NCBI RefSeq assembly: GCF_002934625.1
Contig: NZ_PTJD01000019.1
Coordinates: forward strand, 1-49,946
Direction of reading: 5' to 3'
DNA length: 49,946 nucleotides
From: Kineococcus xinjiangensis
GTDB lineage: Bacteria; Actinomycetota; Actinomycetes; Actinomycetales; Kineococcaceae
The notes under the pieces are model-generated. The model was not told the origin of the DNA. It saw only the letters and a list, made by a program, of their open reading frames with translations, and did no database searches. The translations under genes and the position numbers were made by a program. Each line of letters opens with the position of its first letter. The first letter of the stretch is position 1. Shown in pieces: positions 1 to 49,946 of this stretch.

Positions 1-57
1 GTCGAGGCCGAGCAGGCTCACTACGCTCACCACCAGACCCCGACACCGGTCGGAGCC

Positions 58-3000
58 TCAGAGTAGGAAGTCTCCGGACTCGCCGGGGCGGTTCAAAGCC
101 ACCGACCAGACGGCCTGCAAGTTGGCGCGGGTAGCTGCAGTCGTCACAACGCCTGGCGGTGCGGGGTTGACTACGGCGTGGCCGAACGTCGTGACGGTGC
201 CGTCGCCGTCGGTCAGCGTCCAAATGGTGCTGGCGGCGTTGCCCGCCAGGGTGCCAGCCAGGATGAGGTCCTCCTGGCCAGGCTCGGCCTGCCAAGTGTT
301 GTCCTTGCCCCGCACGAAGTGGATCGCCGTGCCCCCGGCGTCGACGAGGCTGAGGGTGGTGTCGCCGGTCTGACGGATTGCGGTCCACGCGGTGGCGAGG
401 TCGTCATCCACTGCAGCCAAAGTCCACTGCGGGCCGAACGCAGAGGCCTGAGCATCCTCATGACCCGCACCGAGACGACGGGAGTTATAGGTCCGCGTCA
501 CCGACACCCCGAACGCCGAGGCGTCGCTGGACGACAATGTGAAGGCGCCGGTCAAAGCGTTGACGCTGCCAGGGCCCACTGCGAGGGCGGGGGCCTGTCC
601 GCCCTCTGGGTCGAAAACGATGCCCGCTACCGGGTTCAGCGGCACTTGAGTGGGCGATCCATCAGTCGTGGTCTGGGAGTCGGTGAAGCGGAAGCGGACG
701 TCCACCATGCCACCGACGCCACCGAGGGTCTTGTAAACGTCCCAGTAGACGCGCTCATTGGGCACGTCAAGGACGCGGCGCCCATCCGCCAGCAGCTTCG
801 AGGGCAGCGATGCAGGCGCCGACTGCCCGGTCGTCAGCACAAGATCCGCGGTCGGCACGTTTTGCCACAGGCCAAGGCCACGCCGGAACTCCAGCACGGG
901 CATGCTCATGCGGCCAGCGACATCGGCCTTCAACGTGAAGCCAACGGGGAGGCGCCGGGCAGTCGACTGGCGGGGCAGCGGAGTCGTCATGGAGCCGGCC
1001 GTCATGACAGCCGTGGGCACGGTGGAGACAGCGGCGTAGATGGTGCCGTGCTCGAAAGTCACTTGCCGCGCGCCGTCGGGCACGGGCCCGCCCGCCGGCC
1101 ACACGATCGGGGTGAACTCGTCACTAGTGGGGTACCCCAGCCAGCCAGCGGGCCCGCCAAGCTTGTCGTAGTGGCTTCGGATGGACTCGCCCATCGCGTG
1201 GGCGCCCGTCGATGGGTGCCAGAAGATGGATGTCATTGGGCCACCGCAGCCGGTGGTCGAGTTCACCACAAAGCGGAGCGACTTGCCTCCTGCGTGCGTG
1301 TCGGCGGCGTCGCTCATGGGGTAGCCGATCGCTGTCCATTCCAGCGAAGCCCACTTGTCGCGAATGGGTCCCTCTACCACGAACGCGCCACAAGGGGAGG
1401 ATGCGATGGACCGGTAGGAGCCGTCGCTGGGGTTGCGGAATTCGCTGCGCTGGTGTGGCTCGCTCAGGTTCATTCCGGTGCTGGTGGCGGGGTAGCCAAG
1501 CCGGCCCCGCTCGGCTCCTAGCGACAGCCACTTCGTCCTGATGGGGCCCCCGACTCGGTGCGCCCCAGTGGCGGCGCTCCAGTACATGGAGCGGTCGACA
1601 CTGTAGTTGCCGGGCCCGAAGTTCTGGTAGCGGCCGGTGCCATCAGCGGTCGGCTGCTCATTGCCCGTCGGGTAGCCGTAGACGGAGCCGTTCTTAGCCA
1701 TCAATGGGCGGAACTCGCCGCACACCTTGTAGGGCGACGGGTTGCCGTACTCGGGGTAATTGGTGCAGTTCTCCCACGTCACCTTAAGTGCGGGCTTGTC
1801 CGTGGCCGCTTCGCCGGCAGTGAACTGCTTAAAGCCGGTATTGTTCTGAAACTCTGCAGAAATGATGAATCCATGGTTAAGTACGCCCTGGTTGTGGCCG
1901 GCGGTGCCGTTAGACCAGCGCTGCACGATCGGTGTGACGTCGTGAGGAACGGTCTGAGCGGGGCAGGCCGTGGAGGCGCCGTGAGCGTACTTGTTGAGAA
2001 CATAAAGATCAGACGAGGCTGGAGCCGTGAACCAGGTCACCGTTGACGGATTCCATGCACTGGAAACGGCGCTGATGCGGACGGTGGACGGAGTGCAGGA
2101 GACGGCGCCCGTGTTGTGCAGAGACAGATTGGCCGACAGGACTGTGTTCTCTGAGCCCTCGAGTTCACCGAGGTCGAAGCGGAGGAGCGAGCGGGTGTTC
2201 GGGGTAGAGCTGCCCACCCAGCGTGGACCAACGAGAAGGCGACTGGAGTCCTGCACGCCCTGGGCGGTGCTGGGGAACGCTTCGTCGATGTAGGCGTCGA
2301 CGCTGGCGGATCCGTTGGCCCCGGTGGTGGTGCTGAAGCTGGTAGCTGCGGTGATCCGCGGGTCGATCGTCAACGGATAGACGCGGGCGGGGTCGGTGAT
2401 CCAGGCTGGGTCGATGCTGACCTCGACGGTCGCATTGCCGGCGCTGGCGGCGATGAGGCGGGTCGCGACGGCGGTGACGGCCGGCTCCCCGGTGGCGTCA
2501 CGGGAGGAGTCGAAGGCCTTGCCCCCACCGTAGGTGGCGATCACGGCCCCGGCGGCGTCGACGAACTCCACCCCAAGCACAGAGGCGTCGATGTCGTCTC
2601 GCGGCGCGGCCTGGCGGGCGGTGACACCGGCGGGCAAGGTGAAGACGCTGCGGTAGACCGCGGCGGCCTCCGCGCCGCCGGCTGCGGCGACCTGGGCGGG
2701 GCTGGCGAGCAGGACGGCCTCTTCGGCGCCGGTCTCGGTGACCGTGACCTGGAAGTCCCGGCCTCCCTTCAGCGCCCCGCGGTAGCGGGCCTGGGCGTCC
2801 GCCTTGGCAGTGCCCTCCCCGGCGCTGGTGTCGTCGTTCTTCGCGTTCGCGCCCCTGTCCGTGGGCTGCCCCTTGCCCGAGCCCTCATCGGGCTCGCCGG
2901 GCGCCTCACCGGTCTTGCCCGGTGCCTGTCCGCTCCTGCCCGGCGCTGGGGGAACCTCGACCGCCACGCCGGGGGTGACGGGTGCGGTGCCCTCATCCGG

Positions 3001-3897
3001 GGCGGTGGCGGTGACTGTCGGAAGCGGGCCGCCCGGGCCGCCGCGGCCGACGGGCTTGGCCGCGGCCTGCGGTGACCAGGAGATCACCGACCCTTGCGGG
3101 CCGACCTCGAACATCCTCGCGCCCGACGTAGGCGCCAGCCGCGCCGCCCACGGCCCGGCCGCGGCCGGGGTGTGCCGGCCCTTGCTGTCACGCCCGGACA
3201 GCGTCAGGTCCACGTCCTTCCAGACCGCCTTGCCCGACGTGTCGGGGCCGTGGCCACCATCGGTGCGGTAGCGCACCGGGGACAGCGCCGACTCCGTCGT
3301 CAGGGTCCCATCGGGGTTGGCCACGGTGCGGGAGGTCTCCGACGTCAAGGCGGTCACCTCGACCGCCTTCTTCGACGACGCTGCGGCCTGCTGCGCCGCG
3401 GCGATCGCCGCCTCCCGCGCCGCGCGCTTCTCCTCGCCCTTGTCGTCGCCCTTGCTGGCGGGTGGCAGCCCGGCAACGGGAATCTTGCGGCCCTTGCCGC
3501 CCAGCTCGCGCGCATCGCGCTCCGCGGCGGCATCCGCTTCGGCCTGCAGCACCTGCTGCTGCGCGATCACCGCGTCCAGCGCGGCCTCCCGGGCCTGCGC
3601 CGCGGTCTGGCTGGGCTTGGCCGCCTCCCGGGCCGCGGCCTGCGCCGACCAGTCCCGCACCACCGAGGGCGAGAGGTCGAAAGCGGTGGTGAAGCCCATC
3701 GTCAGCAGCACGGTGCCCGTCACCAACCGCGCCGGACGACGCGACGCCCACGCGGCACGAGACCCACCCGACCGCCCCGCCGGCACCGCCCCAGCTGCCG
3801 AGGCAGACACGGAGTCATCCTCCGCCGCCGATGGCGGGACCGCAGCAGCCGCGACAGCAGCAGACGAACGACGGACACGACGAGGCCAACCCCGCAC
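58..3897 (-). CDS. Secreted/wall DNRLRE-LGFP protein with N-terminal part of an Rhs core; probably truncated
   Basis: Start taken at the GTG at 3897, which has AAGGGGA six bases upstream; the frame is open further up only through a TTG. The 1279-residue product has a hydrophobic segment near residues 57-76 (export signal or anchor), then an Ala-rich coiled stretch. A DNRLRE domain (LLRFDL, SSAWNPSTVTW) follows at about 520-705. Three to four LGFP repeats (RLGYPAT, AIGYPMSD, WLGYPTSDEF) lie at about 730-930. The typical entry to an Rhs/YD-repeat core (VTRTYNSRR, FGPQWTL) is at about 1090-1279. In the families known to me this entry is followed by a long YD-repeat barrel and a variable toxin tip; here the frame stops almost at once. 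Inference: either a truncated or frameshifted Rhs gene, or a core encoded by a separate gene beyond base 1 (a GTG at about base 30 on the minus strand could start it). DNRLRE and LGFP point to attachment at the cell surface. Confidence 0.8.
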   Translation of the reverse strand: MRGWPRRVRRSSAAVAAAAVPPSAAEDDSVSASAAGAVPAGRSGGSRAAWASRRPARLVTGTVLLTMGFTTAFDLSPSVVRDWSAQAAAREAAKPSQTAAQAREAALDAVIAQQQVLQAEADAAAERDARELGGKGRKIPVAGLPPASKGDDKGEEKRAAREAAIAAAQQAAASSKKAVEVTALTSETSRTVANPDGTLTTESALSPVRYRTDGGHGPDTSGKAVWKDVDLTLSGRDSKGRHTPAAAGPWAARLAPTSGARMFEVGPQGSVISWSPQAAAKPVGRGGPGGPLPTVTATAPDEGTAPVTPGVAVEVPPAPGRSGQAPGKTGEAPGEPDEGSGKGQPTDRGANAKNDDTSAGEGTAKADAQARYRGALKGGRDFQVTVTETGAEEAVLLASPAQVAAAGGAEAAAVYRSVFTLPAGVTARQAAPRDDIDASVLGVEFVDAAGAVIATYGGGKAFDSSRDATGEPAVTAVATRLIAASAGNATVEVSIDPAWITDPARVYPLTIDPRITAATSFSTTTGANGSASVDAYIDEAFPSTAQGVQDSSRLLVGPRWVGSSTPNTRSLLRFDLGELEGSENTVLSANLSLHNTGAVSCTPSTVRISAVSSAWNPSTVTWFTAPASSDLYVLNKYAHGASTACPAQTVPHDVTPIVQRWSNGTAGHNQGVLNHGFIISAEFQNNTGFKQFTAGEAATDKPALKVTWENCTNYPEYGNPSPYKVCGEFRPLMAKNGSVYGYPTGNEQPTADGTGRYQNFGPGNYSVDRSMYWSAATGAHRVGGPIRTKWLSLGAERGRLGYPATSTGMNLSEPHQRSEFRNPSDGSYRSIASSPCGAFVVEGPIRDKWASLEWTAIGYPMSDAADTHAGGKSLRFVVNSTTGCGGPMTSIFWHPSTGAHAMGESIRSHYDKLGGPAGWLGYPTSDEFTPIVWPAGGPVPDGARQVTFEHGTIYAAVSTVPTAVMTAGSMTTPLPRQSTARRLPVGFTLKADVAGRMSMPVLEFRRGLGLWQNVPTADLVLTTGQSAPASLPSKLLADGRRVLDVPNERVYWDVYKTLGGVGGMVDVRFRFTDSQTTTDGSPTQVPLNPVAGIVFDPEGGQAPALAVGPGSVNALTGAFTLSSSDASAFGVSVTRTYNSRRLGAGHEDAQASAFGPQWTLAAVDDDLATAWTAIRQTGDTTLSLVDAGGTAIHFVRGKDNTWQAEPGQEDLILAGTLAGNAASTIWTLTDGDGTVTTFGHAVVNPAPPGVVTTAATRANLQAVWSVALNRPGESGDFLL

Positions 3898-4527
3898 GAG
3901 CACTCCCCTTGACGACCAGGCCGACGACGCCGCGCCGGTGAGACACCGGCTCTGCCTCGTAGGCGCACGCCACCACAAGTGGCAACCACGCCAACCATCA
4001 CAGTCAGGTCACTGCGCCCGTCACAGATCGCTGAACATCCACCCGGACAGCGCAACACGGCTAGCTCATCCGCTCAGCGCAGCTCCGACGCACCCCGCGC
4101 GTCACGAGCTGAGCCGGCACTGCCTGAGGTAGTCAGGCCGAACGGGTGGAATCACCGACGCAACACCGCAGCGACGGAATCTCAAACTGGCCCGAGAGAA
4201 CTACATGCGCTGGGCACCAGGGGCGCAGCGCCTAGATCCCACCCAAGGACGCAGTCCAGAAGGAACGAAGCCCCCGTGACGCGACGTCACCCGATCCTCC
4301 GCCCTCACCGTCCCCACCGCTGCAGACGACGCCCGCCCGAACCCCCCAGACTTGTTCCCCAGTCGGGCCCCGCCCGGCCCGACCGGGCCCGGCCGACTCA
4401 CATGACCCGACCATGTCACCGTCCCGCTGCTGCTCCAGCCCTGCACTTGGTACCCGCTGCGGCGGTGGGGCCAGCCCTGGCCGCGCTGCTGCCCGACCGG
4501 TGCTCAAGCGTCGTCGGGACCTTGCAC
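3898..4527. other. Gene-free stretch between divergent genes
   Basis: About 630 bases with no ORF of convincing composition. It must carry the promoter of the leftward Rhs-like gene. The short ORFs in it on either strand are Arg/Pro/Thr-rich frame shadows with no recognisable motif. No repeat or hairpin of note was seen. Confidence 0.5.
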
Positions 4528-4566
4528 GTAGCACGCCTGTAGCACGGCACGCTACGGGTGCGCTAC
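4528..4566. promoter_or_regulatory. Symmetric four-box operator upstream of the antitoxin gene
   Basis: GTAGC occurs at 4528 and 4539, and its complement GCTAC at 4551 and 4562. The two direct copies on each side are 11 bases apart, about one helical turn, and the whole set is a dyad centred near 4547. It ends ten bases before the antitoxin ATG, so it probably overlaps the promoter. Phd/YefM antitoxins normally repress their own operon from such sites, so this is a likely autoregulatory operator; binding itself is inferred. Confidence 0.65.
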
Positions 4567-4575
4567 GCTGGGGTG

Positions 4576-4983
4576 ATGCAGTCGATCAGCGTGCGGGAGT
4601 TGCGCAACGACTCCGGGCAGGTGCTCCGCAAGGTCAGTGAGGGCGCCTCGTTCGTCGTGACGTCGAACGGGCAGCCGGTGGCTGAGCTGTCCCCGCACCG
4701 CCCCCCGGCCCGGCCGGTCAGCGTGCCGGTCACCGCCGTGCTGGGCATGCTGTCGGCGTTGGGCCCTTCCGGAGCCGAGGACCTGCGTGAGGACCTGCTG
4801 GCGGCCGAGCCGGCGGCAGGCGCTGGGACGAGTACCGCATCAGGTGCCGAGACGGAGGCGGGAGCGGAGTCGGCGGATCCCTTCGAGCGCTGGGAAGCCC
4901 AGCGTGCGCAGTGGAACTCCGAGCAGAGCCCCGACCAGAACTCCGGTCAGCAGGCCGGCGGTCGGCGGCGGCGCGGCGCGTGA
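4576..4983 (+). CDS. Phd/YefM-family antitoxin
   Basis: The N-terminal 45 or so residues (SISVRELRN, VLRKV, FVVTSNGQPVAEL) are the DNA-binding fold of Phd/YefM antitoxins, which bind an operator and neutralise the cognate toxin with their C-terminal tail. I chose the ATG at 4576 over an upstream GTG at 4558 because 4558 lies inside the operator boxes and the Phd fold starts right after this Met. The tail (residues about 75-135) is an acidic Glu/Gln/Ser-rich disordered stretch, longer than usual for the family, ending in a basic RRRRG cluster. The stop codon overlaps the start of the following PIN-domain toxin, the standard antitoxin-first order. Function is by family and context. Confidence 0.85.
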   Translation: MQSISVRELRNDSGQVLRKVSEGASFVVTSNGQPVAELSPHRPPARPVSVPVTAVLGMLSALGPSGAEDLREDLLAAEPAAGAGTSTASGAETEAGAESADPFERWEAQRAQWNSEQSPDQNSGQQAGGRRRRGA

Positions 4984-5396
4984 GCGGCTACCTCCTCGAC
5001 ACCTGCTCGGTGCTGAACCTGCTGGCCCCTCCCCCAGGCGCGAAGGTCCTCATCCCACTGGACGCGGCGACGTTCGTCTCGGCGGTCACCGACTACGAGT
5101 TGCGCTTCGGGGTGGCTGTGGCGACCGCGGACCCGGCCAAGGCGGCGAAGCGGATGAACCAGCTGATGGCGGTCACCGCGCACTGGCAGCCGCTGCCGGT
5201 GGACTCCGCCGTCACCGCCGCCTACAGCAGCATCGCCGCTGGCGTCATCGCGGCCGGACAGCAGCTGAAGGACAAGAGGATGGCTGACCTGTTGCTGGCC
5301 GCGACCGCCCTGGCGCACGACCTCACGTTCGTCACCAACGACAAGGCCCTCACCCGCGCGGTCGCGGACACCGTCCCCGTCACCGCACTGCTCTGA
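4980..5396 (+). CDS. VapC-type PIN-domain ribonuclease toxin
   Basis: A GTG at 4980 overlaps the antitoxin stop (GTGA) and gives 138 residues, the usual VapC length; the open frame extends upstream inside the antitoxin gene but has no family similarity there. The PIN acidic residues are visible: D7 in YLLDTCS, E40 in DYELRFG, D103 in RMADLLLAATA and D121 in FVTNDKAL. These coordinate the metal used to cleave RNA, usually tRNA or rRNA in characterised VapCs; the target here is unknown. Toxin and antitoxin are translationally coupled. On a plasmid such a pair typically promotes retention by killing or arresting plasmid-free daughters. All catalytic positions are present, so it is probably active. 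Confidence 0.88.
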   Translation: MSGYLLDTCSVLNLLAPPPGAKVLIPLDAATFVSAVTDYELRFGVAVATADPAKAAKRMNQLMAVTAHWQPLPVDSAVTAAYSSIAAGVIAAGQQLKDKRMADLLLAATALAHDLTFVTNDKALTRAVADTVPVTALL

Positions 5397-5526
5397 CCGT
5401 CCCTGCTACGGCACCCGGGCAGGTTCGGCAGCGGTCCGACTCGAGATGACAGAACATCTCTTATCGGCGTACCGGAGAAGGGGCCGAGAGGGGCCTGACC
5501 GGGGCTGTGGGCGGCCACCCGACCGG

Positions 5527-7011
5527 CTACGCCACAGGCGTGGTCGGCCAGTGCGCAGGGCGCACTACCTCCGGGGGCAAGGTCGTGGCGCTGTTGCCGT
5601 GGACGTCGGCCAGGTCGGCGCCGTGCAGGTTCGCCCCGGTCAGGTCTGCGCCTGGCAGGTTCGCCCCACCCAGGTCCGCGTGAACCAGGAAGGCGCCCTG
5701 CAGGTTCGCCTCGGCCAGGATGGCGTTCTGCAGGTTCGTTCGGGCCAGGTTGGCGTTTTGCAGGTTCGCCCCGGTCAGGTTGGCGTTTTGCAGGTTCGCC
5801 CGGGCCAGGTTGGCGTCCTGCAGGTCCGCCCCGGCCAGGATGGCATCTGCCAGGTGCGCGTCGGCCAGGAAGGCGACCTGCAGGTGCGCTCCGATCAGGG
5901 TGGCGTCCTGCAGGTTCGCCCGGGTCAGGTCGGCGTCCTGCAGGTGCGCGCCGCTCAGGTCGGCGTCCTTCAGGTGCGCGCCGCGCAGGTCGGCGTCCTT
6001 CAGGTGCGCGCCGCTCAGGTTGACTTCCTGCAGGTGCGCGCCGCTCAGGTCGGCGCCCTGTAGGCGCGCTCCGGTCAGGTTGGCGCCCTGCAGGTGCGCG
6101 CCGCTCAGGTCGGCGTCCTTCAGGTGCGCCCGGCGCAGGTCGGCGTCCTTCAGGTGCGCCCGCGCCAGGTTGGCGCCCTGCAGGTTCGCCTCGGCCAGGT
6201 TGGCGCCGCGCAGGTCGCTGCCGCGCAGGTCCGGGGATCGCTCGACGATGCCCCCTGCGCGGTCCTCGGCGGTTAGGGGAGCTCGTCGCGCAAGGATGGT
6301 CAGCGCGGTTTGGATGTCGATGGGGGGGCTCAGCAACTTCTCCGGCTCCGAGGTGGCGGGCGCCGGTTCGCGGCGCCCGTGGGCGACACGAGGACGGCGA
6401 GGCCGCGGTGTCGCTGCGGTGCCCTTGTCGTCAGCTGGAGGCCAGGGCGCGCGGTCGCGGATGTAGGCGCACAGGACGTCGCTGATGGTGGCGCGGTAGG
6501 TCTTCGGTTCCTCGCGGGCGAGCTGTTCCAGGGCGTAGAGGCCGCCGAGGCGGGCGTTGAGCTTGTCGTCGCTGATCAGCTGGATGGCCTTGACGTAGCG
6601 GTCGGTGTACTGCCCGGCCTGCGTCAGGGCGACGGTCTTCTCATCCCGCACGCGGGTCTGGACCAGGGTGCGGTGGCTGATCCAGGCGCTGATCCCCCCG
6701 ACGACGGCGAGGAAGAGCCCGGCGGTCGGTATCCGGGCGGCGTTGACCGCGGTGGCCCGCTCCGCTGGCGTGGCGAAGTTGCGCTGGTTGAGCCACTCCG
6801 GCACCGCCCACAGCGCCAACATCAACAAGCCGATGGCGAGGAACACCGCCGCCGAGAGGCTGATCGCACGAGCCATGAGCACGAGAGCACGCACCCAGGG
6901 CAGGGACGCGATCCGCTTCTCCGGGCGGCGCCCTCTCTGCGCGGGGCGGAGCCGGCGCCGATACGGCGCGGGCCGGGGCGCGTGTCCGTGATCGGCTGCC
7001 ACGGGCAGCAT
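5527..7011 (-). CDS. Membrane-anchored pentapeptide-repeat protein
   Basis: The ATG at 7011 gives 494 residues; the frame stays open to 7221 but that extension is Cys/Arg-rich and overlaps a rightward ORF. The SD is weak (AGG just before the ATG), so the ATG at 6876, just before the first membrane helix, is possible. Two hydrophobic helices near residues 47-72 and 92-112 are followed by a soluble section (YVKAIQLI, LGGLYALEQLA) typical of actinobacterial membrane pentapeptide proteins. A Pro/Arg linker leads to a long A(D/N)LXX array at about 257-475, more than 40 pentapeptides such as LQGANLTGA and LKDADLRGA. These fold as a right-handed quadrilateral beta-helix. The DNA repeats at 15 and 30 bp because of this. 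Some family members protect gyrase or act as scaffolds; no specific role can be assigned here. Confidence 0.85.
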   Translation of the reverse strand: MLPVAADHGHAPRPAPYRRRLRPAQRGRRPEKRIASLPWVRALVLMARAISLSAAVFLAIGLLMLALWAVPEWLNQRNFATPAERATAVNAARIPTAGLFLAVVGGISAWISHRTLVQTRVRDEKTVALTQAGQYTDRYVKAIQLISDDKLNARLGGLYALEQLAREEPKTYRATISDVLCAYIRDRAPWPPADDKGTAATPRPRRPRVAHGRREPAPATSEPEKLLSPPIDIQTALTILARRAPLTAEDRAGGIVERSPDLRGSDLRGANLAEANLQGANLARAHLKDADLRRAHLKDADLSGAHLQGANLTGARLQGADLSGAHLQEVNLSGAHLKDADLRGAHLKDADLSGAHLQDADLTRANLQDATLIGAHLQVAFLADAHLADAILAGADLQDANLARANLQNANLTGANLQNANLARTNLQNAILAEANLQGAFLVHADLGGANLPGADLTGANLHGADLADVHGNSATTLPPEVVRPAHWPTTPVA

Positions 7012-7087
7012 CCTGACAGCGCAGCGTGAGCGGTGGTCTGTGGATGACGCAGGTCGCTTCTGGCCGGCGCCCGGCAGGCTGTCGCCT

Positions 7088-7252
7088 ATGGACATCGCCG
7101 CGGACCTGGACGCCTGGCCGCACCTGTGCGCCGTCTGCGGCCAGACCCTCACCCCCACGCACCCCGCACCGGGCCGGCCCCGGCAGTGGCTGCACGAGGC
7201 CGTCCACGTCGACCACGTCACTGTGCCGCTGCTTCTGCAGCCGTTCGACTGA
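7088..7252 (+). CDS. Small ORF with one CxxC pair (54 aa)
   Basis: ATG at 7088 preceded by a weak GGCAGG. The peptide contains CAVCG followed by a Pro/Thr-rich segment and a HEAVHVDHV histidine cluster, which together could bind one metal ion in a half zinc-ribbon. The composition is protein-like rather than Arg/Pro noise and differs from the opposite-strand shadow. It overlaps the possible upstream extension of the pentapeptide gene but not its preferred start. Function unknown; existence uncertain. Confidence 0.4.
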   Translation: MDIAADLDAWPHLCAVCGQTLTPTHPAPGRPRQWLHEAVHVDHVTVPLLLQPFD

Positions 7253-7306
7253 GCGCTGCCGTCGAGCCGGCGCGGGCCCCGGCTCGCGGTGCCGGAAGAT
7301 GGAGCG

Positions 7307-7453
7307 GTGCAGTGGACGATCGCCTACCAGACTCCGCAGACCTCCGAGGTGCTCAGGGAGACCGTCGCGACGGCTGACAGCTGGGACGCCGTCACCACCG
7401 TGCGCGAGAAGCTGCCCGAGGGACACACCGTGCTGTACGTCATGCGCGGCTGA
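7307..7453 (+). CDS. Small hypothetical protein (48 aa)
   Basis: Not a long ORF, but a GTG at 7307 with GGAAG eight bases upstream opens a clean 48-codon frame. It begins VQWTIAYQTPQ and ends VLYVMRG, with an amphipathic middle (SWDAVTTVREKLPEG). This looks like the short conserved hypothetical proteins common in actinobacterial plasmids and phages, predicted beta-alpha-beta in style. It lies 54 bases after the CxxC ORF in the same direction, so the two may be co-transcribed. No function can be assigned. Confidence 0.45.
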   Translation: MQWTIAYQTPQTSEVLRETVATADSWDAVTTVREKLPEGHTVLYVMRG

Positions 7454-7734
7454 GCGGGCGCCCGCCAGCAACGATCCGCGACCACCCACCATCTCCTGGC
7501 CGTCTCCGCCAGCCACCGACAGGTGACCCCGGCGGCCGCCGCGGTGGTGTCGGCCCCTGGCGTGCCCGGCTGCCAGCCCTGCAGCTGCCTAGCCACACCA
7601 GCTCGGCAGTACCTGACCACGTCGCGCGGTGCGCTGACGCGAGCAGGCTCGTCCTCGTCGTCCTCGTCGTCCTCGTCGTCCTCGTCGTCCTCGTCGACTG
7701 CGCCGGTGGACCGGCGGGCCGGCGGGCCGCTGGC
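7454..7734. other. Intergenic stretch between convergent genes
   Basis: About 280 bases lying downstream of both neighbours. It contains the 9-bp microsatellite listed separately and no convincing gene. ORFs across it are poly-Ser on one strand and Thr/Arg repeats on the other, simply the microsatellite read in frame. Confidence 0.5.
7649..7697. repeat. 9-bp tandem microsatellite
   Basis: Unit TCGTCCTCG repeated five times without error, plus a partial sixth copy. It is 3' of the minus-strand gene ending at 7735, outside any credible reading frame. Such tracts change length by slippage. Confidence 0.85.
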
Positions 7735-8025
7735 TCAGGGACGGCGGACGTCCTCAGCGCGGAACCACTCCCCGCGTGCCAGACCCGCGACGTCGACGCG
7801 GACCAGGTCAGGTGTCCAGGCGTCGGCGAAGGCGTGCACCTCTTCCTCGCCGGTGTCGGACCACTGCAGCCGCACGAGGACCTCGACGGGCGCGGGGGCT
7901 TCGGTCCACTCGGCGGGCACGCGACCGCCGAGGCCGTTGAGGAGGCGGTGGGCGAAGTACGGCCACGGCTGCGACTCAGGCGGGAGCTCGGGCACGGCGC
8001 GCAGCGTGGCGCAGCGCTCCGACAC
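7735..8025 (-). CDS. Hypothetical protein, end of the exonuclease operon
   Basis: The frame carries a natural-looking protein: ERCATLRAVPELPPESQPWPYF, then beta-rich VLVRLQWSDTGEEEVHAFA, ending GEWFRAEDVRRP. This resembles a small anti-parallel sheet protein giving substrate-like contacts, but I recognise no family. The GTG at 8025 is the first canonical start downstream of the preceding gene's stop at 8093. It has no clear SD, and the frame continues to look coding slightly upstream (APDLHVGERPDVADR), so translation may begin by coupling within or near the upstream gene. The 96-residue length is therefore a minimum. It is the last gene of a leftward set that starts at 10203. Confidence 0.5.
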   Translation of the reverse strand: MSERCATLRAVPELPPESQPWPYFAHRLLNGLGGRVPAEWTEAPAPVEVLVRLQWSDTGEEEVHAFADAWTPDLVRVDVAGLARGEWFRAEDVRRP

Positions 8026-8092
8026 GACCGGTCCGCGACGTCCCGCCGGCGACGCCCTGTCGGCGACGTCCGGCCGCTCGCCGACGTGGAGG

Positions 8093-8725
8093 TCAGGCGC
8101 CGTGCACTCCGCCCACGGCCGCGGTGTCGGGGTCGTGGCGCGGTAGCGCGATGGAGGTTGGGTGCGCGGGCAGCTGCACGGGCACGCCGGCAGCCGCGGG
8201 CACGTCCTCGGCCACGCAGGCGGGCGGGTGTGCGGGGAGGTGGGTGGGGATGGTGTTGTCGCGGGCGAAGAGGAAGCGGTCGGCGATGCTGCGGGCTTGC
8301 TCGCGGGCGACGTCTTCGAGGGGGTGGCCCGGGCACATCGCGGCGAGCTCTTCGAGCACGGTGGCCAGGGTGACGACTTCGCCGACGGTGAGGAGGGCGA
8401 CGCGGTCCTTGGCGATGTCGCAGCGGACGTGACCGGCGGGCGGGACATGCACGGCGCCGTCGTCGTCGACGAGGGCGAACGGTCCGGCCGGGCCGCGTGC
8501 ACCGAGGAACGTCCAGGTGCCTTGCAGGGTGGTGCCGTCTTCGTAGACGAAGCGGACGCGGTCGCCGGAGCAGGGTGAGGCGTGGTCGCCGAGCTGGCGC
8601 AGCATCGCCGCGTGCGCGTCACGGGCCGCGCCGTGAGCGGCGACGTGCGATGCGGCGGCGGTCGGCGTGCCGGTGCTCGGCGCGGTGCTGCGGCTGGTGC
8701 GGGTGCGGCGCGGGGTGGTGCTCAC
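8093..8725 (-). CDS. Hypothetical protein co-translated with exonuclease
   Basis: GTG at 8725 overlaps the stop of the exonuclease gene (GTGA), fixing the start; product 210 residues. The first 30 are Thr/Ser/Arg-rich and probably disordered. Residues about 35-75 contain short beta-strands around GDRVRFVYEDG and TLQGTWTFLG. Then comes a strand pair (FALVDDDGAVHVPP), a helical region (VVTLATVLEELAAM) and a Pro-rich tail. The beta-strand pattern is reminiscent of small barrel domains that bind nucleic acid or cofactors, but I do not recognise the family. Coupling to a DEDDh exonuclease suggests a shared nucleic-acid process. Confidence 0.65.
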   Translation of the reverse strand: MSTTPRRTRTSRSTAPSTGTPTAAASHVAAHGAARDAHAAMLRQLGDHASPCSGDRVRFVYEDGTTLQGTWTFLGARGPAGPFALVDDDGAVHVPPAGHVRCDIAKDRVALLTVGEVVTLATVLEELAAMCPGHPLEDVAREQARSIADRFLFARDNTIPTHLPAHPPACVAEDVPAAAGVPVQLPAHPTSIALPRHDPDTAAVGGVHGA

Positions 8726-9807
8726 GCGACGGCCTCCAGTGCTCGGGTGGGTGCGGGGATGCGGGTGGGCGGCGCGCCGGCTGCGGGTGCGGCCAGGTCG
8801 TGCAGGACGCGGCGTGCGGTGTGGCAGTCGCCGAGGGCGCGGTGCGGTCCGCGCAGCGGCGCATAGCGCCACCGCATGGCGTGGTCGCGGTGTCGTGCCA
8901 TGAGGCAGGCCCAGGTGTCGACGTCGTCCAGGTGCGCGAGCGGGAGGTCCGCGGCGGCCGCGGAGCGGGTCAGCACCGCGTGGTCGAAGTCGGCGTTCCA
9001 GGTCAGCACGCGGCGGCCGCGGGTGACGCGCAGGACGTCGTCCCAGACGTGCGCGAGGGTGGGTGCGTCGGCGAGTTGTGCGGTGGTGATGCCGTGCACG
9101 GCGGCTGCGGCGGCGGTGCAGGGCGTGGGTGGGCGCACGAGGGTGTCGAGGAGGGTTTCGCCGGTGGCGGCGTCGAGGACGGCGACCTCGCAGGCCATGC
9201 CGTCCAGTGCGGTGGTCTCCAGGTCGAGCAGCACCGCGGCGTCGGGGCGCACCATCTCCCGCGCCCAGGTGTGCGCGTCGTGGCGGGCGGTGAGGAGGCG
9301 GCCGGCTTCGGCGCAGCGCCAGTGCATCGCCCGCCGCACCGCGGGCAGCGCGACGTCGTCGGCGAGAGCAGCGTGCACGCGGGCGGGCAGCAGCGGCGCG
9401 GCAGTGGCATAGGCGGGCAGCACCACGCGCAGCAACACGTCCGCGACGCGCGCTGCGTCCGCACCGGATGCGAGCGAGGGTGCGACGGGTCGGGGCGCGG
9501 CAGTTTCGACGTCGAGGGCGTCGGCTGCGTCGAGTGCGCGGCGCATCGAAGCGAGTGCGGTGTGCTGGGCGAGGTCGACGACATCGCGGGCGGTGCGGGC
9601 GTCGGCGGCGAGGTCCTCGTGCAGCTCGGCGTTCTCCTCGTGCGCTGCTCCCCATGTCACGGCGTCGCCGGGGAAGCGGGGCCCGGTGACGTGCAGGACG
9701 GGGCGGCCGCTGGGGCGGGTGCGGTCGCCGATGTGCACCGTGAGGGGTCCGGCGGCCAGGGCGGTGACGCCGAGGTCGCGCACCGATGCGGCAGGCAGAA
9801 CGCGCAT
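8722..9807 (-). CDS. DEDDh 3'-5' exonuclease (DnaQ-like)
   Basis: The C-terminal half is a DnaQ/epsilon-like exonuclease domain. Motif I is LLDLETTALDG, followed by HGITTAQLADAP, motif II LTWNADFDHAVL and motif III HRALGDCHTARRVL with the catalytic His and Asp. All DEDDh residues are present, so it should hydrolyse single-stranded 3' ends of DNA or RNA. The N-terminal 180 residues (beta-rich start, then helices) are not a family I recognise and make the protein longer than stand-alone exonucleases of about 200 residues. ATG at 9807 has GAGGAG seven bases upstream. It lies 87 bases after the small coiled-coil gene and is coupled to the next gene by GTGA. On an element with transfer genes it could process strand ends during transfer or replication; that is inference. 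Confidence 0.8.
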   Translation of the reverse strand: MRVLPAASVRDLGVTALAAGPLTVHIGDRTRPSGRPVLHVTGPRFPGDAVTWGAAHEENAELHEDLAADARTARDVVDLAQHTALASMRRALDAADALDVETAAPRPVAPSLASGADAARVADVLLRVVLPAYATAAPLLPARVHAALADDVALPAVRRAMHWRCAEAGRLLTARHDAHTWAREMVRPDAAVLLDLETTALDGMACEVAVLDAATGETLLDTLVRPPTPCTAAAAAVHGITTAQLADAPTLAHVWDDVLRVTRGRRVLTWNADFDHAVLTRSAAAADLPLAHLDDVDTWACLMARHRDHAMRWRYAPLRGPHRALGDCHTARRVLHDLAAPAAGAPPTRIPAPTRALEAVA

Positions 9808-9894
9808 GCGCTGCTCCTCAGTTCCCGTGCGTCCGTGAGGTTCGGTGCGTCCGCGCCGACGTGCACTGGGTGCGACGCCGGCGCGGGGTGCGGG

Positions 9895-10203
9895 TCACTG
9901 CCCCGCTCCCCCATCGGCGCCGACGCTGGCGCTCTTGCGGCTGCTGCGGCTCTGGCGGGGACGGCCGGGCTTCTTGCGCGCCGGCTCGCCCAGGCCGCAG
10001 CGCTTGAGCTCGTCCTCGCTCCATCCGGCGCGCAGCGCCTCGGCCCACTGCACCGCGTCGGCCCGCTCCGCTTCCTCCAGCTGCTGACGCAGCTCCGCGC
10101 AGCGCTTGCGGGTCTCGGTGAGGCGTTCGACGTTGGCCATCTTCTCGTCGAGCAGTGCGCGAGCCGCGCTCAGTGCCTGCTCCGGCGTCGGGGTCTCGCT
10201 CAT
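9895..10203 (-). CDS. Small coiled-coil, basic-tailed protein beside the mob region
   Basis: A 102-residue protein starting at ATG 10203. Residues about 10-55 are a strongly helical, heptad-like segment (ALLDEKMANVERLTETRK, LRQQLEEAE). Next comes a short helix (WSEDELKRCGL), then a basic tail with an AT-hook-like KKPGRPRQSR. This composition suits a small DNA-binding dimer. It is transcribed away from mobC, and the 230-base interval between them carries three evenly spaced inverted repeats, so it may bind there as an oriT accessory protein or repressor. Family not recognised; role inferred from position. Confidence 0.6.
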   Translation of the reverse strand: MSETPTPEQALSAARALLDEKMANVERLTETRKRCAELRQQLEEAERADAVQWAEALRAGWSEDELKRCGLGEPARKKPGRPRQSRSSRKSASVGADGGAGQ

Positions 10204-10226
10204 GTGATCAGCGTAGCTAAACCAGC

Positions 10227-10283
10227 GCGAGTTTCGCCGCTGAAGCGCGCGAGTTTTCGCTCAAATCCGCCGGAGTTTCCGGC
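10227..10283. repeat. Three inverted repeats at exact 22-bp spacing
   Basis: GAGTTT occurs at 10229, 10251 and 10273, exactly 22 bases apart (two helical turns). Each lies in a small palindrome: GCGA-GTT-TCGC at 10227-10237, GCGA-GTTT-TCGC at 10249-10260 and GCCGGA-GTT-TCCGGC at 10269-10283. They sit 24 to 80 bases upstream of the coiled-coil gene's ATG, across its likely promoter, and beside the mobilisation genes. They look like cooperative binding sites: operator, iterons or oriT accessory sites. Confidence 0.65.
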
Positions 10284-10371
10284 GACGTCTACAACAGCGG
10301 GTGCATGACTGGCGCAGCCAGACCCTGCACCTCCGCCTGGAAACCGCACTGCGGCCCCTGGCGGAGCAAGC

Positions 10372-10377
10372 TATACA
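10372..10377 (+). promoter_or_regulatory. Candidate -10 box of the mob operon
   Basis: TATACA (TATACAT with the next base) in a locally AT-richer segment, about 115 bases before the mobC ATG and just upstream of two hairpins. No good -35 box was seen at 17 bases, so this is tentative. Confidence 0.35.
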
Positions 10378-10401
10378 TTTACCCATGGTAAGTGGCTTGC
10401 G

Positions 10402-10443
10402 CGCCTCGACGCGGGGCGTCGAGGCGGGCACACTGGGGTGTGC
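10402..10443. other. Two adjacent hairpins, candidate oriT/leader structure
   Basis: A perfect 10-bp stem (10402-10411 pairing with 10417-10426, loop CGGGG) is followed two bases later by a perfect 6-bp stem (GCACAC 10428-10433 with GTGTGC 10438-10443, loop TGGG). They lie 49 bases before mobC. Origins of transfer for MOBP-type relaxases usually lie directly upstream of the mob operon and contain such inverted repeats next to nic. I cannot identify the nick site, and an attenuator in the mob leader is an alternative. Confidence 0.45.
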
Positions 10444-10491
10444 GTCCCCGCGTTGGGCGGGTTCGCTGCGCTGGGCCGGAGGGAGGAAGCG

Positions 10492-10905
10492 ATGAGCGAG
10501 GAGACCAAGCCGCCGTCGTTCTTCCGCCGTCGCCGGCGCGCGAACGTCGAGGGTGGGCGCAAGTTCAAGCACGAGGTGTGGGCGTCGGAGTCGGAGGAGG
10601 CGCGGCTGGTGGTGCTGGCCACGCAGCGCGGGGTGACGATCCCGCGGCTGCTGATGGAAGCGGCGCTGTCCAGCACGTCGGAGACTCCGACGGAGCGGCG
10701 TGACCTCATCATCGAGCTGTTCGCGCTGCACCGGCTGCTGGCCAACATCGCCAACAACACCAACCAGATGGCCAAGCAGATGAACGCCTACGGCCTGGGG
10801 GCTGCGGAGCCGCTGAGCCCGGAGGAGATCCGCGCCAACCAGGACGCGGTGCGCCGGGTGGCGTTCCGGATCCGCGACGTCGTGAACATGCTGGCCCCGT
10901 CGTGA
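10492..10905 (+). CDS. mobC: MobC-family mobilisation accessory protein
   Basis: ATG at 10492 with a strong purine SD (GGAGGGAGGAA, 10478-10488); 137 residues. A basic N-terminus (FFRRRRRAN) precedes a ribbon-helix-helix-like part (HEVWASESEEARLVVLA, GVTIPRLLMEAAL) and the characteristic MobC helix LLANIANNTNQMAKQMN. MobC proteins bind oriT and help the relaxase open the strands around nic, forming part of the relaxosome in the cytoplasm. The stop codon overlaps the relaxase start, so the two are made together. Divergent placement next to inverted repeats supports oriT being immediately upstream. Confidence 0.85.
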   Translation: MSEETKPPSFFRRRRRANVEGGRKFKHEVWASESEEARLVVLATQRGVTIPRLLMEAALSSTSETPTERRDLIIELFALHRLLANIANNTNQMAKQMNAYGLGAAEPLSPEEIRANQDAVRRVAFRIRDVVNMLAPS

Positions 10906-12662
10906 TGCCGAACATCACCCGCGGCGACCGCGGGGTGGGGCTGATGGTCTACCTGGCCGGGCCGGGTAAGGCCAACGAGCACACCGAGCCGCACCTCGTG
11001 GCGGGCGACTCTGCGCTGATGGCCTGGTACAGCGAGGTGGAGCTCAACCACCAGTCCGCCCTCGAGATCGGCCGCCACCTGGACGAGCCGGCGAAGCTCC
11101 TCGGGGTAGAGGTGTCGCAGGGCCACATCTGGCACTGCTCCCTGGCGATTAACGCCGATGAGGGCGAGCAGACGGACCAGAAGTGGCAGGACATCGCGGA
11201 GGATTTTCTGCGCGAGATGCACGTCCTCGACGACGTCAAGGGCGAGGTCCGCTGGACGGCGGTACGCCACGGGCTGTCCAAGGACGGCAACGACCACATC
11301 CACCTCGCCGTCTGCCTGGTGCGCGAGAACGGCACCAAGGTCAACGTGCACAACGACCACCCGCGGTCGCAGAAGGTCGCCACGCTGATGGAGCAGCGGC
11401 ACGGCCTGCAGGTGCTGGAGTCGCGGCTGAGCGGCCACGTCTCCCGCGGCTACAAGCCGGCGGAGCTCGCGACGGCGAGGAAGCAGAAGCTGCCCGAGGT
11501 CGCGCGGGTGACGCTGGCGCGCACGGTGCGCGGCTGCGCCACGGCGGCCAAGGACGAGGCCGAGTTTGTGCGCCGGATGCGCCAGGCCGGGGTGCTGGTG
11601 CGCCCCCGCTTCGCCGACGGACGCACGGATGTCGTCACCGGCTACTCCGTCGCGCTGCGCCCGGGCACCCCGAAGACTAAGCCCATTTGGTACGGCGGTG
11701 GGCAGTGCGGGCGGGACCTGACGCTGCCGCGGCTGCGGGAGCAGTGGCCGGACTCCCCGCAGCACGCCAGTGCCGCGGTGGCGGAGTGGACCGCCGCAGG
11801 TCGTGGCCGGCGCCCCTTCGCGCCCGGGCGTGAAGTGCGCCAGCCGCACCCGCAGCTGTGGTCGCAGCACACCGCCGAAGTGCAGGCACTGCGGGAACGG
11901 CTGCGCAGCGTTCCCCTCGACGACCGCGCGACGTGGGCACTGGTCGCACGCGAGACCGCCGGCGCGTTCGCTGCGTGGTCGCAGCGGGTGGAGGCGACAC
12001 CGGGGCCGCTGGCGGCGACCGCTGACGCGTTGGCGAAGTCGGCGCAGCTGCGCAACCTGCAGCCGCGTCGTCGCCCCACTCCCCTGCCCTCTGCTGCCGG
12101 TGCGGCGATGCTGCTGGCCGCTGCCGCCTACGGCGGGCAGGGCGCGGCCGCCGAGGCGCTGCTGCTGCGTCAGCTGGCCAACTGCATGAAGGCCCTGCAC
12201 GACATGCACCAAGCCGCCGGTGAGCTGCAGCGCGCCCGCGACATCGCCCACGCCGCGCGGGTGCAGCTGGCCTCGGTCGCGGCGCGTCTGCCGCAACCCC
12301 CCGATGCGCGCACCGCGCAGAGCACGACGGCGACGTTGACCCGCCCCACTGCAGCAACACCGCAGCAGGCACCGCAGCAGGCACCGCAGCAGGCACCGCA
12401 GCAGGCACCGCAGCAGGCGCACGCGCCCGCGTCGGCGCCGGCACCGGGTGCTGCTCCCACCGCAGCGCAGCTTGCCGCGTTGGCGGCGATCGACCCAGAG
12501 GCCGCGGAGGCGCTGCGCATCGCGTCGGCCGGGCGGGTACCGATGGGCCCGCCCATCCCCAGCCGGCTGCAGCCACGCGAGCCGGACAGCGTCACCGCCG
12601 CACGGACGCGACAGCAAGAAGAAGACCAGCAGCGCGAGCGGGACAACGGACTGGAGCGCTGA
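10905..12662 (+). CDS. MOBP-like relaxase/mobilisation nuclease
   Basis: ATG at 10905 overlaps the mobC stop (TGATG); a GTG one codon earlier is equally possible. The 585-residue protein begins with a relaxase domain over about 300 residues. A Tyr in GLMVYLAG near residue 17 is the likely nucleophile of motif I. GHIWHCSLAI follows, then NDHIHLAVCLV, which supplies the metal-binding HIH motif III after the TAVRHG segment. A relaxase nicks oriT, stays covalently bound to the 5' end and is piloted to the coupling protein. The C-terminal third is Ala/Gln/Pro-rich, includes a perfect five-copy QQAP repeat, and is probably a flexible region for protein contacts. Next gene starts 31 bases downstream. 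Confidence 0.85.
   Translation: MPNITRGDRGVGLMVYLAGPGKANEHTEPHLVAGDSALMAWYSEVELNHQSALEIGRHLDEPAKLLGVEVSQGHIWHCSLAINADEGEQTDQKWQDIAEDFLREMHVLDDVKGEVRWTAVRHGLSKDGNDHIHLAVCLVRENGTKVNVHNDHPRSQKVATLMEQRHGLQVLESRLSGHVSRGYKPAELATARKQKLPEVARVTLARTVRGCATAAKDEAEFVRRMRQAGVLVRPRFADGRTDVVTGYSVALRPGTPKTKPIWYGGGQCGRDLTLPRLREQWPDSPQHASAAVAEWTAAGRGRRPFAPGREVRQPHPQLWSQHTAEVQALRERLRSVPLDDRATWALVARETAGAFAAWSQRVEATPGPLAATADALAKSAQLRNLQPRRRPTPLPSAAGAAMLLAAAAYGGQGAAAEALLLRQLANCMKALHDMHQAAGELQRARDIAHAARVQLASVAARLPQPPDARTAQSTTATLTRPTAATPQQAPQQAPQQAPQQAPQQAHAPASAPAPGAAPTAAQLAALAAIDPEAAEALRIASAGRVPMGPPIPSRLQPREPDSVTAARTRQQEEDQQRERDNGLER
12358..12417. repeat. 12-bp tandem repeat inside the relaxase gene
   Basis: Five perfect copies of CACCGCAGCAGG encode a QQAP repeat. 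Perfect DNA identity in a protein linker implies recent slippage or homogenisation; copy number may vary between relatives. Confidence 0.9.
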
Positions 12663-12693
12663 GCCTGACCGGCTCGGCGCGGAAGGAGTGACC

Positions 12694-14757
12694 ATGAGCG
12701 TGCAGCACAGCGACGGCGTTGAGGAGGCGGTGGAGTCCACGCTGCGCATGCAGCTGATGGCCGCCGCTCGACTCGGGGAGGTCCTGGCCCGCGCGCACGA
12801 GCGGGCACTGCGCGATGCGCAAGCCCGCAGTGAGGCCGAAGCCCGAGCGTTGGAGTCGCGGCTGCACGCCGAGCGGTCCGCCGCCCGGGCGGAGCTCGCG
12901 CCGCTGGCGCAGCCGCAGTGGTGGGACAACGCCAAGGAGGCTGACGTCGCCCGCGCCTGGCAGACGGTGCAGGCATGGCGCCACATCGACCCCGACATCA
13001 ACGCCACCGGCGACCGGATGCGCGAGGAGGTCCGCACCCGTTTCGGCGTCGACGTCGACGAGATCGCGGCGAAGGTGCAGCAGCAGGCCAGGGCTCAGGC
13101 GCGTCCCGAGGTGGTGACGGAGGCGGAGGCCTCCCCGGTCGTGGAGGCCAAGAAGTGGCTGCGGACTCTGGACCCGGAGCTGGCCAAGAGCTGGGAGCAG
13201 CAGCACCAGGACCTCGACACCCCCATGGCTAAGAACGTCCATGAGATGGAGCTGGTCACTCGCCACGGACGCGCACACTGGGAGGCGGCCCGCGCGAACT
13301 CCGCAGGCTTGCCCATCGACTTCACCACGTCCGAGACCCTGCGGGAGCTGGAGGTGGACCGGGCCGGTCGCTGGTTCCGCGACAACGACCCCGCCTGGCA
13401 GAAGGAGTGGAGCAAGGGCCGCAGCGAGGGCATCGCCACCGGTCCTGGCGGTGCGGCCGTGTTCGAGCAGGTCCGGCGTGAGTGGGACGAACGCCTCATC
13501 ACCGCCTACCTGCAGCGCTCCGGCCAGAGCGCCCTGCAGGGAGTGCCGCCCGGCAACGACCCGGTGGCGGAGGCCAGGAGGTGGCAGAGGTCCTTCGACC
13601 CGGAGATGGCCCAGCAGTGGGACAGCCGGCACGCCGCGGCCGACCACAAGGAGCAATCCCACATGGAGCACCGGCTGCTCGGGCGCTACTACCGATTCGA
13701 CTACGAACGCCAGAAGCTCGAAGCCGAGGGCCTGCCCGTGGACTACACCACCTCCCGGTTCCTGCGGGAGGTGGAGACGAGGCGAGCCACGGAGTGGTTC
13801 AAGACTCACGACCCGCAGTGGCTAGACAAGCTTCAGAGCTACCAGTCCGAGATCATCCAGCAGTCGATGCTCGGCAACCATGGCCGCCTGCACCCGGACG
13901 CCGGAGCCACCGAGGACAAGCGCCTCATCGCCGCCTACTTCCAGCGCTCCGGCCACACCCCCCTCGGCCAGGCAGCGACACCGACCACCGCCCAGCAGCC
14001 GACCCAGCAGGAGCCGAGCCCGCAGCAGCCGGCGACGTCGCGCGGGCCGGGGCAGCTCGACGCCGCGGAGCAGTGGCTGCGGCAGGCGATCGACGCCACG
14101 GCGGCGGATCGCTGGCGCAAGCACACCGAGCAGCTGGCGCCGGCGGAGCGAGCCAAGGCCGAGCAGGACCTGATCGACCAGCACGCGAAGGCGACAGCCA
14201 AGGCAGCGGCCACCGTGCCCCAGGCCGCACCGGCTGGCGTCGGCGCCGGGACCGCGCAGGAGCCCGACCCCGCGGCCGCCGCGCTGCGCCGCCAGCGGGA
14301 ACGCGCCGAGGTCGACGGACTGCTGCGCCGTGACGACCACGACCAGAACCAGAGCAGCATCACCGCGCCGCGTGGTCGCCTCGAGCAGGCACCCGCTGCG
14401 GAGCAGACGGCAGCTCCTCAGCGTGCGTCGCGCACCGCGCCCTCCCCCACCGCGCCCTCCCCCACCGCGCCCTCCCCCGCCGCGCCGGCCACGGCGGCAC
14501 AGGCCACTGCGGCGCCTGCCGCCGCGCCGGCATGGGACAGCCACGAGCGGCGGGCGCAGCTGCCCGAGCAGCTGCGCCAGGCAGGCATCACCGATCCGGA
14601 GACCATCCAGGCGCGGCTGCTCGCCGACATCTCCCAGGCCAAGCCCGCCAGCGAAGCCACCGCAACCCGGTCATCGACGGGCCCCAAGCCCCACGTCAAC
14701 CACGACACGGACCTGTCCCGCCAGCGTGAGCGCGGCGGCCCCTCGCTCGGCGGGTGA
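12694..14757 (+). CDS. Mob-operon protein with tandemly duplicated 140-residue module
   Basis: ATG at 12694 has GGAAGGAG six bases upstream; 687 residues. After a helical N-terminus (LESRLHAERSAARAEL), two clearly related modules follow. Module 1, from about residue 149, has EAKKWLRTLDPELAKSWEQQH, DFTTSETLRELEVDRAGRWF and RLITAYLQRSGQSAL. Module 2, from about 291, has EARRWQRSFDPEMAQQWDSRH, DYTTSRFLREVETRRATEWF and RLIAAYFQRSGHTPL. A partial third copy of the first helix starts near 455 (AAEQWLRQAIDATAADRW). The remainder is Ala/Pro/Gln-rich, with a TAPSP repeat and a short helical end. No transmembrane segment or ATPase motif was seen. It follows relaxase and MobC, so it is probably a transfer accessory protein; I do not know the family. 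Confidence 0.8.
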   Translation: MSVQHSDGVEEAVESTLRMQLMAAARLGEVLARAHERALRDAQARSEAEARALESRLHAERSAARAELAPLAQPQWWDNAKEADVARAWQTVQAWRHIDPDINATGDRMREEVRTRFGVDVDEIAAKVQQQARAQARPEVVTEAEASPVVEAKKWLRTLDPELAKSWEQQHQDLDTPMAKNVHEMELVTRHGRAHWEAARANSAGLPIDFTTSETLRELEVDRAGRWFRDNDPAWQKEWSKGRSEGIATGPGGAAVFEQVRREWDERLITAYLQRSGQSALQGVPPGNDPVAEARRWQRSFDPEMAQQWDSRHAAADHKEQSHMEHRLLGRYYRFDYERQKLEAEGLPVDYTTSRFLREVETRRATEWFKTHDPQWLDKLQSYQSEIIQQSMLGNHGRLHPDAGATEDKRLIAAYFQRSGHTPLGQAATPTTAQQPTQQEPSPQQPATSRGPGQLDAAEQWLRQAIDATAADRWRKHTEQLAPAERAKAEQDLIDQHAKATAKAAATVPQAAPAGVGAGTAQEPDPAAAALRRQRERAEVDGLLRRDDHDQNQSSITAPRGRLEQAPAAEQTAAPQRASRTAPSPTAPSPTAPSPAAPATAAQATAAPAAAPAWDSHERRAQLPEQLRQAGITDPETIQARLLADISQAKPASEATATRSSTGPKPHVNHDTDLSRQRERGGPSLGG

Positions 14758-14816
14758 GGACCACGCCGCCTCACATCCAAACGGCGGCAGACGCAGCGCA
14801 GCCAACACAGAGGAGG

Positions 14817-14841
14817 GGGACGACCCGCACGGGGTCGTCCC
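14817..14841. terminator. GC-rich hairpin ending the mob operon
   Basis: A 10-bp perfect stem (14817-14826 with 14832-14841) around loop GCACG lies 60 bases after the last mob gene. The same stem core and GCAC loop occur in the 27-bp inverted repeat at 19520-19577, so this belongs to a sequence family in this element. Its position suggests transcription termination. Confidence 0.6.
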
Positions 14842-15543
14842 GCCACGGCGCGGCCTTCTCACTGCGCCCGTCCGCCACCTGGCCGGCGCGGGCGCAGCAC
14901 GCCAGCACCGCCACCTTTCGCTACGGCCTCGCCGAAGCACGCAGTTGGGACTGGCTACATCCCAAGCTGACTCACCGCGCCGGCTGGGCCGACCACGTGC
15001 ACACTCTGCCGATCATCGAAGGGACGTTGATCCGGCTGCAGGCCGAGCACCTGCCCGGCGAGCGTGAGAGCAACCCGAAACCGGTCTGGCTCTGGATGTC
15101 GACGACCGACCTGAGCGCCGAACAGGTGGATCAGTGCTGACGCATGTTCCTGCGCCGCTTCGATCTCGAGCGCACCTTCCGCATGCTCAGGCAGACCCTG
15201 GGCTGGACGGCACCGAGACTGCGCACCCCGAGGCCGCGGACCGCTGGACCTGGCTGATCATCACCGCACGTACGCAACTGCGCTTGGCACGCGCCCTGGC
15301 GGAGGACATCCGCGGGCCTTGGGAGAAGAGCTGCCGCCCTACGCGGCTGACGCCCACCGAGTCCGCCGCGACTTCCGCAACATCCGCGCGAAGGCCGCCT
15401 GGCCGGCGGCTGCACCAAAACCCACACTGCCTGGTCCCGGGCGCTCACTCGGCGCCAAAAACCGCCACCCAGCACCCCGCGACGACGTCGGCAAGAGCAC
15501 CCGACGCAACAAGAAGCTCACCCAACGCGAACTCGCGGGCTGA
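14842..15543 (+). pseudogene. Decayed transposase (NF041680-like), 5' truncated and frameshifted
   Basis: Three frames together spell the C-terminal half of a family of actinobacterial transposases I recognise. The first frame (to 15140) reads HGAAFSL, TFRYGLAEARSWDWLHPKLTHRAGW, PIIEGTLIRLQAEHLPG and KPVWLW. The second, from about 15141, reads FLRRFDLERTFRMLRQTLGWTAP, then shifts to AADRWTWLIITARTQLRLARALAEDIRGPWEK. The third, to 15543, reads VRRDFRNIRAK, PKPTLPGPGRSLGAKNRHPAPR and DDVGKSTRR. At least two or three frameshifts and loss of the N-terminal half make it inactive. It directly follows the mob-operon terminator and marks an old insertion or recombination point between the mob and transfer blocks. 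Confidence 0.75.
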
Positions 15544-15679
15544 AAGTCGGGCTCAAACCAAGTCGTCGGCGACCCCGACCTGGCCGAGCACGGCAGTGGC
15601 AGCGCCCAGTCCCGCCCCGTACTGGCAGCCGCGTACGCCTCCTAGATCAGGTCGGTGTCCAGGTCGCGGATGAGGGCAC

Positions 15680-15808
15680 TCATGAGACCACCTCGGGGTA
15701 GCCGGGGCTTCTCGGAGGGCCCGGGAAGCTGTCCACGGCCCGGCCGGCCGCGTAAGCGAGCAAGCTCACGGGAAGCAGGTACCCCGAGGTGGTCGAGAGC
15801 GCGGCCAT
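15680..15808 (-). CDS. Possible small membrane peptide (42 aa)
   Basis: ATG at 15808 opens a frame reading MAALSTTSGYLLPVSLLAYAAGRAVDSF and ending PEVVS. The hydrophobic stretch YLLPVSLLAYAAG could span a membrane. Its stop overlaps an ATG of a 13-codon ORF (MSALIRDLDTDLI) ending at 15642, perhaps the leftover start of a gene cut off by the transposase insertion. It follows the 430-residue protein gene on the same strand by 136 bases. Existence uncertain. Confidence 0.3.
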   Translation of the reverse strand: MAALSTTSGYLLPVSLLAYAAGRAVDSFPGPPRSPGYPEVVS

Positions 15809-15944
15809 ATCTCCCACACACGGCGTGGGGGGACTGCTCGGCGGCCACCGTCTCAAAGCCGCTGATCGCGCGCGATGCGGGCCGCGTCGCGAGAGCCAGG
15901 ATCGGCCGCGGGGCGTCCACCGCAATGCGGTGGCCACCTTCCGG

Positions 15945-17237
15945 TCAGTCGATCTCTATTCCGCCGCGCGTAGGTGTTGACTGAAGGCCCTCCTGGGCGG
16001 CGCGGTCGAAGTCGGCGCGCACGTTGTCATCGGTGACCACTTGCTCACGGCCCTGTCCTGCCTCTCGTGCTCTAGTCTGCAGGTCGTTGCCACCACCGCC
16101 CCAATGCTGTGCCGACGGCTCCGGGCCGAGCGCGCCGTTCGGCTTGGGCAGTCCGGCCGTTCCGTGCGACCGTTCCTCCGCTTGGCTCCATGACGGGACG
16201 TTACGCATGTCCATGCCGGTGCTACGGCCGTACCCGGCGTCGGTCCACTCGTGCTCAGGTACACGGGGCCATGACGAGCCGTCGCCAAGGTCGCCCCGTG
16301 CGTATGCGACGGTTGCGGCTCTCTCGTCGCTGCGCTCTGCAGCATTCGGCCGCGGTGCTTCGACGCCGCCGCTATCGATCAAGTTCTGGTCGAGTGCCGT
16401 TACGCGTCGAGCGTCTGCGTCGACCCGCTGTTCTGACGGGCGCTCATTGTCTTCCTTGCCATGGACAGGCCCCCTTGTCGGGTTGTCCCCGACGCGGCCA
16501 GTTGGTGACGGAGGCTGCGCGTCGCTGGCCGACTGCGCCACGTCGTCAGAGGCCCGGGCGCCTGCGGTGGGGGCACCTGCGGTGGGCTCGCCCGGGGCCG
16601 GGGCACCTGCGGTGGGGGCACCTGCGGTGGGCTCGCCCGGGGCCGGGGCGCCTGCGGTGGGGGCACCTGCGGCCGGCTCGCCCGGGGCCGGGGCACCTGC
16701 GGTGGGGGCACCTGCGGCCGGCTCGCCCGGGGCCGGGGCACCTGCGGTGGGGGCACCTGCGGTGGGCTCGCCCGGGGCCGGGGCACCTGCGGCCGGCTCG
16801 CCGGCGATGGAGGTCGCGTCGCTGGCCGACTGCGCCACGTCGTCGGCGATCGGAGCCCTGGTGCCGGGTGGAGCCGGGGCGGGGTATTGAATCCTCGCGG
16901 CTGGCGTGGAACGGTCGGCCGTCAGGGTTTCTTCCCGCTCTTGGATGGCTCGCCGCGCGATCTCCCTAACATCTGCTAGGTCTTTGACGTTCTGGGGCAC
17001 CTTGTAGGGAGTGGGCGGGTCGCGCCGCTCTGGAGTGCGCATGGGGCGAAACACCAGTTCCAGTACACAGTTGCCGCGCGCGGTCTCAATCTCGAAGCTT
17101 TTCAGCTTGGCGACAACGGTTTCCGCATGCTGCGCGGGAACGTCCAGCGCGATCGTGTAAATGTCGACAGCCAGGCTAAGGGATTTCCATTCACGGACGA
17201 TCTCAGAGAAGGAACGGCGCGCAGGTTTACCTGACAT
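15945..17237 (-). CDS. Hypothetical protein with 15-residue Ala/Pro repeats, downstream of coupling protein
   Basis: ATG at 17237 preceded by GGCGAG; 430 residues. The N-terminal domain (about 1-110: SFSEIVREWKSLSLAVDIYTIALDVP, VVAKLKSFEIETARGNCVLELVFRPM) looks globular and alternates strand and helix. A low-complexity middle follows at about 145-228, built of GEP(A/T)AGAPTAGAPAP units. The 200-residue C-terminus is polar and probably disordered. No signal peptide or membrane segment. It lies 87 bases downstream of a VirD4-like gene and on the same strand, so may be a partner or substrate adaptor of that coupling protein. I do not recognise the family. Confidence 0.7.
   Translation of the reverse strand: MSGKPARRSFSEIVREWKSLSLAVDIYTIALDVPAQHAETVVAKLKSFEIETARGNCVLELVFRPMRTPERRDPPTPYKVPQNVKDLADVREIARRAIQEREETLTADRSTPAARIQYPAPAPPGTRAPIADDVAQSASDATSIAGEPAAGAPAPGEPTAGAPTAGAPAPGEPAAGAPTAGAPAPGEPAAGAPTAGAPAPGEPTAGAPTAGAPAPGEPTAGAPTAGARASDDVAQSASDAQPPSPTGRVGDNPTRGPVHGKEDNERPSEQRVDADARRVTALDQNLIDSGGVEAPRPNAAERSDERAATVAYARGDLGDGSSWPRVPEHEWTDAGYGRSTGMDMRNVPSWSQAEERSHGTAGLPKPNGALGPEPSAQHWGGGGNDLQTRAREAGQGREQVVTDDNVRADFDRAAQEGLQSTPTRGGIEID
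16557..16800. repeat. 45-bp tandem repeat within coding sequence
   Basis: About five near-identical 45-bp units alternate GAPTAGAPAP and GEP(A/T)A motifs. Units differ mainly in ACC versus GCC codons (Thr/Ala). Near-identity suggests recent expansion. Confidence 0.8.
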
Positions 17238-17324
17238 GGATCGCTCGCCTTTCTCGTGGCGAGACGTGTACCCACGGCCATGTCCGGCGGGCGGTCCAAG
17301 CGGTGCACACGGGTGCGACTCGGC

Positions 17325-19136
17325 TCACCCTTCACGCTCGCTCTGCGCCTGCTCGTTGTCGCAGCGCAGGTACGGATCGTAGTTCGGTGCAGGGTTGGAT
17401 GCCGTGAGAGGCTGCGGCGCGGGTCGATTGAGGAATGCTCCGCTCGCGATGTCTTGCCACGGCTGGTGGGAGTAGAACGGCGTGCATTGGATGAGTCGCC
17501 ATGAGCCACCCGACATGAAAAGGGCGTGCCCTGTGGGAATGTTTGCGAGCGTAGCGGGTGTTAGCTGATGCTCCCGTTGCACACTGTTCGACACGCTTTG
17601 ACCCGTTTGCCAACTCGATCCCACGCCGATTGGAATGCCGAAGTTGACGCTGCGCCCGCTGCTTGCGTTATACACAACGTAGGGTCGGTCCCAGTCTCCC
17701 GCCAGCGTGGACAGTGCCTCCAACGTGCGGACGTCACCGATGCCCGGGAACACGACCTTCGTGCTGAACAAGGTGAGGAACCCGTCTGCGGCATCGTGCC
17801 AGCGGCCCCGTGCTTGCGAGAGGTCCTGAAAACAAGCCATGACCTGCAGCCCCTGTCCGCCGCCTTCGGAGATGATGCTGGGCAATCTCTTGATTGGGGC
17901 GATGTTCGCGACCTCATCCAGTGCCCAGAAGACGGACGGTCCGGGCCAGCGCCCCACGCTTCGCGCGTCAGCGTGACGCTGGTAGGCCGCGCGCTTGATC
18001 TCCTCGAGGAGTCCGACGACCAGTGGGGCACACAGATGCTGCTTGTCGGAGGGAGAGGTGATGTAGACGGTGTCGCGAGAGGAGACGAAAGCGGCAGCGT
18101 CGAAGTTCTGCTTCTGACTGGCCGCGGCGACGCTGTCGGAGCCATAGACGTTCAGGACGATCCTCGTCGTCGCGCAGATCGCGCTTCGCTGGCGCTCATC
18201 GGTGTACAGGAGGATGGCGGCGAGGTCATCGGCTGCAGCCCGCTGCCCGTGCTCCACGAGGGTCGTGTACAGCTCCTTGCCGTATTCATTGGGTCGAGAG
18301 ACCCAGTGGCGGACGTCGACAATCGTCTTTCCGGAGACGTACGCGGCACGCAGCAGCGGTGCCAGTAGCGCCTTGGCTGACTCCGTCCAGTGCGAGGAGT
18401 TCTCAACACCGACGCCCGCCTGGGATGCGTCAACCATCGCGTCGGCGATCGCCCGTGCACCGTCCCAGGTTGAAGCGCTGTTCACTGGCGTCCAGTGCAG
18501 CGCACGCGCGTTCGGCGGGATCGGCTGACTTCCCGACGGGTCAAAGACCCACAGAGTGCCCATTCGCCCTCGTGCCGACGCCGTGGCGTGTAGAACGTCG
18601 TGCTTTGTCGATGTCACGACCACGGCGCCAGGCGCCGACAGAATCGCGGGAATGATCAATGCAGTAGTCTTGCCAGAACGTGGCGGCCCCAGAACGAGCA
18701 CGGCTTGCTCACGTGCCGCGGTGGTCCACTCCCGGCGGTCCGGGGTAACACCGACGTAGACGCCACCGTCGTTCTGCGCCGTACACTCGATGGCCGCGAG
18801 GTGCGGGTTGGGCGCCCGCGCGATCACGGCTTCGGGGCGGCACGCGAACCAGTCGGCAAGGCGTCGCGAATGCTCCTCCTGGAACTGCTGTGCGCGAAGA
18901 CTCCGTAGCGTCGGGGCGTACATCAAGTACGCCAAGTAAGCCCCCGGTGGGCCCAGCAAGAATGGTGACAGCAACAGCGCCGCGGCAACTGAACTAGTCG
19001 CCATCAGCAGAGTGAAGCAGACGCCGATGAAGCCCCATACCCCGAACAGAGCGAGCAGACACCCCGACGGCCCCTGAGAGGAGGGCACGTTGGGAGTCGG
19101 AGGTACTGCGGCGTGCGGACCCCACTGCTGTGACAT
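17325..19136 (-). CDS. VirD4/TraG-type coupling ATPase, first of two
   Basis: ATG at 19136 with GAGGGG and GGGCGGGG upstream; 603 residues. Hydrophobic helices at about 26-47 and 49-73 anchor it in the membrane. Walker A is GPPRSGKTT at 150-158 and Walker B FWALDEVANI near 404. Other family segments are IPAILSAPGAVVVTSTKHDVL, LWVFDPSGSQPIPPNARALHWTPV and a TraM-recognition-type C-terminal half (MACFQDLSQARGRW). These hexameric ATPases couple the relaxosome to the secretion channel and pump DNA. Having this plus a second VirD4-type gene at 20557 in one region is unusual. The gene is separate from the main transfer operon, after the 27-bp inverted repeat, with a 383-base upstream gap that should hold its own promoter. 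Confidence 0.85.
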   Translation of the reverse strand: MSQQWGPHAAVPPTPNVPSSQGPSGCLLALFGVWGFIGVCFTLLMATSSVAAALLLSPFLLGPPGAYLAYLMYAPTLRSLRAQQFQEEHSRRLADWFACRPEAVIARAPNPHLAAIECTAQNDGGVYVGVTPDRREWTTAAREQAVLVLGPPRSGKTTALIIPAILSAPGAVVVTSTKHDVLHATASARGRMGTLWVFDPSGSQPIPPNARALHWTPVNSASTWDGARAIADAMVDASQAGVGVENSSHWTESAKALLAPLLRAAYVSGKTIVDVRHWVSRPNEYGKELYTTLVEHGQRAAADDLAAILLYTDERQRSAICATTRIVLNVYGSDSVAAASQKQNFDAAAFVSSRDTVYITSPSDKQHLCAPLVVGLLEEIKRAAYQRHADARSVGRWPGPSVFWALDEVANIAPIKRLPSIISEGGGQGLQVMACFQDLSQARGRWHDAADGFLTLFSTKVVFPGIGDVRTLEALSTLAGDWDRPYVVYNASSGRSVNFGIPIGVGSSWQTGQSVSNSVQREHQLTPATLANIPTGHALFMSGGSWRLIQCTPFYSHQPWQDIASGAFLNRPAPQPLTASNPAPNYDPYLRCDNEQAQSEREG

Positions 19137-19519
19137 GACCCCGCCCTTTCCCCTCAAGTTCGTGGCGGGCTCAACGACCTGGCCAGCGCGCGTGCAGTGG
19201 CCACCGGTACCTGCTGAAGACCTGACCACCCTTCGGACCGCCGAGGTACACCTGCACAGAAGCGGAGCAGCACTATCACCGTCCACACGGGCCGATTCTA
19301 GGACGCCCGGTCCTCACCAAGGAGGCTTTCTACAGAGCCGGCCACCGACCGAGCCGACGGGGGCACCACGGCGGCCATGACTCCGTGATCTTCGGGGGCG
19401 CCTCCCTGGAGGGCGCTGCGGCATCTGAGTCTGAGTGACGTTTTCTCACCGGGTTGGTAGCTGAAGGCGGGTAAGACGTCGTTGCATTACAGCTCGTTTC
19501 ACTACGACTGTGGGAGTTT
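19137..19519. other. Intergenic region upstream of first coupling-protein gene
   Basis: 383 bases with no convincing gene. It lies between the terminator-like palindrome and the leftward coupling-protein gene, so it should contain that gene's promoter; I see no box I can name with confidence. Confidence 0.45.
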
Positions 19520-19577
19520 GCGGGCATGACAGAGGGGGGACGACCCGCACGGGTCGTCCCCCCTCTGTCATGCCCGC
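19520..19577. repeat. Perfect 27-bp inverted repeat enclosing a stop codon
   Basis: Bases 19520-19546 are the exact reverse complement of 19551-19577 around loop GCAC. The TGA of the minus-strand DUF4913 gene (19568-19570) and its last two codons lie inside one arm. As RNA it would be an extremely stable hairpin able to act as a terminator in both directions between the transfer operon and the next gene. The inner core matches the hairpin at 14817-14841. Confidence 0.9.
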
Positions 19578-20560
19578 TTCCACCACCGCGAGGGCTCGCG
19601 AGCAGGCTCCGACGATGGCCAGCGGGAGGGGCCGGGGACGGGTGCGGCGACCGCTGGAAGCGTCAGCGTGGCGGGGCCATCGGGCTCCTCGCCGGAAGCG
19701 TCTGCGCCCGTGGCCTGCTGCTGGGGGATGTCAGGGCTCCTGCCGTTCTTCGGTGATGCGGCGGCCGCGGCCACCTGCTCCATCAGCTTCGCCAGCTCCC
19801 TGGTCGCGATCGCACCGGCACTCAGCGGCGCGTCGCCGTCATGCTCGGGCAGCTCCGGTGAGAGGGCAGGCATGCCCTCCGGCAGCGGCTGGAACAGCCC
19901 CAGGGGCGGGGCCTCCAGGGCAAGTCCGACGGCCTTGGGCTGGTGCCCCTTGTCCGGGGTGCAGCCCTTGAACGGGCCGTCGGGGTTCATCAGCACGCCC
20001 ATGTGCGGGCCGGCGTGGTCACGAAGCCACACCGACATGCCCAGGCCAGCGTCCTGGCGCAGCACTTCCCACGCCCGCCACAACGCGTCGAGACGGATCT
20101 GCGCCTCGGGGTGCTTCCACCACATCGGGCACCAGGTGAGGTTTCTGCCGTCGAGGTTGTGCCGGCGCCACATCGGCGCCAGGTACTGACGCACCCACGC
20201 CTCGAGGTGGGGGTAGTACAGCGGAGGCTGCTCCTGCTGCTGACCGGTAGGCGCAGCAGGAGCGGCGGCCGTGCCCGCCGCCGCAGGTACAGGGGCGGCG
20301 GCCGTCGACGTGGCGGCCGTCGACGTGGCGGCCGTCGACGTGGCAACCGTCGACGTGGCAGGCGCGGAGATGCCGGCAGTCACCGGATCCTGCGCAGCTT
20401 CCTGCGCAGCAACTGCGGGCACCCCATCCAGCGAGGACTCCTCGACCACCACGAGCTCCTCGACCGGCGCGAGCTCCCCAACCGGCGGGGCCTCGCCGTT
20501 CGGTGAGGGCTGGGTGTTCGGTGGGGGCTGGTCGTCCTCCCACTCCCCTATGCCGGTCAC
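19568..20560 (-). CDS. DUF4913-domain protein of the transfer operon
   Basis: GTG at 20560 overlaps the stop of the upstream VirD4-type gene (GTGA); 330 residues. The N-terminal 105 are acidic then Ala/Thr-rich with a four-copy TSTAA repeat. The DUF4913 domain lies at about 112-206, with its signature LEAWVRQYLAPMWRR, WCPMWWKHPEAQIRLDALWRAWE and DHAGPHMGVLMNPDGPF. The C-terminal tail is Pro/Ala-rich. DUF4913 proteins regularly accompany actinobacterial conjugation genes; the biochemical role is not known to me. The conserved Trp-rich pocket suggests a binding module, perhaps for the adjacent coupling protein. Confidence 0.8.
   Translation of the reverse strand: MTGIGEWEDDQPPPNTQPSPNGEAPPVGELAPVEELVVVEESSLDGVPAVAAQEAAQDPVTAGISAPATSTVATSTAATSTAATSTAAAPVPAAAGTAAAPAAPTGQQQEQPPLYYPHLEAWVRQYLAPMWRRHNLDGRNLTWCPMWWKHPEAQIRLDALWRAWEVLRQDAGLGMSVWLRDHAGPHMGVLMNPDGPFKGCTPDKGHQPKAVGLALEAPPLGLFQPLPEGMPALSPELPEHDGDAPLSAGAIATRELAKLMEQVAAAAASPKNGRSPDIPQQQATGADASGEEPDGPATLTLPAVAAPVPGPSRWPSSEPAREPSRWWKRA
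20302..20361. repeat. 15-bp repeat in the DUF4913 gene
   Basis: Four copies of CCGTCGACGTGGCGG (third and fourth with small changes) encode the Ala/Thr/Ser linker in front of the DUF4913 domain. Confidence 0.8.
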
Positions 20561-22347
20561 GGCACCTCCTGCGCGGCGACTCCGTGCTCCTCGCGCTGCT
20601 GCACCTGGTGCAGGGACTCATACGCCTGAGACAGGGTGTCGTGGGCGCCGGGGTCGTGGGCCTGGATCGAGGCGGCGACCTGCTCGGCGTGGGGGCCGGC
20701 CATCCAAGGGATGGTGCGGGCCAGGGTGGGGCGGGAACCGGAGGCGAGGACGACGGCGCGGCCCTTGGGCAGGGAGCCGAGGTCGGCGACGTCGAGGATG
20801 CGCTCACGGCGGGTGGAGCGACTCGTGGAGCGGCCGCCCTTGCCGTAGGAGGTCGACACCTGGGTGACGTCGAAGTCCCCGACGAGCTGGGAGACCTCCT
20901 GCAGGAACTCCACCTCGGAGACGCCGCCGCCGTAGACCTTCACGTTGGCCGCCGACCACAGCTTGCGCATGCCCTCACGTCCCCAGACCTCCACCCCCTG
21001 GGACCAGGACTGCAGGATGGTCATCAGGCAGATCCCGCGGGAGCCGTAGTGGGAGTAGATGTCGGGCAGGGTGCGCCAGCGGCAGACGTTGGCGGCCTCG
21101 TCGAGGACGGCGACCATCGGCACCGGCAGGCGGCCCCCGGCTGAGCGCTTGGCCAGGTCCTCCGCGGCCTCGCAGACGGCCACGGTCAGTGCGGTGACCA
21201 GCGGGCCGGCGGAGCCGTTGCCCTCACGGGAGAGGCTGTAGAGGGTGGAGCGGGAGCGGACGAAGTCGGAGGGCGAGAACTGCCGGCGCCTGTCGGTGGG
21301 GCCGTCGGGCACGACCCAGTGCACGGCCTGGCGGTTGGTGAGGAAGGACACCCGCTGCTTGGCGGTGCCGTAGACGCCAGCGCGCTGCTTCTCCGGGGAG
21401 CTGATGACCGCGTTGACGTTGGCGGCGATGAGCGGATGGCCGTAGCGGATCAGGAGTGCGACCGCCTCGTCCTCGGTCGGGTCGGTCAACCACAGGTAGA
21501 CCTGGGTGATGGGCCGCTCATCCAGTGCGGCAGCGAGCAGCATCCCGGCGAGCAGGTCGGTGCCGGCGGGGTCGAAGAACGCATCGGTGCGTGAGCCGGG
21601 CTCGCGGGAGGCGGAGGCGAACAGGTCCGCCAGGACGGATGCCTTGACCTCGTCGGTGACGTAGGAGAGGGGGTTCCACCACCACGTCGCGGGTTCCTCC
21701 ACGATGCCTTGCGGGTCGAAGACCCACACCGGCCCGACGCCGGCGCGCAGGTCGCGGGTGGCGTCGGCGAGGTCACGCTTGTTGGAGGTGGCCAGCACCG
21801 CACCGGGTGCGGTGAGGATGGCGGGGATCGCGCGGGAGGTGGTCTTGCCGGTGCGGGGGCCCCAGATGTCGACGGAGACGTCCTCCCAGGAGGCGTAGAG
21901 CGTCTGCCCGGTGGCGACGCTGGCCGCGATCGGCAGGCCGGGCGCGTTCACGCCGAGGCGCTGGGCGGTGGCGGTGGCGGCCCGCTCCCCCAGGGCCTCG
22001 ACGTCGCGGCCGCGGCCCATGTGCCTCGCGGCGCGGTCCACCCGGGACCGCTTGCCGCGCCCACGCAGCACCAGCCACAGCACCAGGGAGCCGAGCAGCA
22101 GCAGTGCGAGAACGGCGGCGGCGAGGAACATGGTGGCTGCCCGGGGCCAGGCGATGTCGCCGGTGAGGACCTGGATCAGGACGGTCATCGGGTTGGCCGG
22201 CACGTCGTGGCCGTTGCCCTCCCACCAGTTGCCCACCCGCAGGGCGACGTTGACCGCTGCGGCCGATCCCAGCACCAGCCCGAGAACGACGAAGAGGACC
22301 GCCGCCTGCGGGTCGAGGCTGCTCTGCCCCTTGCTCGTCGAGCTCAT
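20557..22347 (-). CDS. VirD4/TraD-type coupling ATPase of the main transfer operon
   Basis: ATG at 22347 overlaps the stop of the VirB4-type gene (ATGA); 596 residues. Two membrane helices lie at about 14-34 and 70-94. Walker A is WGPRTGKTT (162-170) and Walker B VAVLDEAANV (near 410-420). It contains the family segments IPAILTAPGAVLATSNKRDL and VGPVWVFDPQGIV, and a C-terminal part with CLMTILQSWSQGVEVWG. It should receive the relaxase-DNA complex and feed it to the secretion channel at the inner face of the membrane. It shares the AIL(T/S)APGAV and VFDP(Q/S)G segments with the product of 17325-19136, so the two are paralogues. It is cotranslated with VirB4-type and DUF4913 genes. Confidence 0.88.
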   Translation of the reverse strand: MSSTSKGQSSLDPQAAVLFVVLGLVLGSAAAVNVALRVGNWWEGNGHDVPANPMTVLIQVLTGDIAWPRAATMFLAAAVLALLLLGSLVLWLVLRGRGKRSRVDRAARHMGRGRDVEALGERAATATAQRLGVNAPGLPIAASVATGQTLYASWEDVSVDIWGPRTGKTTSRAIPAILTAPGAVLATSNKRDLADATRDLRAGVGPVWVFDPQGIVEEPATWWWNPLSYVTDEVKASVLADLFASASREPGSRTDAFFDPAGTDLLAGMLLAAALDERPITQVYLWLTDPTEDEAVALLIRYGHPLIAANVNAVISSPEKQRAGVYGTAKQRVSFLTNRQAVHWVVPDGPTDRRRQFSPSDFVRSRSTLYSLSREGNGSAGPLVTALTVAVCEAAEDLAKRSAGGRLPVPMVAVLDEAANVCRWRTLPDIYSHYGSRGICLMTILQSWSQGVEVWGREGMRKLWSAANVKVYGGGVSEVEFLQEVSQLVGDFDVTQVSTSYGKGGRSTSRSTRRERILDVADLGSLPKGRAVVLASGSRPTLARTIPWMAGPHAEQVAASIQAHDPGAHDTLSQAYESLHQVQQREEHGVAAQEVP

Positions 22348-24086
22348 CGCTGCCCACCCTCGAACAGCTGGTCCCCCGACTCCTGGCCTCCGGCCGCTGC
22401 ACCCCCGGCCGCTGCACTCTCAGCCGCCAGAGCTGAGGTCGGGGCGAGGGTGGTGTCCTTGGTGAGGTCGAGCAGAGCGTCCGGCGCGGTGTGCAGCGTG
22501 GTGGGGGTCTCGTGCTCGCGCAGGTCGACGATGCCGTCCTCGCGGGAGACGTCCTCGATGACCTCGGCGATGCCGCCGGTGCGGGAGACGTCGTGCCAGA
22601 GCTTGTTGGTGTCGTTGAGGTCGCGTTCCACCGACGTCAGCTGGACGTGGACGGGGATGCCGGGGCGGCCACCGACCTTGACGAGGAAGTTGCCCAGGCC
22701 GGGGGGCTCGGCTTCCTTGCCTGCCAGGGAGTCGAAGGCGGGCGGGTCCTGCCAGCCGATGAGCAGAGCCTGCTCGGCGCGGGAGAACGGCACCGCGGAG
22801 TTCAGCAGCGGCATCTCCGCCGCCGGCAGCCCTCCGCAGATCACCATGCCGGAACGCTCCACGAAGCCTCGCGCCTTCATCCGGTCAGCCTCAGACGGCA
22901 GGGAGAGCAGGTCAGACATGGTGTGGGTGATCATCGCCATGCCCACGCCGCGCTGGCGGTTGAGGCGGGTCAGGGCATCGACGCGGTCGACGATGCCCTT
23001 GCCCGCCCGCAGCGCCCGCCACAGCTCGTCGAGGATGACGAAGTAGTGCCGCCGCGGTTCCAGCCCGGCGTCGGCCAGGGTGTGGGCGACGTTGACGGCG
23101 CCGAAGCCGTAGGACCAGCAGGCGAGAAGGACGGCGGCCTGCAGGTCCATCTCGGAGTCGTCGATGCTGGAGACGTCGAAGACGACGGGGCGGTCCCGGC
23201 GCATCGGCACGGACGTGGGCTGGGAGAAGATCTCCCCGAAGCGCCCGCCGCCGGCCAGGCCGATCAGCGTTGCTTCCAGCCCCTCGGTGATCTCCTGGTA
23301 GCGGCGCATGTCGCCTCGGTCCAGCGCCACGTGGCGCAGGTCCTCCGGTGCCTCCTGCACGACGCGCAGCAGGTCGCGGAGGACCGGGACCCCGTCGTGG
23401 CGGTCGTCGAGGACGCGCAGCGCCCGGTCGAGGATGGTCTCCTCCCGGTCCGTGGGCGGGGCGGAGCGCATGATGGTGAGGAGAGAGGACACCATCGCGT
23501 GGCGGCGCCCGTGCGCGTCGGCGAGCACTCCCGTGCGGGCAGTCCCGGTCAGCCGTTGCGCCGCAGCGGTCGCCTCGCCGGGGTCGAGGACGTTGAGGTG
23601 AGACCGCCCGCGGCCCAGGGTGATGACCTGGCCGCCGACGGCCTTGATGAGGTCGACGTAGTCCGGCTTCAGGTCCCCCAGCACCAGGGGCAGCACGCCG
23701 TAGCCGGTCAGGCCGAGAGCCATCCGGCGCACGATGGTGGACTTGCCGAGGCCGGGCTTGCCGAGGACGAACGCAGAGGGGTTGGACAGCAGGCTGGCCC
23801 GCTGGAACCAGGAGATGGGGTCGCAGCACAAGGTGGCCCCGGTCAGCATGTTGCGCCCGATCGGCACCCCCACCATCGGCGAGCCGGACCCGACGGAGAA
23901 CGGCCACATCCCGCACACCTGCACCGTCGTGCCGCGCCACTCATCCGGTGCCTGCACGTACGTCGAGGCGCCCCCACCGCGCCCCGGCCAGCCCCGCGGA
24001 CCGGGACGACGGGCCCGGCCCTTGCCCCTGCCGGTGTGGGGGGCGGGCGTCTCCTCCGCGGTGGGGAATCCTTCGAGCAGGCTCAC
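22344..24086 (-). CDS. VirB4-type T4SS ATPase
   Basis: GTG at 24086 overlaps the SCO6880 stop (GTGA); 580 residues. The open frame upstream of it is inside the neighbour gene and not credible. Walker A is LGKPGLGKSTI at about 108-118. Walker B is YFVILDELWRAL near 347-357, followed by LNRQRGVGMAMITHTMSDLL. This is the C-terminal ATPase half of VirB4/TraC proteins. The usual N-terminal half is replaced here by only about 100 residues; in actinobacterial systems that part is supplied by the separate SCO6880-type protein encoded just upstream. It powers assembly of the secretion apparatus at the cytoplasmic membrane. Its stop overlaps the next gene's ATG. Confidence 0.87.
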   Translation of the reverse strand: MSLLEGFPTAEETPAPHTGRGKGRARRPGPRGWPGRGGGASTYVQAPDEWRGTTVQVCGMWPFSVGSGSPMVGVPIGRNMLTGATLCCDPISWFQRASLLSNPSAFVLGKPGLGKSTIVRRMALGLTGYGVLPLVLGDLKPDYVDLIKAVGGQVITLGRGRSHLNVLDPGEATAAAQRLTGTARTGVLADAHGRRHAMVSSLLTIMRSAPPTDREETILDRALRVLDDRHDGVPVLRDLLRVVQEAPEDLRHVALDRGDMRRYQEITEGLEATLIGLAGGGRFGEIFSQPTSVPMRRDRPVVFDVSSIDDSEMDLQAAVLLACWSYGFGAVNVAHTLADAGLEPRRHYFVILDELWRALRAGKGIVDRVDALTRLNRQRGVGMAMITHTMSDLLSLPSEADRMKARGFVERSGMVICGGLPAAEMPLLNSAVPFSRAEQALLIGWQDPPAFDSLAGKEAEPPGLGNFLVKVGGRPGIPVHVQLTSVERDLNDTNKLWHDVSRTGGIAEVIEDVSREDGIVDLREHETPTTLHTAPDALLDLTKDTTLAPTSALAAESAAAGGAAAGGQESGDQLFEGGQR

Positions 24087-25588
24087 AGCGACTCCCGGAT
24101 CTCGGCGGGGACCTTCAGGTGCGAGGGCAGGACAAGCCCGAGAGGCAGCGCCGCGGCGAAGGCGGAGTCCTGCGAGCCGAACACCGGGCGCAGCATCAAC
24201 CGCGCGGTGCCGGAGAGGTTGTCGACGGCGGCGACCGCCTCCGGGAGCCGGTCCTGATCCCGCACCGTGACCGTGACCAGCAGCCCGAAGTTGACGAGGT
24301 TGGAGCCGCGGGCCTCTTCCTCGGCGGTCGCGGCCGCGGAACGGGCCGCGGCGATCGCGCGGGCACTGGGCCGCTTGGACGAGACGACCTTGAAGTCGGC
24401 GTTGCGCTTGTCCTGCTCGGCGATGCGGGCAGAGCGGGCCGGGTCGAAGGGGCGGTAGAGCAGCGTGACCCGCTTGCGGTCCAGTTCCGCGTTCGGTGCC
24501 AGCAGCCGGGAGAGGACCGTGGACTGCACCACCCCACGAGGAGCCGACGTCATCGACCACGTCACCGACACCGCGCCGTCGTGCAGGTAGTGGTCGCGGT
24601 TGGCCTGGGCGAAGGACGGCCCGACATTGTCCCACTCCAGCTCCGCGACCTCGCCGGTGGCGCGGGCCGCGTCGAGCAGACGCCCGGCGTCGGGGTCGTA
24701 GGCGGTACGCACCATCTCGCACAGCTCCTGCGCCGAGACCGGCCGCGCCGCACCGGCACCGGTGGCGCTCAACCCCCGCGTCAGGCCGGGCAGGCGGGCG
24801 GCGAGGTCACGGCCCATCTCCGCGGCATCGCGCCGGCGCCTGGCAGACGGAGAGGTGTCGGTGAAGGTCAGAGCCACCCAGGCCCGCACGGTCGCCGAGC
24901 CGGAGGGGTAGCAGTCGATGACCTCGCGCAGCATCGCCTGGGCGACCTCAGGGGCGTTCGGGTCGGCGTTCAACGCCACCTCCCGACGCAGCCGACCGCC
25001 GGTGTCGGGGGCGGTCTCGATGGTCACCGTGGCCGCCACCAGGCCCGGCTCGCTGCCCAGGGCGTTCAGCCACCCACCCCAGTGCGCCACCCAGGAGTCG
25101 ATCTGCTCCGGGTCCACCAGCGAGGCCCCGTCGGGGTCAGCGGCCAGCACCACCGTGTAGTGCTTGGTCTGCGGCACGAAGATCAGCGCGAACTTGCGGC
25201 GCTGGGAGTCCTCCCACTCGCTCAGCTGCGACGCCGCGGCCAGGCCGGGCAGCTGGTACGTCCCCCAGGGGGTGTTGCCCAGTGGGCCGGAGCGGTACAG
25301 GTGCGCCCCCCGGGCACGGGCCAGGCGGCCACCGGCAGCCTCGCCCATGCGCTGCAGGCCGTTGCGCCCGTGCCGGTCGCGCACCACCAGGACGGCGAGC
25401 ACCACCACCAGCGCGGCGGCCACGGCACCAGCGGCCATCAGCCCACCGAACATCATCGCCACGATGACCCCGATGAGCCCGGCCAGCAGGATGCCCGTGC
25501 CGATCATGCCGAGCTGACCCAACCCGGCCGTCTGCGGCTTCCGCCAGTTGCCATAAGTTCGCGGTGCGCGGTGCTCCGTGAGCGTCAT
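24083..25588 (-). CDS. SCO6880-family transfer protein
   Basis: ATG at 25588 overlaps the stop of the TrbL-like gene (ATGA); 501 residues. Two membrane helices lie near residues 24-45 and 47-68. A large cytoplasmic domain follows, with the family features GTYQLPGLAAASQLSEWED, YTVVLAADPDGASLVDPEQ and SWVAHWGGWLN. SCO6880-type proteins are encoded next to VirB4-type ATPases in actinobacterial conjugative elements and appear to replace the N-terminal part of VirB4 plus a PrgI/VirB3-like anchor. No ATP-binding motif is present, consistent with that division of labour. It sits at the centre of a fully overlapping operon. Confidence 0.87.
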   Translation of the reverse strand: MTLTEHRAPRTYGNWRKPQTAGLGQLGMIGTGILLAGLIGVIVAMMFGGLMAAGAVAAALVVVLAVLVVRDRHGRNGLQRMGEAAGGRLARARGAHLYRSGPLGNTPWGTYQLPGLAAASQLSEWEDSQRRKFALIFVPQTKHYTVVLAADPDGASLVDPEQIDSWVAHWGGWLNALGSEPGLVAATVTIETAPDTGGRLRREVALNADPNAPEVAQAMLREVIDCYPSGSATVRAWVALTFTDTSPSARRRRDAAEMGRDLAARLPGLTRGLSATGAGAARPVSAQELCEMVRTAYDPDAGRLLDAARATGEVAELEWDNVGPSFAQANRDHYLHDGAVSVTWSMTSAPRGVVQSTVLSRLLAPNAELDRKRVTLLYRPFDPARSARIAEQDKRNADFKVVSSKRPSARAIAAARSAAATAEEEARGSNLVNFGLLVTVTVRDQDRLPEAVAAVDNLSGTARLMLRPVFGSQDSAFAAALPLGLVLPSHLKVPAEIRESL

Positions 25589-27021
25589 GCCCGTCCCTCT
25601 CCGGTGGTCTCCTCAGCGGCGGCACGGGCAGCTCCCGCACCGGCCTGACCGATCTGCTTGGCGCCATCGGCTACCGCCCCGGCCGCGGCGATGCCCAGAC
25701 CGACCGGTCCCGCCGCCGCCGCACCGGCACCGGCTACGCCGCCGGCACCGGCTGCGCCGCCAGCACCGGCTGCGCCGCCAGCACCGGACGCGGCGCCAGC
25801 CCCCGTCGCGCCACCGGCACCCGCTCCCCCAGCCACCGGAGCGGCGCCCGGCCCAGCTGAACCAGCCGGACCCGCACCGCCAGGCCCTCCACCAGGTCCA
25901 CCGCCGCCGGTCGGGCCCGCAGGACCTCCACCGGTCGGGCCCCCACCGCCGGTCGGGCCAGCAGAGTCCGATCCGGTGGGCGGGGCATGCGTGCTGGACG
26001 GCTGGCCGGTCCCCTGCCCGCCGCCACCGCCACCGCCGCTGCTCTCACTGGAGGTGAAGGCCCGGATGGCCATGGCCGCCGCCCCCGTGGGCAGCGCGAC
26101 CGCAGCGCCAGCCAGGATCGCGCCGGCGTTGCCGCTGCCGGAGGTGGGTGCAACCAGCGGGGTGACGAAGCGCAGGAGAGCGGGCAGGGCCACCAGCGCA
26201 ATCAGCATCATCGCCATGCCCGTGAGGACCTGCACCAGCTCGTCGGTGCCGCCGAAGATGTTGGCGCCTGCCAGGCGGAACGCGGCGGCGTAGACGATGG
26301 CCGCGGCGGGCTTGTAGAGGATGAACGCCAGCAGCCAGCCGCAGTTCTTCTTGAACCACGCCATGCCCATCTCGGTGTTCGTGAACGACGCCGACAGCGG
26401 CAGGATCCCGGCCAGGATGACGAGCATGCCGCCGCGGATCACCATCAGCACGATCTGCAACATGCTCATCAACATGGCGATGACACCGAGGAAGATCACG
26501 ATGACGGCGGCAAAGCCTCTGGCCTGGCCACCACCGATGACGATGAGACCAACAAGGTTCCTGGCGAAGTTGTTGTCAACGGTCGCGCCGACGAGGATGC
26601 TCGCGGCGAGCTTGTCGGACGCATCGACGGCCAGAGCCACCACCGCCAGCCCCGCGCCCGAGACCACCGCGAGGGTCATCAGCGACTTCACCGCCTCCAT
26701 CAGCGGCTGGCCGCGCCCCTCCCAGGCCATCCGCGCACCCGCCACGATCAAGCCGAGGATCGCAGCCAGGAACAGCAACGGCAGCAGCTGCGTCTGCAGG
26801 TAGCCCACCGTCGCCGTCGGCTGCACAGTGTCCGCACCGCCAGTCTCGACCACCGCCAGCATCGGCGTCGGAACCAACGTCCAGACAGAGCCCAGCGAGA
26901 AGAACGCCTCCCCAACCGCCTCGCTGACCTCGTCCGCGAGGTTCTGGATCGCGTTGCCGATGGCCCCGCCGACGACGCAGTTGATGTCAACTGGCAGGCA
27001 TGTCGGTTGTGTCGCTGTCAT
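25585..27021 (-). CDS. VirB6/TrbL-like polytopic channel protein
   Basis: I chose ATG 27021, which shares a base with the upstream TAA and has GGGGG nine bases before it, over an ATG at 27036; 478 residues. About six to eight hydrophobic helices fall between residues 75 and 320, for example LLPLLFLAAILGLIVAGA and VLTGMAMMLIALVALPALL. The extracellular or cytoplasmic C-terminal 150 residues are Gly/Pro/Ala-only low complexity. TrbL/VirB6 proteins form the inner-membrane part of the T4SS channel. The conserved AWEGRGQPL between helices one and two is typical of the actinobacterial group. Fully coupled to neighbours on both sides. Confidence 0.82.
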   Translation of the reverse strand: MTATQPTCLPVDINCVVGGAIGNAIQNLADEVSEAVGEAFFSLGSVWTLVPTPMLAVVETGGADTVQPTATVGYLQTQLLPLLFLAAILGLIVAGARMAWEGRGQPLMEAVKSLMTLAVVSGAGLAVVALAVDASDKLAASILVGATVDNNFARNLVGLIVIGGGQARGFAAVIVIFLGVIAMLMSMLQIVLMVIRGGMLVILAGILPLSASFTNTEMGMAWFKKNCGWLLAFILYKPAAAIVYAAAFRLAGANIFGGTDELVQVLTGMAMMLIALVALPALLRFVTPLVAPTSGSGNAGAILAGAAVALPTGAAAMAIRAFTSSESSGGGGGGGQGTGQPSSTHAPPTGSDSAGPTGGGGPTGGGPAGPTGGGGPGGGPGGAGPAGSAGPGAAPVAGGAGAGGATGAGAASGAGGAAGAGGAAGAGGVAGAGAAAAGPVGLGIAAAGAVADGAKQIGQAGAGAARAAAEETTGEGRA

Positions 27022-27812
27022 TACGTTGTCCCCCATGCGGTGTAGCCCGCGAAGTCCGGCAGAGGGCCAGCCCCGGCCGCGAGGTTGCCGTCCGGAGGAA
27101 GCAGCAGCTTCCAGTCACCCTCGACCCACTGCAGCGTGAACGGAACATGCCCGGTGCCTCCGCTGGAGGCGCGGACGGCCATGTCGATGGTGGCGACGTC
27201 GTCGCTGTAGTTCAGGAAGGTGTACCCAGCGAGCTGAACGGTGCCGGAGTTCGGCGGAATGCCACCGGCGAGTAGCTGAGCAAGAGCATCGCGGCCCGGC
27301 CCTGGGACGGTGCCGTCCTCGACCAGTTCCTGCACGAGCTGGGGCGAGCTGGTCGAGGCGAGCACGTTGGCCGCGGCGTAGAGAGCTCCGGTGGGCGAGT
27401 GGGCGTAGCAGCTGCGCCATCCCGTGGTGGAGTCGACTTGGCCGGGCCCGTGCTGCTCGGGTGCCGTCGGTGCGGCCACCGCCCCGACGAGCTCCCACTG
27501 GCTTGACGGTGCCGTGGTCGGCACCGTCTGCTCCCCCGCGGGCAGCCCGCAGACGCTGTCGCCAGTCGAGGCCGGCGCAGACGAGGACGCAGACGGTGCA
27601 GGGGTGGAGGGCGCCGGTGCAGCGACCGGCGCCCCCTCCCCCTGCGGTGCCTTCGACGAGTCGTCGTCGAGGGCACGTTCCACCGCCAGACCTGCGCCGG
27701 AGACGACGATGAGTCCCACCACCGCTGCTGATGCGATGAACCCGGGCCTGCGCCACGGGCTCTTCTTCTCCTCCGGTTCGACGGAGGTGCCGTTCACGAC
27801 GGTCTCACTCAT
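27021..27812 (-). CDS. Anchored extracellular TcpC/VirB8-like transfer protein
   Basis: ATG at 27812 has AGGAG seven bases upstream; the ATG two codons earlier overlaps that SD. The 263 residues comprise a cytoplasmic start, one membrane helix (FIASAAVVGLIVVSGAGLAV, about 24-43) and a Ser/Pro/Ala linker. An external domain with CGLPAG, SCYAHSPTGALYAA and FTLQWVEGDWKLLLPPDG completes it. The topology and the WVEGDWKL beta-strand with its ALYAAANV helix match small NTF2-like domains of TcpC/VirB8 proteins, which link the inner-membrane channel to outer parts. Fold assignment is by pattern, so moderate. Confidence 0.75.
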   Translation of the reverse strand: MSETVVNGTSVEPEEKKSPWRRPGFIASAAVVGLIVVSGAGLAVERALDDDSSKAPQGEGAPVAAPAPSTPAPSASSSAPASTGDSVCGLPAGEQTVPTTAPSSQWELVGAVAAPTAPEQHGPGQVDSTTGWRSCYAHSPTGALYAAANVLASTSSPQLVQELVEDGTVPGPGRDALAQLLAGGIPPNSGTVQLAGYTFLNYSDDVATIDMAVRASSGGTGHVPFTLQWVEGDWKLLLPPDGNLAAGAGPLPDFAGYTAWGTT

Positions 27813-27859
27813 GGTCATCTCCTGGATGCTCGGAGGACGGGTCGGTCCTCAGGGACGGC

Positions 27860-28129
27860 TCAGACGAGGGCCCCGACCAGCGCGCCGGCGGAGCCGACGA
27901 CCACACAACCACCCATGACCCACGCCAGGCGGGAGGTGTGCTCGTTGCTGCCGCCGCCGCCGGCACGGGCCACGGCCATCATCACGCCGGCGATGATCAC
28001 GCCGAAGACGCAGACCGCGAACGCGGTCCAGGCGCTCCAGTTGAGGATGGTCAGGATGCCCTCGCTGCCCGGGAACGCCTCTCCCGCGCCGGGCTGGGGA
28101 ACGGCGGCCAGAGCGCTCATGAGACCCAT
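27860..28129 (-). CDS. Pilin-like (VirB2/TrbC type) two-helix membrane peptide
   Basis: ATG at 28129 follows a good SD (AAGGAGAAGG). The 89 residues hold two hydrophobic helices at about 33-54 and 68-88, joined by a short Gly/Ser polar loop (ARAGGGGSNEHTSR). Size, topology and position as first gene of the T4SS operon fit VirB2/TrbC pilins, or small actinobacterial equivalents. N-terminal 20 residues are Ala/Pro-rich and could be processed. It is 47 bases upstream of the TcpC-like gene, so probably the first gene of the coupled operon running to 19568. Confidence 0.72.
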   Translation of the reverse strand: MGLMSALAAVPQPGAGEAFPGSEGILTILNWSAWTAFAVCVFGVIIAGVMMAVARAGGGGSNEHTSRLAWVMGGCVVVGSAGALVGALV

Positions 28130-28578
28130 CAGTCCTTCTCCTTCTGTTGGCCGCTGACTGCGGCGTTGTGGCGAATCAGCCGCCGCCTCGGAGGAGGCGG
28201 CGGACCTCTGGGGGGATGCGGACGGGGGCGGCGTGGTGCCGCTGCGTCACGTCCGCATCGGGGCCAGGTGCCGACTCGGCGACACCTGGCTGGGACCTCG
28301 ACTGCTAGCTGCAGGGCTGGCAGTGCTTCACGGCGGAGCTGTGTAGACGATCCGGCTCCGGTGGGGCCGGCTGCGGCTGAGCGCTGCCCGCACCGACCGG
28401 TGCGGTTTCGCCCTCAACGACGTTGGTGGCTGTAGATGTATCGGGTGCATTGCCCGTGCTGGAGGACACGCAGTGGGAGCGGAGACCCAATCCCGCTGTA
28501 TGTCCACACTAATACCAAGGAGTCTTAAATGTCCACGGATGTACTGATGTGTAGCAAAGCGTCTAGTAGCGTCGCGGG
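28130..28578. other. Regulatory gap between pilin operon and divergent HTH gene
   Basis: About 450 bases. Holds a perfect hairpin (28180-28203) 51 bases upstream of the pilin ATG and, nearer the HTH gene, TGTCCAC at 28501 and 28530. The 62-codon ORF at 28305-28490 (minus) has no recognisable feature. This region should carry the promoters of the main transfer operon and of the HTH gene. Confidence 0.5.
28180..28203. terminator. Hairpin in the leader of the transfer operon
   Basis: A 10-bp perfect GC stem (28180-28189 with 28194-28203) with loop GGAG. Located in the presumed 5' leader of the pilin gene, so either an attenuator or a terminator for transcription arriving from upstream. Confidence 0.5.
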
Positions 28579-28842
28579 ATGCGGATGGTCGGCATGACCC
28601 GGCACCTGGATGCCCTGTTCGACTGCTACGGGCCGCACCTGACGATCAACGACCTGATGGCGATCCTGGGCGTCTCCCGGGCCACCGCCTACAAGCTCGT
28701 CCAGCACGGCGAGGTCCCCGCCTACCGGGTGGGCTCCTCGTGGCTGATCCTGCGCGACGAGGTCCGCGAGCACCTGGCTGCCGGGTCGAACCAGACAGGT
28801 GGACAGCCCGCTCTCGGCGAGGGTGACTCCGACCCGGCATGA
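28579..28842 (+). CDS. Excisionase-type HTH DNA-binding protein
   Basis: ATG at 28579; nearby ATGs at 28585 and 28594 are alternatives, and no strong SD is visible, so it may be leaderless. The 87 residues contain the compact winged-helix of the excisionase/MerR-like HTH_17 type: LTINDLMAILGVSRATAYKLVQHGEVPAYRVGSSW with the wing LILRDEVREHL. A polar tail follows. It is transcribed against the surrounding transfer genes, between the wall-hydrolase gene and the pilin operon. Such proteins act as recombination directionality factors or small transcription regulators. No integrase lies in this window, so regulation of transfer is the better guess. Confidence 0.78.
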   Translation: MRMVGMTRHLDALFDCYGPHLTINDLMAILGVSRATAYKLVQHGEVPAYRVGSSWLILRDEVREHLAAGSNQTGGQPALGEGDSDPA

Positions 28843-28883
28843 CGTCTTACTCCTTTCCTCGTCTGGTCGTGGTGTGAGGTGCC

Positions 28884-29936
28884 TCAGCGCAGTGCTGCGC
28901 CGCGGGCGGCCATGAACGGCTCTGGGTTGATGCGGGTTCCGGCTTCGAGGACCTCGAAGTGCAGGTGGCAGCCGGTGGAGTTGCCGAAGGATCCGACGCG
29001 GGCGATCTGCTGGCTTGTGGTCACCGCCGCTCCGACGCGGGTCAACATGCCGGAGTCGTACATGTGGGCGTAGCGGGTGACGATCCCGCCGCCGTGGTCG
29101 ATGGCGATGAGGTTGCCGTACCCGCCCGACCGGCCTGCGGTGACGACGACGCCGGCGGAGGCCGCGTAGATGGGGGTGCCGCAGGCAGCGCCGATGTCGG
29201 CGCCGCGGTGGAAGGTCGAGCAGACCCCGCCGCAGGAGCCGCGGGGGCCGTAGCCGCTGGTGAGGGGCCCGACGGCCGGCTTGATCCAGCCGCTGCCGGT
29301 GCCGGGAGGCGGGGCGATCGGGTCGGTGCAGGGCAAGCCACCGGTGCCCGGGGCTGCGCCGTCGATGACACGGGCACCCGCTAGAGCGCCCATGATCTGC
29401 ACCGCGTCGTCCCAATACTTCTCGTAGTGGAACGGGTTGGCGTTGCGCTGGGTGCGGTGCGCGGCGATGGTCGGCGCCAGCGTCTCCCAGCCCTGGACCC
29501 GCAGCAGGGCCTTGAAGAAGTTGGTCGCCGAGATGGTGGGGTTCATCCGGTCCTCGTAGGAGCCCCACGCCCCGTTGGCACGCTGCTGAAACAGGCCGCG
29601 CGAGTCCGGCCCGGCAAGGTCGCCGTGGTCGACGACGATGAGGGTGGACTCGCCGATCGCCGTCATGACGCCGATCGTCTGGCCCCGGGCACTGATGCCC
29701 AATGCCTTGCCGGCGTTAATGATGAGAGCGGCGTTGACCAGCTGCACGCCCCGGTAGGGACCGACCGCAGCGGGCACGGTCGAGGGATCCACCGTCAGTC
29801 CCGGGCCGCTCACCCCGCAGTTGGCTTGAGCCGGTTGGGCGGAGACCAGGCCCACGACCAGGACCAGGACCAGGGTGAACCCCACCGGCACCGCGATCAG
29901 GGCGCCGAGGAGCAGGGAGCCGTTGCGCCGGTTCAC
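28884..29936 (-). CDS. Transglycosylase-like / M23 peptidase wall hydrolase of the transfer system
   Basis: GTG at 29936 overlaps the lipoprotein gene's stop (GTGA); an upstream extension of the frame is Gly/Ala/Pro noise within that neighbour. The 350 residues start with a membrane helix (about 8-31). A lysozyme-like segment with candidate catalytic E96 (MTAIGESTL) and SRGLFQQR follows. The C-terminal LytM/M23 zinc-peptidase domain covers about 225-335, with HRGADIG and the HLHFEV metal motif. It should cut glycan strands and peptide cross-bridges to let the T4SS pass the wall, as VirB1-type proteins do. Metal ligands are intact. Anchored on the outer face. Confidence 0.87.
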   Translation of the reverse strand: MNRRNGSLLLGALIAVPVGFTLVLVLVVGLVSAQPAQANCGVSGPGLTVDPSTVPAAVGPYRGVQLVNAALIINAGKALGISARGQTIGVMTAIGESTLIVVDHGDLAGPDSRGLFQQRANGAWGSYEDRMNPTISATNFFKALLRVQGWETLAPTIAAHRTQRNANPFHYEKYWDDAVQIMGALAGARVIDGAAPGTGGLPCTDPIAPPPGTGSGWIKPAVGPLTSGYGPRGSCGGVCSTFHRGADIGAACGTPIYAASAGVVVTAGRSGGYGNLIAIDHGGGIVTRYAHMYDSGMLTRVGAAVTTSQQIARVGSFGNSTGCHLHFEVLEAGTRINPEPFMAARGAALR

Positions 29937-30595
29937 GGGCCCACCGGCGGCGCTGGCCCACCCGGCGCCGGCGGCGCCGGCGGGGGCAGGGGCAGGGTCA
30001 GCACCTCCGGCGGGGTCAGCCGCTCCACCTGCCACGCCTCGTCAGCGCTCTGCCGAGACAGCAGCACGTCGTACTCCCCGACATCGGTGGGCACGAGAAC
30101 GTGGGCGAGGTAAGGGGTGTCCTGTCCCGCGAGGCGGGCGGGACCGGTCACCTGGCGGGCGGGAACCTCGGCCGGGTCGGTGCCCTCGTAGGCCATCGCC
30201 GCGGCCGCGGTGAGCAGCGGAGTGAGCTCCGCCCACCACGTTGCGGCGTCCAGATGCGGGCGGGCGAAGACGGCCATCGCCGTGCTGCCACGCTCCAGCG
30301 CCGCCGCCTGGCTCTCCTCGTCCCACGTCGGCGCCGGGCCCGGCTCTGGCAGCTCGGCGTGCGCGTCGGTCCCACCCTCGACGTGCCCGTGATCCCCCGG
30401 CTCGTGGTGGTCGGCGTCTGCCGGCTCCTGTCCCTCGCTCGTCTCGGGCACGGTGATCGAGGAGCTGGACGTAGATGGCGTCGGGACCGACTGTGCGGCA
30501 GAGGAAGAAACCTCGGACCGGCCCGCCCCGCAGCCGGCGAGCAGCACCGTCAGGGCCGCAGCAGCAGCGGCGGCCGGACCAGCCGATGTACGCAT
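29933..30595 (-). CDS. Predicted lipoprotein of the transfer operon
   Basis: ATG at 30595 with GAGGGAG upstream; 220 residues. The N-terminus is a lipoprotein signal with lipobox LLAGC (Cys near residue 22). A Ser/Thr linker and a His/Asp/Glu-rich stretch (DADHHEPGDHGHVEGG) that could bind metal come next. Then a helical and beta domain (LDAATWWAELTPLLTAAAAMAYEGTDPAEVPARQ, AHVLVPTDVGEYDVLLSR) ends in a Pro-rich tail. Secreted domains of this size with AYEGTDP resemble small NTF2-like or VirB8-like accessory domains, but the fold is not certain. Coupled to the wall hydrolase downstream, implying a role in the outer part of the transfer apparatus. Confidence 0.72.
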   Translation of the reverse strand: MRTSAGPAAAAAAALTVLLAGCGAGRSEVSSSAAQSVPTPSTSSSSITVPETSEGQEPADADHHEPGDHGHVEGGTDAHAELPEPGPAPTWDEESQAAALERGSTAMAVFARPHLDAATWWAELTPLLTAAAAMAYEGTDPAEVPARQVTGPARLAGQDTPYLAHVLVPTDVGEYDVLLSRQSADEAWQVERLTPPEVLTLPLPPPAPPAPGGPAPPVGP

Positions 30596-30694
30596 GTGAT
30601 CTCCCTCGTGAATCAGTCGGTGTGTGCGCCGTCCCCCTTGTCCGTGGAGCCCGCTGCGCAGATGGCGTGCCGGACCCCGCTCGCGCTGTTGGGA

Positions 30695-31783
30695 TCAGCC
30701 GCGGACGGGACCGTCCGGCGCGAAGTCGCCACCGCCGGGGACATGCCAAGGCGGCTTCTCGCCGTCCATGTACGTCTCCATCGGCGCGTCCGGTGCGAAA
30801 TCGCCCTTGACCGGCGCCGGCACCGGCCGCGGCGGCGGAGGCGGCGGAGGCGGAGGGGGCGTCGGGCGCGGGTAGACCGGCCCGATGATCGGCCCGCCAC
30901 CAGGCCCACCGGCGCCCTGGGTGACCTTGAAGTCGGCGAAGTCGATGTAGCCGTTTCGCGGGGCACCGGGCTGGTTGTAGAAGACCTCCGCGATGAACTG
31001 GTTGATCGGGGTGTGCACCCCCGCCTCGCGCCAGCGGATGTCGCGCAGGCCGACGCCCTGGCGTCCGTCCAGCCAGACATCGAGCTCCCCGTTGTTGACG
31101 CCGGGGGTGTTCATCTTGACCCGGATGCGGACCTCGAACCAGCGATCGGCGGGGATGCGCAGCCGCATCCCCGATCCGTTGAGGCCCTCGGTCATCGGGA
31201 CCATCAGGCCCCAGTGGCTGTAGTGCTTACCGCCCCCGTAGGGGGCGTAGAAGTAGATGTCCCACCACGGGTAGCCCACCCGCGACAGCGCGGCGCGGCG
31301 GGCGTGCAGACGCACCGACCAGCTGCCCGCCCGCAGACTCCCGCCGGTCGACGTGTCCCACTGCGACCTGCCCTCCGGAAGGCCAGCCAAGCCCGGCATC
31401 TTCAAGTCCCGCGACGACAACCCGTTCTCGTGGACGTCGCGCGGCACCCGCACCTTGTACGTCAAAGTCGCCTCTGACATCGCCGACAACGGCGCGCGAA
31501 CCTTGGCGCCATCCATCTCCCCTTGGACGAGGCGCACCCGCGAAACCCCAGGAGCCGGCGAGGACAAGTTCTGCCCACTGACCTGCACACCGCCGCGCGC
31601 GAGGAAGTCCTGCATCGTCTCCGCCGACGCCGCAGGAGCCTGTGCCCCCGCGAGCAGTGCACTCAGCACCATCGGAGCCACGACACGCGTGCCGATGCCT
31701 CGGTGCCGCACCGATACGGCGCTCGCGCGAGCCGTGGGCACCACGGCGCTGCTGGGCATCCGGTCGTGAAGCTGACAGGTCAC
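30695..31783 (-). CDS. Secreted polysaccharide-lyase-like protein (PL14-type fold)
   Basis: GTG at 31783 is preceded by GAGGA at a good distance; an ATG at 31759 is possible. The 362-residue product has a long-n-region signal peptide with cleavage likely after ASA near residue 54. The mature part resembles jelly-roll polysaccharide lyases: ATLTYKVRVP, YPWWDIYFYAPYGGGKHYSHWG, MRLRIPADRWFEVRIRVKMN, GELDVWLDGR. A polyproline tail (ten Pro) and two DFAPD repeats end it. Such domains cut or bind acidic polysaccharide outside the cell. Catalytic residues were not verified. It lies 99 bases upstream of the transfer lipoprotein on the same strand, and might loosen capsule or matrix at mating contact; that is inference. 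Confidence 0.72.
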   Translation of the reverse strand: MTCQLHDRMPSSAVVPTARASAVSVRHRGIGTRVVAPMVLSALLAGAQAPAASAETMQDFLARGGVQVSGQNLSSPAPGVSRVRLVQGEMDGAKVRAPLSAMSEATLTYKVRVPRDVHENGLSSRDLKMPGLAGLPEGRSQWDTSTGGSLRAGSWSVRLHARRAALSRVGYPWWDIYFYAPYGGGKHYSHWGLMVPMTEGLNGSGMRLRIPADRWFEVRIRVKMNTPGVNNGELDVWLDGRQGVGLRDIRWREAGVHTPINQFIAEVFYNQPGAPRNGYIDFADFKVTQGAGGPGGGPIIGPVYPRPTPPPPPPPPPPRPVPAPVKGDFAPDAPMETYMDGEKPPWHVPGGGDFAPDGPVRG

Positions 31784-32005
31784 AGGGTCCTCGGCTGTTG
31801 ATGAGGTAGGCGTGCGCAATGAAGACTCTCACAGCGCCTTCACTGAAGGCATCATGCGCCCGTAGGAGCTGACAGAGCAAGTATGGGCCGCTGCGGGCCG
31901 CTCCTAGGCCTCCGAGGTGGCTGTGAGGGCTGGTGTGCCAGCATTGGTGTTGCCCGCAGGGAGGCCCACGGTTGACTACATGGCTGTGCGAGGAGGGCAA
32001 GACGG

Positions 32006-32821
32006 ATGCCGCGCAGGCGTAGCGAGGAGCCCTCCCCGCTTTCCATCGCCGGCCGCCTCGAGCGCCTCATCGCCATCGCGCAGCGGACGGGGCGCGGCCC
32101 CATGGACTCCCAGCAGATCGCCGCGCTGACCCAGAAGGTCGGCCACCCGCTCACCAGCTCGTACATCTCGCAGCTGCGCCGCGGCAGCCGCACCAATCCC
32201 ACGATCGACAGCCTGCGGGCGCTGGCGGCTGTCTTCAGCGTCCCGGTCAGCTACTTCTTCCCCGGTGAGGCCGAACCCGACGATCAGCCCCCGTTCCTCG
32301 TCGGGGCCGACGACCGCCAGGGCGGCGTGGAAGGCACTGCCCCGCGACCTGCCGAGCATCGACCGTCCGAGGTCACCTCCCCGGTCGCCGCCAAGCTTGA
32401 GGAGCTCTTCGAGCGTTCACGTGCCCTAGAAGGGGGCCCCCGCACCGTCGAGGACGTCGCTCGGCGGTGCGCAGAGCTGGGCTACGAGGTGAGTGCGGGC
32501 TACCTCGAGGACATGCGCAGCGGCGTGCGGGACAACCCGTCCCTCAAGGCGATGGAAGGCATCGCCAAGGCCTTCGGCGTGCACATCTCGTTCTTCTTCT
32601 CTGCGCCGGCCGGCATGGAGTCCGAGCAGGACGTCGCCCAGGCCGACCGGGCGCTCCACGAGGTGATGAGGGACGAGGGCATCCGCGAGATCGCCCTGCG
32701 CTCCTCTGAGCTCGACCCCGCCGGTCGACGCATCTTGGCCGCGATGCTGCGAGAGCTCAGTGACGTCAAGATCACTCGGCACGAGCCCACACCGCCCCCA
32801 CCAGCCGCGGACGGGGAGTAG
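32006..32821 (+). CDS. Double-HTH XRE-family regulator
   Basis: ATG at 32006 with AGGAGGG eight bases upstream; 271 residues. Two consecutive Cro/CI-type domains are visible. The first, at about 15-85, has DSQQIAALTQKVGHPLTSSYISQLRRGSRTNPTIDSLRALAAVFSVPVSYFF. The second, at about 130-200, has the parallel TVEDVARRC, SAGYLEDMRSGVRDNPSLKAMEGIAKAFGVHISFFF. A helical tail (IREIALRSSELDPAGRRILAAML) is the usual C-terminal effector helix. Tandem domains of this kind suggest binding to a long or paired operator. It precedes an ImmA/IrrE-like protease and a polytopic membrane protein, and such regulators are typical cleavage targets of ImmA-type proteases. Confidence 0.85.
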   Translation: MPRRRSEEPSPLSIAGRLERLIAIAQRTGRGPMDSQQIAALTQKVGHPLTSSYISQLRRGSRTNPTIDSLRALAAVFSVPVSYFFPGEAEPDDQPPFLVGADDRQGGVEGTAPRPAEHRPSEVTSPVAAKLEELFERSRALEGGPRTVEDVARRCAELGYEVSAGYLEDMRSGVRDNPSLKAMEGIAKAFGVHISFFFSAPAGMESEQDVAQADRALHEVMRDEGIREIALRSSELDPAGRRILAAMLRELSDVKITRHEPTPPPPAADGE

Positions 32822-32882
32822 CTAGCCAGCTGCCGCAGGTGCGCTGGCGCGCCCGGGCGTACATGGTGCTGGGCATGGGCGT

Positions 32883-33551
32883 GTGTCAGCCGTTGTTACG
32901 CTGCGCCGGTCCCTGCCCGAGCTCCCGGAAGTGCGCCACGTCGTGAAGCTCTCAGCGGTTCAACTCTCGCGGTTCCGTCGACGCAAGCCCACCCCCGGCG
33001 CAGAGCTGACGAGCGCGCAAGCCAAAGCCGTCGAGCGGGAGTGCCTTGACGTACTGGCTCAGCTGCGACCGCGGCCGCCCTTCGATAAGGACACCTTCCT
33101 CAGCCACATCGCCTATCTGGCCGGTGGACCCATCTACACCGGTGTGCTGCCCGACGGATGGGCGGACCTCTTGGCTTCTCGGCACGGTGGTCACACCAGC
33201 GCCATCACGCTCTCGCAGTACGACGGTTGGGCCATCTACATCAACCCGCGGGCCGGAGTGCCCGACGTCTTGAACTACGGGCACGAGGCCGGTCACGTGC
33301 TCTTCGACGCTCCGCGTGGCGACGGTGTTCCGCCAGACGAGGAGGTGCTGCACCTGCCCCCGGCGGACAGCGCCGAGGCTGAGCGCCTGCTCACCGCGTC
33401 GTGGTCGCGCCGTGGTGGCTTCGCGGGCCTGCCGGAGTCGCGCGCGGAGCGGTTCGGCACGCTGCTCAAGGCCAGCCTCGAAGGGCTCGGCGTACAGCCA
33501 CCCGAGCAGGACGGCAGCCTGAGCTCACTCTTCCGCGCTGGCGATGTCTGA
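32883..33551 (+). CDS. ImmA/IrrE-like zinc metalloprotease
   Basis: GTG at 32883 gives 222 residues; a GTG at 32943 is also possible. The zinc-protease motif is H134-E135-A-G-H138 in NYGHEAGHVLFD, with the preceding strand WAIYINPRAGVPDVLNYGHE typical of ImmA/IrrE proteins. These cleave or destabilise HTH repressors in response to stress. The gene starts 61 bases after the XRE gene and overlaps the next (membrane protein) by eight bases. The N-terminal 45 residues are basic. A third zinc ligand downstream is not assigned. Substrate is presumably the upstream regulator; inferred from context only. Confidence 0.8.
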   Translation: MSAVVTLRRSLPELPEVRHVVKLSAVQLSRFRRRKPTPGAELTSAQAKAVERECLDVLAQLRPRPPFDKDTFLSHIAYLAGGPIYTGVLPDGWADLLASRHGGHTSAITLSQYDGWAIYINPRAGVPDVLNYGHEAGHVLFDAPRGDGVPPDEEVLHLPPADSAEAERLLTASWSRRGGFAGLPESRAERFGTLLKASLEGLGVQPPEQDGSLSSLFRAGDV

Positions 33552-34722
33552 GGCGATCCGCGCGCTGCTGCCCTGGGTCCTGGTCCCGGGCGTGCTGGTG
33601 ATGGTCCCGATGGTCGCCTTGCGGGCCCGCTGGGGCACCAGGAGCCGCAACGGGCGCTTCGTGAAGGTGCTGGTGTCCGCGGCGGCGATGATGACGCTTA
33701 CGGTCCCGGCCATCGGCGGGATCCTCGACGACCAGCTCAACCTCGTCGGAGTCCAGACGCTCGTGTGCGACTCCATCGCGATCTACCTCTCCCGCCAGGC
33801 GGCCCTGGCCATCTGGGAGGAGACGTCGGGTTCCTCTCGGGGCGGGAAGTACCTCAACGCCGGTCTGACCGCCCTGAGCGCCGTCGGGGTCGCCGCCCTC
33901 GTCATCGCCTACGTCGGCATGCACCAGAGCGGCCTGAGCCTGCTGCTGCTCACCACCGAGAGCCTGCAACCGCCCGCGCTGCTGTTCTGGGTGACGTTCT
34001 GCCTCGTCCACGGCACCAACATGGCCTTCGCCCTGGGCCGCGCCATCCAGGCCCGCTCCGGGAAGCTGGGGCCCGTCAACCGGCTCGACCGGGCCAGCCT
34101 GACCTGGTGGATCGTGGCCTCCACGGCGATCTGGGTGTACATCCTCAACTTCCCCGCCGCGCTGGCACTGATCGCGGCCGGCAGGAGCGATCACTTCGTC
34201 GTGGTCAACACGCAGCTTCTGCAGGCGCTGCCGGGACTGGTGGGCTCCATCGCCGGAGGGATCTGCGCGGTCACCTGGGCGGACGCGGGCACCCGCTTCC
34301 GACACTCGCTGCTGCGCCCGGCGTGGGCGTGGTGCACAAGGACCGAGCAGGACGTGGTCCTGTACCCCTTCATGCACACCCCGGGGCACCGGCTCTCGCG
34401 CCGGAGGACCGAGGTGTCCTTGGCCACCGACCGACTGCTGGCTTCGACCACGGCAGCCGAGCGCGAGCAGGTGCGCAGCGCCGTCGAGCAGGGCACCGTG
34501 CGTGCTCAGGACCACTGGGGTGTGCTGCTGCACGCCGGTCGCCGCGCCCGGCTGGAGGGCCGCTCACCCCAAGCGCTCTCCCCTGGCGAGACGCTGCCGC
34601 CGGGCCCTGACAGCTTGTGGCAGCTGCAGCGGACCATCGTGCGCCGGCGCCACTACGGCCGGTTGCAGGCGGAGGTCCTGCAGCAGCCGCTCCTGGCCGC
34701 AGCGTCTACCGCGCAGCGCTGA
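33544..34722 (+). CDS. MAB_1171c-like polytopic membrane protein
   Basis: ATG at 33544 lies eight bases inside the protease gene. The 392 residues start with about seven or eight hydrophobic helices up to residue 245 (for example LLPWVLVPGVLVMVPMVAL, VGVAALVIAYVGMH, LLFWVTFCLVHGTNMAFALG, LPGLVGSIAGGICAVTW). A cytoplasmic C-terminal domain of about 140 residues follows, with WCTRTEQDVVLYPFM and VSLATDRLLASTTAAEREQVRSAVEQG. This matches the actinobacterial MAB_1171c-like group, named putative transporters. In the genomes I know, the group is often found beside XRE and ImmA-like genes. A sensor for the protease is a reasonable alternative to transport. Confidence 0.75.
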   Translation: MSEAIRALLPWVLVPGVLVMVPMVALRARWGTRSRNGRFVKVLVSAAAMMTLTVPAIGGILDDQLNLVGVQTLVCDSIAIYLSRQAALAIWEETSGSSRGGKYLNAGLTALSAVGVAALVIAYVGMHQSGLSLLLLTTESLQPPALLFWVTFCLVHGTNMAFALGRAIQARSGKLGPVNRLDRASLTWWIVASTAIWVYILNFPAALALIAAGRSDHFVVVNTQLLQALPGLVGSIAGGICAVTWADAGTRFRHSLLRPAWAWCTRTEQDVVLYPFMHTPGHRLSRRRTEVSLATDRLLASTTAAEREQVRSAVEQGTVRAQDHWGVLLHAGRRARLEGRSPQALSPGETLPPGPDSLWQLQRTIVRRRHYGRLQAEVLQQPLLAAASTAQR

Positions 34723-34750
34723 GGCTCGCCTGCGACCGGCCCTCGACGGC

Positions 34751-35689
34751 TCACACGCCCAGGGCATCGCGGAAGGTGCCGGCGCCGAGAAGGGCCCCGG
34801 GCGTCCAGGCGCCCGGGCGCCCCTCTTCCAGCACGCCCAGCACCGTGCGCGCCGCGATGCGCGCGGTGACCGTCAAGGAGTCACCCGGCTCGATGGCCGC
34901 GGTGCGGGTGCCGCCCTGCTCATCGGTGAACTCCACGTACACGACCGAGCCCGGCTCATCGCCGTCCACCCCGGCGCCGGGTGGCGCCTCGACGTAGGCG
35001 GCCACGTCGCGGGCGCCGCTGGCGCGCCTGATGGCTTCCACGTCCCCTAGGGGCGCGGCCACGAGCGTCCTCAGCCGCCCCGCCAGCTGCGCCTGCCACC
35101 GGTCGGCGCCGATCGGTGCGTGCACGAGCTCACCGTTGACGTAGCGGGTGGAGCCGCCCTGCATCGCCGCGGCCGCCGACGCCTTCACCCCGGCGCTGGG
35201 CGCGGAGTTCCACGTCAGCAGGACCGAGCGGACCGCGCGGGGCGCTGAGGTGGACTGGGTGGCCAGCTGCATCGTCAGGAACTCGCTGGCGACCAGGCCG
35301 AGCCCGGCGCCGGTCACCAGCGTCACCCCGGCCTCGCGCGCTGCCGCATCGCGCGCCAGCAGTGCCTGCACGGCCGGCTGCTCGTTAGCCAGGTCCACCG
35401 AGGCGACCGCAACGCGCAGGCACGCCTCGATCACCGGAGCGGCCAGCAGCATGAACGGGCCGACGGTGTTCACAACCGCGTCGACGTCTGCGACCGCGGC
35501 ACCGACCGCCTGCTCGTCCTGCACGTCCACCACGCGCGCGGCCTCGCCCGGCAGACGCAGGCGCTCGGCGAGATCGTGCAGCCGGGTGCCGTCACGCCCG
35601 GCAAGAACTACCTCGACACCAGCCGAGAGCAGTTCCTCGCTCACGCGCTGCCCGGCGCGCCCCGTCGCACCGAGCACCAAGACCTTGGA
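34751..35689 (-). CDS. NAD(P)-binding saccharopine-dehydrogenase-like oxidoreductase
   Basis: GTG at 35689 with GGGAG eight bases upstream is preferred over the ATG at 35707, which has no SD. The 312 residues open with a Rossmann fold: VLVLGATGRAGQRVSEELLSAG. The dinucleotide segments VVLAGRDGTRL and VNTVGPFMLLAAPVIEACL follow. This is the NAD(P)-binding half of saccharopine-dehydrogenase/trans-acting enoyl reductase proteins; the protein is shorter than lysine saccharopine dehydrogenases (about 400), so another small-molecule substrate is likely. It converges with the membrane-protein gene (28 bases between stops). Cargo gene unrelated to transfer. Confidence 0.8.
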   Translation of the reverse strand, partial: SKVLVLGATGRAGQRVSEELLSAGVEVVLAGRDGTRLHDLAERLRLPGEAARVVDVQDEQAVGAAVADVDAVVNTVGPFMLLAAPVIEACLRVAVASVDLANEQPAVQALLARDAAAREAGVTLVTGAGLGLVASEFLTMQLATQSTSAPRAVRSVLLTWNSAPSAGVKASAAAAMQGGSTRYVNGELVHAPIGADRWQAQLAGRLRTLVAAPLGDVEAIRRASGARDVAAYVEAPPGAGVDGDEPGSVVYVEFTDEQGGTRTAAIEPGDSLTVTARIAARTVLGVLEEGRPGAWTPGALLGAGTFRDALGV

Positions 35690-35877
35690 CACCGCAAGCT
35701 CTCCCATCGCATCGCTGACGTCGGGCGCTCACCCTGCCAGACGAGACGGTGAGCCAAGTTGGGGAGGCGGTGCGTCGCGATGTCGATGACCAGCGTGGCC
35801 CGCGATGGAGTGCTCATCAACGTCACCTCGAAGTCGCCCCGCCATCGCTGCACCAGGCAGGACCTAGGGTTCGCGGG

Positions 35878-36723
35878 GTGAGCACTCCTGCCAGCCGTCC
35901 CACCGCCCTGATCACCGGCGCCACCGCCGGGCTCGGTGCCAGCTACGCCGCTCACCTGGCGGCCGCAGGCCACGACTTGGTGATCGTCGCGCGGGACAGG
36001 AACAGGCTGGAGGAGACGGCCGAGCGGCTGCGTGAGCGCCACGGCGTGCAGGTGGAGGTGTTGGCCGCCGACCTCGCCCATCGCGCCGACCTCGCTGCGG
36101 TCGCCGCCCGCCTCGGCGATGAGGCCCGACCTGTGGACCTGCTGGTCAACAATGCCGGCTACGGGCTGAAGCAGTCGCTGGCCGTCGGCGAGATCGAGCT
36201 GCTGGAGCAGCACTTCGACGTGCTGGCCCGCGCGGTGCTGGTGCTCTCCAACGCCGCCGCTAAGGCGATGGTCGACCGCAGGCGCGGCCGCATCCTCAAC
36301 GTCGGCTCCATCGCCGGCCTGCTGGCCGGCGGTGGTCACTACGCCGCGCTGAAGGGCTACGTGCTAGCTCTGACGGAGTCCCTGGCCAAAGACCTGCGCG
36401 GCACCGGCGTCAGCGCCACCGTGGTCATGCCCGGCTACGTGCACACGGAGTTCCACGCCCGCGCGGGCATGAAGGGAGCCTCAGGACCCTCGCACGCCTG
36501 GCTGAAGCCCGATGACGTCGTCACCGCCAGCCTGCGCGACACCTTCGCCGGCCACCTGGTCAGCGTCCCCTCTGTGCAGTACCGGGTGCTGGCAGCCGTT
36601 CTTGGAGTGCTGCCGCGCAGCGTCGTGCGCACCGCCTGGCGGTTCAGCTCCCGCAAGGCTCCTTCCAACGCACGCACGACCTCCGCGGTGACCTCCTCGT
36701 CCGCCCTCACCACGCAGGGCTGA
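35878..36723 (+). CDS. Short-chain dehydrogenase/reductase
   Basis: GTG at 35878; the frame is open farther upstream but similarity starts here. The 281-residue protein has the classical SDR features: cofactor motif TGATAGLG (13-20), NNAG, and catalytic S144, Y155 and K159 in the GSIAGLL and YAALK segments. RDRNRL after strand two favours NADP. The tail (LPRSVVRTAWRF) is basic and could be membrane-adjacent, as in group related to lipid-modifying SDRs. Divergent from the saccharopine-like gene with 188 bases between starts, so the two may share regulation. Substrate unknown. Confidence 0.87.
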   Translation: MSTPASRPTALITGATAGLGASYAAHLAAAGHDLVIVARDRNRLEETAERLRERHGVQVEVLAADLAHRADLAAVAARLGDEARPVDLLVNNAGYGLKQSLAVGEIELLEQHFDVLARAVLVLSNAAAKAMVDRRRGRILNVGSIAGLLAGGGHYAALKGYVLALTESLAKDLRGTGVSATVVMPGYVHTEFHARAGMKGASGPSHAWLKPDDVVTASLRDTFAGHLVSVPSVQYRVLAAVLGVLPRSVVRTAWRFSSRKAPSNARTTSAVTSSSALTTQG

Positions 36724-36780
36724 GGCACCCGCGAGGGCGGATCTGGCAGAGCTTTCCGCGCCACTACCGGCACGCTTTGC

Positions 36781-36793
36781 GCTCTGACAGAGC
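36781..36793. promoter_or_regulatory. Palindrome upstream of small RHH gene
   Basis: GCTCTG-A-CAGAGC, a perfect 13-base dyad, followed nine bases later by a possible -10 (TATGGT, about 36802). It lies about 130 bases before the RHH gene start and may be its operator. Confidence 0.35.
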
Positions 36794-36918
36794 TAACCGC
36801 GTATGGTGGAGGTGTGCTCGCCGCCACCCCCAGTCGTTCCGTGCAGGACATCGGGCACGGAGCGACACGCCGGGCCATGTTCTCCCCATTGGCGCCAATT
36901 TGCGGTTGGATCACCGGC

Positions 36919-37164
36919 ATGGCACGCATCCGAGGCGCGACGGCACGCACTGGCGTGAGCGATGCAGTCCGGTTCCCCACGACCCGGCTGCACCCCGCCA
37001 ACGTGGAGAAGATGCAGCGGGCCCGCAGCGCCCGCAACACCTCAATGGCTGCGCTGATGGACGACGTCCTCGCGCGACTGATCTTCGACGACGAGGGCAA
37101 CCTCGTCGGCGTCCGTCCTGACATCACCGACCAGCAGGAGCTGCCTCTGCAGACGGCCTCATAG
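36919..37164 (+). CDS. Small ribbon-helix-helix (CopG-like) protein
   Basis: ATG at 36919 gives 81 residues; the frame is open to a GTG at 36814, and a GTG at 36955 right before the fold is possible too. The RHH fold is read as strand DAVRFPTTRL, helix HPANVEKMQRARSAR and helix TSMAALMDDVLARLIF. Such small dimers repress replication or partition genes on plasmids (CopG, ParG types). It directly precedes the replication-protein frame, separated only by a terminator-like hairpin, so copy-number control is a plausible role. Stop codon TAG lies in the same frame as the downstream replication ORF. Confidence 0.65.
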   Translation: MARIRGATARTGVSDAVRFPTTRLHPANVEKMQRARSARNTSMAALMDDVLARLIFDDEGNLVGVRPDITDQQELPLQTAS

Positions 37165-37165
37165 G

Positions 37166-37205
37166 AGAAGGGCCCCGTCTGCCTGGCAGCAGATGAGGCC
37201 CTTCT
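37166..37205. terminator. Hairpin after the RHH gene
   Basis: Outer stem AGAAGGGCC (37166-37174) pairs with GGCCCTTCT (37197-37205), with an inner TCTGC/GCAGA stem. It starts two bases after the TAG. No T-run follows, as is common in actinobacteria. Confidence 0.65.
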
Positions 37206-37392
37206 ACAAGTCTCGCGGCCCGGTCCCTGGCGACCAACCATCCCGGCCCGCTGTCACAGGTCTCGCAGTGCGAGCCCTGCCTTTGTTCTGCCCCCCGGCG
37301 GAGGAGCTGTCATCAGCGTACCCGAGCAATCCGATGCGCGACCAGATGAGCGACGCAACACACGTCGTCGTGTCGTCTCGTCGCGTGCTGCC

Positions 37393-37428
37393 GTCGCGCC
37401 CCGCGCCGCCTCCGGCGCGGGAGGCGAC
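37393..37428 (+). promoter_or_regulatory. Leader hairpin ahead of the replication protein
   Basis: A 9-bp perfect stem (37400-37408 with 37413-37421, loop CCTC) is extended across a small internal loop by GTCGC (37393-37397) with GCGAC (37424-37428). The right arm can alternatively pair with GTCGTGTCG at 37367-37375, since CGACACGAC lies at 37425-37433. Two exclusive folds suggest attenuation or translational control of the replication gene. Confidence 0.4.
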
Positions 37429-37593
37429 ACGACGGCCGGGACCGCCTGGGCACTGACCAGGGCACTGAGCCCGCGCCGTCACGTCCGCCTCGCCGACGTC
37501 GACTCCTCCACCGGCCAGACGCTCAACACCTACAGCCGCGAGCGTCACGTCGGCTCCAGCAGCGGTGCCGGCGATCCCGCGCGGCCGTGGGCG

Positions 37594-39525
37594 ATGTACC
37601 TGGCCGACTCTCACGGCGCCTTTCGCTTCCTGACCTGCGACCTCGACGCCGCCAAGGGAGACGCCCGCGCCGACGCCCGCGCCCTCGCGCAGCTGCTGGA
37701 CGACCTCGCCATCCCCTGCGTGCTCACCCGCTCCGGGCCCAGCGACGGCCGTCACGTCTGGATCGGCCTGGCCGAGCCCGCCGATGCCGACCTCGTGCGC
37801 GAGCTCGCGCACCTCCTTCGTCGGCTGTGCCCCACGCTGGATCTGTCCCCGCTGACCAACCCCGCCACCGGATGCGTACGTCCCCCCGGTGCACCGCACC
37901 GCGCCGGCGGCCGCTCCTCCCTGCTCGCCGGCGACCTCGACACCCTCCTCACCCCCCGCGTGCGCCTAGCCCACCTGCACCGCCTACTCGCCGCCCTTCG
38001 CCTGCGCTTCCCCGCGCCGGTCCCGGTGACTTCCCAGCCGCGAGAGCACAGCGGCAGCATCTGCACCGACAGCAGCGGGCACCCGTACCTGCCCGGCACC
38101 CGGCGCGAGCTCCCTGCGGCCAGCCGCGCGGCCCTCGTCTCCCCCGTCGCCGCCGGCGTCGACGGCTCGGCCTTGCTGCGCTCCGTCCTGCTCGGCGCGG
38201 CCGCCGCGCACTGGCACCTCTCCGACATCGCCCAGCTCGCCGATGACGCCCCCTCCTCCCCCGGCCTGGAGCACCTCCGCAGCGCCGCCGGGCGCCCAGG
38301 ACAGCCCCGCCGCCCCCGCAGTGCCGTCGAGAGCGGGCGCCTGCTCACCCGGCAGTGGGCCCGCGCCGTCACCCACGTCGCCACCACCACCCGCCACGCA
38401 GGCGATGACGCCACCTTCGGGGCCCGCGCCCACGCCGTCGCCCAGCTCGTCGACGACGTGCAGGCCCGCGCCCACGCCACCAGGGGCCGCTGGCGCCTGC
38501 GCGGTGGCCCCAGCCTGCGCCGCGTCCTCGACGTCCTCTGCGAACTCGTCCTAGAGGCCGTCACCGGCGTCGTCGAAGCCGACATCCGCCGCATCGCCCT
38601 GATGTGCGGGATCGGGCGGGAGACCGCCCGCACCGCCCTGCTGCGCCTGGCCGAGGAGGGCTGGATCCGCCAGGCCCGCCCCGCCGAAGGCCCTCACGCC
38701 GCCTACTGGGCTCTCCTCTCCCCCACCGGCGCCGCGTCGCCGCCCCGCCGCGACCGGGACCTCGTCGGCGGCAGTCTCGCCGTGGAGGCGACGCCTGCCC
38801 CCGACGAGGCATCAGCGCAGGTCAGCGGCCTTCCGGCCGCGCTATCCACAGGGGATCCGGGTAGATCCCGGTCACAAGCTGACCCAGCGCCCCCGGGGTG
38901 GTCTCCTCCTCTCCTCCCCCGGCCCCTCGACTCCTCCGGGGCAGGGCTGCGCACCTCGCTACTGCACCTGCTCACTGCCCGCCGGGAAGCCCAAGCACAC
39001 CCGCTTTTCACCCCGACCGGCCTTGGGCACCGGCCTGGGCAGGTCTGGGCGCTACTACGGGAGAACTGGCCCCTGCCCACCTCCGCCGTCGCTGAGGAGC
39101 TCGGCGACAGCATCGACACCGCGGCCGCCGACCTGGACTGCCTGCAGGAGCACGGACTGCTCCACCACGGCCCCCGCGGCTGGCTCACCACCGACTCCAC
39201 CATGCGCGACCACCTCGCCGCCGAACGCGGCATCGAGGACCTCCTCACCGACCGCGCAGCCCGCTACACCCTCGAGCGCGAGCTGTGGGCCTGGTGGCAG
39301 TCCGAGCAGGAGTGGATGAGCGCCCCCCGGCGCACCAGCGGCCCCCGTCGAGCCGGCGCCGGGCAGCTCCAGCTCCTCCCCCACCACCACGCCCGACCTG
39401 CGCACCCCCGCCGCAGCGACGGCCGCTGCTCCTGGCGCACCGCCCGCCGTGCCCTTCTCGAGACCGGGCCGAGCACCGGACACGGCAGCCCACGAGCCCG
39501 TCGCGGCGATCACGCCCCCGCCTGA
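37594..39525 (+). CDS. AEP primase-like / winged-helix plasmid replication protein
   Basis: From the only canonical in-frame start, ATG 37594, the product is 643 residues. Primase-polymerase (AEP) signatures are visible: motif I FLTCDLD (D16, D18), motif II SGPSDGRH (47-54, H54) and motif III near LDLSPL (D83). The usual R-P-P-G-A-P-H-R segment follows. A winged-helix lies at about 329-365 (IALMCGIGRETARTALLRLAEEGW) and a second one at about 484-525. Plasmid replication initiators often combine an AEP domain with DNA-binding domains. Coding appearance continues upstream of the ATG (NTYSRERHVG, PARPW), giving the first strand of the fold, yet no ATG, GTG or TTG exists back to 37165. So the start is unresolved: CTG/ATC start, frameshift or a sequencing error. 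It lies beside the partition locus, as rep genes do. Confidence 0.7.
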   Translation: MYLADSHGAFRFLTCDLDAAKGDARADARALAQLLDDLAIPCVLTRSGPSDGRHVWIGLAEPADADLVRELAHLLRRLCPTLDLSPLTNPATGCVRPPGAPHRAGGRSSLLAGDLDTLLTPRVRLAHLHRLLAALRLRFPAPVPVTSQPREHSGSICTDSSGHPYLPGTRRELPAASRAALVSPVAAGVDGSALLRSVLLGAAAAHWHLSDIAQLADDAPSSPGLEHLRSAAGRPGQPRRPRSAVESGRLLTRQWARAVTHVATTTRHAGDDATFGARAHAVAQLVDDVQARAHATRGRWRLRGGPSLRRVLDVLCELVLEAVTGVVEADIRRIALMCGIGRETARTALLRLAEEGWIRQARPAEGPHAAYWALLSPTGAASPPRRDRDLVGGSLAVEATPAPDEASAQVSGLPAALSTGDPGRSRSQADPAPPGWSPPLLPRPLDSSGAGLRTSLLHLLTARREAQAHPLFTPTGLGHRPGQVWALLRENWPLPTSAVAEELGDSIDTAAADLDCLQEHGLLHHGPRGWLTTDSTMRDHLAAERGIEDLLTDRAARYTLERELWAWWQSEQEWMSAPRRTSGPRRAGAGQLQLLPHHHARPAHPRRSDGRCSWRTARRALLETGPSTGHGSPRARRGDHAPA

Positions 39526-39852
39526 AGACCCCCTCCCCCGACCGCCCAGCCACGACGACGCGAGGACACCACAACGCGAGAAGAGACCACACGCCGGCAC
39601 GAGCGCACGGCCAAGCGCCCGCCGAGCCACACACTCAGCACCAGCACCCCCTGCTCGCTCCCCCGCCGCCCCTGAAGGATCCCTCCATCAGCCACCGTCG
39701 ATGGCGCTGACGACCTCCTGGGCGCCGGAGAGGCGCCCAGGAGAGCAGCCACTCCGCGCGCTACCCGTACGCACTCCCCCGCAGGGCGCGACCGCGCCTG
39801 AACAGCACGCCCAACAGTCACCGCACGCCGCAACGAGGGTCAGCACGCGTGA
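39526..39852. other. Intergenic region between rep and the octad array
   Basis: Pro/Arg/Thr-coding noise on all frames, one strong hairpin (listed separately), no credible gene. It separates the replication gene from the repeated centromere-like segment. Confidence 0.5.
39716..39742. terminator. Hairpin downstream of the replication gene
   Basis: An 11-bp perfect stem (TCCTGGGCGCC 39716-39726 with GGCGCCCAGGA 39732-39742) and loop GGAGA, 190 bases after the rep stop. Suited to insulating the par region from rep transcription. Confidence 0.7.
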
Positions 39853-40219
39853 TCACAACGTCACAACGTCACAACGTTTGAACTCCTTCAGATGTGGCGC
39901 ACGTTGCAACGTCCGAACGGCGCAACTCCTCGACCTCGGCGCCATCGAGCTGAAAAGCTGCGCCATTGGAACGTCCCGGCGTCCCAATGTCCAAACGGCC
40001 CAACGTTGGGGCGCTATAGCGTTGGAACGTTAGGAATTTCCAACGCTTGGACGCAGCAGCGTCCCAGAGTTGCGATGCCTCAACGCCGCATCGCGGAAGG
40101 TCGAAGCACCCAAGCGGTCAGGGCCTGCAACGTTAGGACATTGGAACCCCCCAACGTTTGAGTGGGCAGCGTTGGCCCGTTCAAACCTTGGGACGTTCAC
40201 GTGTCGAGACATCCGCTTC
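39853..40219. repeat. Array of 8-bp octads, candidate plasmid centromere
   Basis: Degenerate octads of consensus TYSSRACG repeat head to tail. TCACAACG stands at 39853, 39861 and 39869. Related octads fill 39904-39935. An unbroken run of about sixteen spans 39966-40093, for example TTGGAACG at 39966 and 40022, TCCAAACG at 39990 and TTCCAACG at 40038. Another run covers 40125-40219, with one seven-base slip at 40165. The register holds at eight bases over long stretches, with a few slips. Octads are read mostly in one orientation, but SS in the middle lets both GG and CC. This is not a coding pattern, and it stands upstream of parA. By analogy with 7-bp heptads bound by omega-type RHH proteins, it is probably parC bound by the RHH protein from 41173. 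Confidence 0.75.
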
Positions 40220-40378
40220 AGTGGCTATGCGACCAGCGTGCGGGCGGTTTCAGCATTCCAGCAAGGGAACGTGTTGGAGGTGTCGCCACAGCTGGCACAC
40301 CCCGGGCCTGGGCGGGGCGCGGCGCCAAGGCCGGCCGTGCGTCCCAGTGCCACGCGGTCGCATAGGCGGGGACGCCGC

Positions 40379-40458
40379 ACCAAACGTTGGGACATTGGAA
40401 CGTTGCGATGTTTCGGCGTGTCGATCCCGCAAGCTTGGGGTGTTGGGATGTTGGAATG
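40379..40458. promoter_or_regulatory. Ten octads overlapping the parA control region
   Basis: Ten 8-bp units in exact register from 40379 to 40458, including TTGGGACA at 40387, TTGGAACG at 40395, TTGGGATG at 40443 and TTGGAATG at 40451. The last ends five bases before the parA ATG (40464), occupying the place of a Shine-Dalgarno sequence and probably the promoter. This implies the RHH protein represses parA-parB transcription from the same type of site it uses as a centromere. Confidence 0.7.
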
Positions 40459-40463
40459 CCGCC

Positions 40464-41180
40464 ATGACGCACATCGTGACCGTGGCTGCCCGCAAGGGGG
40501 GCGTCGGGAAGACGACCATCGCGTACGAGCTCGCGTACCTCCTCGACGCGCCCCTGGTCGACCTCGAGTTCGACGACGGCTCCGCCACCCGCATCTGGGG
40601 CTACCGGCACGAAGCGCGCCTGCGTGCGCCGCTGCTCGACGCGCTCGAGCGAGGCACTCCGCCACGCATCCTGACCGGATACCACAAGCCCGACCTCGTG
40701 CCCTGCCACCCCGACTTCCAGCTCAACCAGCCCGAAGCGGACGCCATGGCCGACATCCTCACCGACTGGGCTGCCGCCTGGGACCGGGAGTACGTCGTCA
40801 TTGACACCCACGGGGGAGGCTCTCCCTCCGGTGACGGCGCGATCGCTGCGGCCTCGACCGTGATCGTTCCGACGCCGCTGAAGACGAAGGATCTCAACGC
40901 CACCGAAAGCATGGTCCGGGAGATGCCGGACTACCCCCTCGTCCTCGTGCCGAGCATGGTGCAGCGCGTCCCGCCGGCCGCCGAGATCCGCCGCCTGGGC
41001 AGCATCGTGCACGGCACTCCCATCACCGTCGCCGAACCCGTGCCCTACGTCCGCGGCATCGAGACCCGCAAGAAGCGCGTCGCGATCACCTCGGAAGACC
41101 CCACGCCCAAGGCCAACGTCGAGTTCGTCGCCGCCATGCACCAGCTGGCGTCCTTCGTGAAGGAGAACAACCATGCCTGA
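40464..41180 (+). CDS. parA: ParA-family partition ATPase
   Basis: ATG at 40464; upstream in-frame extension runs through the octad array and is not protein-like. The 238 residues have the deviant Walker A KGGVGKTT (11-18), the Walker B-like strand YVVIDTHG with D near 114, and LVLVPSMVQ. The short length and absence of an N-terminal HTH place it among small (type Ib) ParA proteins that partner with small RHH centromere-binding proteins. ParA polymerises or forms a gradient on the nucleoid and moves plasmids apart. No SD is visible; the octads take its place. The stop overlaps the next gene by eight bases. Confidence 0.88.
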   Translation: MTHIVTVAARKGGVGKTTIAYELAYLLDAPLVDLEFDDGSATRIWGYRHEARLRAPLLDALERGTPPRILTGYHKPDLVPCHPDFQLNQPEADAMADILTDWAAAWDREYVVIDTHGGGSPSGDGAIAAASTVIVPTPLKTKDLNATESMVREMPDYPLVLVPSMVQRVPPAAEIRRLGSIVHGTPITVAEPVPYVRGIETRKKRVAITSEDPTPKANVEFVAAMHQLASFVKENNHA

Positions 41181-41820
41181 GGCGCGTCCGGACGGCCTGG
41201 CTAGCCTGTCCAAGGCACGGGAGCGTCGCTCTCGCACGATGCCCGCCCCTCGCCACCCCGTCCGGCCCAAGGTGGGCACCGCCGACGCACCTGCCGCCAC
41301 CCAGGCACTCGCAGTCACCGCCGAGTCCCCCAATGACGACGCCTCCGGCAGTGCGCAGCAGCTCGCCAGTACCGCCACGGGTGACGCACCCCCGGCCGCA
41401 GCCACAGTCACCGCTGCAGCCGCAGCGGGCCGGGTGCCGGTGCGGGACACCGCAGCAGTGGAGGGGAGGGCCGGCACGCCTGTCAGCGCGGCCGCGGCGC
41501 CTGCACCCACGTCCTCGGCGCGCAGTCCTCGCCGACCCGCCAAGGCCGACGGCGCGGCCCCCGTCCTCGAGACCCCGCGCCCCACCGCAACCAGCGTCCC
41601 CAAGGCCACGACCCTCTACCTCGACGAGGACGTCAAGGGCTTCCTTCACTCCGTCCGCGTCGCCGGCATGACCGCCGCCCAGCCCATCGACGTCTCCCAC
41701 AGCGCCGTCGTCCGCCTGGCAGTGCGAGCACTGCGGGAACGCATGACCCCAGCGGAGATCATCGAGTACTTCGCCGCCGTCGAACCCGACTCCCACGCCA
41801 CCGGGCGCAAGCGCCGGTAG
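41173..41820 (+). CDS. RHH centromere-binding (ParB-like) protein
   Basis: ATG at 41173 is inside the last codons of parA (eight-base overlap), so the two are coupled. Of 215 residues, the first 140 are Ala/Pro/Thr-rich and disordered with a basic N-terminal patch (KARERRSRT). That tail likely stimulates the ParA ATPase, as in ParG-type proteins. The C-terminal domain, from about residue 147, reads as a ribbon-helix-helix: strand ATTLYLDE, helix DVKGFLHSVRVAGM, helix SHSAVVRLAVRALRERM. RHH dimers bind short repeated boxes, fitting the 8-bp octads that flank the operon. It has no ParB HTH or CTP-binding motif. ParG/omega proteins have the RHH at the C-terminus too. Assignment by fold reading and position. 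Confidence 0.78.
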   Translation: MPEARPDGLASLSKARERRSRTMPAPRHPVRPKVGTADAPAATQALAVTAESPNDDASGSAQQLASTATGDAPPAAATVTAAAAAGRVPVRDTAAVEGRAGTPVSAAAAPAPTSSARSPRRPAKADGAAPVLETPRPTATSVPKATTLYLDEDVKGFLHSVRVAGMTAAQPIDVSHSAVVRLAVRALRERMTPAEIIEYFAAVEPDSHATGRKRR

Positions 41821-41845
41821 CGACAAAGACGCGCCTTCCGAGGCG

Positions 41846-41885
41846 TTGAAACATTGAAACATCCCAACCTCGGAACGTCGGAACC
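41846..41885. repeat. Five octads downstream of the parB-like gene
   Basis: Five contiguous 8-bp units in exact register: TTGAAACA at 41846 and 41854, TCCCAACC at 41862, TCGGAACG at 41870 and TCGGAACC at 41878. These match the consensus better than most upstream units. They begin 25 bases after the RHH gene's stop and may be a second loading site or an operator. Confidence 0.75.
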
Positions 41886-42130
41886 CCGCGGCTTGGGATG
41901 CGCGGCCTTCAGTGCGACTGAGCGGGGCGGTGACTGCAGGAGGCAAACGCCTGCGGGCGGTACGGGCCTGTGGCTGCCGTGCCGCCCGCCGCACTCACTG
42001 GGGGAGCAGGTCCGATCATCTGCGCTTCAGGCAGGCGCCACCCACCACGGCACGCCACCGCAGGTGATGATGCCGCTGTAGGGGGCTCTTTCGTGCCATG
42101 TCCCTGCTCGGCGCCGCCCTGCGGGGTCGG
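41886..42130. other. Intergenic stretch after the par locus
   Basis: About 245 bases; no ORF, repeat or hairpin that I can support. Confidence 0.4.
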
Positions 42131-42330
42131 CTACTCCGGCTGCGGCATGGGAGGGCCGAAGGTGGCGTAGGGCCAGGAGTCGACACGGCCCCACATCGGG
42201 TCGCTGTCAGGGCCGATGCGCACCCCGTACGCTTCCGCGGCCAGCGCCATGAGCAGCAGCTGCACGTCCCTCGCAGCGTCTTCGAAGCCGGTGTGGCCGT
42301 CGAGGTAGGCGGAGAGGGATGTTGCCGCAC
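42131..42330 (-). pseudogene. Remnant C-terminus of an unidentified gene
   Basis: On the minus strand, a protein-like reading SAYLDGHTGFEDAARDVQLLLM continues with MALAAEAYGVRIGPDSDPMW, DSWPYATFGPPMPQPE and a TAG at 42131. The frame is closed by TGA just upstream and has no start for its first part. Protein-like sequence (PGDENPVALTAHQGIKCG) appears to continue in another frame to about 42400. This suggests a frameshifted gene fragment, not a functional gene. Family not recognised. Confidence 0.4.
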
Positions 42331-42585
42331 TTGATCCCCTGATGAGCCGTCAACGCGACCGGGTTCTCATCACCGGGAAGCCGCCGGCGCAGCCGGTGCT
42401 GCATCTGCTCCGAGGGATCCTCCACCCCACCCAGCGTCTCAGCCCCGGCGTAGCGACAGCCTGAACTGGCGCGGCCGCGGCACCAGGCGATCACTCCTCA
42501 GCCCCAACGCTGGAGCCGGTAGCCAGACCGGCCAAGGGGGTCGCCCCATGCCTCACATCGGCCGTGCTGCGGGGGAGGTGCTGCT

Positions 42586-43668
42586 GTGCGCGTGCTGCCG
42601 CATGATGGGTGGATGCGGCAGCAGTGGTGGGGTGCAGCGGTCATCGCGGCGGCCGTACTCAGCGGCTGCAGCCCGGCCTCTACCTCCCAGGCACCCCCGC
42701 CAGCCGACCCCGCCCCAACTAGCTCCGCCTCGTCCAGCACCTCGGTGCCCGCTGCGCCGGCCCCATCGGACAGCGGCGCGTCACCGGAGCCGCCCGCGCC
42801 CCCGTCCTCGACGACCGCGCCGGCGCCTGCGGCCGCGCCGGGCACGGCGCGGGAGGTCCTGGACACCCTGGCGGTCAAGGGCAGGGCGCCGAAGACCGGC
42901 TACGACCGCGACCGCTTCGGCCCTGCCTGGCAAGACACCGACGGCAACGGCTGCGATACCCGCAACGACATCCTCCGCCGCGACCTCGTCGACGAGGTCG
43001 CCAAGCCCGGGACCCGGGGCTGCGTCGTGGCCGCCGGCACCCTGCAGGACCCCTACGCCCCCCGCGCCATCGCCTTCACCCGCGGCGAAGGCACCAGCGA
43101 TGACGTGCAGATCGACCACGTCGTGGCTCTCTCCGACGCCTGGCAGAAAGGCGCCCAGCAGCTCAGCGAGCAGGAACGGGTGGCCTTCGCCAACGACCCC
43201 CTCAACCTCCTCGCCGTCGACGGGCCCCTGAATCAGGCCAAGGGTGACTCCGATGCCGCGACCTGGCTCCCGCCGAACCGCGCCTACCGCTGCGCCTACG
43301 TCGCCCGTCAGGTCGCGGTCAAAGCCAAGCACCGTCTCTGGATCACCACCGCTGAACGTGACGCCATGGCCGGGGTCCTCGACACCTGTCCCACCGAGCC
43401 GGTCCCCACCGACACCACCGTTCCCGGCCCCGCCCCCGAGGGGGCAGTTCCACCGCCCCCAGCCCCCGCACCAGCTGAGCCAGCACCACCCGCACCCGTC
43501 GCGCCTGCCCCCGCTGCGCCGGCTCCCGCGCCCGGTGGGGGAGAGGACCCGCGCTATCCCAGCTGCAAGGCCGCCAAAGCCGCCGGCTACGGCCCCTACA
43601 CCCGAGGGGTAGACCCCGAGTACGACTGGTACAAGGACGGCGACTCCGACGGCACCAACTGCGAGTAA
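42586..43668 (+). CDS. Lipoprotein with GmrSD-like HNH nuclease and excalibur domain
   Basis: GTG at 42586 has a strong GGGGGAGG seven bases upstream; an ATG at 42613 fits as well. The 360 residues start with a lipoprotein signal, lipobox VLSGC (C28). A Ser/Pro linker leads to a DUF1524/HNH nuclease domain with GYDRDRFGPAW, DTDGNGCDTRNDIL, the metal motif QIDHVVAL (D177, H178) and PLNLLAVDGPLNQAKGD. A second Pro/Ala linker precedes a C-terminal excalibur calcium-binding domain (YPSCKAAKAAGYGPY, DWYKDGDSDGTNCE, about 323-360). Secreted proteins with this layout are common in actinobacteria and probably degrade extracellular DNA. It may provide defence or nutrient use; no link with transfer is evident. 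Confidence 0.87.
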   Translation: MRVLPHDGWMRQQWWGAAVIAAAVLSGCSPASTSQAPPPADPAPTSSASSSTSVPAAPAPSDSGASPEPPAPPSSTTAPAPAAAPGTAREVLDTLAVKGRAPKTGYDRDRFGPAWQDTDGNGCDTRNDILRRDLVDEVAKPGTRGCVVAAGTLQDPYAPRAIAFTRGEGTSDDVQIDHVVALSDAWQKGAQQLSEQERVAFANDPLNLLAVDGPLNQAKGDSDAATWLPPNRAYRCAYVARQVAVKAKHRLWITTAERDAMAGVLDTCPTEPVPTDTTVPGPAPEGAVPPPPAPAPAEPAPPAPVAPAPAAPAPAPGGGEDPRYPSCKAAKAAGYGPYTRGVDPEYDWYKDGDSDGTNCE

Positions 43669-43833
43669 GGCAGAGCCCCAAGGCTGTACGTAGCGCCTTT
43701 CCTGCGGCAGCGTCGTGGTCGCGGCAGAGCAGAGGGCAGAGCAGAGAACGGGGCCATTGAGCAGGTTCTCGCCGCCTCCGCACGGGCAAGCGCCAGTCTC
43801 GGGGGCTCTCGAGGTGACCTGCTCTCAATGCGC

Positions 43834-43871
43834 CGAGGGCGCCTTCCACGGTGAGGTGGAAGACGCCCTCG
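43834..43871. terminator. Bidirectional hairpin between convergent genes
   Basis: CGAGGGCG-c-CTTCCAC (43834-43849) pairs with GTGGAAG-a-CGCCCTCG (43856-43871), a 15-bp stem with one mismatch and a six-base loop. It is 15 bases after the minus-strand stop at 43887 and 165 bases after the HNH gene's stop. Confidence 0.75.
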
Positions 43872-43886
43872 GAAGCGACGTGTCGA

Positions 43887-44474
43887 TCAGGTGCGGTAGT
43901 GCCCGCTCCAGGCTGTGCCTGTCCACAGCTCGAAGGCGCCGGCTTTGTGAGGGGATGGGTAGAAGCCCGGAGCGTCGACGCCCTCGTGAGGCGGCTGCAG
44001 AACCTGTCCCTGAGGGGAGAGGACCCAGCATCCGGAGTAGTCCCAGGGCAGCCGCCAGCGGGTCTGGTGCCAGCCCCGGTGCGCGATGGGCGCGAAGGAC
44101 CCGTAGTGCAGCACGAGGGTGGTGTAGCCGCGGCGCAGCTCCTCGAAGTTGCGAGCCCCAACGCCCTTCCACCAGTGCAGGGCGAGGACGAAGGTGAACA
44201 GCCCCATCGCCAGGACGGCGATGCTGATGAGGACGCCCCCAAGAGGGAGCAGCTGCACGAGCTCGACCGCGACGAGCACCCCCGCCACCGCTGTGATGAT
44301 CTTAACGAGGAACAGGTTGAACGCGCGGTGGGCGCTCGTCCCCGGCATGAGCTCGGGGGGCTGATGCGGGACGAGGGGTACCTGTCCTGCCGCCCGGGCC
44401 TGGCTGAATCCGGGCACCTCCCGGGGCCTGATGCTCAGGCCCCGGAAGGTGCGCTCAGTGTGATCCCGACTCAT
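43887..44474 (-). CDS. Small membrane protein with DUF2510-like C-terminus
   Basis: ATG at 44474; 195 residues. Two membrane helices at about 52-74 and 79-100 form a hairpin. The C-terminal end reads DAPGFYPSPHKAGAFELWTGTAWSGHYR, a DUF2510-like motif (PG-Y-P ... W-G-T-W) of a kind common on actinobacterial membrane proteins. Another part has WRLPWDYSGCWVLSPQGQV. Role unknown; DUF2510 may be a peptide- or wall-binding motif. It starts 69 bases after the stop of the large surface-protein gene on the same strand. Confidence 0.72.
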   Translation of the reverse strand: MSRDHTERTFRGLSIRPREVPGFSQARAAGQVPLVPHQPPELMPGTSAHRAFNLFLVKIITAVAGVLVAVELVQLLPLGGVLISIAVLAMGLFTFVLALHWWKGVGARNFEELRRGYTTLVLHYGSFAPIAHRGWHQTRWRLPWDYSGCWVLSPQGQVLQPPHEGVDAPGFYPSPHKAGAFELWTGTAWSGHYRT

Positions 44475-44543
44475 CGGCGCGTGACTGCCCTTCCGGTGTG
44501 CTCTGTGTGGGCCGTCGCGGCGGCGATGTCTCGGGTCATGGAC

Positions 44544-47500
44544 TTAGTCTGTCCAGATGCCGCCGTCGATCAGCGCCACGGCGCTGTCGTAGGACTCGTC
44601 GGAGGTGTCGGCGAGTGCGATCTTGACGGTCACCGCCTTGCCGGGAGTGACCGGCACGGAGCAGGTGAGGGGAGTGGTCAGCCCGTCCATGCTGGTGGCG
44701 TAGCCGGCGGCGCCGTTGGCGTTGTCCACGTAGAACTTGCTGTTGTAGATCGCGTTGATCGTGTTGACGGCAACGGGCTCGTCGGTGCCGGGGACGTTGG
44801 AGCAGAGCTTGCCGTCCACGCGCACGGACATGACGTCGTTGAAGGCGCTGCCCACGAACTCGGGGTACTCCTCGCTGGCGAAGACGTAGCGCACGTGCAG
44901 GTTGTCGCCTTCGGGGATGAGGGTCACTTCGTAGGAGGCGGCATCGTGCGTCGGGAAGCCTGCCAGTGCGCTCAGTTCGCTGTCACCCGGCCTGTTGAGC
45001 TCGGTGCTGGCGAACTTGTCCGGGGAGCCCAGGGCGTTGGAGATGTGCCCGGTGCTGAGCACCCATGCCTTCTTGCCGGGGACGAAGCCGTCCAGGTGTC
45101 CCCACTGGTCACCGCCGCCGACGGACTTGTCGTCGACCTTGGTGACGCCGTCACCGAGGAGGGAGTCCTGGGTGCCGGGGTCGGGGGTCTCCTCGGCACC
45201 CTTGCTCTTGCAGCCCTTCGGCAGCTCCCAGGGGGAGCCGAAGTAGGGCGTCGATCCCTTCAGCGCCTCGAAGCTGATCTCCTCGGTGTGCTCCCAGACG
45301 GGGATCCAGGCCGTGGCGACGAGGCTGAGGCTGCGGGAGAACTCGGCCTTGGCGTCGATGCAGGCGTTATACCGGGAGTCGGTGGCAGCGAAGTAGGGCT
45401 CGAAGCTCGCGTCGATCGGGTTGAGCTTTCCACTGACCCCGGCGATGACGCCGGCATCGGAGGTGCCAACACCGGGGCCGATGATGAGCTCGCCACCGGC
45501 CTTCAAAGCCAGGGAGCCGTTGGCCTTGACCTCCGGTTCCAGTGCGGCGACTTCCATGATGGGACTGCCGGAGAAGGACACCCCCTCCTTCACGCTCATC
45601 GTGCCCTTGGCGGCGAAGCCGGCCTTGGCGGAGACACCGATGTTGGACACCGACAGGGCGCCGCCGGCGCTCACCTCGGCGGTAGGTGCCAGACGCATCG
45701 AGATCGGCACGGGCGAGACGGTCAGCGGCTTGAAGACCTGCGGAAGGTTGACGCCGCAGGCGTAGGCGCCGCTGACCTCGACCTTGGCTGCGCCCTTCAT
45801 GTCGGCGTAGACCGACATGTCCACCGAGGCACCGACCGGCAGGTCCGGACCGATGTTGTTGTGCTTGTCGATCTTGGTCTTGAAGTGTCCACCCATGCCC
45901 ACGCTCGGGGCGAACTCCACCGAGCTGGAGCCTCCACCGAACTCGCACTGGCCCTTCGGCTGGCCCTTGGCCGCAGGGGAAACAGCCAGATCGGCCGCGG
46001 CGACCTCGGTGTCGGCCAGGTCGAGACCGGCGAGCAGGTCGGTGGGCTTGAGGAGGGAAGCGGGGGAGGCCGGCGCCGGCGCCACGGTGAACTCGGCGAC
46101 GTTGAGGTCGTAGTAGTCGAAGGCGTCGCCGAGCCCGGTTGCCGTCAGATCCAGGGTGCGGCCATCGGCGGAGATCGCGGTGACCGTGCCGAGGAAGCCG
46201 CCGGGGAGGGCCTGGGAGATCGGCAGGATGATCGCTGAGCCCAGCGGCGGGGTCGCCATTGTGGAGCTGAGGACAACCTGCACGCCCGTACCGGTGGTCT
46301 TGGCGCTGGTGATGTCGCCGCCTTCGGTCAGGACCGTGGTGGGCGTGGCGACGTAGGCGGCGTCGGTGGACCCGGCGGTGGGGGCGGTGCCGGCCACGAC
46401 GCTCAGCGGACCCGTCCAGACGCCCTGGTTCAGGGTGAAGAGGGAGTAGGTGTACTGGGTACCGGCCGACAGGCCGGTGTCGGTTGCCGTCGTGCCGTCC
46501 ACGGCGACCTCGACGCCCTGGGACCGGTCGGTTGCGGCGTCGTCGCCGCTGGTGCGACGCAGCGAGAAAGCGGTGCCCTTCGGCGCCGTCCACGTCAGGG
46601 TGACGCTGTCTGCGGTGAGGGCGGTGGCGTGCAGGTCACGGGCGCCGCCGTCGGCGACGTAGGTGGCCTCCACATTGCTGGACTGATTGGCCGCGACGGT
46701 GACGTTGGCCTGGCTCGTCGTGCCGACGTAGCGGGTCCCGTTGACCGTGACGCTGGGGAGCTGGATCTGGTAGGTGCCCGCAGGCATCGTCAGGGCGACG
46801 TCGCTGCTGGTGCCCTCGGGGCTCTTGGCGGCCACCCGGTAGGTGCCGCCGCGCAGCTCCACGTTGGCGGCAACGCCGTCCGGGGCGTTGACCTTCACGC
46901 GCACGGTCCCCGTCGTCGGGGTCGAGACGGGCGGAGGAGCGACGGGCGGCGTCGTGGCCGGCGGTGTTGCGGAGGGGGGCGTGACCTGCGGGGCCGTCGC
47001 GGCTCGCGCGGCGGCGGTGAGGGTGTCGGTGCAGATGGCGCCCTCACCGCCGAGGGCGATGACGGAGCCGGCGTTCATCGCGCGCAGCGACTGCTGCACC
47101 GAGTCAGGCAGGCCGGCGCAGGAGGGCACCAGCAGCACGGGGCCGTCGGTGAGGGAGCCTGCCGCGAGGGCATCAGCGAAGACATCACCTCGGGCGATGT
47201 AGGCCTTGGCGGGGGTGGTAGCGCGCTGCGCGATCGCTGCTGCCGCGATGGCCGCGGCGGAGGCGTAGCGGTCGGCGCCAGCCAGGCGTGCGGTGGGCTT
47301 GCCGGCGGCGGCGGCGGTGAGCAGCGCCTCGGAGATGGTGGCGGGGCCACCGAGTGCGATGACCTTCTCCGGGCGCAGCCGGGCGATCTCGGCGGCCACA
47401 GTGGCGGGCACCGGACCGGCGCTGGGGACGGTGAGGATGGGGCCGTCGGTCAGTGCGCCACCGGCGACGGCGTCGGGTGCTGTGTCGGCGCCGGAGGCGA

Positions 47501-48005
47501 TGTAGACACTGCGGCTGCCGGAGGGGAAGGCGCGCTGAGCGATCAGCACCGACGTCTGGTAGCGGTCCTGGCCGGCCAGTCGGTGGGTGCTGGCGCCGAC
47601 CGAGGCGGCCACGCTCGTGAGCAGGTTGTCGCAGACCGCTCCCTGCCCGCCCAGGGCGACTACCTGAGTGGGGCGCAGAGCCTTGACTGCCGCGAGGGTG
47701 GTGATGGGGGCCGGCCCGCACGAGGGAACGAGCAGGACGGGGCCGTCGCTGAGCGATCCCGCCGCCAGGGCATCGGCTGGGACATCACCTCGCGCGAGGT
47801 AGACGACACCGGCGCCCTTCGGGAACGCGGCCACCGCGATGGCCGCGGCGGTGGCGTACCGGTCCGCGCCGGCCAGGCGTGCCGTGGTGGCCGCCGCGTC
47901 CGTCGTGGCGTTGAGAGCGGAGGGAGCCGCCGTGGCCGGACTGACCGTGAAGGTGGTGCCGGTCATGGTGGCCGCAATGAGCAGCCCGAGTACGCGGTTA
48001 CGCAC
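44544..48005 (-). CDS. Large surface protein: three CWB2 repeats, FnIII, choice-of-anchor L
   Basis: GTG at 48005 with GAGG eight bases upstream; 1153 residues. Signal peptide ends after ATAA near residue 27. Three cell-wall-binding type 2 repeats follow over about 40-335. Each has R(L)AG(A/Q)DRY, a helix, VYLARGD/VYIASGAD/AYIARGD, LTDGPIL(L)VPS and VIALGG. These attach the protein to wall polymers. Next are a beta domain, a fibronectin-III-like domain (TALTADSVTLTWTAPKG) and a long beta-rich middle. A C-terminal choice-of-anchor-L domain (about 970-1153) has YVFASEEYPEFVGSAFNDVMS, INAIYNSKFYVDN and KIALADTSDESYDSAV. It is therefore an exported adhesin-like or structural surface protein. It could mediate cell contact, but no evidence ties it to mating. 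Confidence 0.88.
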   Translation of the reverse strand: MRNRVLGLLIAATMTGTTFTVSPATAAPSALNATTDAAATTARLAGADRYATAAAIAVAAFPKGAGVVYLARGDVPADALAAGSLSDGPVLLVPSCGPAPITTLAAVKALRPTQVVALGGQGAVCDNLLTSVAASVGASTHRLAGQDRYQTSVLIAQRAFPSGSRSVYIASGADTAPDAVAGGALTDGPILTVPSAGPVPATVAAEIARLRPEKVIALGGPATISEALLTAAAAGKPTARLAGADRYASAAAIAAAAIAQRATTPAKAYIARGDVFADALAAGSLTDGPVLLVPSCAGLPDSVQQSLRAMNAGSVIALGGEGAICTDTLTAAARAATAPQVTPPSATPPATTPPVAPPPVSTPTTGTVRVKVNAPDGVAANVELRGGTYRVAAKSPEGTSSDVALTMPAGTYQIQLPSVTVNGTRYVGTTSQANVTVAANQSSNVEATYVADGGARDLHATALTADSVTLTWTAPKGTAFSLRRTSGDDAATDRSQGVEVAVDGTTATDTGLSAGTQYTYSLFTLNQGVWTGPLSVVAGTAPTAGSTDAAYVATPTTVLTEGGDITSAKTTGTGVQVVLSSTMATPPLGSAIILPISQALPGGFLGTVTAISADGRTLDLTATGLGDAFDYYDLNVAEFTVAPAPASPASLLKPTDLLAGLDLADTEVAAADLAVSPAAKGQPKGQCEFGGGSSSVEFAPSVGMGGHFKTKIDKHNNIGPDLPVGASVDMSVYADMKGAAKVEVSGAYACGVNLPQVFKPLTVSPVPISMRLAPTAEVSAGGALSVSNIGVSAKAGFAAKGTMSVKEGVSFSGSPIMEVAALEPEVKANGSLALKAGGELIIGPGVGTSDAGVIAGVSGKLNPIDASFEPYFAATDSRYNACIDAKAEFSRSLSLVATAWIPVWEHTEEISFEALKGSTPYFGSPWELPKGCKSKGAEETPDPGTQDSLLGDGVTKVDDKSVGGGDQWGHLDGFVPGKKAWVLSTGHISNALGSPDKFASTELNRPGDSELSALAGFPTHDAASYEVTLIPEGDNLHVRYVFASEEYPEFVGSAFNDVMSVRVDGKLCSNVPGTDEPVAVNTINAIYNSKFYVDNANGAAGYATSMDGLTTPLTCSVPVTPGKAVTVKIALADTSDESYDSAVALIDGGIWTD

Positions 48006-48234
48006 GTGATACCTCGCAGTGTCATCGCAGGCGCCGCAGATAGAGGGTGCGGCCCTGCCGCCCGGGGGCGTGGAAGGGGTAGGAATGCGTCGGTCGCTTC
48101 GCCTGAGCGCAAGCGACCAGCCCGACCGGGGGCGCCACTCGGCGGATCGTGCACCGAGGTCGCGGTCGAGCAGGGGGTGCCGCAGGAAGACCGGGATCGA
48201 GCGGGACGGCTAGGTCCAACTTCGATCCAGGTGC

Positions 48235-48257
48235 CGAGCACCCGACCTAGGTGCTCG
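48235..48257. terminator. Small hairpin in the gap
   Basis: CGAGCACC (48235-48242) pairs with GGTGCTCG (48250-48257) around a seven-base loop. Upstream of the surface-protein gene on its strand; function undetermined. Confidence 0.35.
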
Positions 48258-48608
48258 CCGGTGATGCCGGAGAGGGTGACGATCAGCGCTTCGCTGTATC
48301 GCTGCTAACTCAAAGCGCGGCGATCCTGACTGCGACTCGAGCTAGCCGGCTCCACGGTTTCGGTGTCCTCCATCAGCGCTCGTGAGTGTCTCCGTCAGCC
48401 GTGCCCCGTTGCGTCAGCATCCTCACCCCGCAACCGGTCCGGAACTCGGACGTTCCCTCCCCGACCTGGCGGAGAGCTCGTGAAGAGCATGGCCAGCTGC
48501 CCCGTTCTCGAGTCACGAAGAGCGAGCCCGCTCACCCATCCGCCGCTCGCGCCTCGCCCAGGCGTACCAGCTACCCCAGGCCGAGTGCAGCGCAGCTGTC
48601 ACGCTCTG

Positions 48609-48950
48609 TCACTCGATGGTGCGCGGATGGCCCCGCGGGGCGAAGGCGCCAGGAGCGGGCGGCAGCACGCAACCGCGTCTCAGGGCAGGGCAGGGCCGGG
48701 CCTGGACCACGACCGCGGCGGTGCGCTGTCGGTCCACGGCGATGATCTGGCCCACGTCCTCGACCTGGCCGCTGCCGGTGCAGGCGCCGGCGTGAGGGAA
48801 CGAGCCAGGAAGGCCGCTCACGGCAAGGTCCATGCCGACATAGCCGTTTGCGGACGCCGACACTGCGATGCCCGACCTGCCCGACCCGCCCGACCCGCCC
48901 GACCCGCCCGACCCGCCCGACAGGGTGGGCAGCGAGGAGCAGCCGGGCAT
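48609..48950 (-). CDS. Doubtful ORF with Gly-Ser repeat
   Basis: ATG at 48950 with no SD; 113 residues. A GGS repeat from the 9-bp DNA repeat is followed by a fairly protein-like part (GYVGMDLAVSGLPGSF, GQVEDVGQIIAVDRQRTAAVVVQ) and a Pro/Arg end. It could be the remnant of a secreted protein or coincidence. No family recognised. Confidence 0.25.
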   Translation of the reverse strand: MPGCSSLPTLSGGSGGSGGSGGSGRSGIAVSASANGYVGMDLAVSGLPGSFPHAGACTGSGQVEDVGQIIAVDRQRTAAVVVQARPCPALRRGCVLPPAPGAFAPRGHPRTIE

Positions 48951-49063
48951 CGGTCAGGTGCCCACTGGCCGCTACCCCGCTCGGGTGAGGCAGATCGACC
49001 GAACGGCCCTGCCGAGTGCCGTGAACGCTTCTGCCGCGTCGCCTCCGCGCACACGGTGGTGAT

Positions 49064-49729
49064 GTGCCTACCCACCTCGAGCACCCCGGCGCGCAGGAGC
49101 GATCCGGCCTGCAGCAGGCCGAGGGCGACCCCGAGATCGACCTGGACATCCTGCTTTCCCTGGCTACCGAGCTTGCCGGGCTGCAGGAGGCCATCCACGC
49201 GGCGGTCTACCGGGCGGCCGCGGCGAGCTTGGCGGCGCCCGCCACTGCAGCCGAGGCACGTGAGGCCACCCGCCTCGCGGAGGATCCCCAGCACCGGCAG
49301 AGGCTGCACCACCGGGCTGCGCTCTACGCCCAGGCGGTGGGCCTGAACGCGGAGCCGATGCTGGCCGCAGCCGAGACTGCGCGAGGCGAAGCCGCGCAAG
49401 AGGAGGTGTCCTTGACCGAGGGGCGCCTGGCATGGCTGCTCGGGGTTCGTCACGACCTCGCCGTCAGCTTCACCACCTACGGCTACGCCACCGCCGTAGA
49501 CGAGCTGGCCGGCGCGCTGCTCGAGGCCGCCGATGAACACGGCCGCACGGACCTGACCCGCGATGCCCTGGCCCAGCGCGTCGGACGCAGCCCGTACACA
49601 CTCACCCGCTACATCGCCTGGCTACGTCGCCACGGCTGGCTTCACTCCCTGCCCCCCAGCCGCCACGCCGGCTACCGCCTCACCCACCCCGACGGCGCCT
49701 GGCCGACTGCAGCAGCCCTGCCTTCCTGA
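49064..49729 (+). CDS. Winged-helix DNA-binding protein, hypothetical
   Basis: GTG at 49064; 221 residues. Helical N-terminal two thirds (IDLDILLSLATELAGLQEAIHAAVYRAAAASL, HRAALYAQAVGL) are followed by a C-terminal winged-helix: LTRDALAQRVGRSPYTLTRYIAWLRRHGWLHSL, wing HAGYRLTHPDG. The pattern resembles small actinobacterial regulators that follow mobile elements. No ligand domain recognised. Right next to it starts an IS3-type element. Start is uncertain; no clear SD. Confidence 0.6.
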   Translation: MPTHLEHPGAQERSGLQQAEGDPEIDLDILLSLATELAGLQEAIHAAVYRAAAASLAAPATAAEAREATRLAEDPQHRQRLHHRAALYAQAVGLNAEPMLAAAETARGEAAQEEVSLTEGRLAWLLGVRHDLAVSFTTYGYATAVDELAGALLEAADEHGRTDLTRDALAQRVGRSPYTLTRYIAWLRRHGWLHSLPPSRHAGYRLTHPDGAWPTAAALPS

Positions 49730-49854
49730 GGGCACCAATCCGACGGCACTCACCGGGCTCAAGGCCATCCAGGCCGCGGAGCATTTGGGTCTGCTGCATG
49801 ATCCGGTGACACCGACGCTGGCTTGCCCGAGAGGCAGCCTGGGAGGATGTTGCT

Positions 49855-49946
49855 GTGCCCAAGCCTTACCCCCGCGAGTTCCGCGATGACGTCGTGCGGG
49901 TCGCTCGCAACCGTGATCCGGACGTGACGCTGGAGCAGGTCGCCGC
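49855..49946 (+). mobile_element. IS3-family transposase orfA, 5' end only
   Basis: GTG at 49855 with GGGAGG eight bases upstream opens a frame VPKPYPREFRDDVVRVARNRD running off the window end (30 codons). This is the conserved N-terminus of IS3-family OrfA, the HTH subunit made in fusion with the DDE OrfB by frameshifting. The left inverted repeat should lie between about 49730 and 49850, but with only one end present I cannot define it. Confidence 0.8.

Follow-up and report, generated by a model that had tools for sequence, protein, structure and literature searches.

The window analysed here, the entire 49,946-bp contig of Kineococcus xinjiangensis, whose ends do not overlap, carries arrays of degenerate 8-bp units (octads) on both sides of a parAB gene pair, and these arrays very probably serve a type I ParABS partition system as its centromere (parS), in which the octads would be coated by a ParB that is probably a ribbon-helix-helix (RHH) protein. 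The locus contains three features expected of type I partition, namely a Walker-type ParA, a small ParB encoded directly 3' of it, and tandem short repeats adjoining the genes. It would provide a probable centromere for a family of actinobacterial plasmids in which ParB lacks a clear family assignment.

Across positions 39853-40219, identity at lag 8 was 0.443 (z=+7.7), where 500 dinucleotide shuffles averaged 0.258. It was likewise raised at lag 16 (z=7.5) and at lags 24, 32, 40 and 48 (z=3.0-4.3), and depleted at lags 4 and 12 (z about -4); the runner-up lag in the range 5-15 was lag 15, with a z of 2.0. The 8-bp period claimed for this segment by the initial annotation was borne out by this autocorrelation against shuffled sequence, which gave peaks at 8 and its multiples. 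A periodic HMM set 40 full octads in 39853-40213 (the main block), in keeping with the earlier count of about 40 head-to-tail units, but it placed them in six in-register segments, not in the single exact register that had been described; the longest unbroken in-register run is 39951-40093, 143 bp or about 18 units. More than 2 bits were scored by 31 of the 40 main-block octads under a matrix that was trained on the same region and is hence favourable, and the same score was reached by 3.2% of positions in the rest of the window. Two further blocks, both absent from the initial annotation, were found close to the genes. The second block, 40382-40463 with 9 full octads, lies 168 bp past the main block and runs up to the base just before the parA ATG, while the third, 41839-41898 with 6 full octads, begins 18 bp past the parB stop; a short weak block of 3 full octads was also set at 40247-40272. 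We propose the main and third blocks as the left and right parts of the centromere, and the second block as an operator as well as part of the centromere. In an 8-bp scan of the whole contig, the main, pre-parA and post-parB blocks were the top three separate peaks (z 9.3, 7.1 and 6.7). Slippage of a simple repeat was set aside as an origin of the arrays, as the degenerate units and the recurrence of the palindromic octad in other genera would argue against it. An Rfam search of 39500-42100 returned no match, and a promoter scan of the same interval found no sigma-70-type site.

The octad consensus is GTYSSRAC, with GTTGCAAC as its strongest form, and it is self-complementary, containing the palindrome GTTnnAAC. 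The unit had previously been written TYSSRACG, which is the identical unit begun one base later. When training was started from GTTNNAAC, the correlation of the octad matrix with its own reverse complement was 0.96, and motif-free training on the best 104 bp still gave 0.92. Allowing at most one mismatch, GTYNNRACGTYNNRAC had 14 matches in the window, 13 of them inside the par region, where 1.2 were expected, and this number was equalled in 0 of 100 shuffles. A palindromic octad centre in a periodic array implies a second axis at every junction, between AAC and GTT. Column permutation (4000 permutations), which has little power on single loci, gave p=0.076 for the palindrome in the window; across 18 loci, nine shared the lowest range, 0.039-0.043, and the remaining nine lay at 0.076-0.39, with 0.39 for R. 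equi and 0.32 for M. chelonae. The palindrome is clear in the consensus, and its locus-by-locus significance is modest. Doubt also attaches to the earlier description of the octad as GC-adapted, its core being GTT/AAC in a contig of 71% G+C.

The parA gene (40464-41180, + strand) encodes a 238-aa Walker-type ATPase (KGGVGKT) that matched AAA_31 at E 2.7e-6 and the ParA-like family phrog_164 at E 9.2e-22. In plasmids, 112 records matched this ParA, all at less than 60% identity and 109 of the 112 with at least 80% coverage. Among 99 related genomes, 15 (the own genome counted) had a match at 1e-3, the strong ones being the own genome, G009, G006 and G011 only. At E<=1e-20, matches to ParA came from 7 of the 394 class-level genomes, the own genome again counted, and from 5 of 397, 1 of 5 and 4 of 293 genomes of three orders, which overlap with those at class level. 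A search of IMG/VR found no relative of ParA, and tblastn against 50,697 phage records gave none at 1e-3.

The end of parA and the start of parB (41173-41820, + strand) overlap by 8 bp. The 215-aa ParB consists of an N-terminal GL..L motif with PAPRHP, a long P/A-rich linker and a conserved C-terminal domain predicted to be RHH, with a ribbon around T147-L148-Y149-L150, and the same layout was seen when it was aligned with its counterparts: conservation at the N-terminal motif (consensus GL..L...R.....PPPRHP) and in the C-terminal domain, with variation in the P/A-rich linker between them. Family searches with ParB gave nothing better than E 0.07, an RHH match for the window ParB itself being absent; PHROG yielded no match at E 1, nor did tblastn in plasmids at E 1. 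The C-terminal domains of 16 ParB relatives matched RHH_1 in three cases (best 0.0029) and ParD_antitoxin in one (0.0015), and HTH_32 matched two of the 16 with a best value of 0.0029, as good as that of RHH_1. The best RHH_1, DUF6364 and Antitox_RHH values in an earlier alignment scan were traced to the ParB of mycobacteriophage RedRock, a member of that alignment. Against the PDB, a full-length ParB profile had no match up to E 10, and a profile of the C-terminal domain had six, four of them of unrelated kind; the best was TTHA0139 (E 0.015), and the ParD1 antitoxin was reached at E 0.35. An AlphaFold model of the C-terminal domain, made from two sequences, was poor, with a pLDDT of 56, three helices and no strands. 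On the weak matches of its relatives, ParB is tentatively assigned to the RHH type, an HTH-like domain being a possible alternative because HTH_32 matches the relatives as well as RHH_1 does. In plasmid gene tables, which are known to be incomplete, counterparts of ParB appear as 'hypothetical protein' or are missing, as in pVAPB1475.

Similar arrays recur beside related parAB genes. We compared 28 loci, comprising the window, RedRock (L026) and 26 relatives picked by ParA similarity, with the duplicates L001 and L003 left out, and searched, at each, the 700 bp upstream of parA and the 700 bp downstream of parB, taking as the score the best lag-8 signal over 104 bp, expressed as z against 60 shuffles. 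A z of at least 5.5 was reached by 17 of the 28, namely the window, RedRock and 15 of the 26 relatives (L004, L019, L020, L021, L022, L023, L024, L027, L028, L029, L030, L031, L036, L038 and L040, among which L030 and L040 share an identical ParB). These 15 positives include plasmids of R. equi, other Rhodococcus, Gordonia, mycobacteria, Nocardiopsis and Thermobifida, and two of them, L020 and L031, have their stronger array downstream of parB. As controls, lags 7 and 10 attained 5.5 in 0 of 28 loci, lag 6 in three (L031, L033 and L039) and lag 9 in three (L023, L039 and L041); lags 6 and 9 are multiples of three, such as coding sequence would give, and in L023 lag 9 (5.8) stood slightly above lag 8 (5.6). 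The other 11 of the 26 relatives were below 5.5 at lag 8 (L005, L018, L025, L032, L033, L034, L035, L037, L039, L041 and L042). For two of these, the Streptomyces-type L041 and L042, the choice of parB frame is doubtful and the downstream stretch may be misplaced, while L033 carries an annotated ParB of the ParB/RepB/Spo0J type. Five loci added to the comparison had parametric z values of 10.7 (L045) and 9.0 (L046), both clear arrays, and of 5.2 (L044), 4.7 (L048) and 1.4 (L047).

The two nearest ParA relatives are split. One, L037 (ParA 80%), fell below 5.5 in the shuffle table but has an AACGTT array at a parametric z of 6.9, with scan peaks of 6.7 and 5.1; the other, Kineococcus rubinsiae (L018, ParA 81%), is without an array, an eight-piece scan of its 155.7-kb contig giving no period-8 peak above 4.8. 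The K. rubinsiae ParB has Ser at the place of a near-invariant ribbon Tyr, which would fit an altered site. When a replacement site was sought in K. rubinsiae, the only find was an AT-rich island accompanied by a weak period of 7 bp: the island, about 110 bp within a GC-rich stretch, lies upstream of parA at about 4795-4905 of L018, where many relatives have octads, and over the 700 bp preceding parA lag 7 had a z of 3.8, lag 6 being higher at 5.1. Three tandem octamers resembling GAGTAGTC, the RedRock parS word, were also seen about 2.4 kb past parB (L018:8797-8820) and may be chance. In G011 (ParA 51%, ribbon TQLYLD), the 18.6-kb contig had no period-8 peak above 3.4.

The majority of arrays carry the word AACGTT, many of these loci being close kin and hence not independent. 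Period 8 was also found with other words, such as ACCGGT in Thermobifida and Nocardiopsis (L023, L024), an ATCGAT type in G006 (L004), a weak GCA type in Streptomyces (L025, L034), a CAT type in L039 and TCGAGTAG in RedRock. Upstream of parA in M. chelonae pMchErm55 (L030) and genome G377 (L040), there is a 16-bp tandem repeat, GATCGGTA-CAGCGTTT, made of two alternating octads. We set the words against the ParB residue two before the near-invariant ribbon Tyr (T147 in the window) for 31 loci, with L001, L003 and L040 left out as duplicates and RedRock not included. By the contact logic of RHH proteins and from the alternation of hydrophobic residues, this position is predicted to face DNA in the ribbon. 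At the 21 of 31 loci with a parametric z of at least 5.2, the residue was T or S in 16, and the best half-site in these 16 was AAC, ACG or GTT in 13, with AGC (L029) and GCG (L027) as variants and L030, whose ribbon residue was read by eye, as an exception to the T/S pattern (GAT half-site, 16-bp repeats). Other residues went with other half-sites: E with CCG in two of two cases (both ACCGGT loci), A with TCG (L004), P with GCA (L025) and Q with CAT (L039). The octad word apparently tends to change with the ribbon residue of ParB, an association that is correlation and not proof, because the T/S loci are largely related. Together with the period-8 arrays beside homologous parAB genes in many plasmids, this tendency of the word to follow a predicted DNA-facing residue gives good support to the partition site proposed by the initial annotation.

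A wider generalisation, which we offer tentatively and regard as possible but somewhat short of probable, is that a family of actinobacterial plasmids, those of mycobacteria and the virulence plasmids of R. equi among them, has a single palindromic octad centromere in common, with a sequence that would be set largely by the ribbon residue two before Tyr, T or S going with GTTnnAAC, E with GGTnnACC and A with the ATCGAT type. If true, the ParB sequence could serve to predict the specificity of partition and the incompatibility of plasmids. The simple link suggested between ParB sequence and centromere sequence is testable, and would be useful for forecasting which plasmids exclude each other.

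The most serious rival takes the main block for iterons, and hence for part of an origin, bound by a replication initiator encoded upstream. An initiator-like ORF with primase-type and winged-helix matches (37594-39525, + strand; AEP-TOTE E 3.9e-7; phrog_391, replication initiation O-like, E 2.5e-4) lies outside the par cassette, with the main block about 330 bp downstream of it. Iterons are tandem repeats close to rep genes, and in L028 an annotated rep gene is found about 1.4 kb past parB. We nevertheless judge an iteron array unlikely, as octads are also located 3' of parB and beside parAB in many relatives, and in the loci compared, with flanks of about 1.5-5 kb and homologues of this ORF alone sought, the ORF was matched at E 1e-4 only by the window's own copy. 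It is quite improbable, too, that the octads form a large ParB operator for autoregulation and have no centromere role. One block does touch the parA start codon, but the main block stops 168 bp short of it, another block is 3' of parB, and about 40 sites would seem beyond an operator's need; moreover, according to a study of RedRock (PMC7157519), its parABS cassette with 8-bp repeats stabilises plasmids. Very unlikely indeed is a clt transfer locus whose TRS repeats would be used by a TraB translocase. The TRS repeats of Streptomyces plasmids are likewise 8 bp (PMC4170104), but the arrays here are located at parAB, the contig encodes two type IV secretion coupling proteins of the TraG/TraD type, and an FtsK/TraB match was absent among the 28 contig ORFs scanned.

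The two coupling proteins are encoded at 17325-19286 and 20557-22347 on the - strand, and their presence suggests that the contig is a conjugative plasmid. Near the par cassette, 42586-43668 (+ strand) encodes a GmrSD C-terminal-type domain together with an Excalibur calcium-binding domain. On the - strand are a cell-wall-binding CWB2 protein with fn3 (44544-48005), a pentapeptide-repeat protein (5527-7221) and an LGFP/CBM96 protein (58-3978).

For the octad arrays as parS of a ParABS system, we propose a model in which a two-fold symmetric ParB dimer would sit on one palindromic octad, GTTnnAAC, through its two-stranded ribbon. Adjacent dimers on consecutive octads would be expected to bind cooperatively and so coat the block. 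The N-terminal arms of ParB would touch nucleoid-bound ParA-ATP and trigger its ATPase, and plasmid copies would be drawn apart. A second role, as the operator at which ParB would repress its own operon, is probable for the block that abuts the parA start codon.

Several characterised systems offer comparisons, some nearer than others. MetJ is an RHH protein but a metabolic repressor, acting at few boxes per operator, and not a partition protein, and the centromere of pCXC100 is reportedly composed of 9-bp repeats with an 18-bp subsite, unlike the octads. MetJ resembles the proposed ParB in that its metboxes are palindromic 8-bp sites, each taken by one homodimer, with at least two adjacent sites needed (PMC3228920). 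The pCXC100 ParB of Leifsonia resembles it as part of an actinobacterial type Ib system whose centromere consists of direct repeats only (PMC5016525). In the ParF-ParG-parH system of TP228, a degenerate array is coated by RHH ParG dimers, and ParG also acts on an operator 5' of its genes, but the units are tetramer boxes with AT-rich spacers, and both the sequence and the host group are different (PMC7308502). The omega protein of pSM19035 is an RHH ParB on contiguous short repeats; its units are 7 bp and occur in either orientation, whereas the octad here is itself palindromic, and at least four contiguous heptads are needed for full activation of the ParA ATPase (PMC9499535). By analogy, the run of about 18 octads would meet a rule of this kind. 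More generally, a 2026 study describes centromeric repeat arrays as the binding sites of RHH-ParB systems and reports that 52.1% of PLSDB plasmids have no or an unidentified partition system (PMC13245405). For R. equi plasmids, the passages on par genes in two papers (PMC6794481, PMC5434932) name parA and parB and do not mention such an array. In the open-licence literature, with most subscription journals outside the scope of the search, we found no description of the octads of the R. equi, Rhodococcus, Gordonia and mycobacterial plasmid family.

The closest precedent is RedRock, whose parS-L and parS-R each carry an 8-bp motif, directly repeated eight times, that its ParB recognises (PMC7157519), and the statement in the initial annotation that an actinomycete octad centromere was undescribed does not stand. 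The same study notes poor maintenance, despite parABS, of plasmids based on certain of these phage replicons (PMC7157519). As at 39853-40463 and 41839-41898 in the window, 8-bp repeats flank the RedRock parAB on both sides, and in its sequence we found period 8 on either side of the genes (z 12.9 and 10.4). The ParA proteins of RedRock and the window both match phrog_164 (2.4e-40 and 9.2e-22), but in pairwise comparison the 185-aa RedRock ParA is only weakly alike (two short BLASTP pieces, best 2e-4). RedRock differs in having eight units per site, against about 40, 9 and 6 here, in its motif TCGAGTAG, and in its ParB, which is 89 aa, is without the long linker and belongs to the Arc-like family phrog_2639 (1.4e-34), to which the window ParB had no match. 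The literature already contains an octad centromere from an actinobacterial replicon, and the arrays described here are a further probable example.
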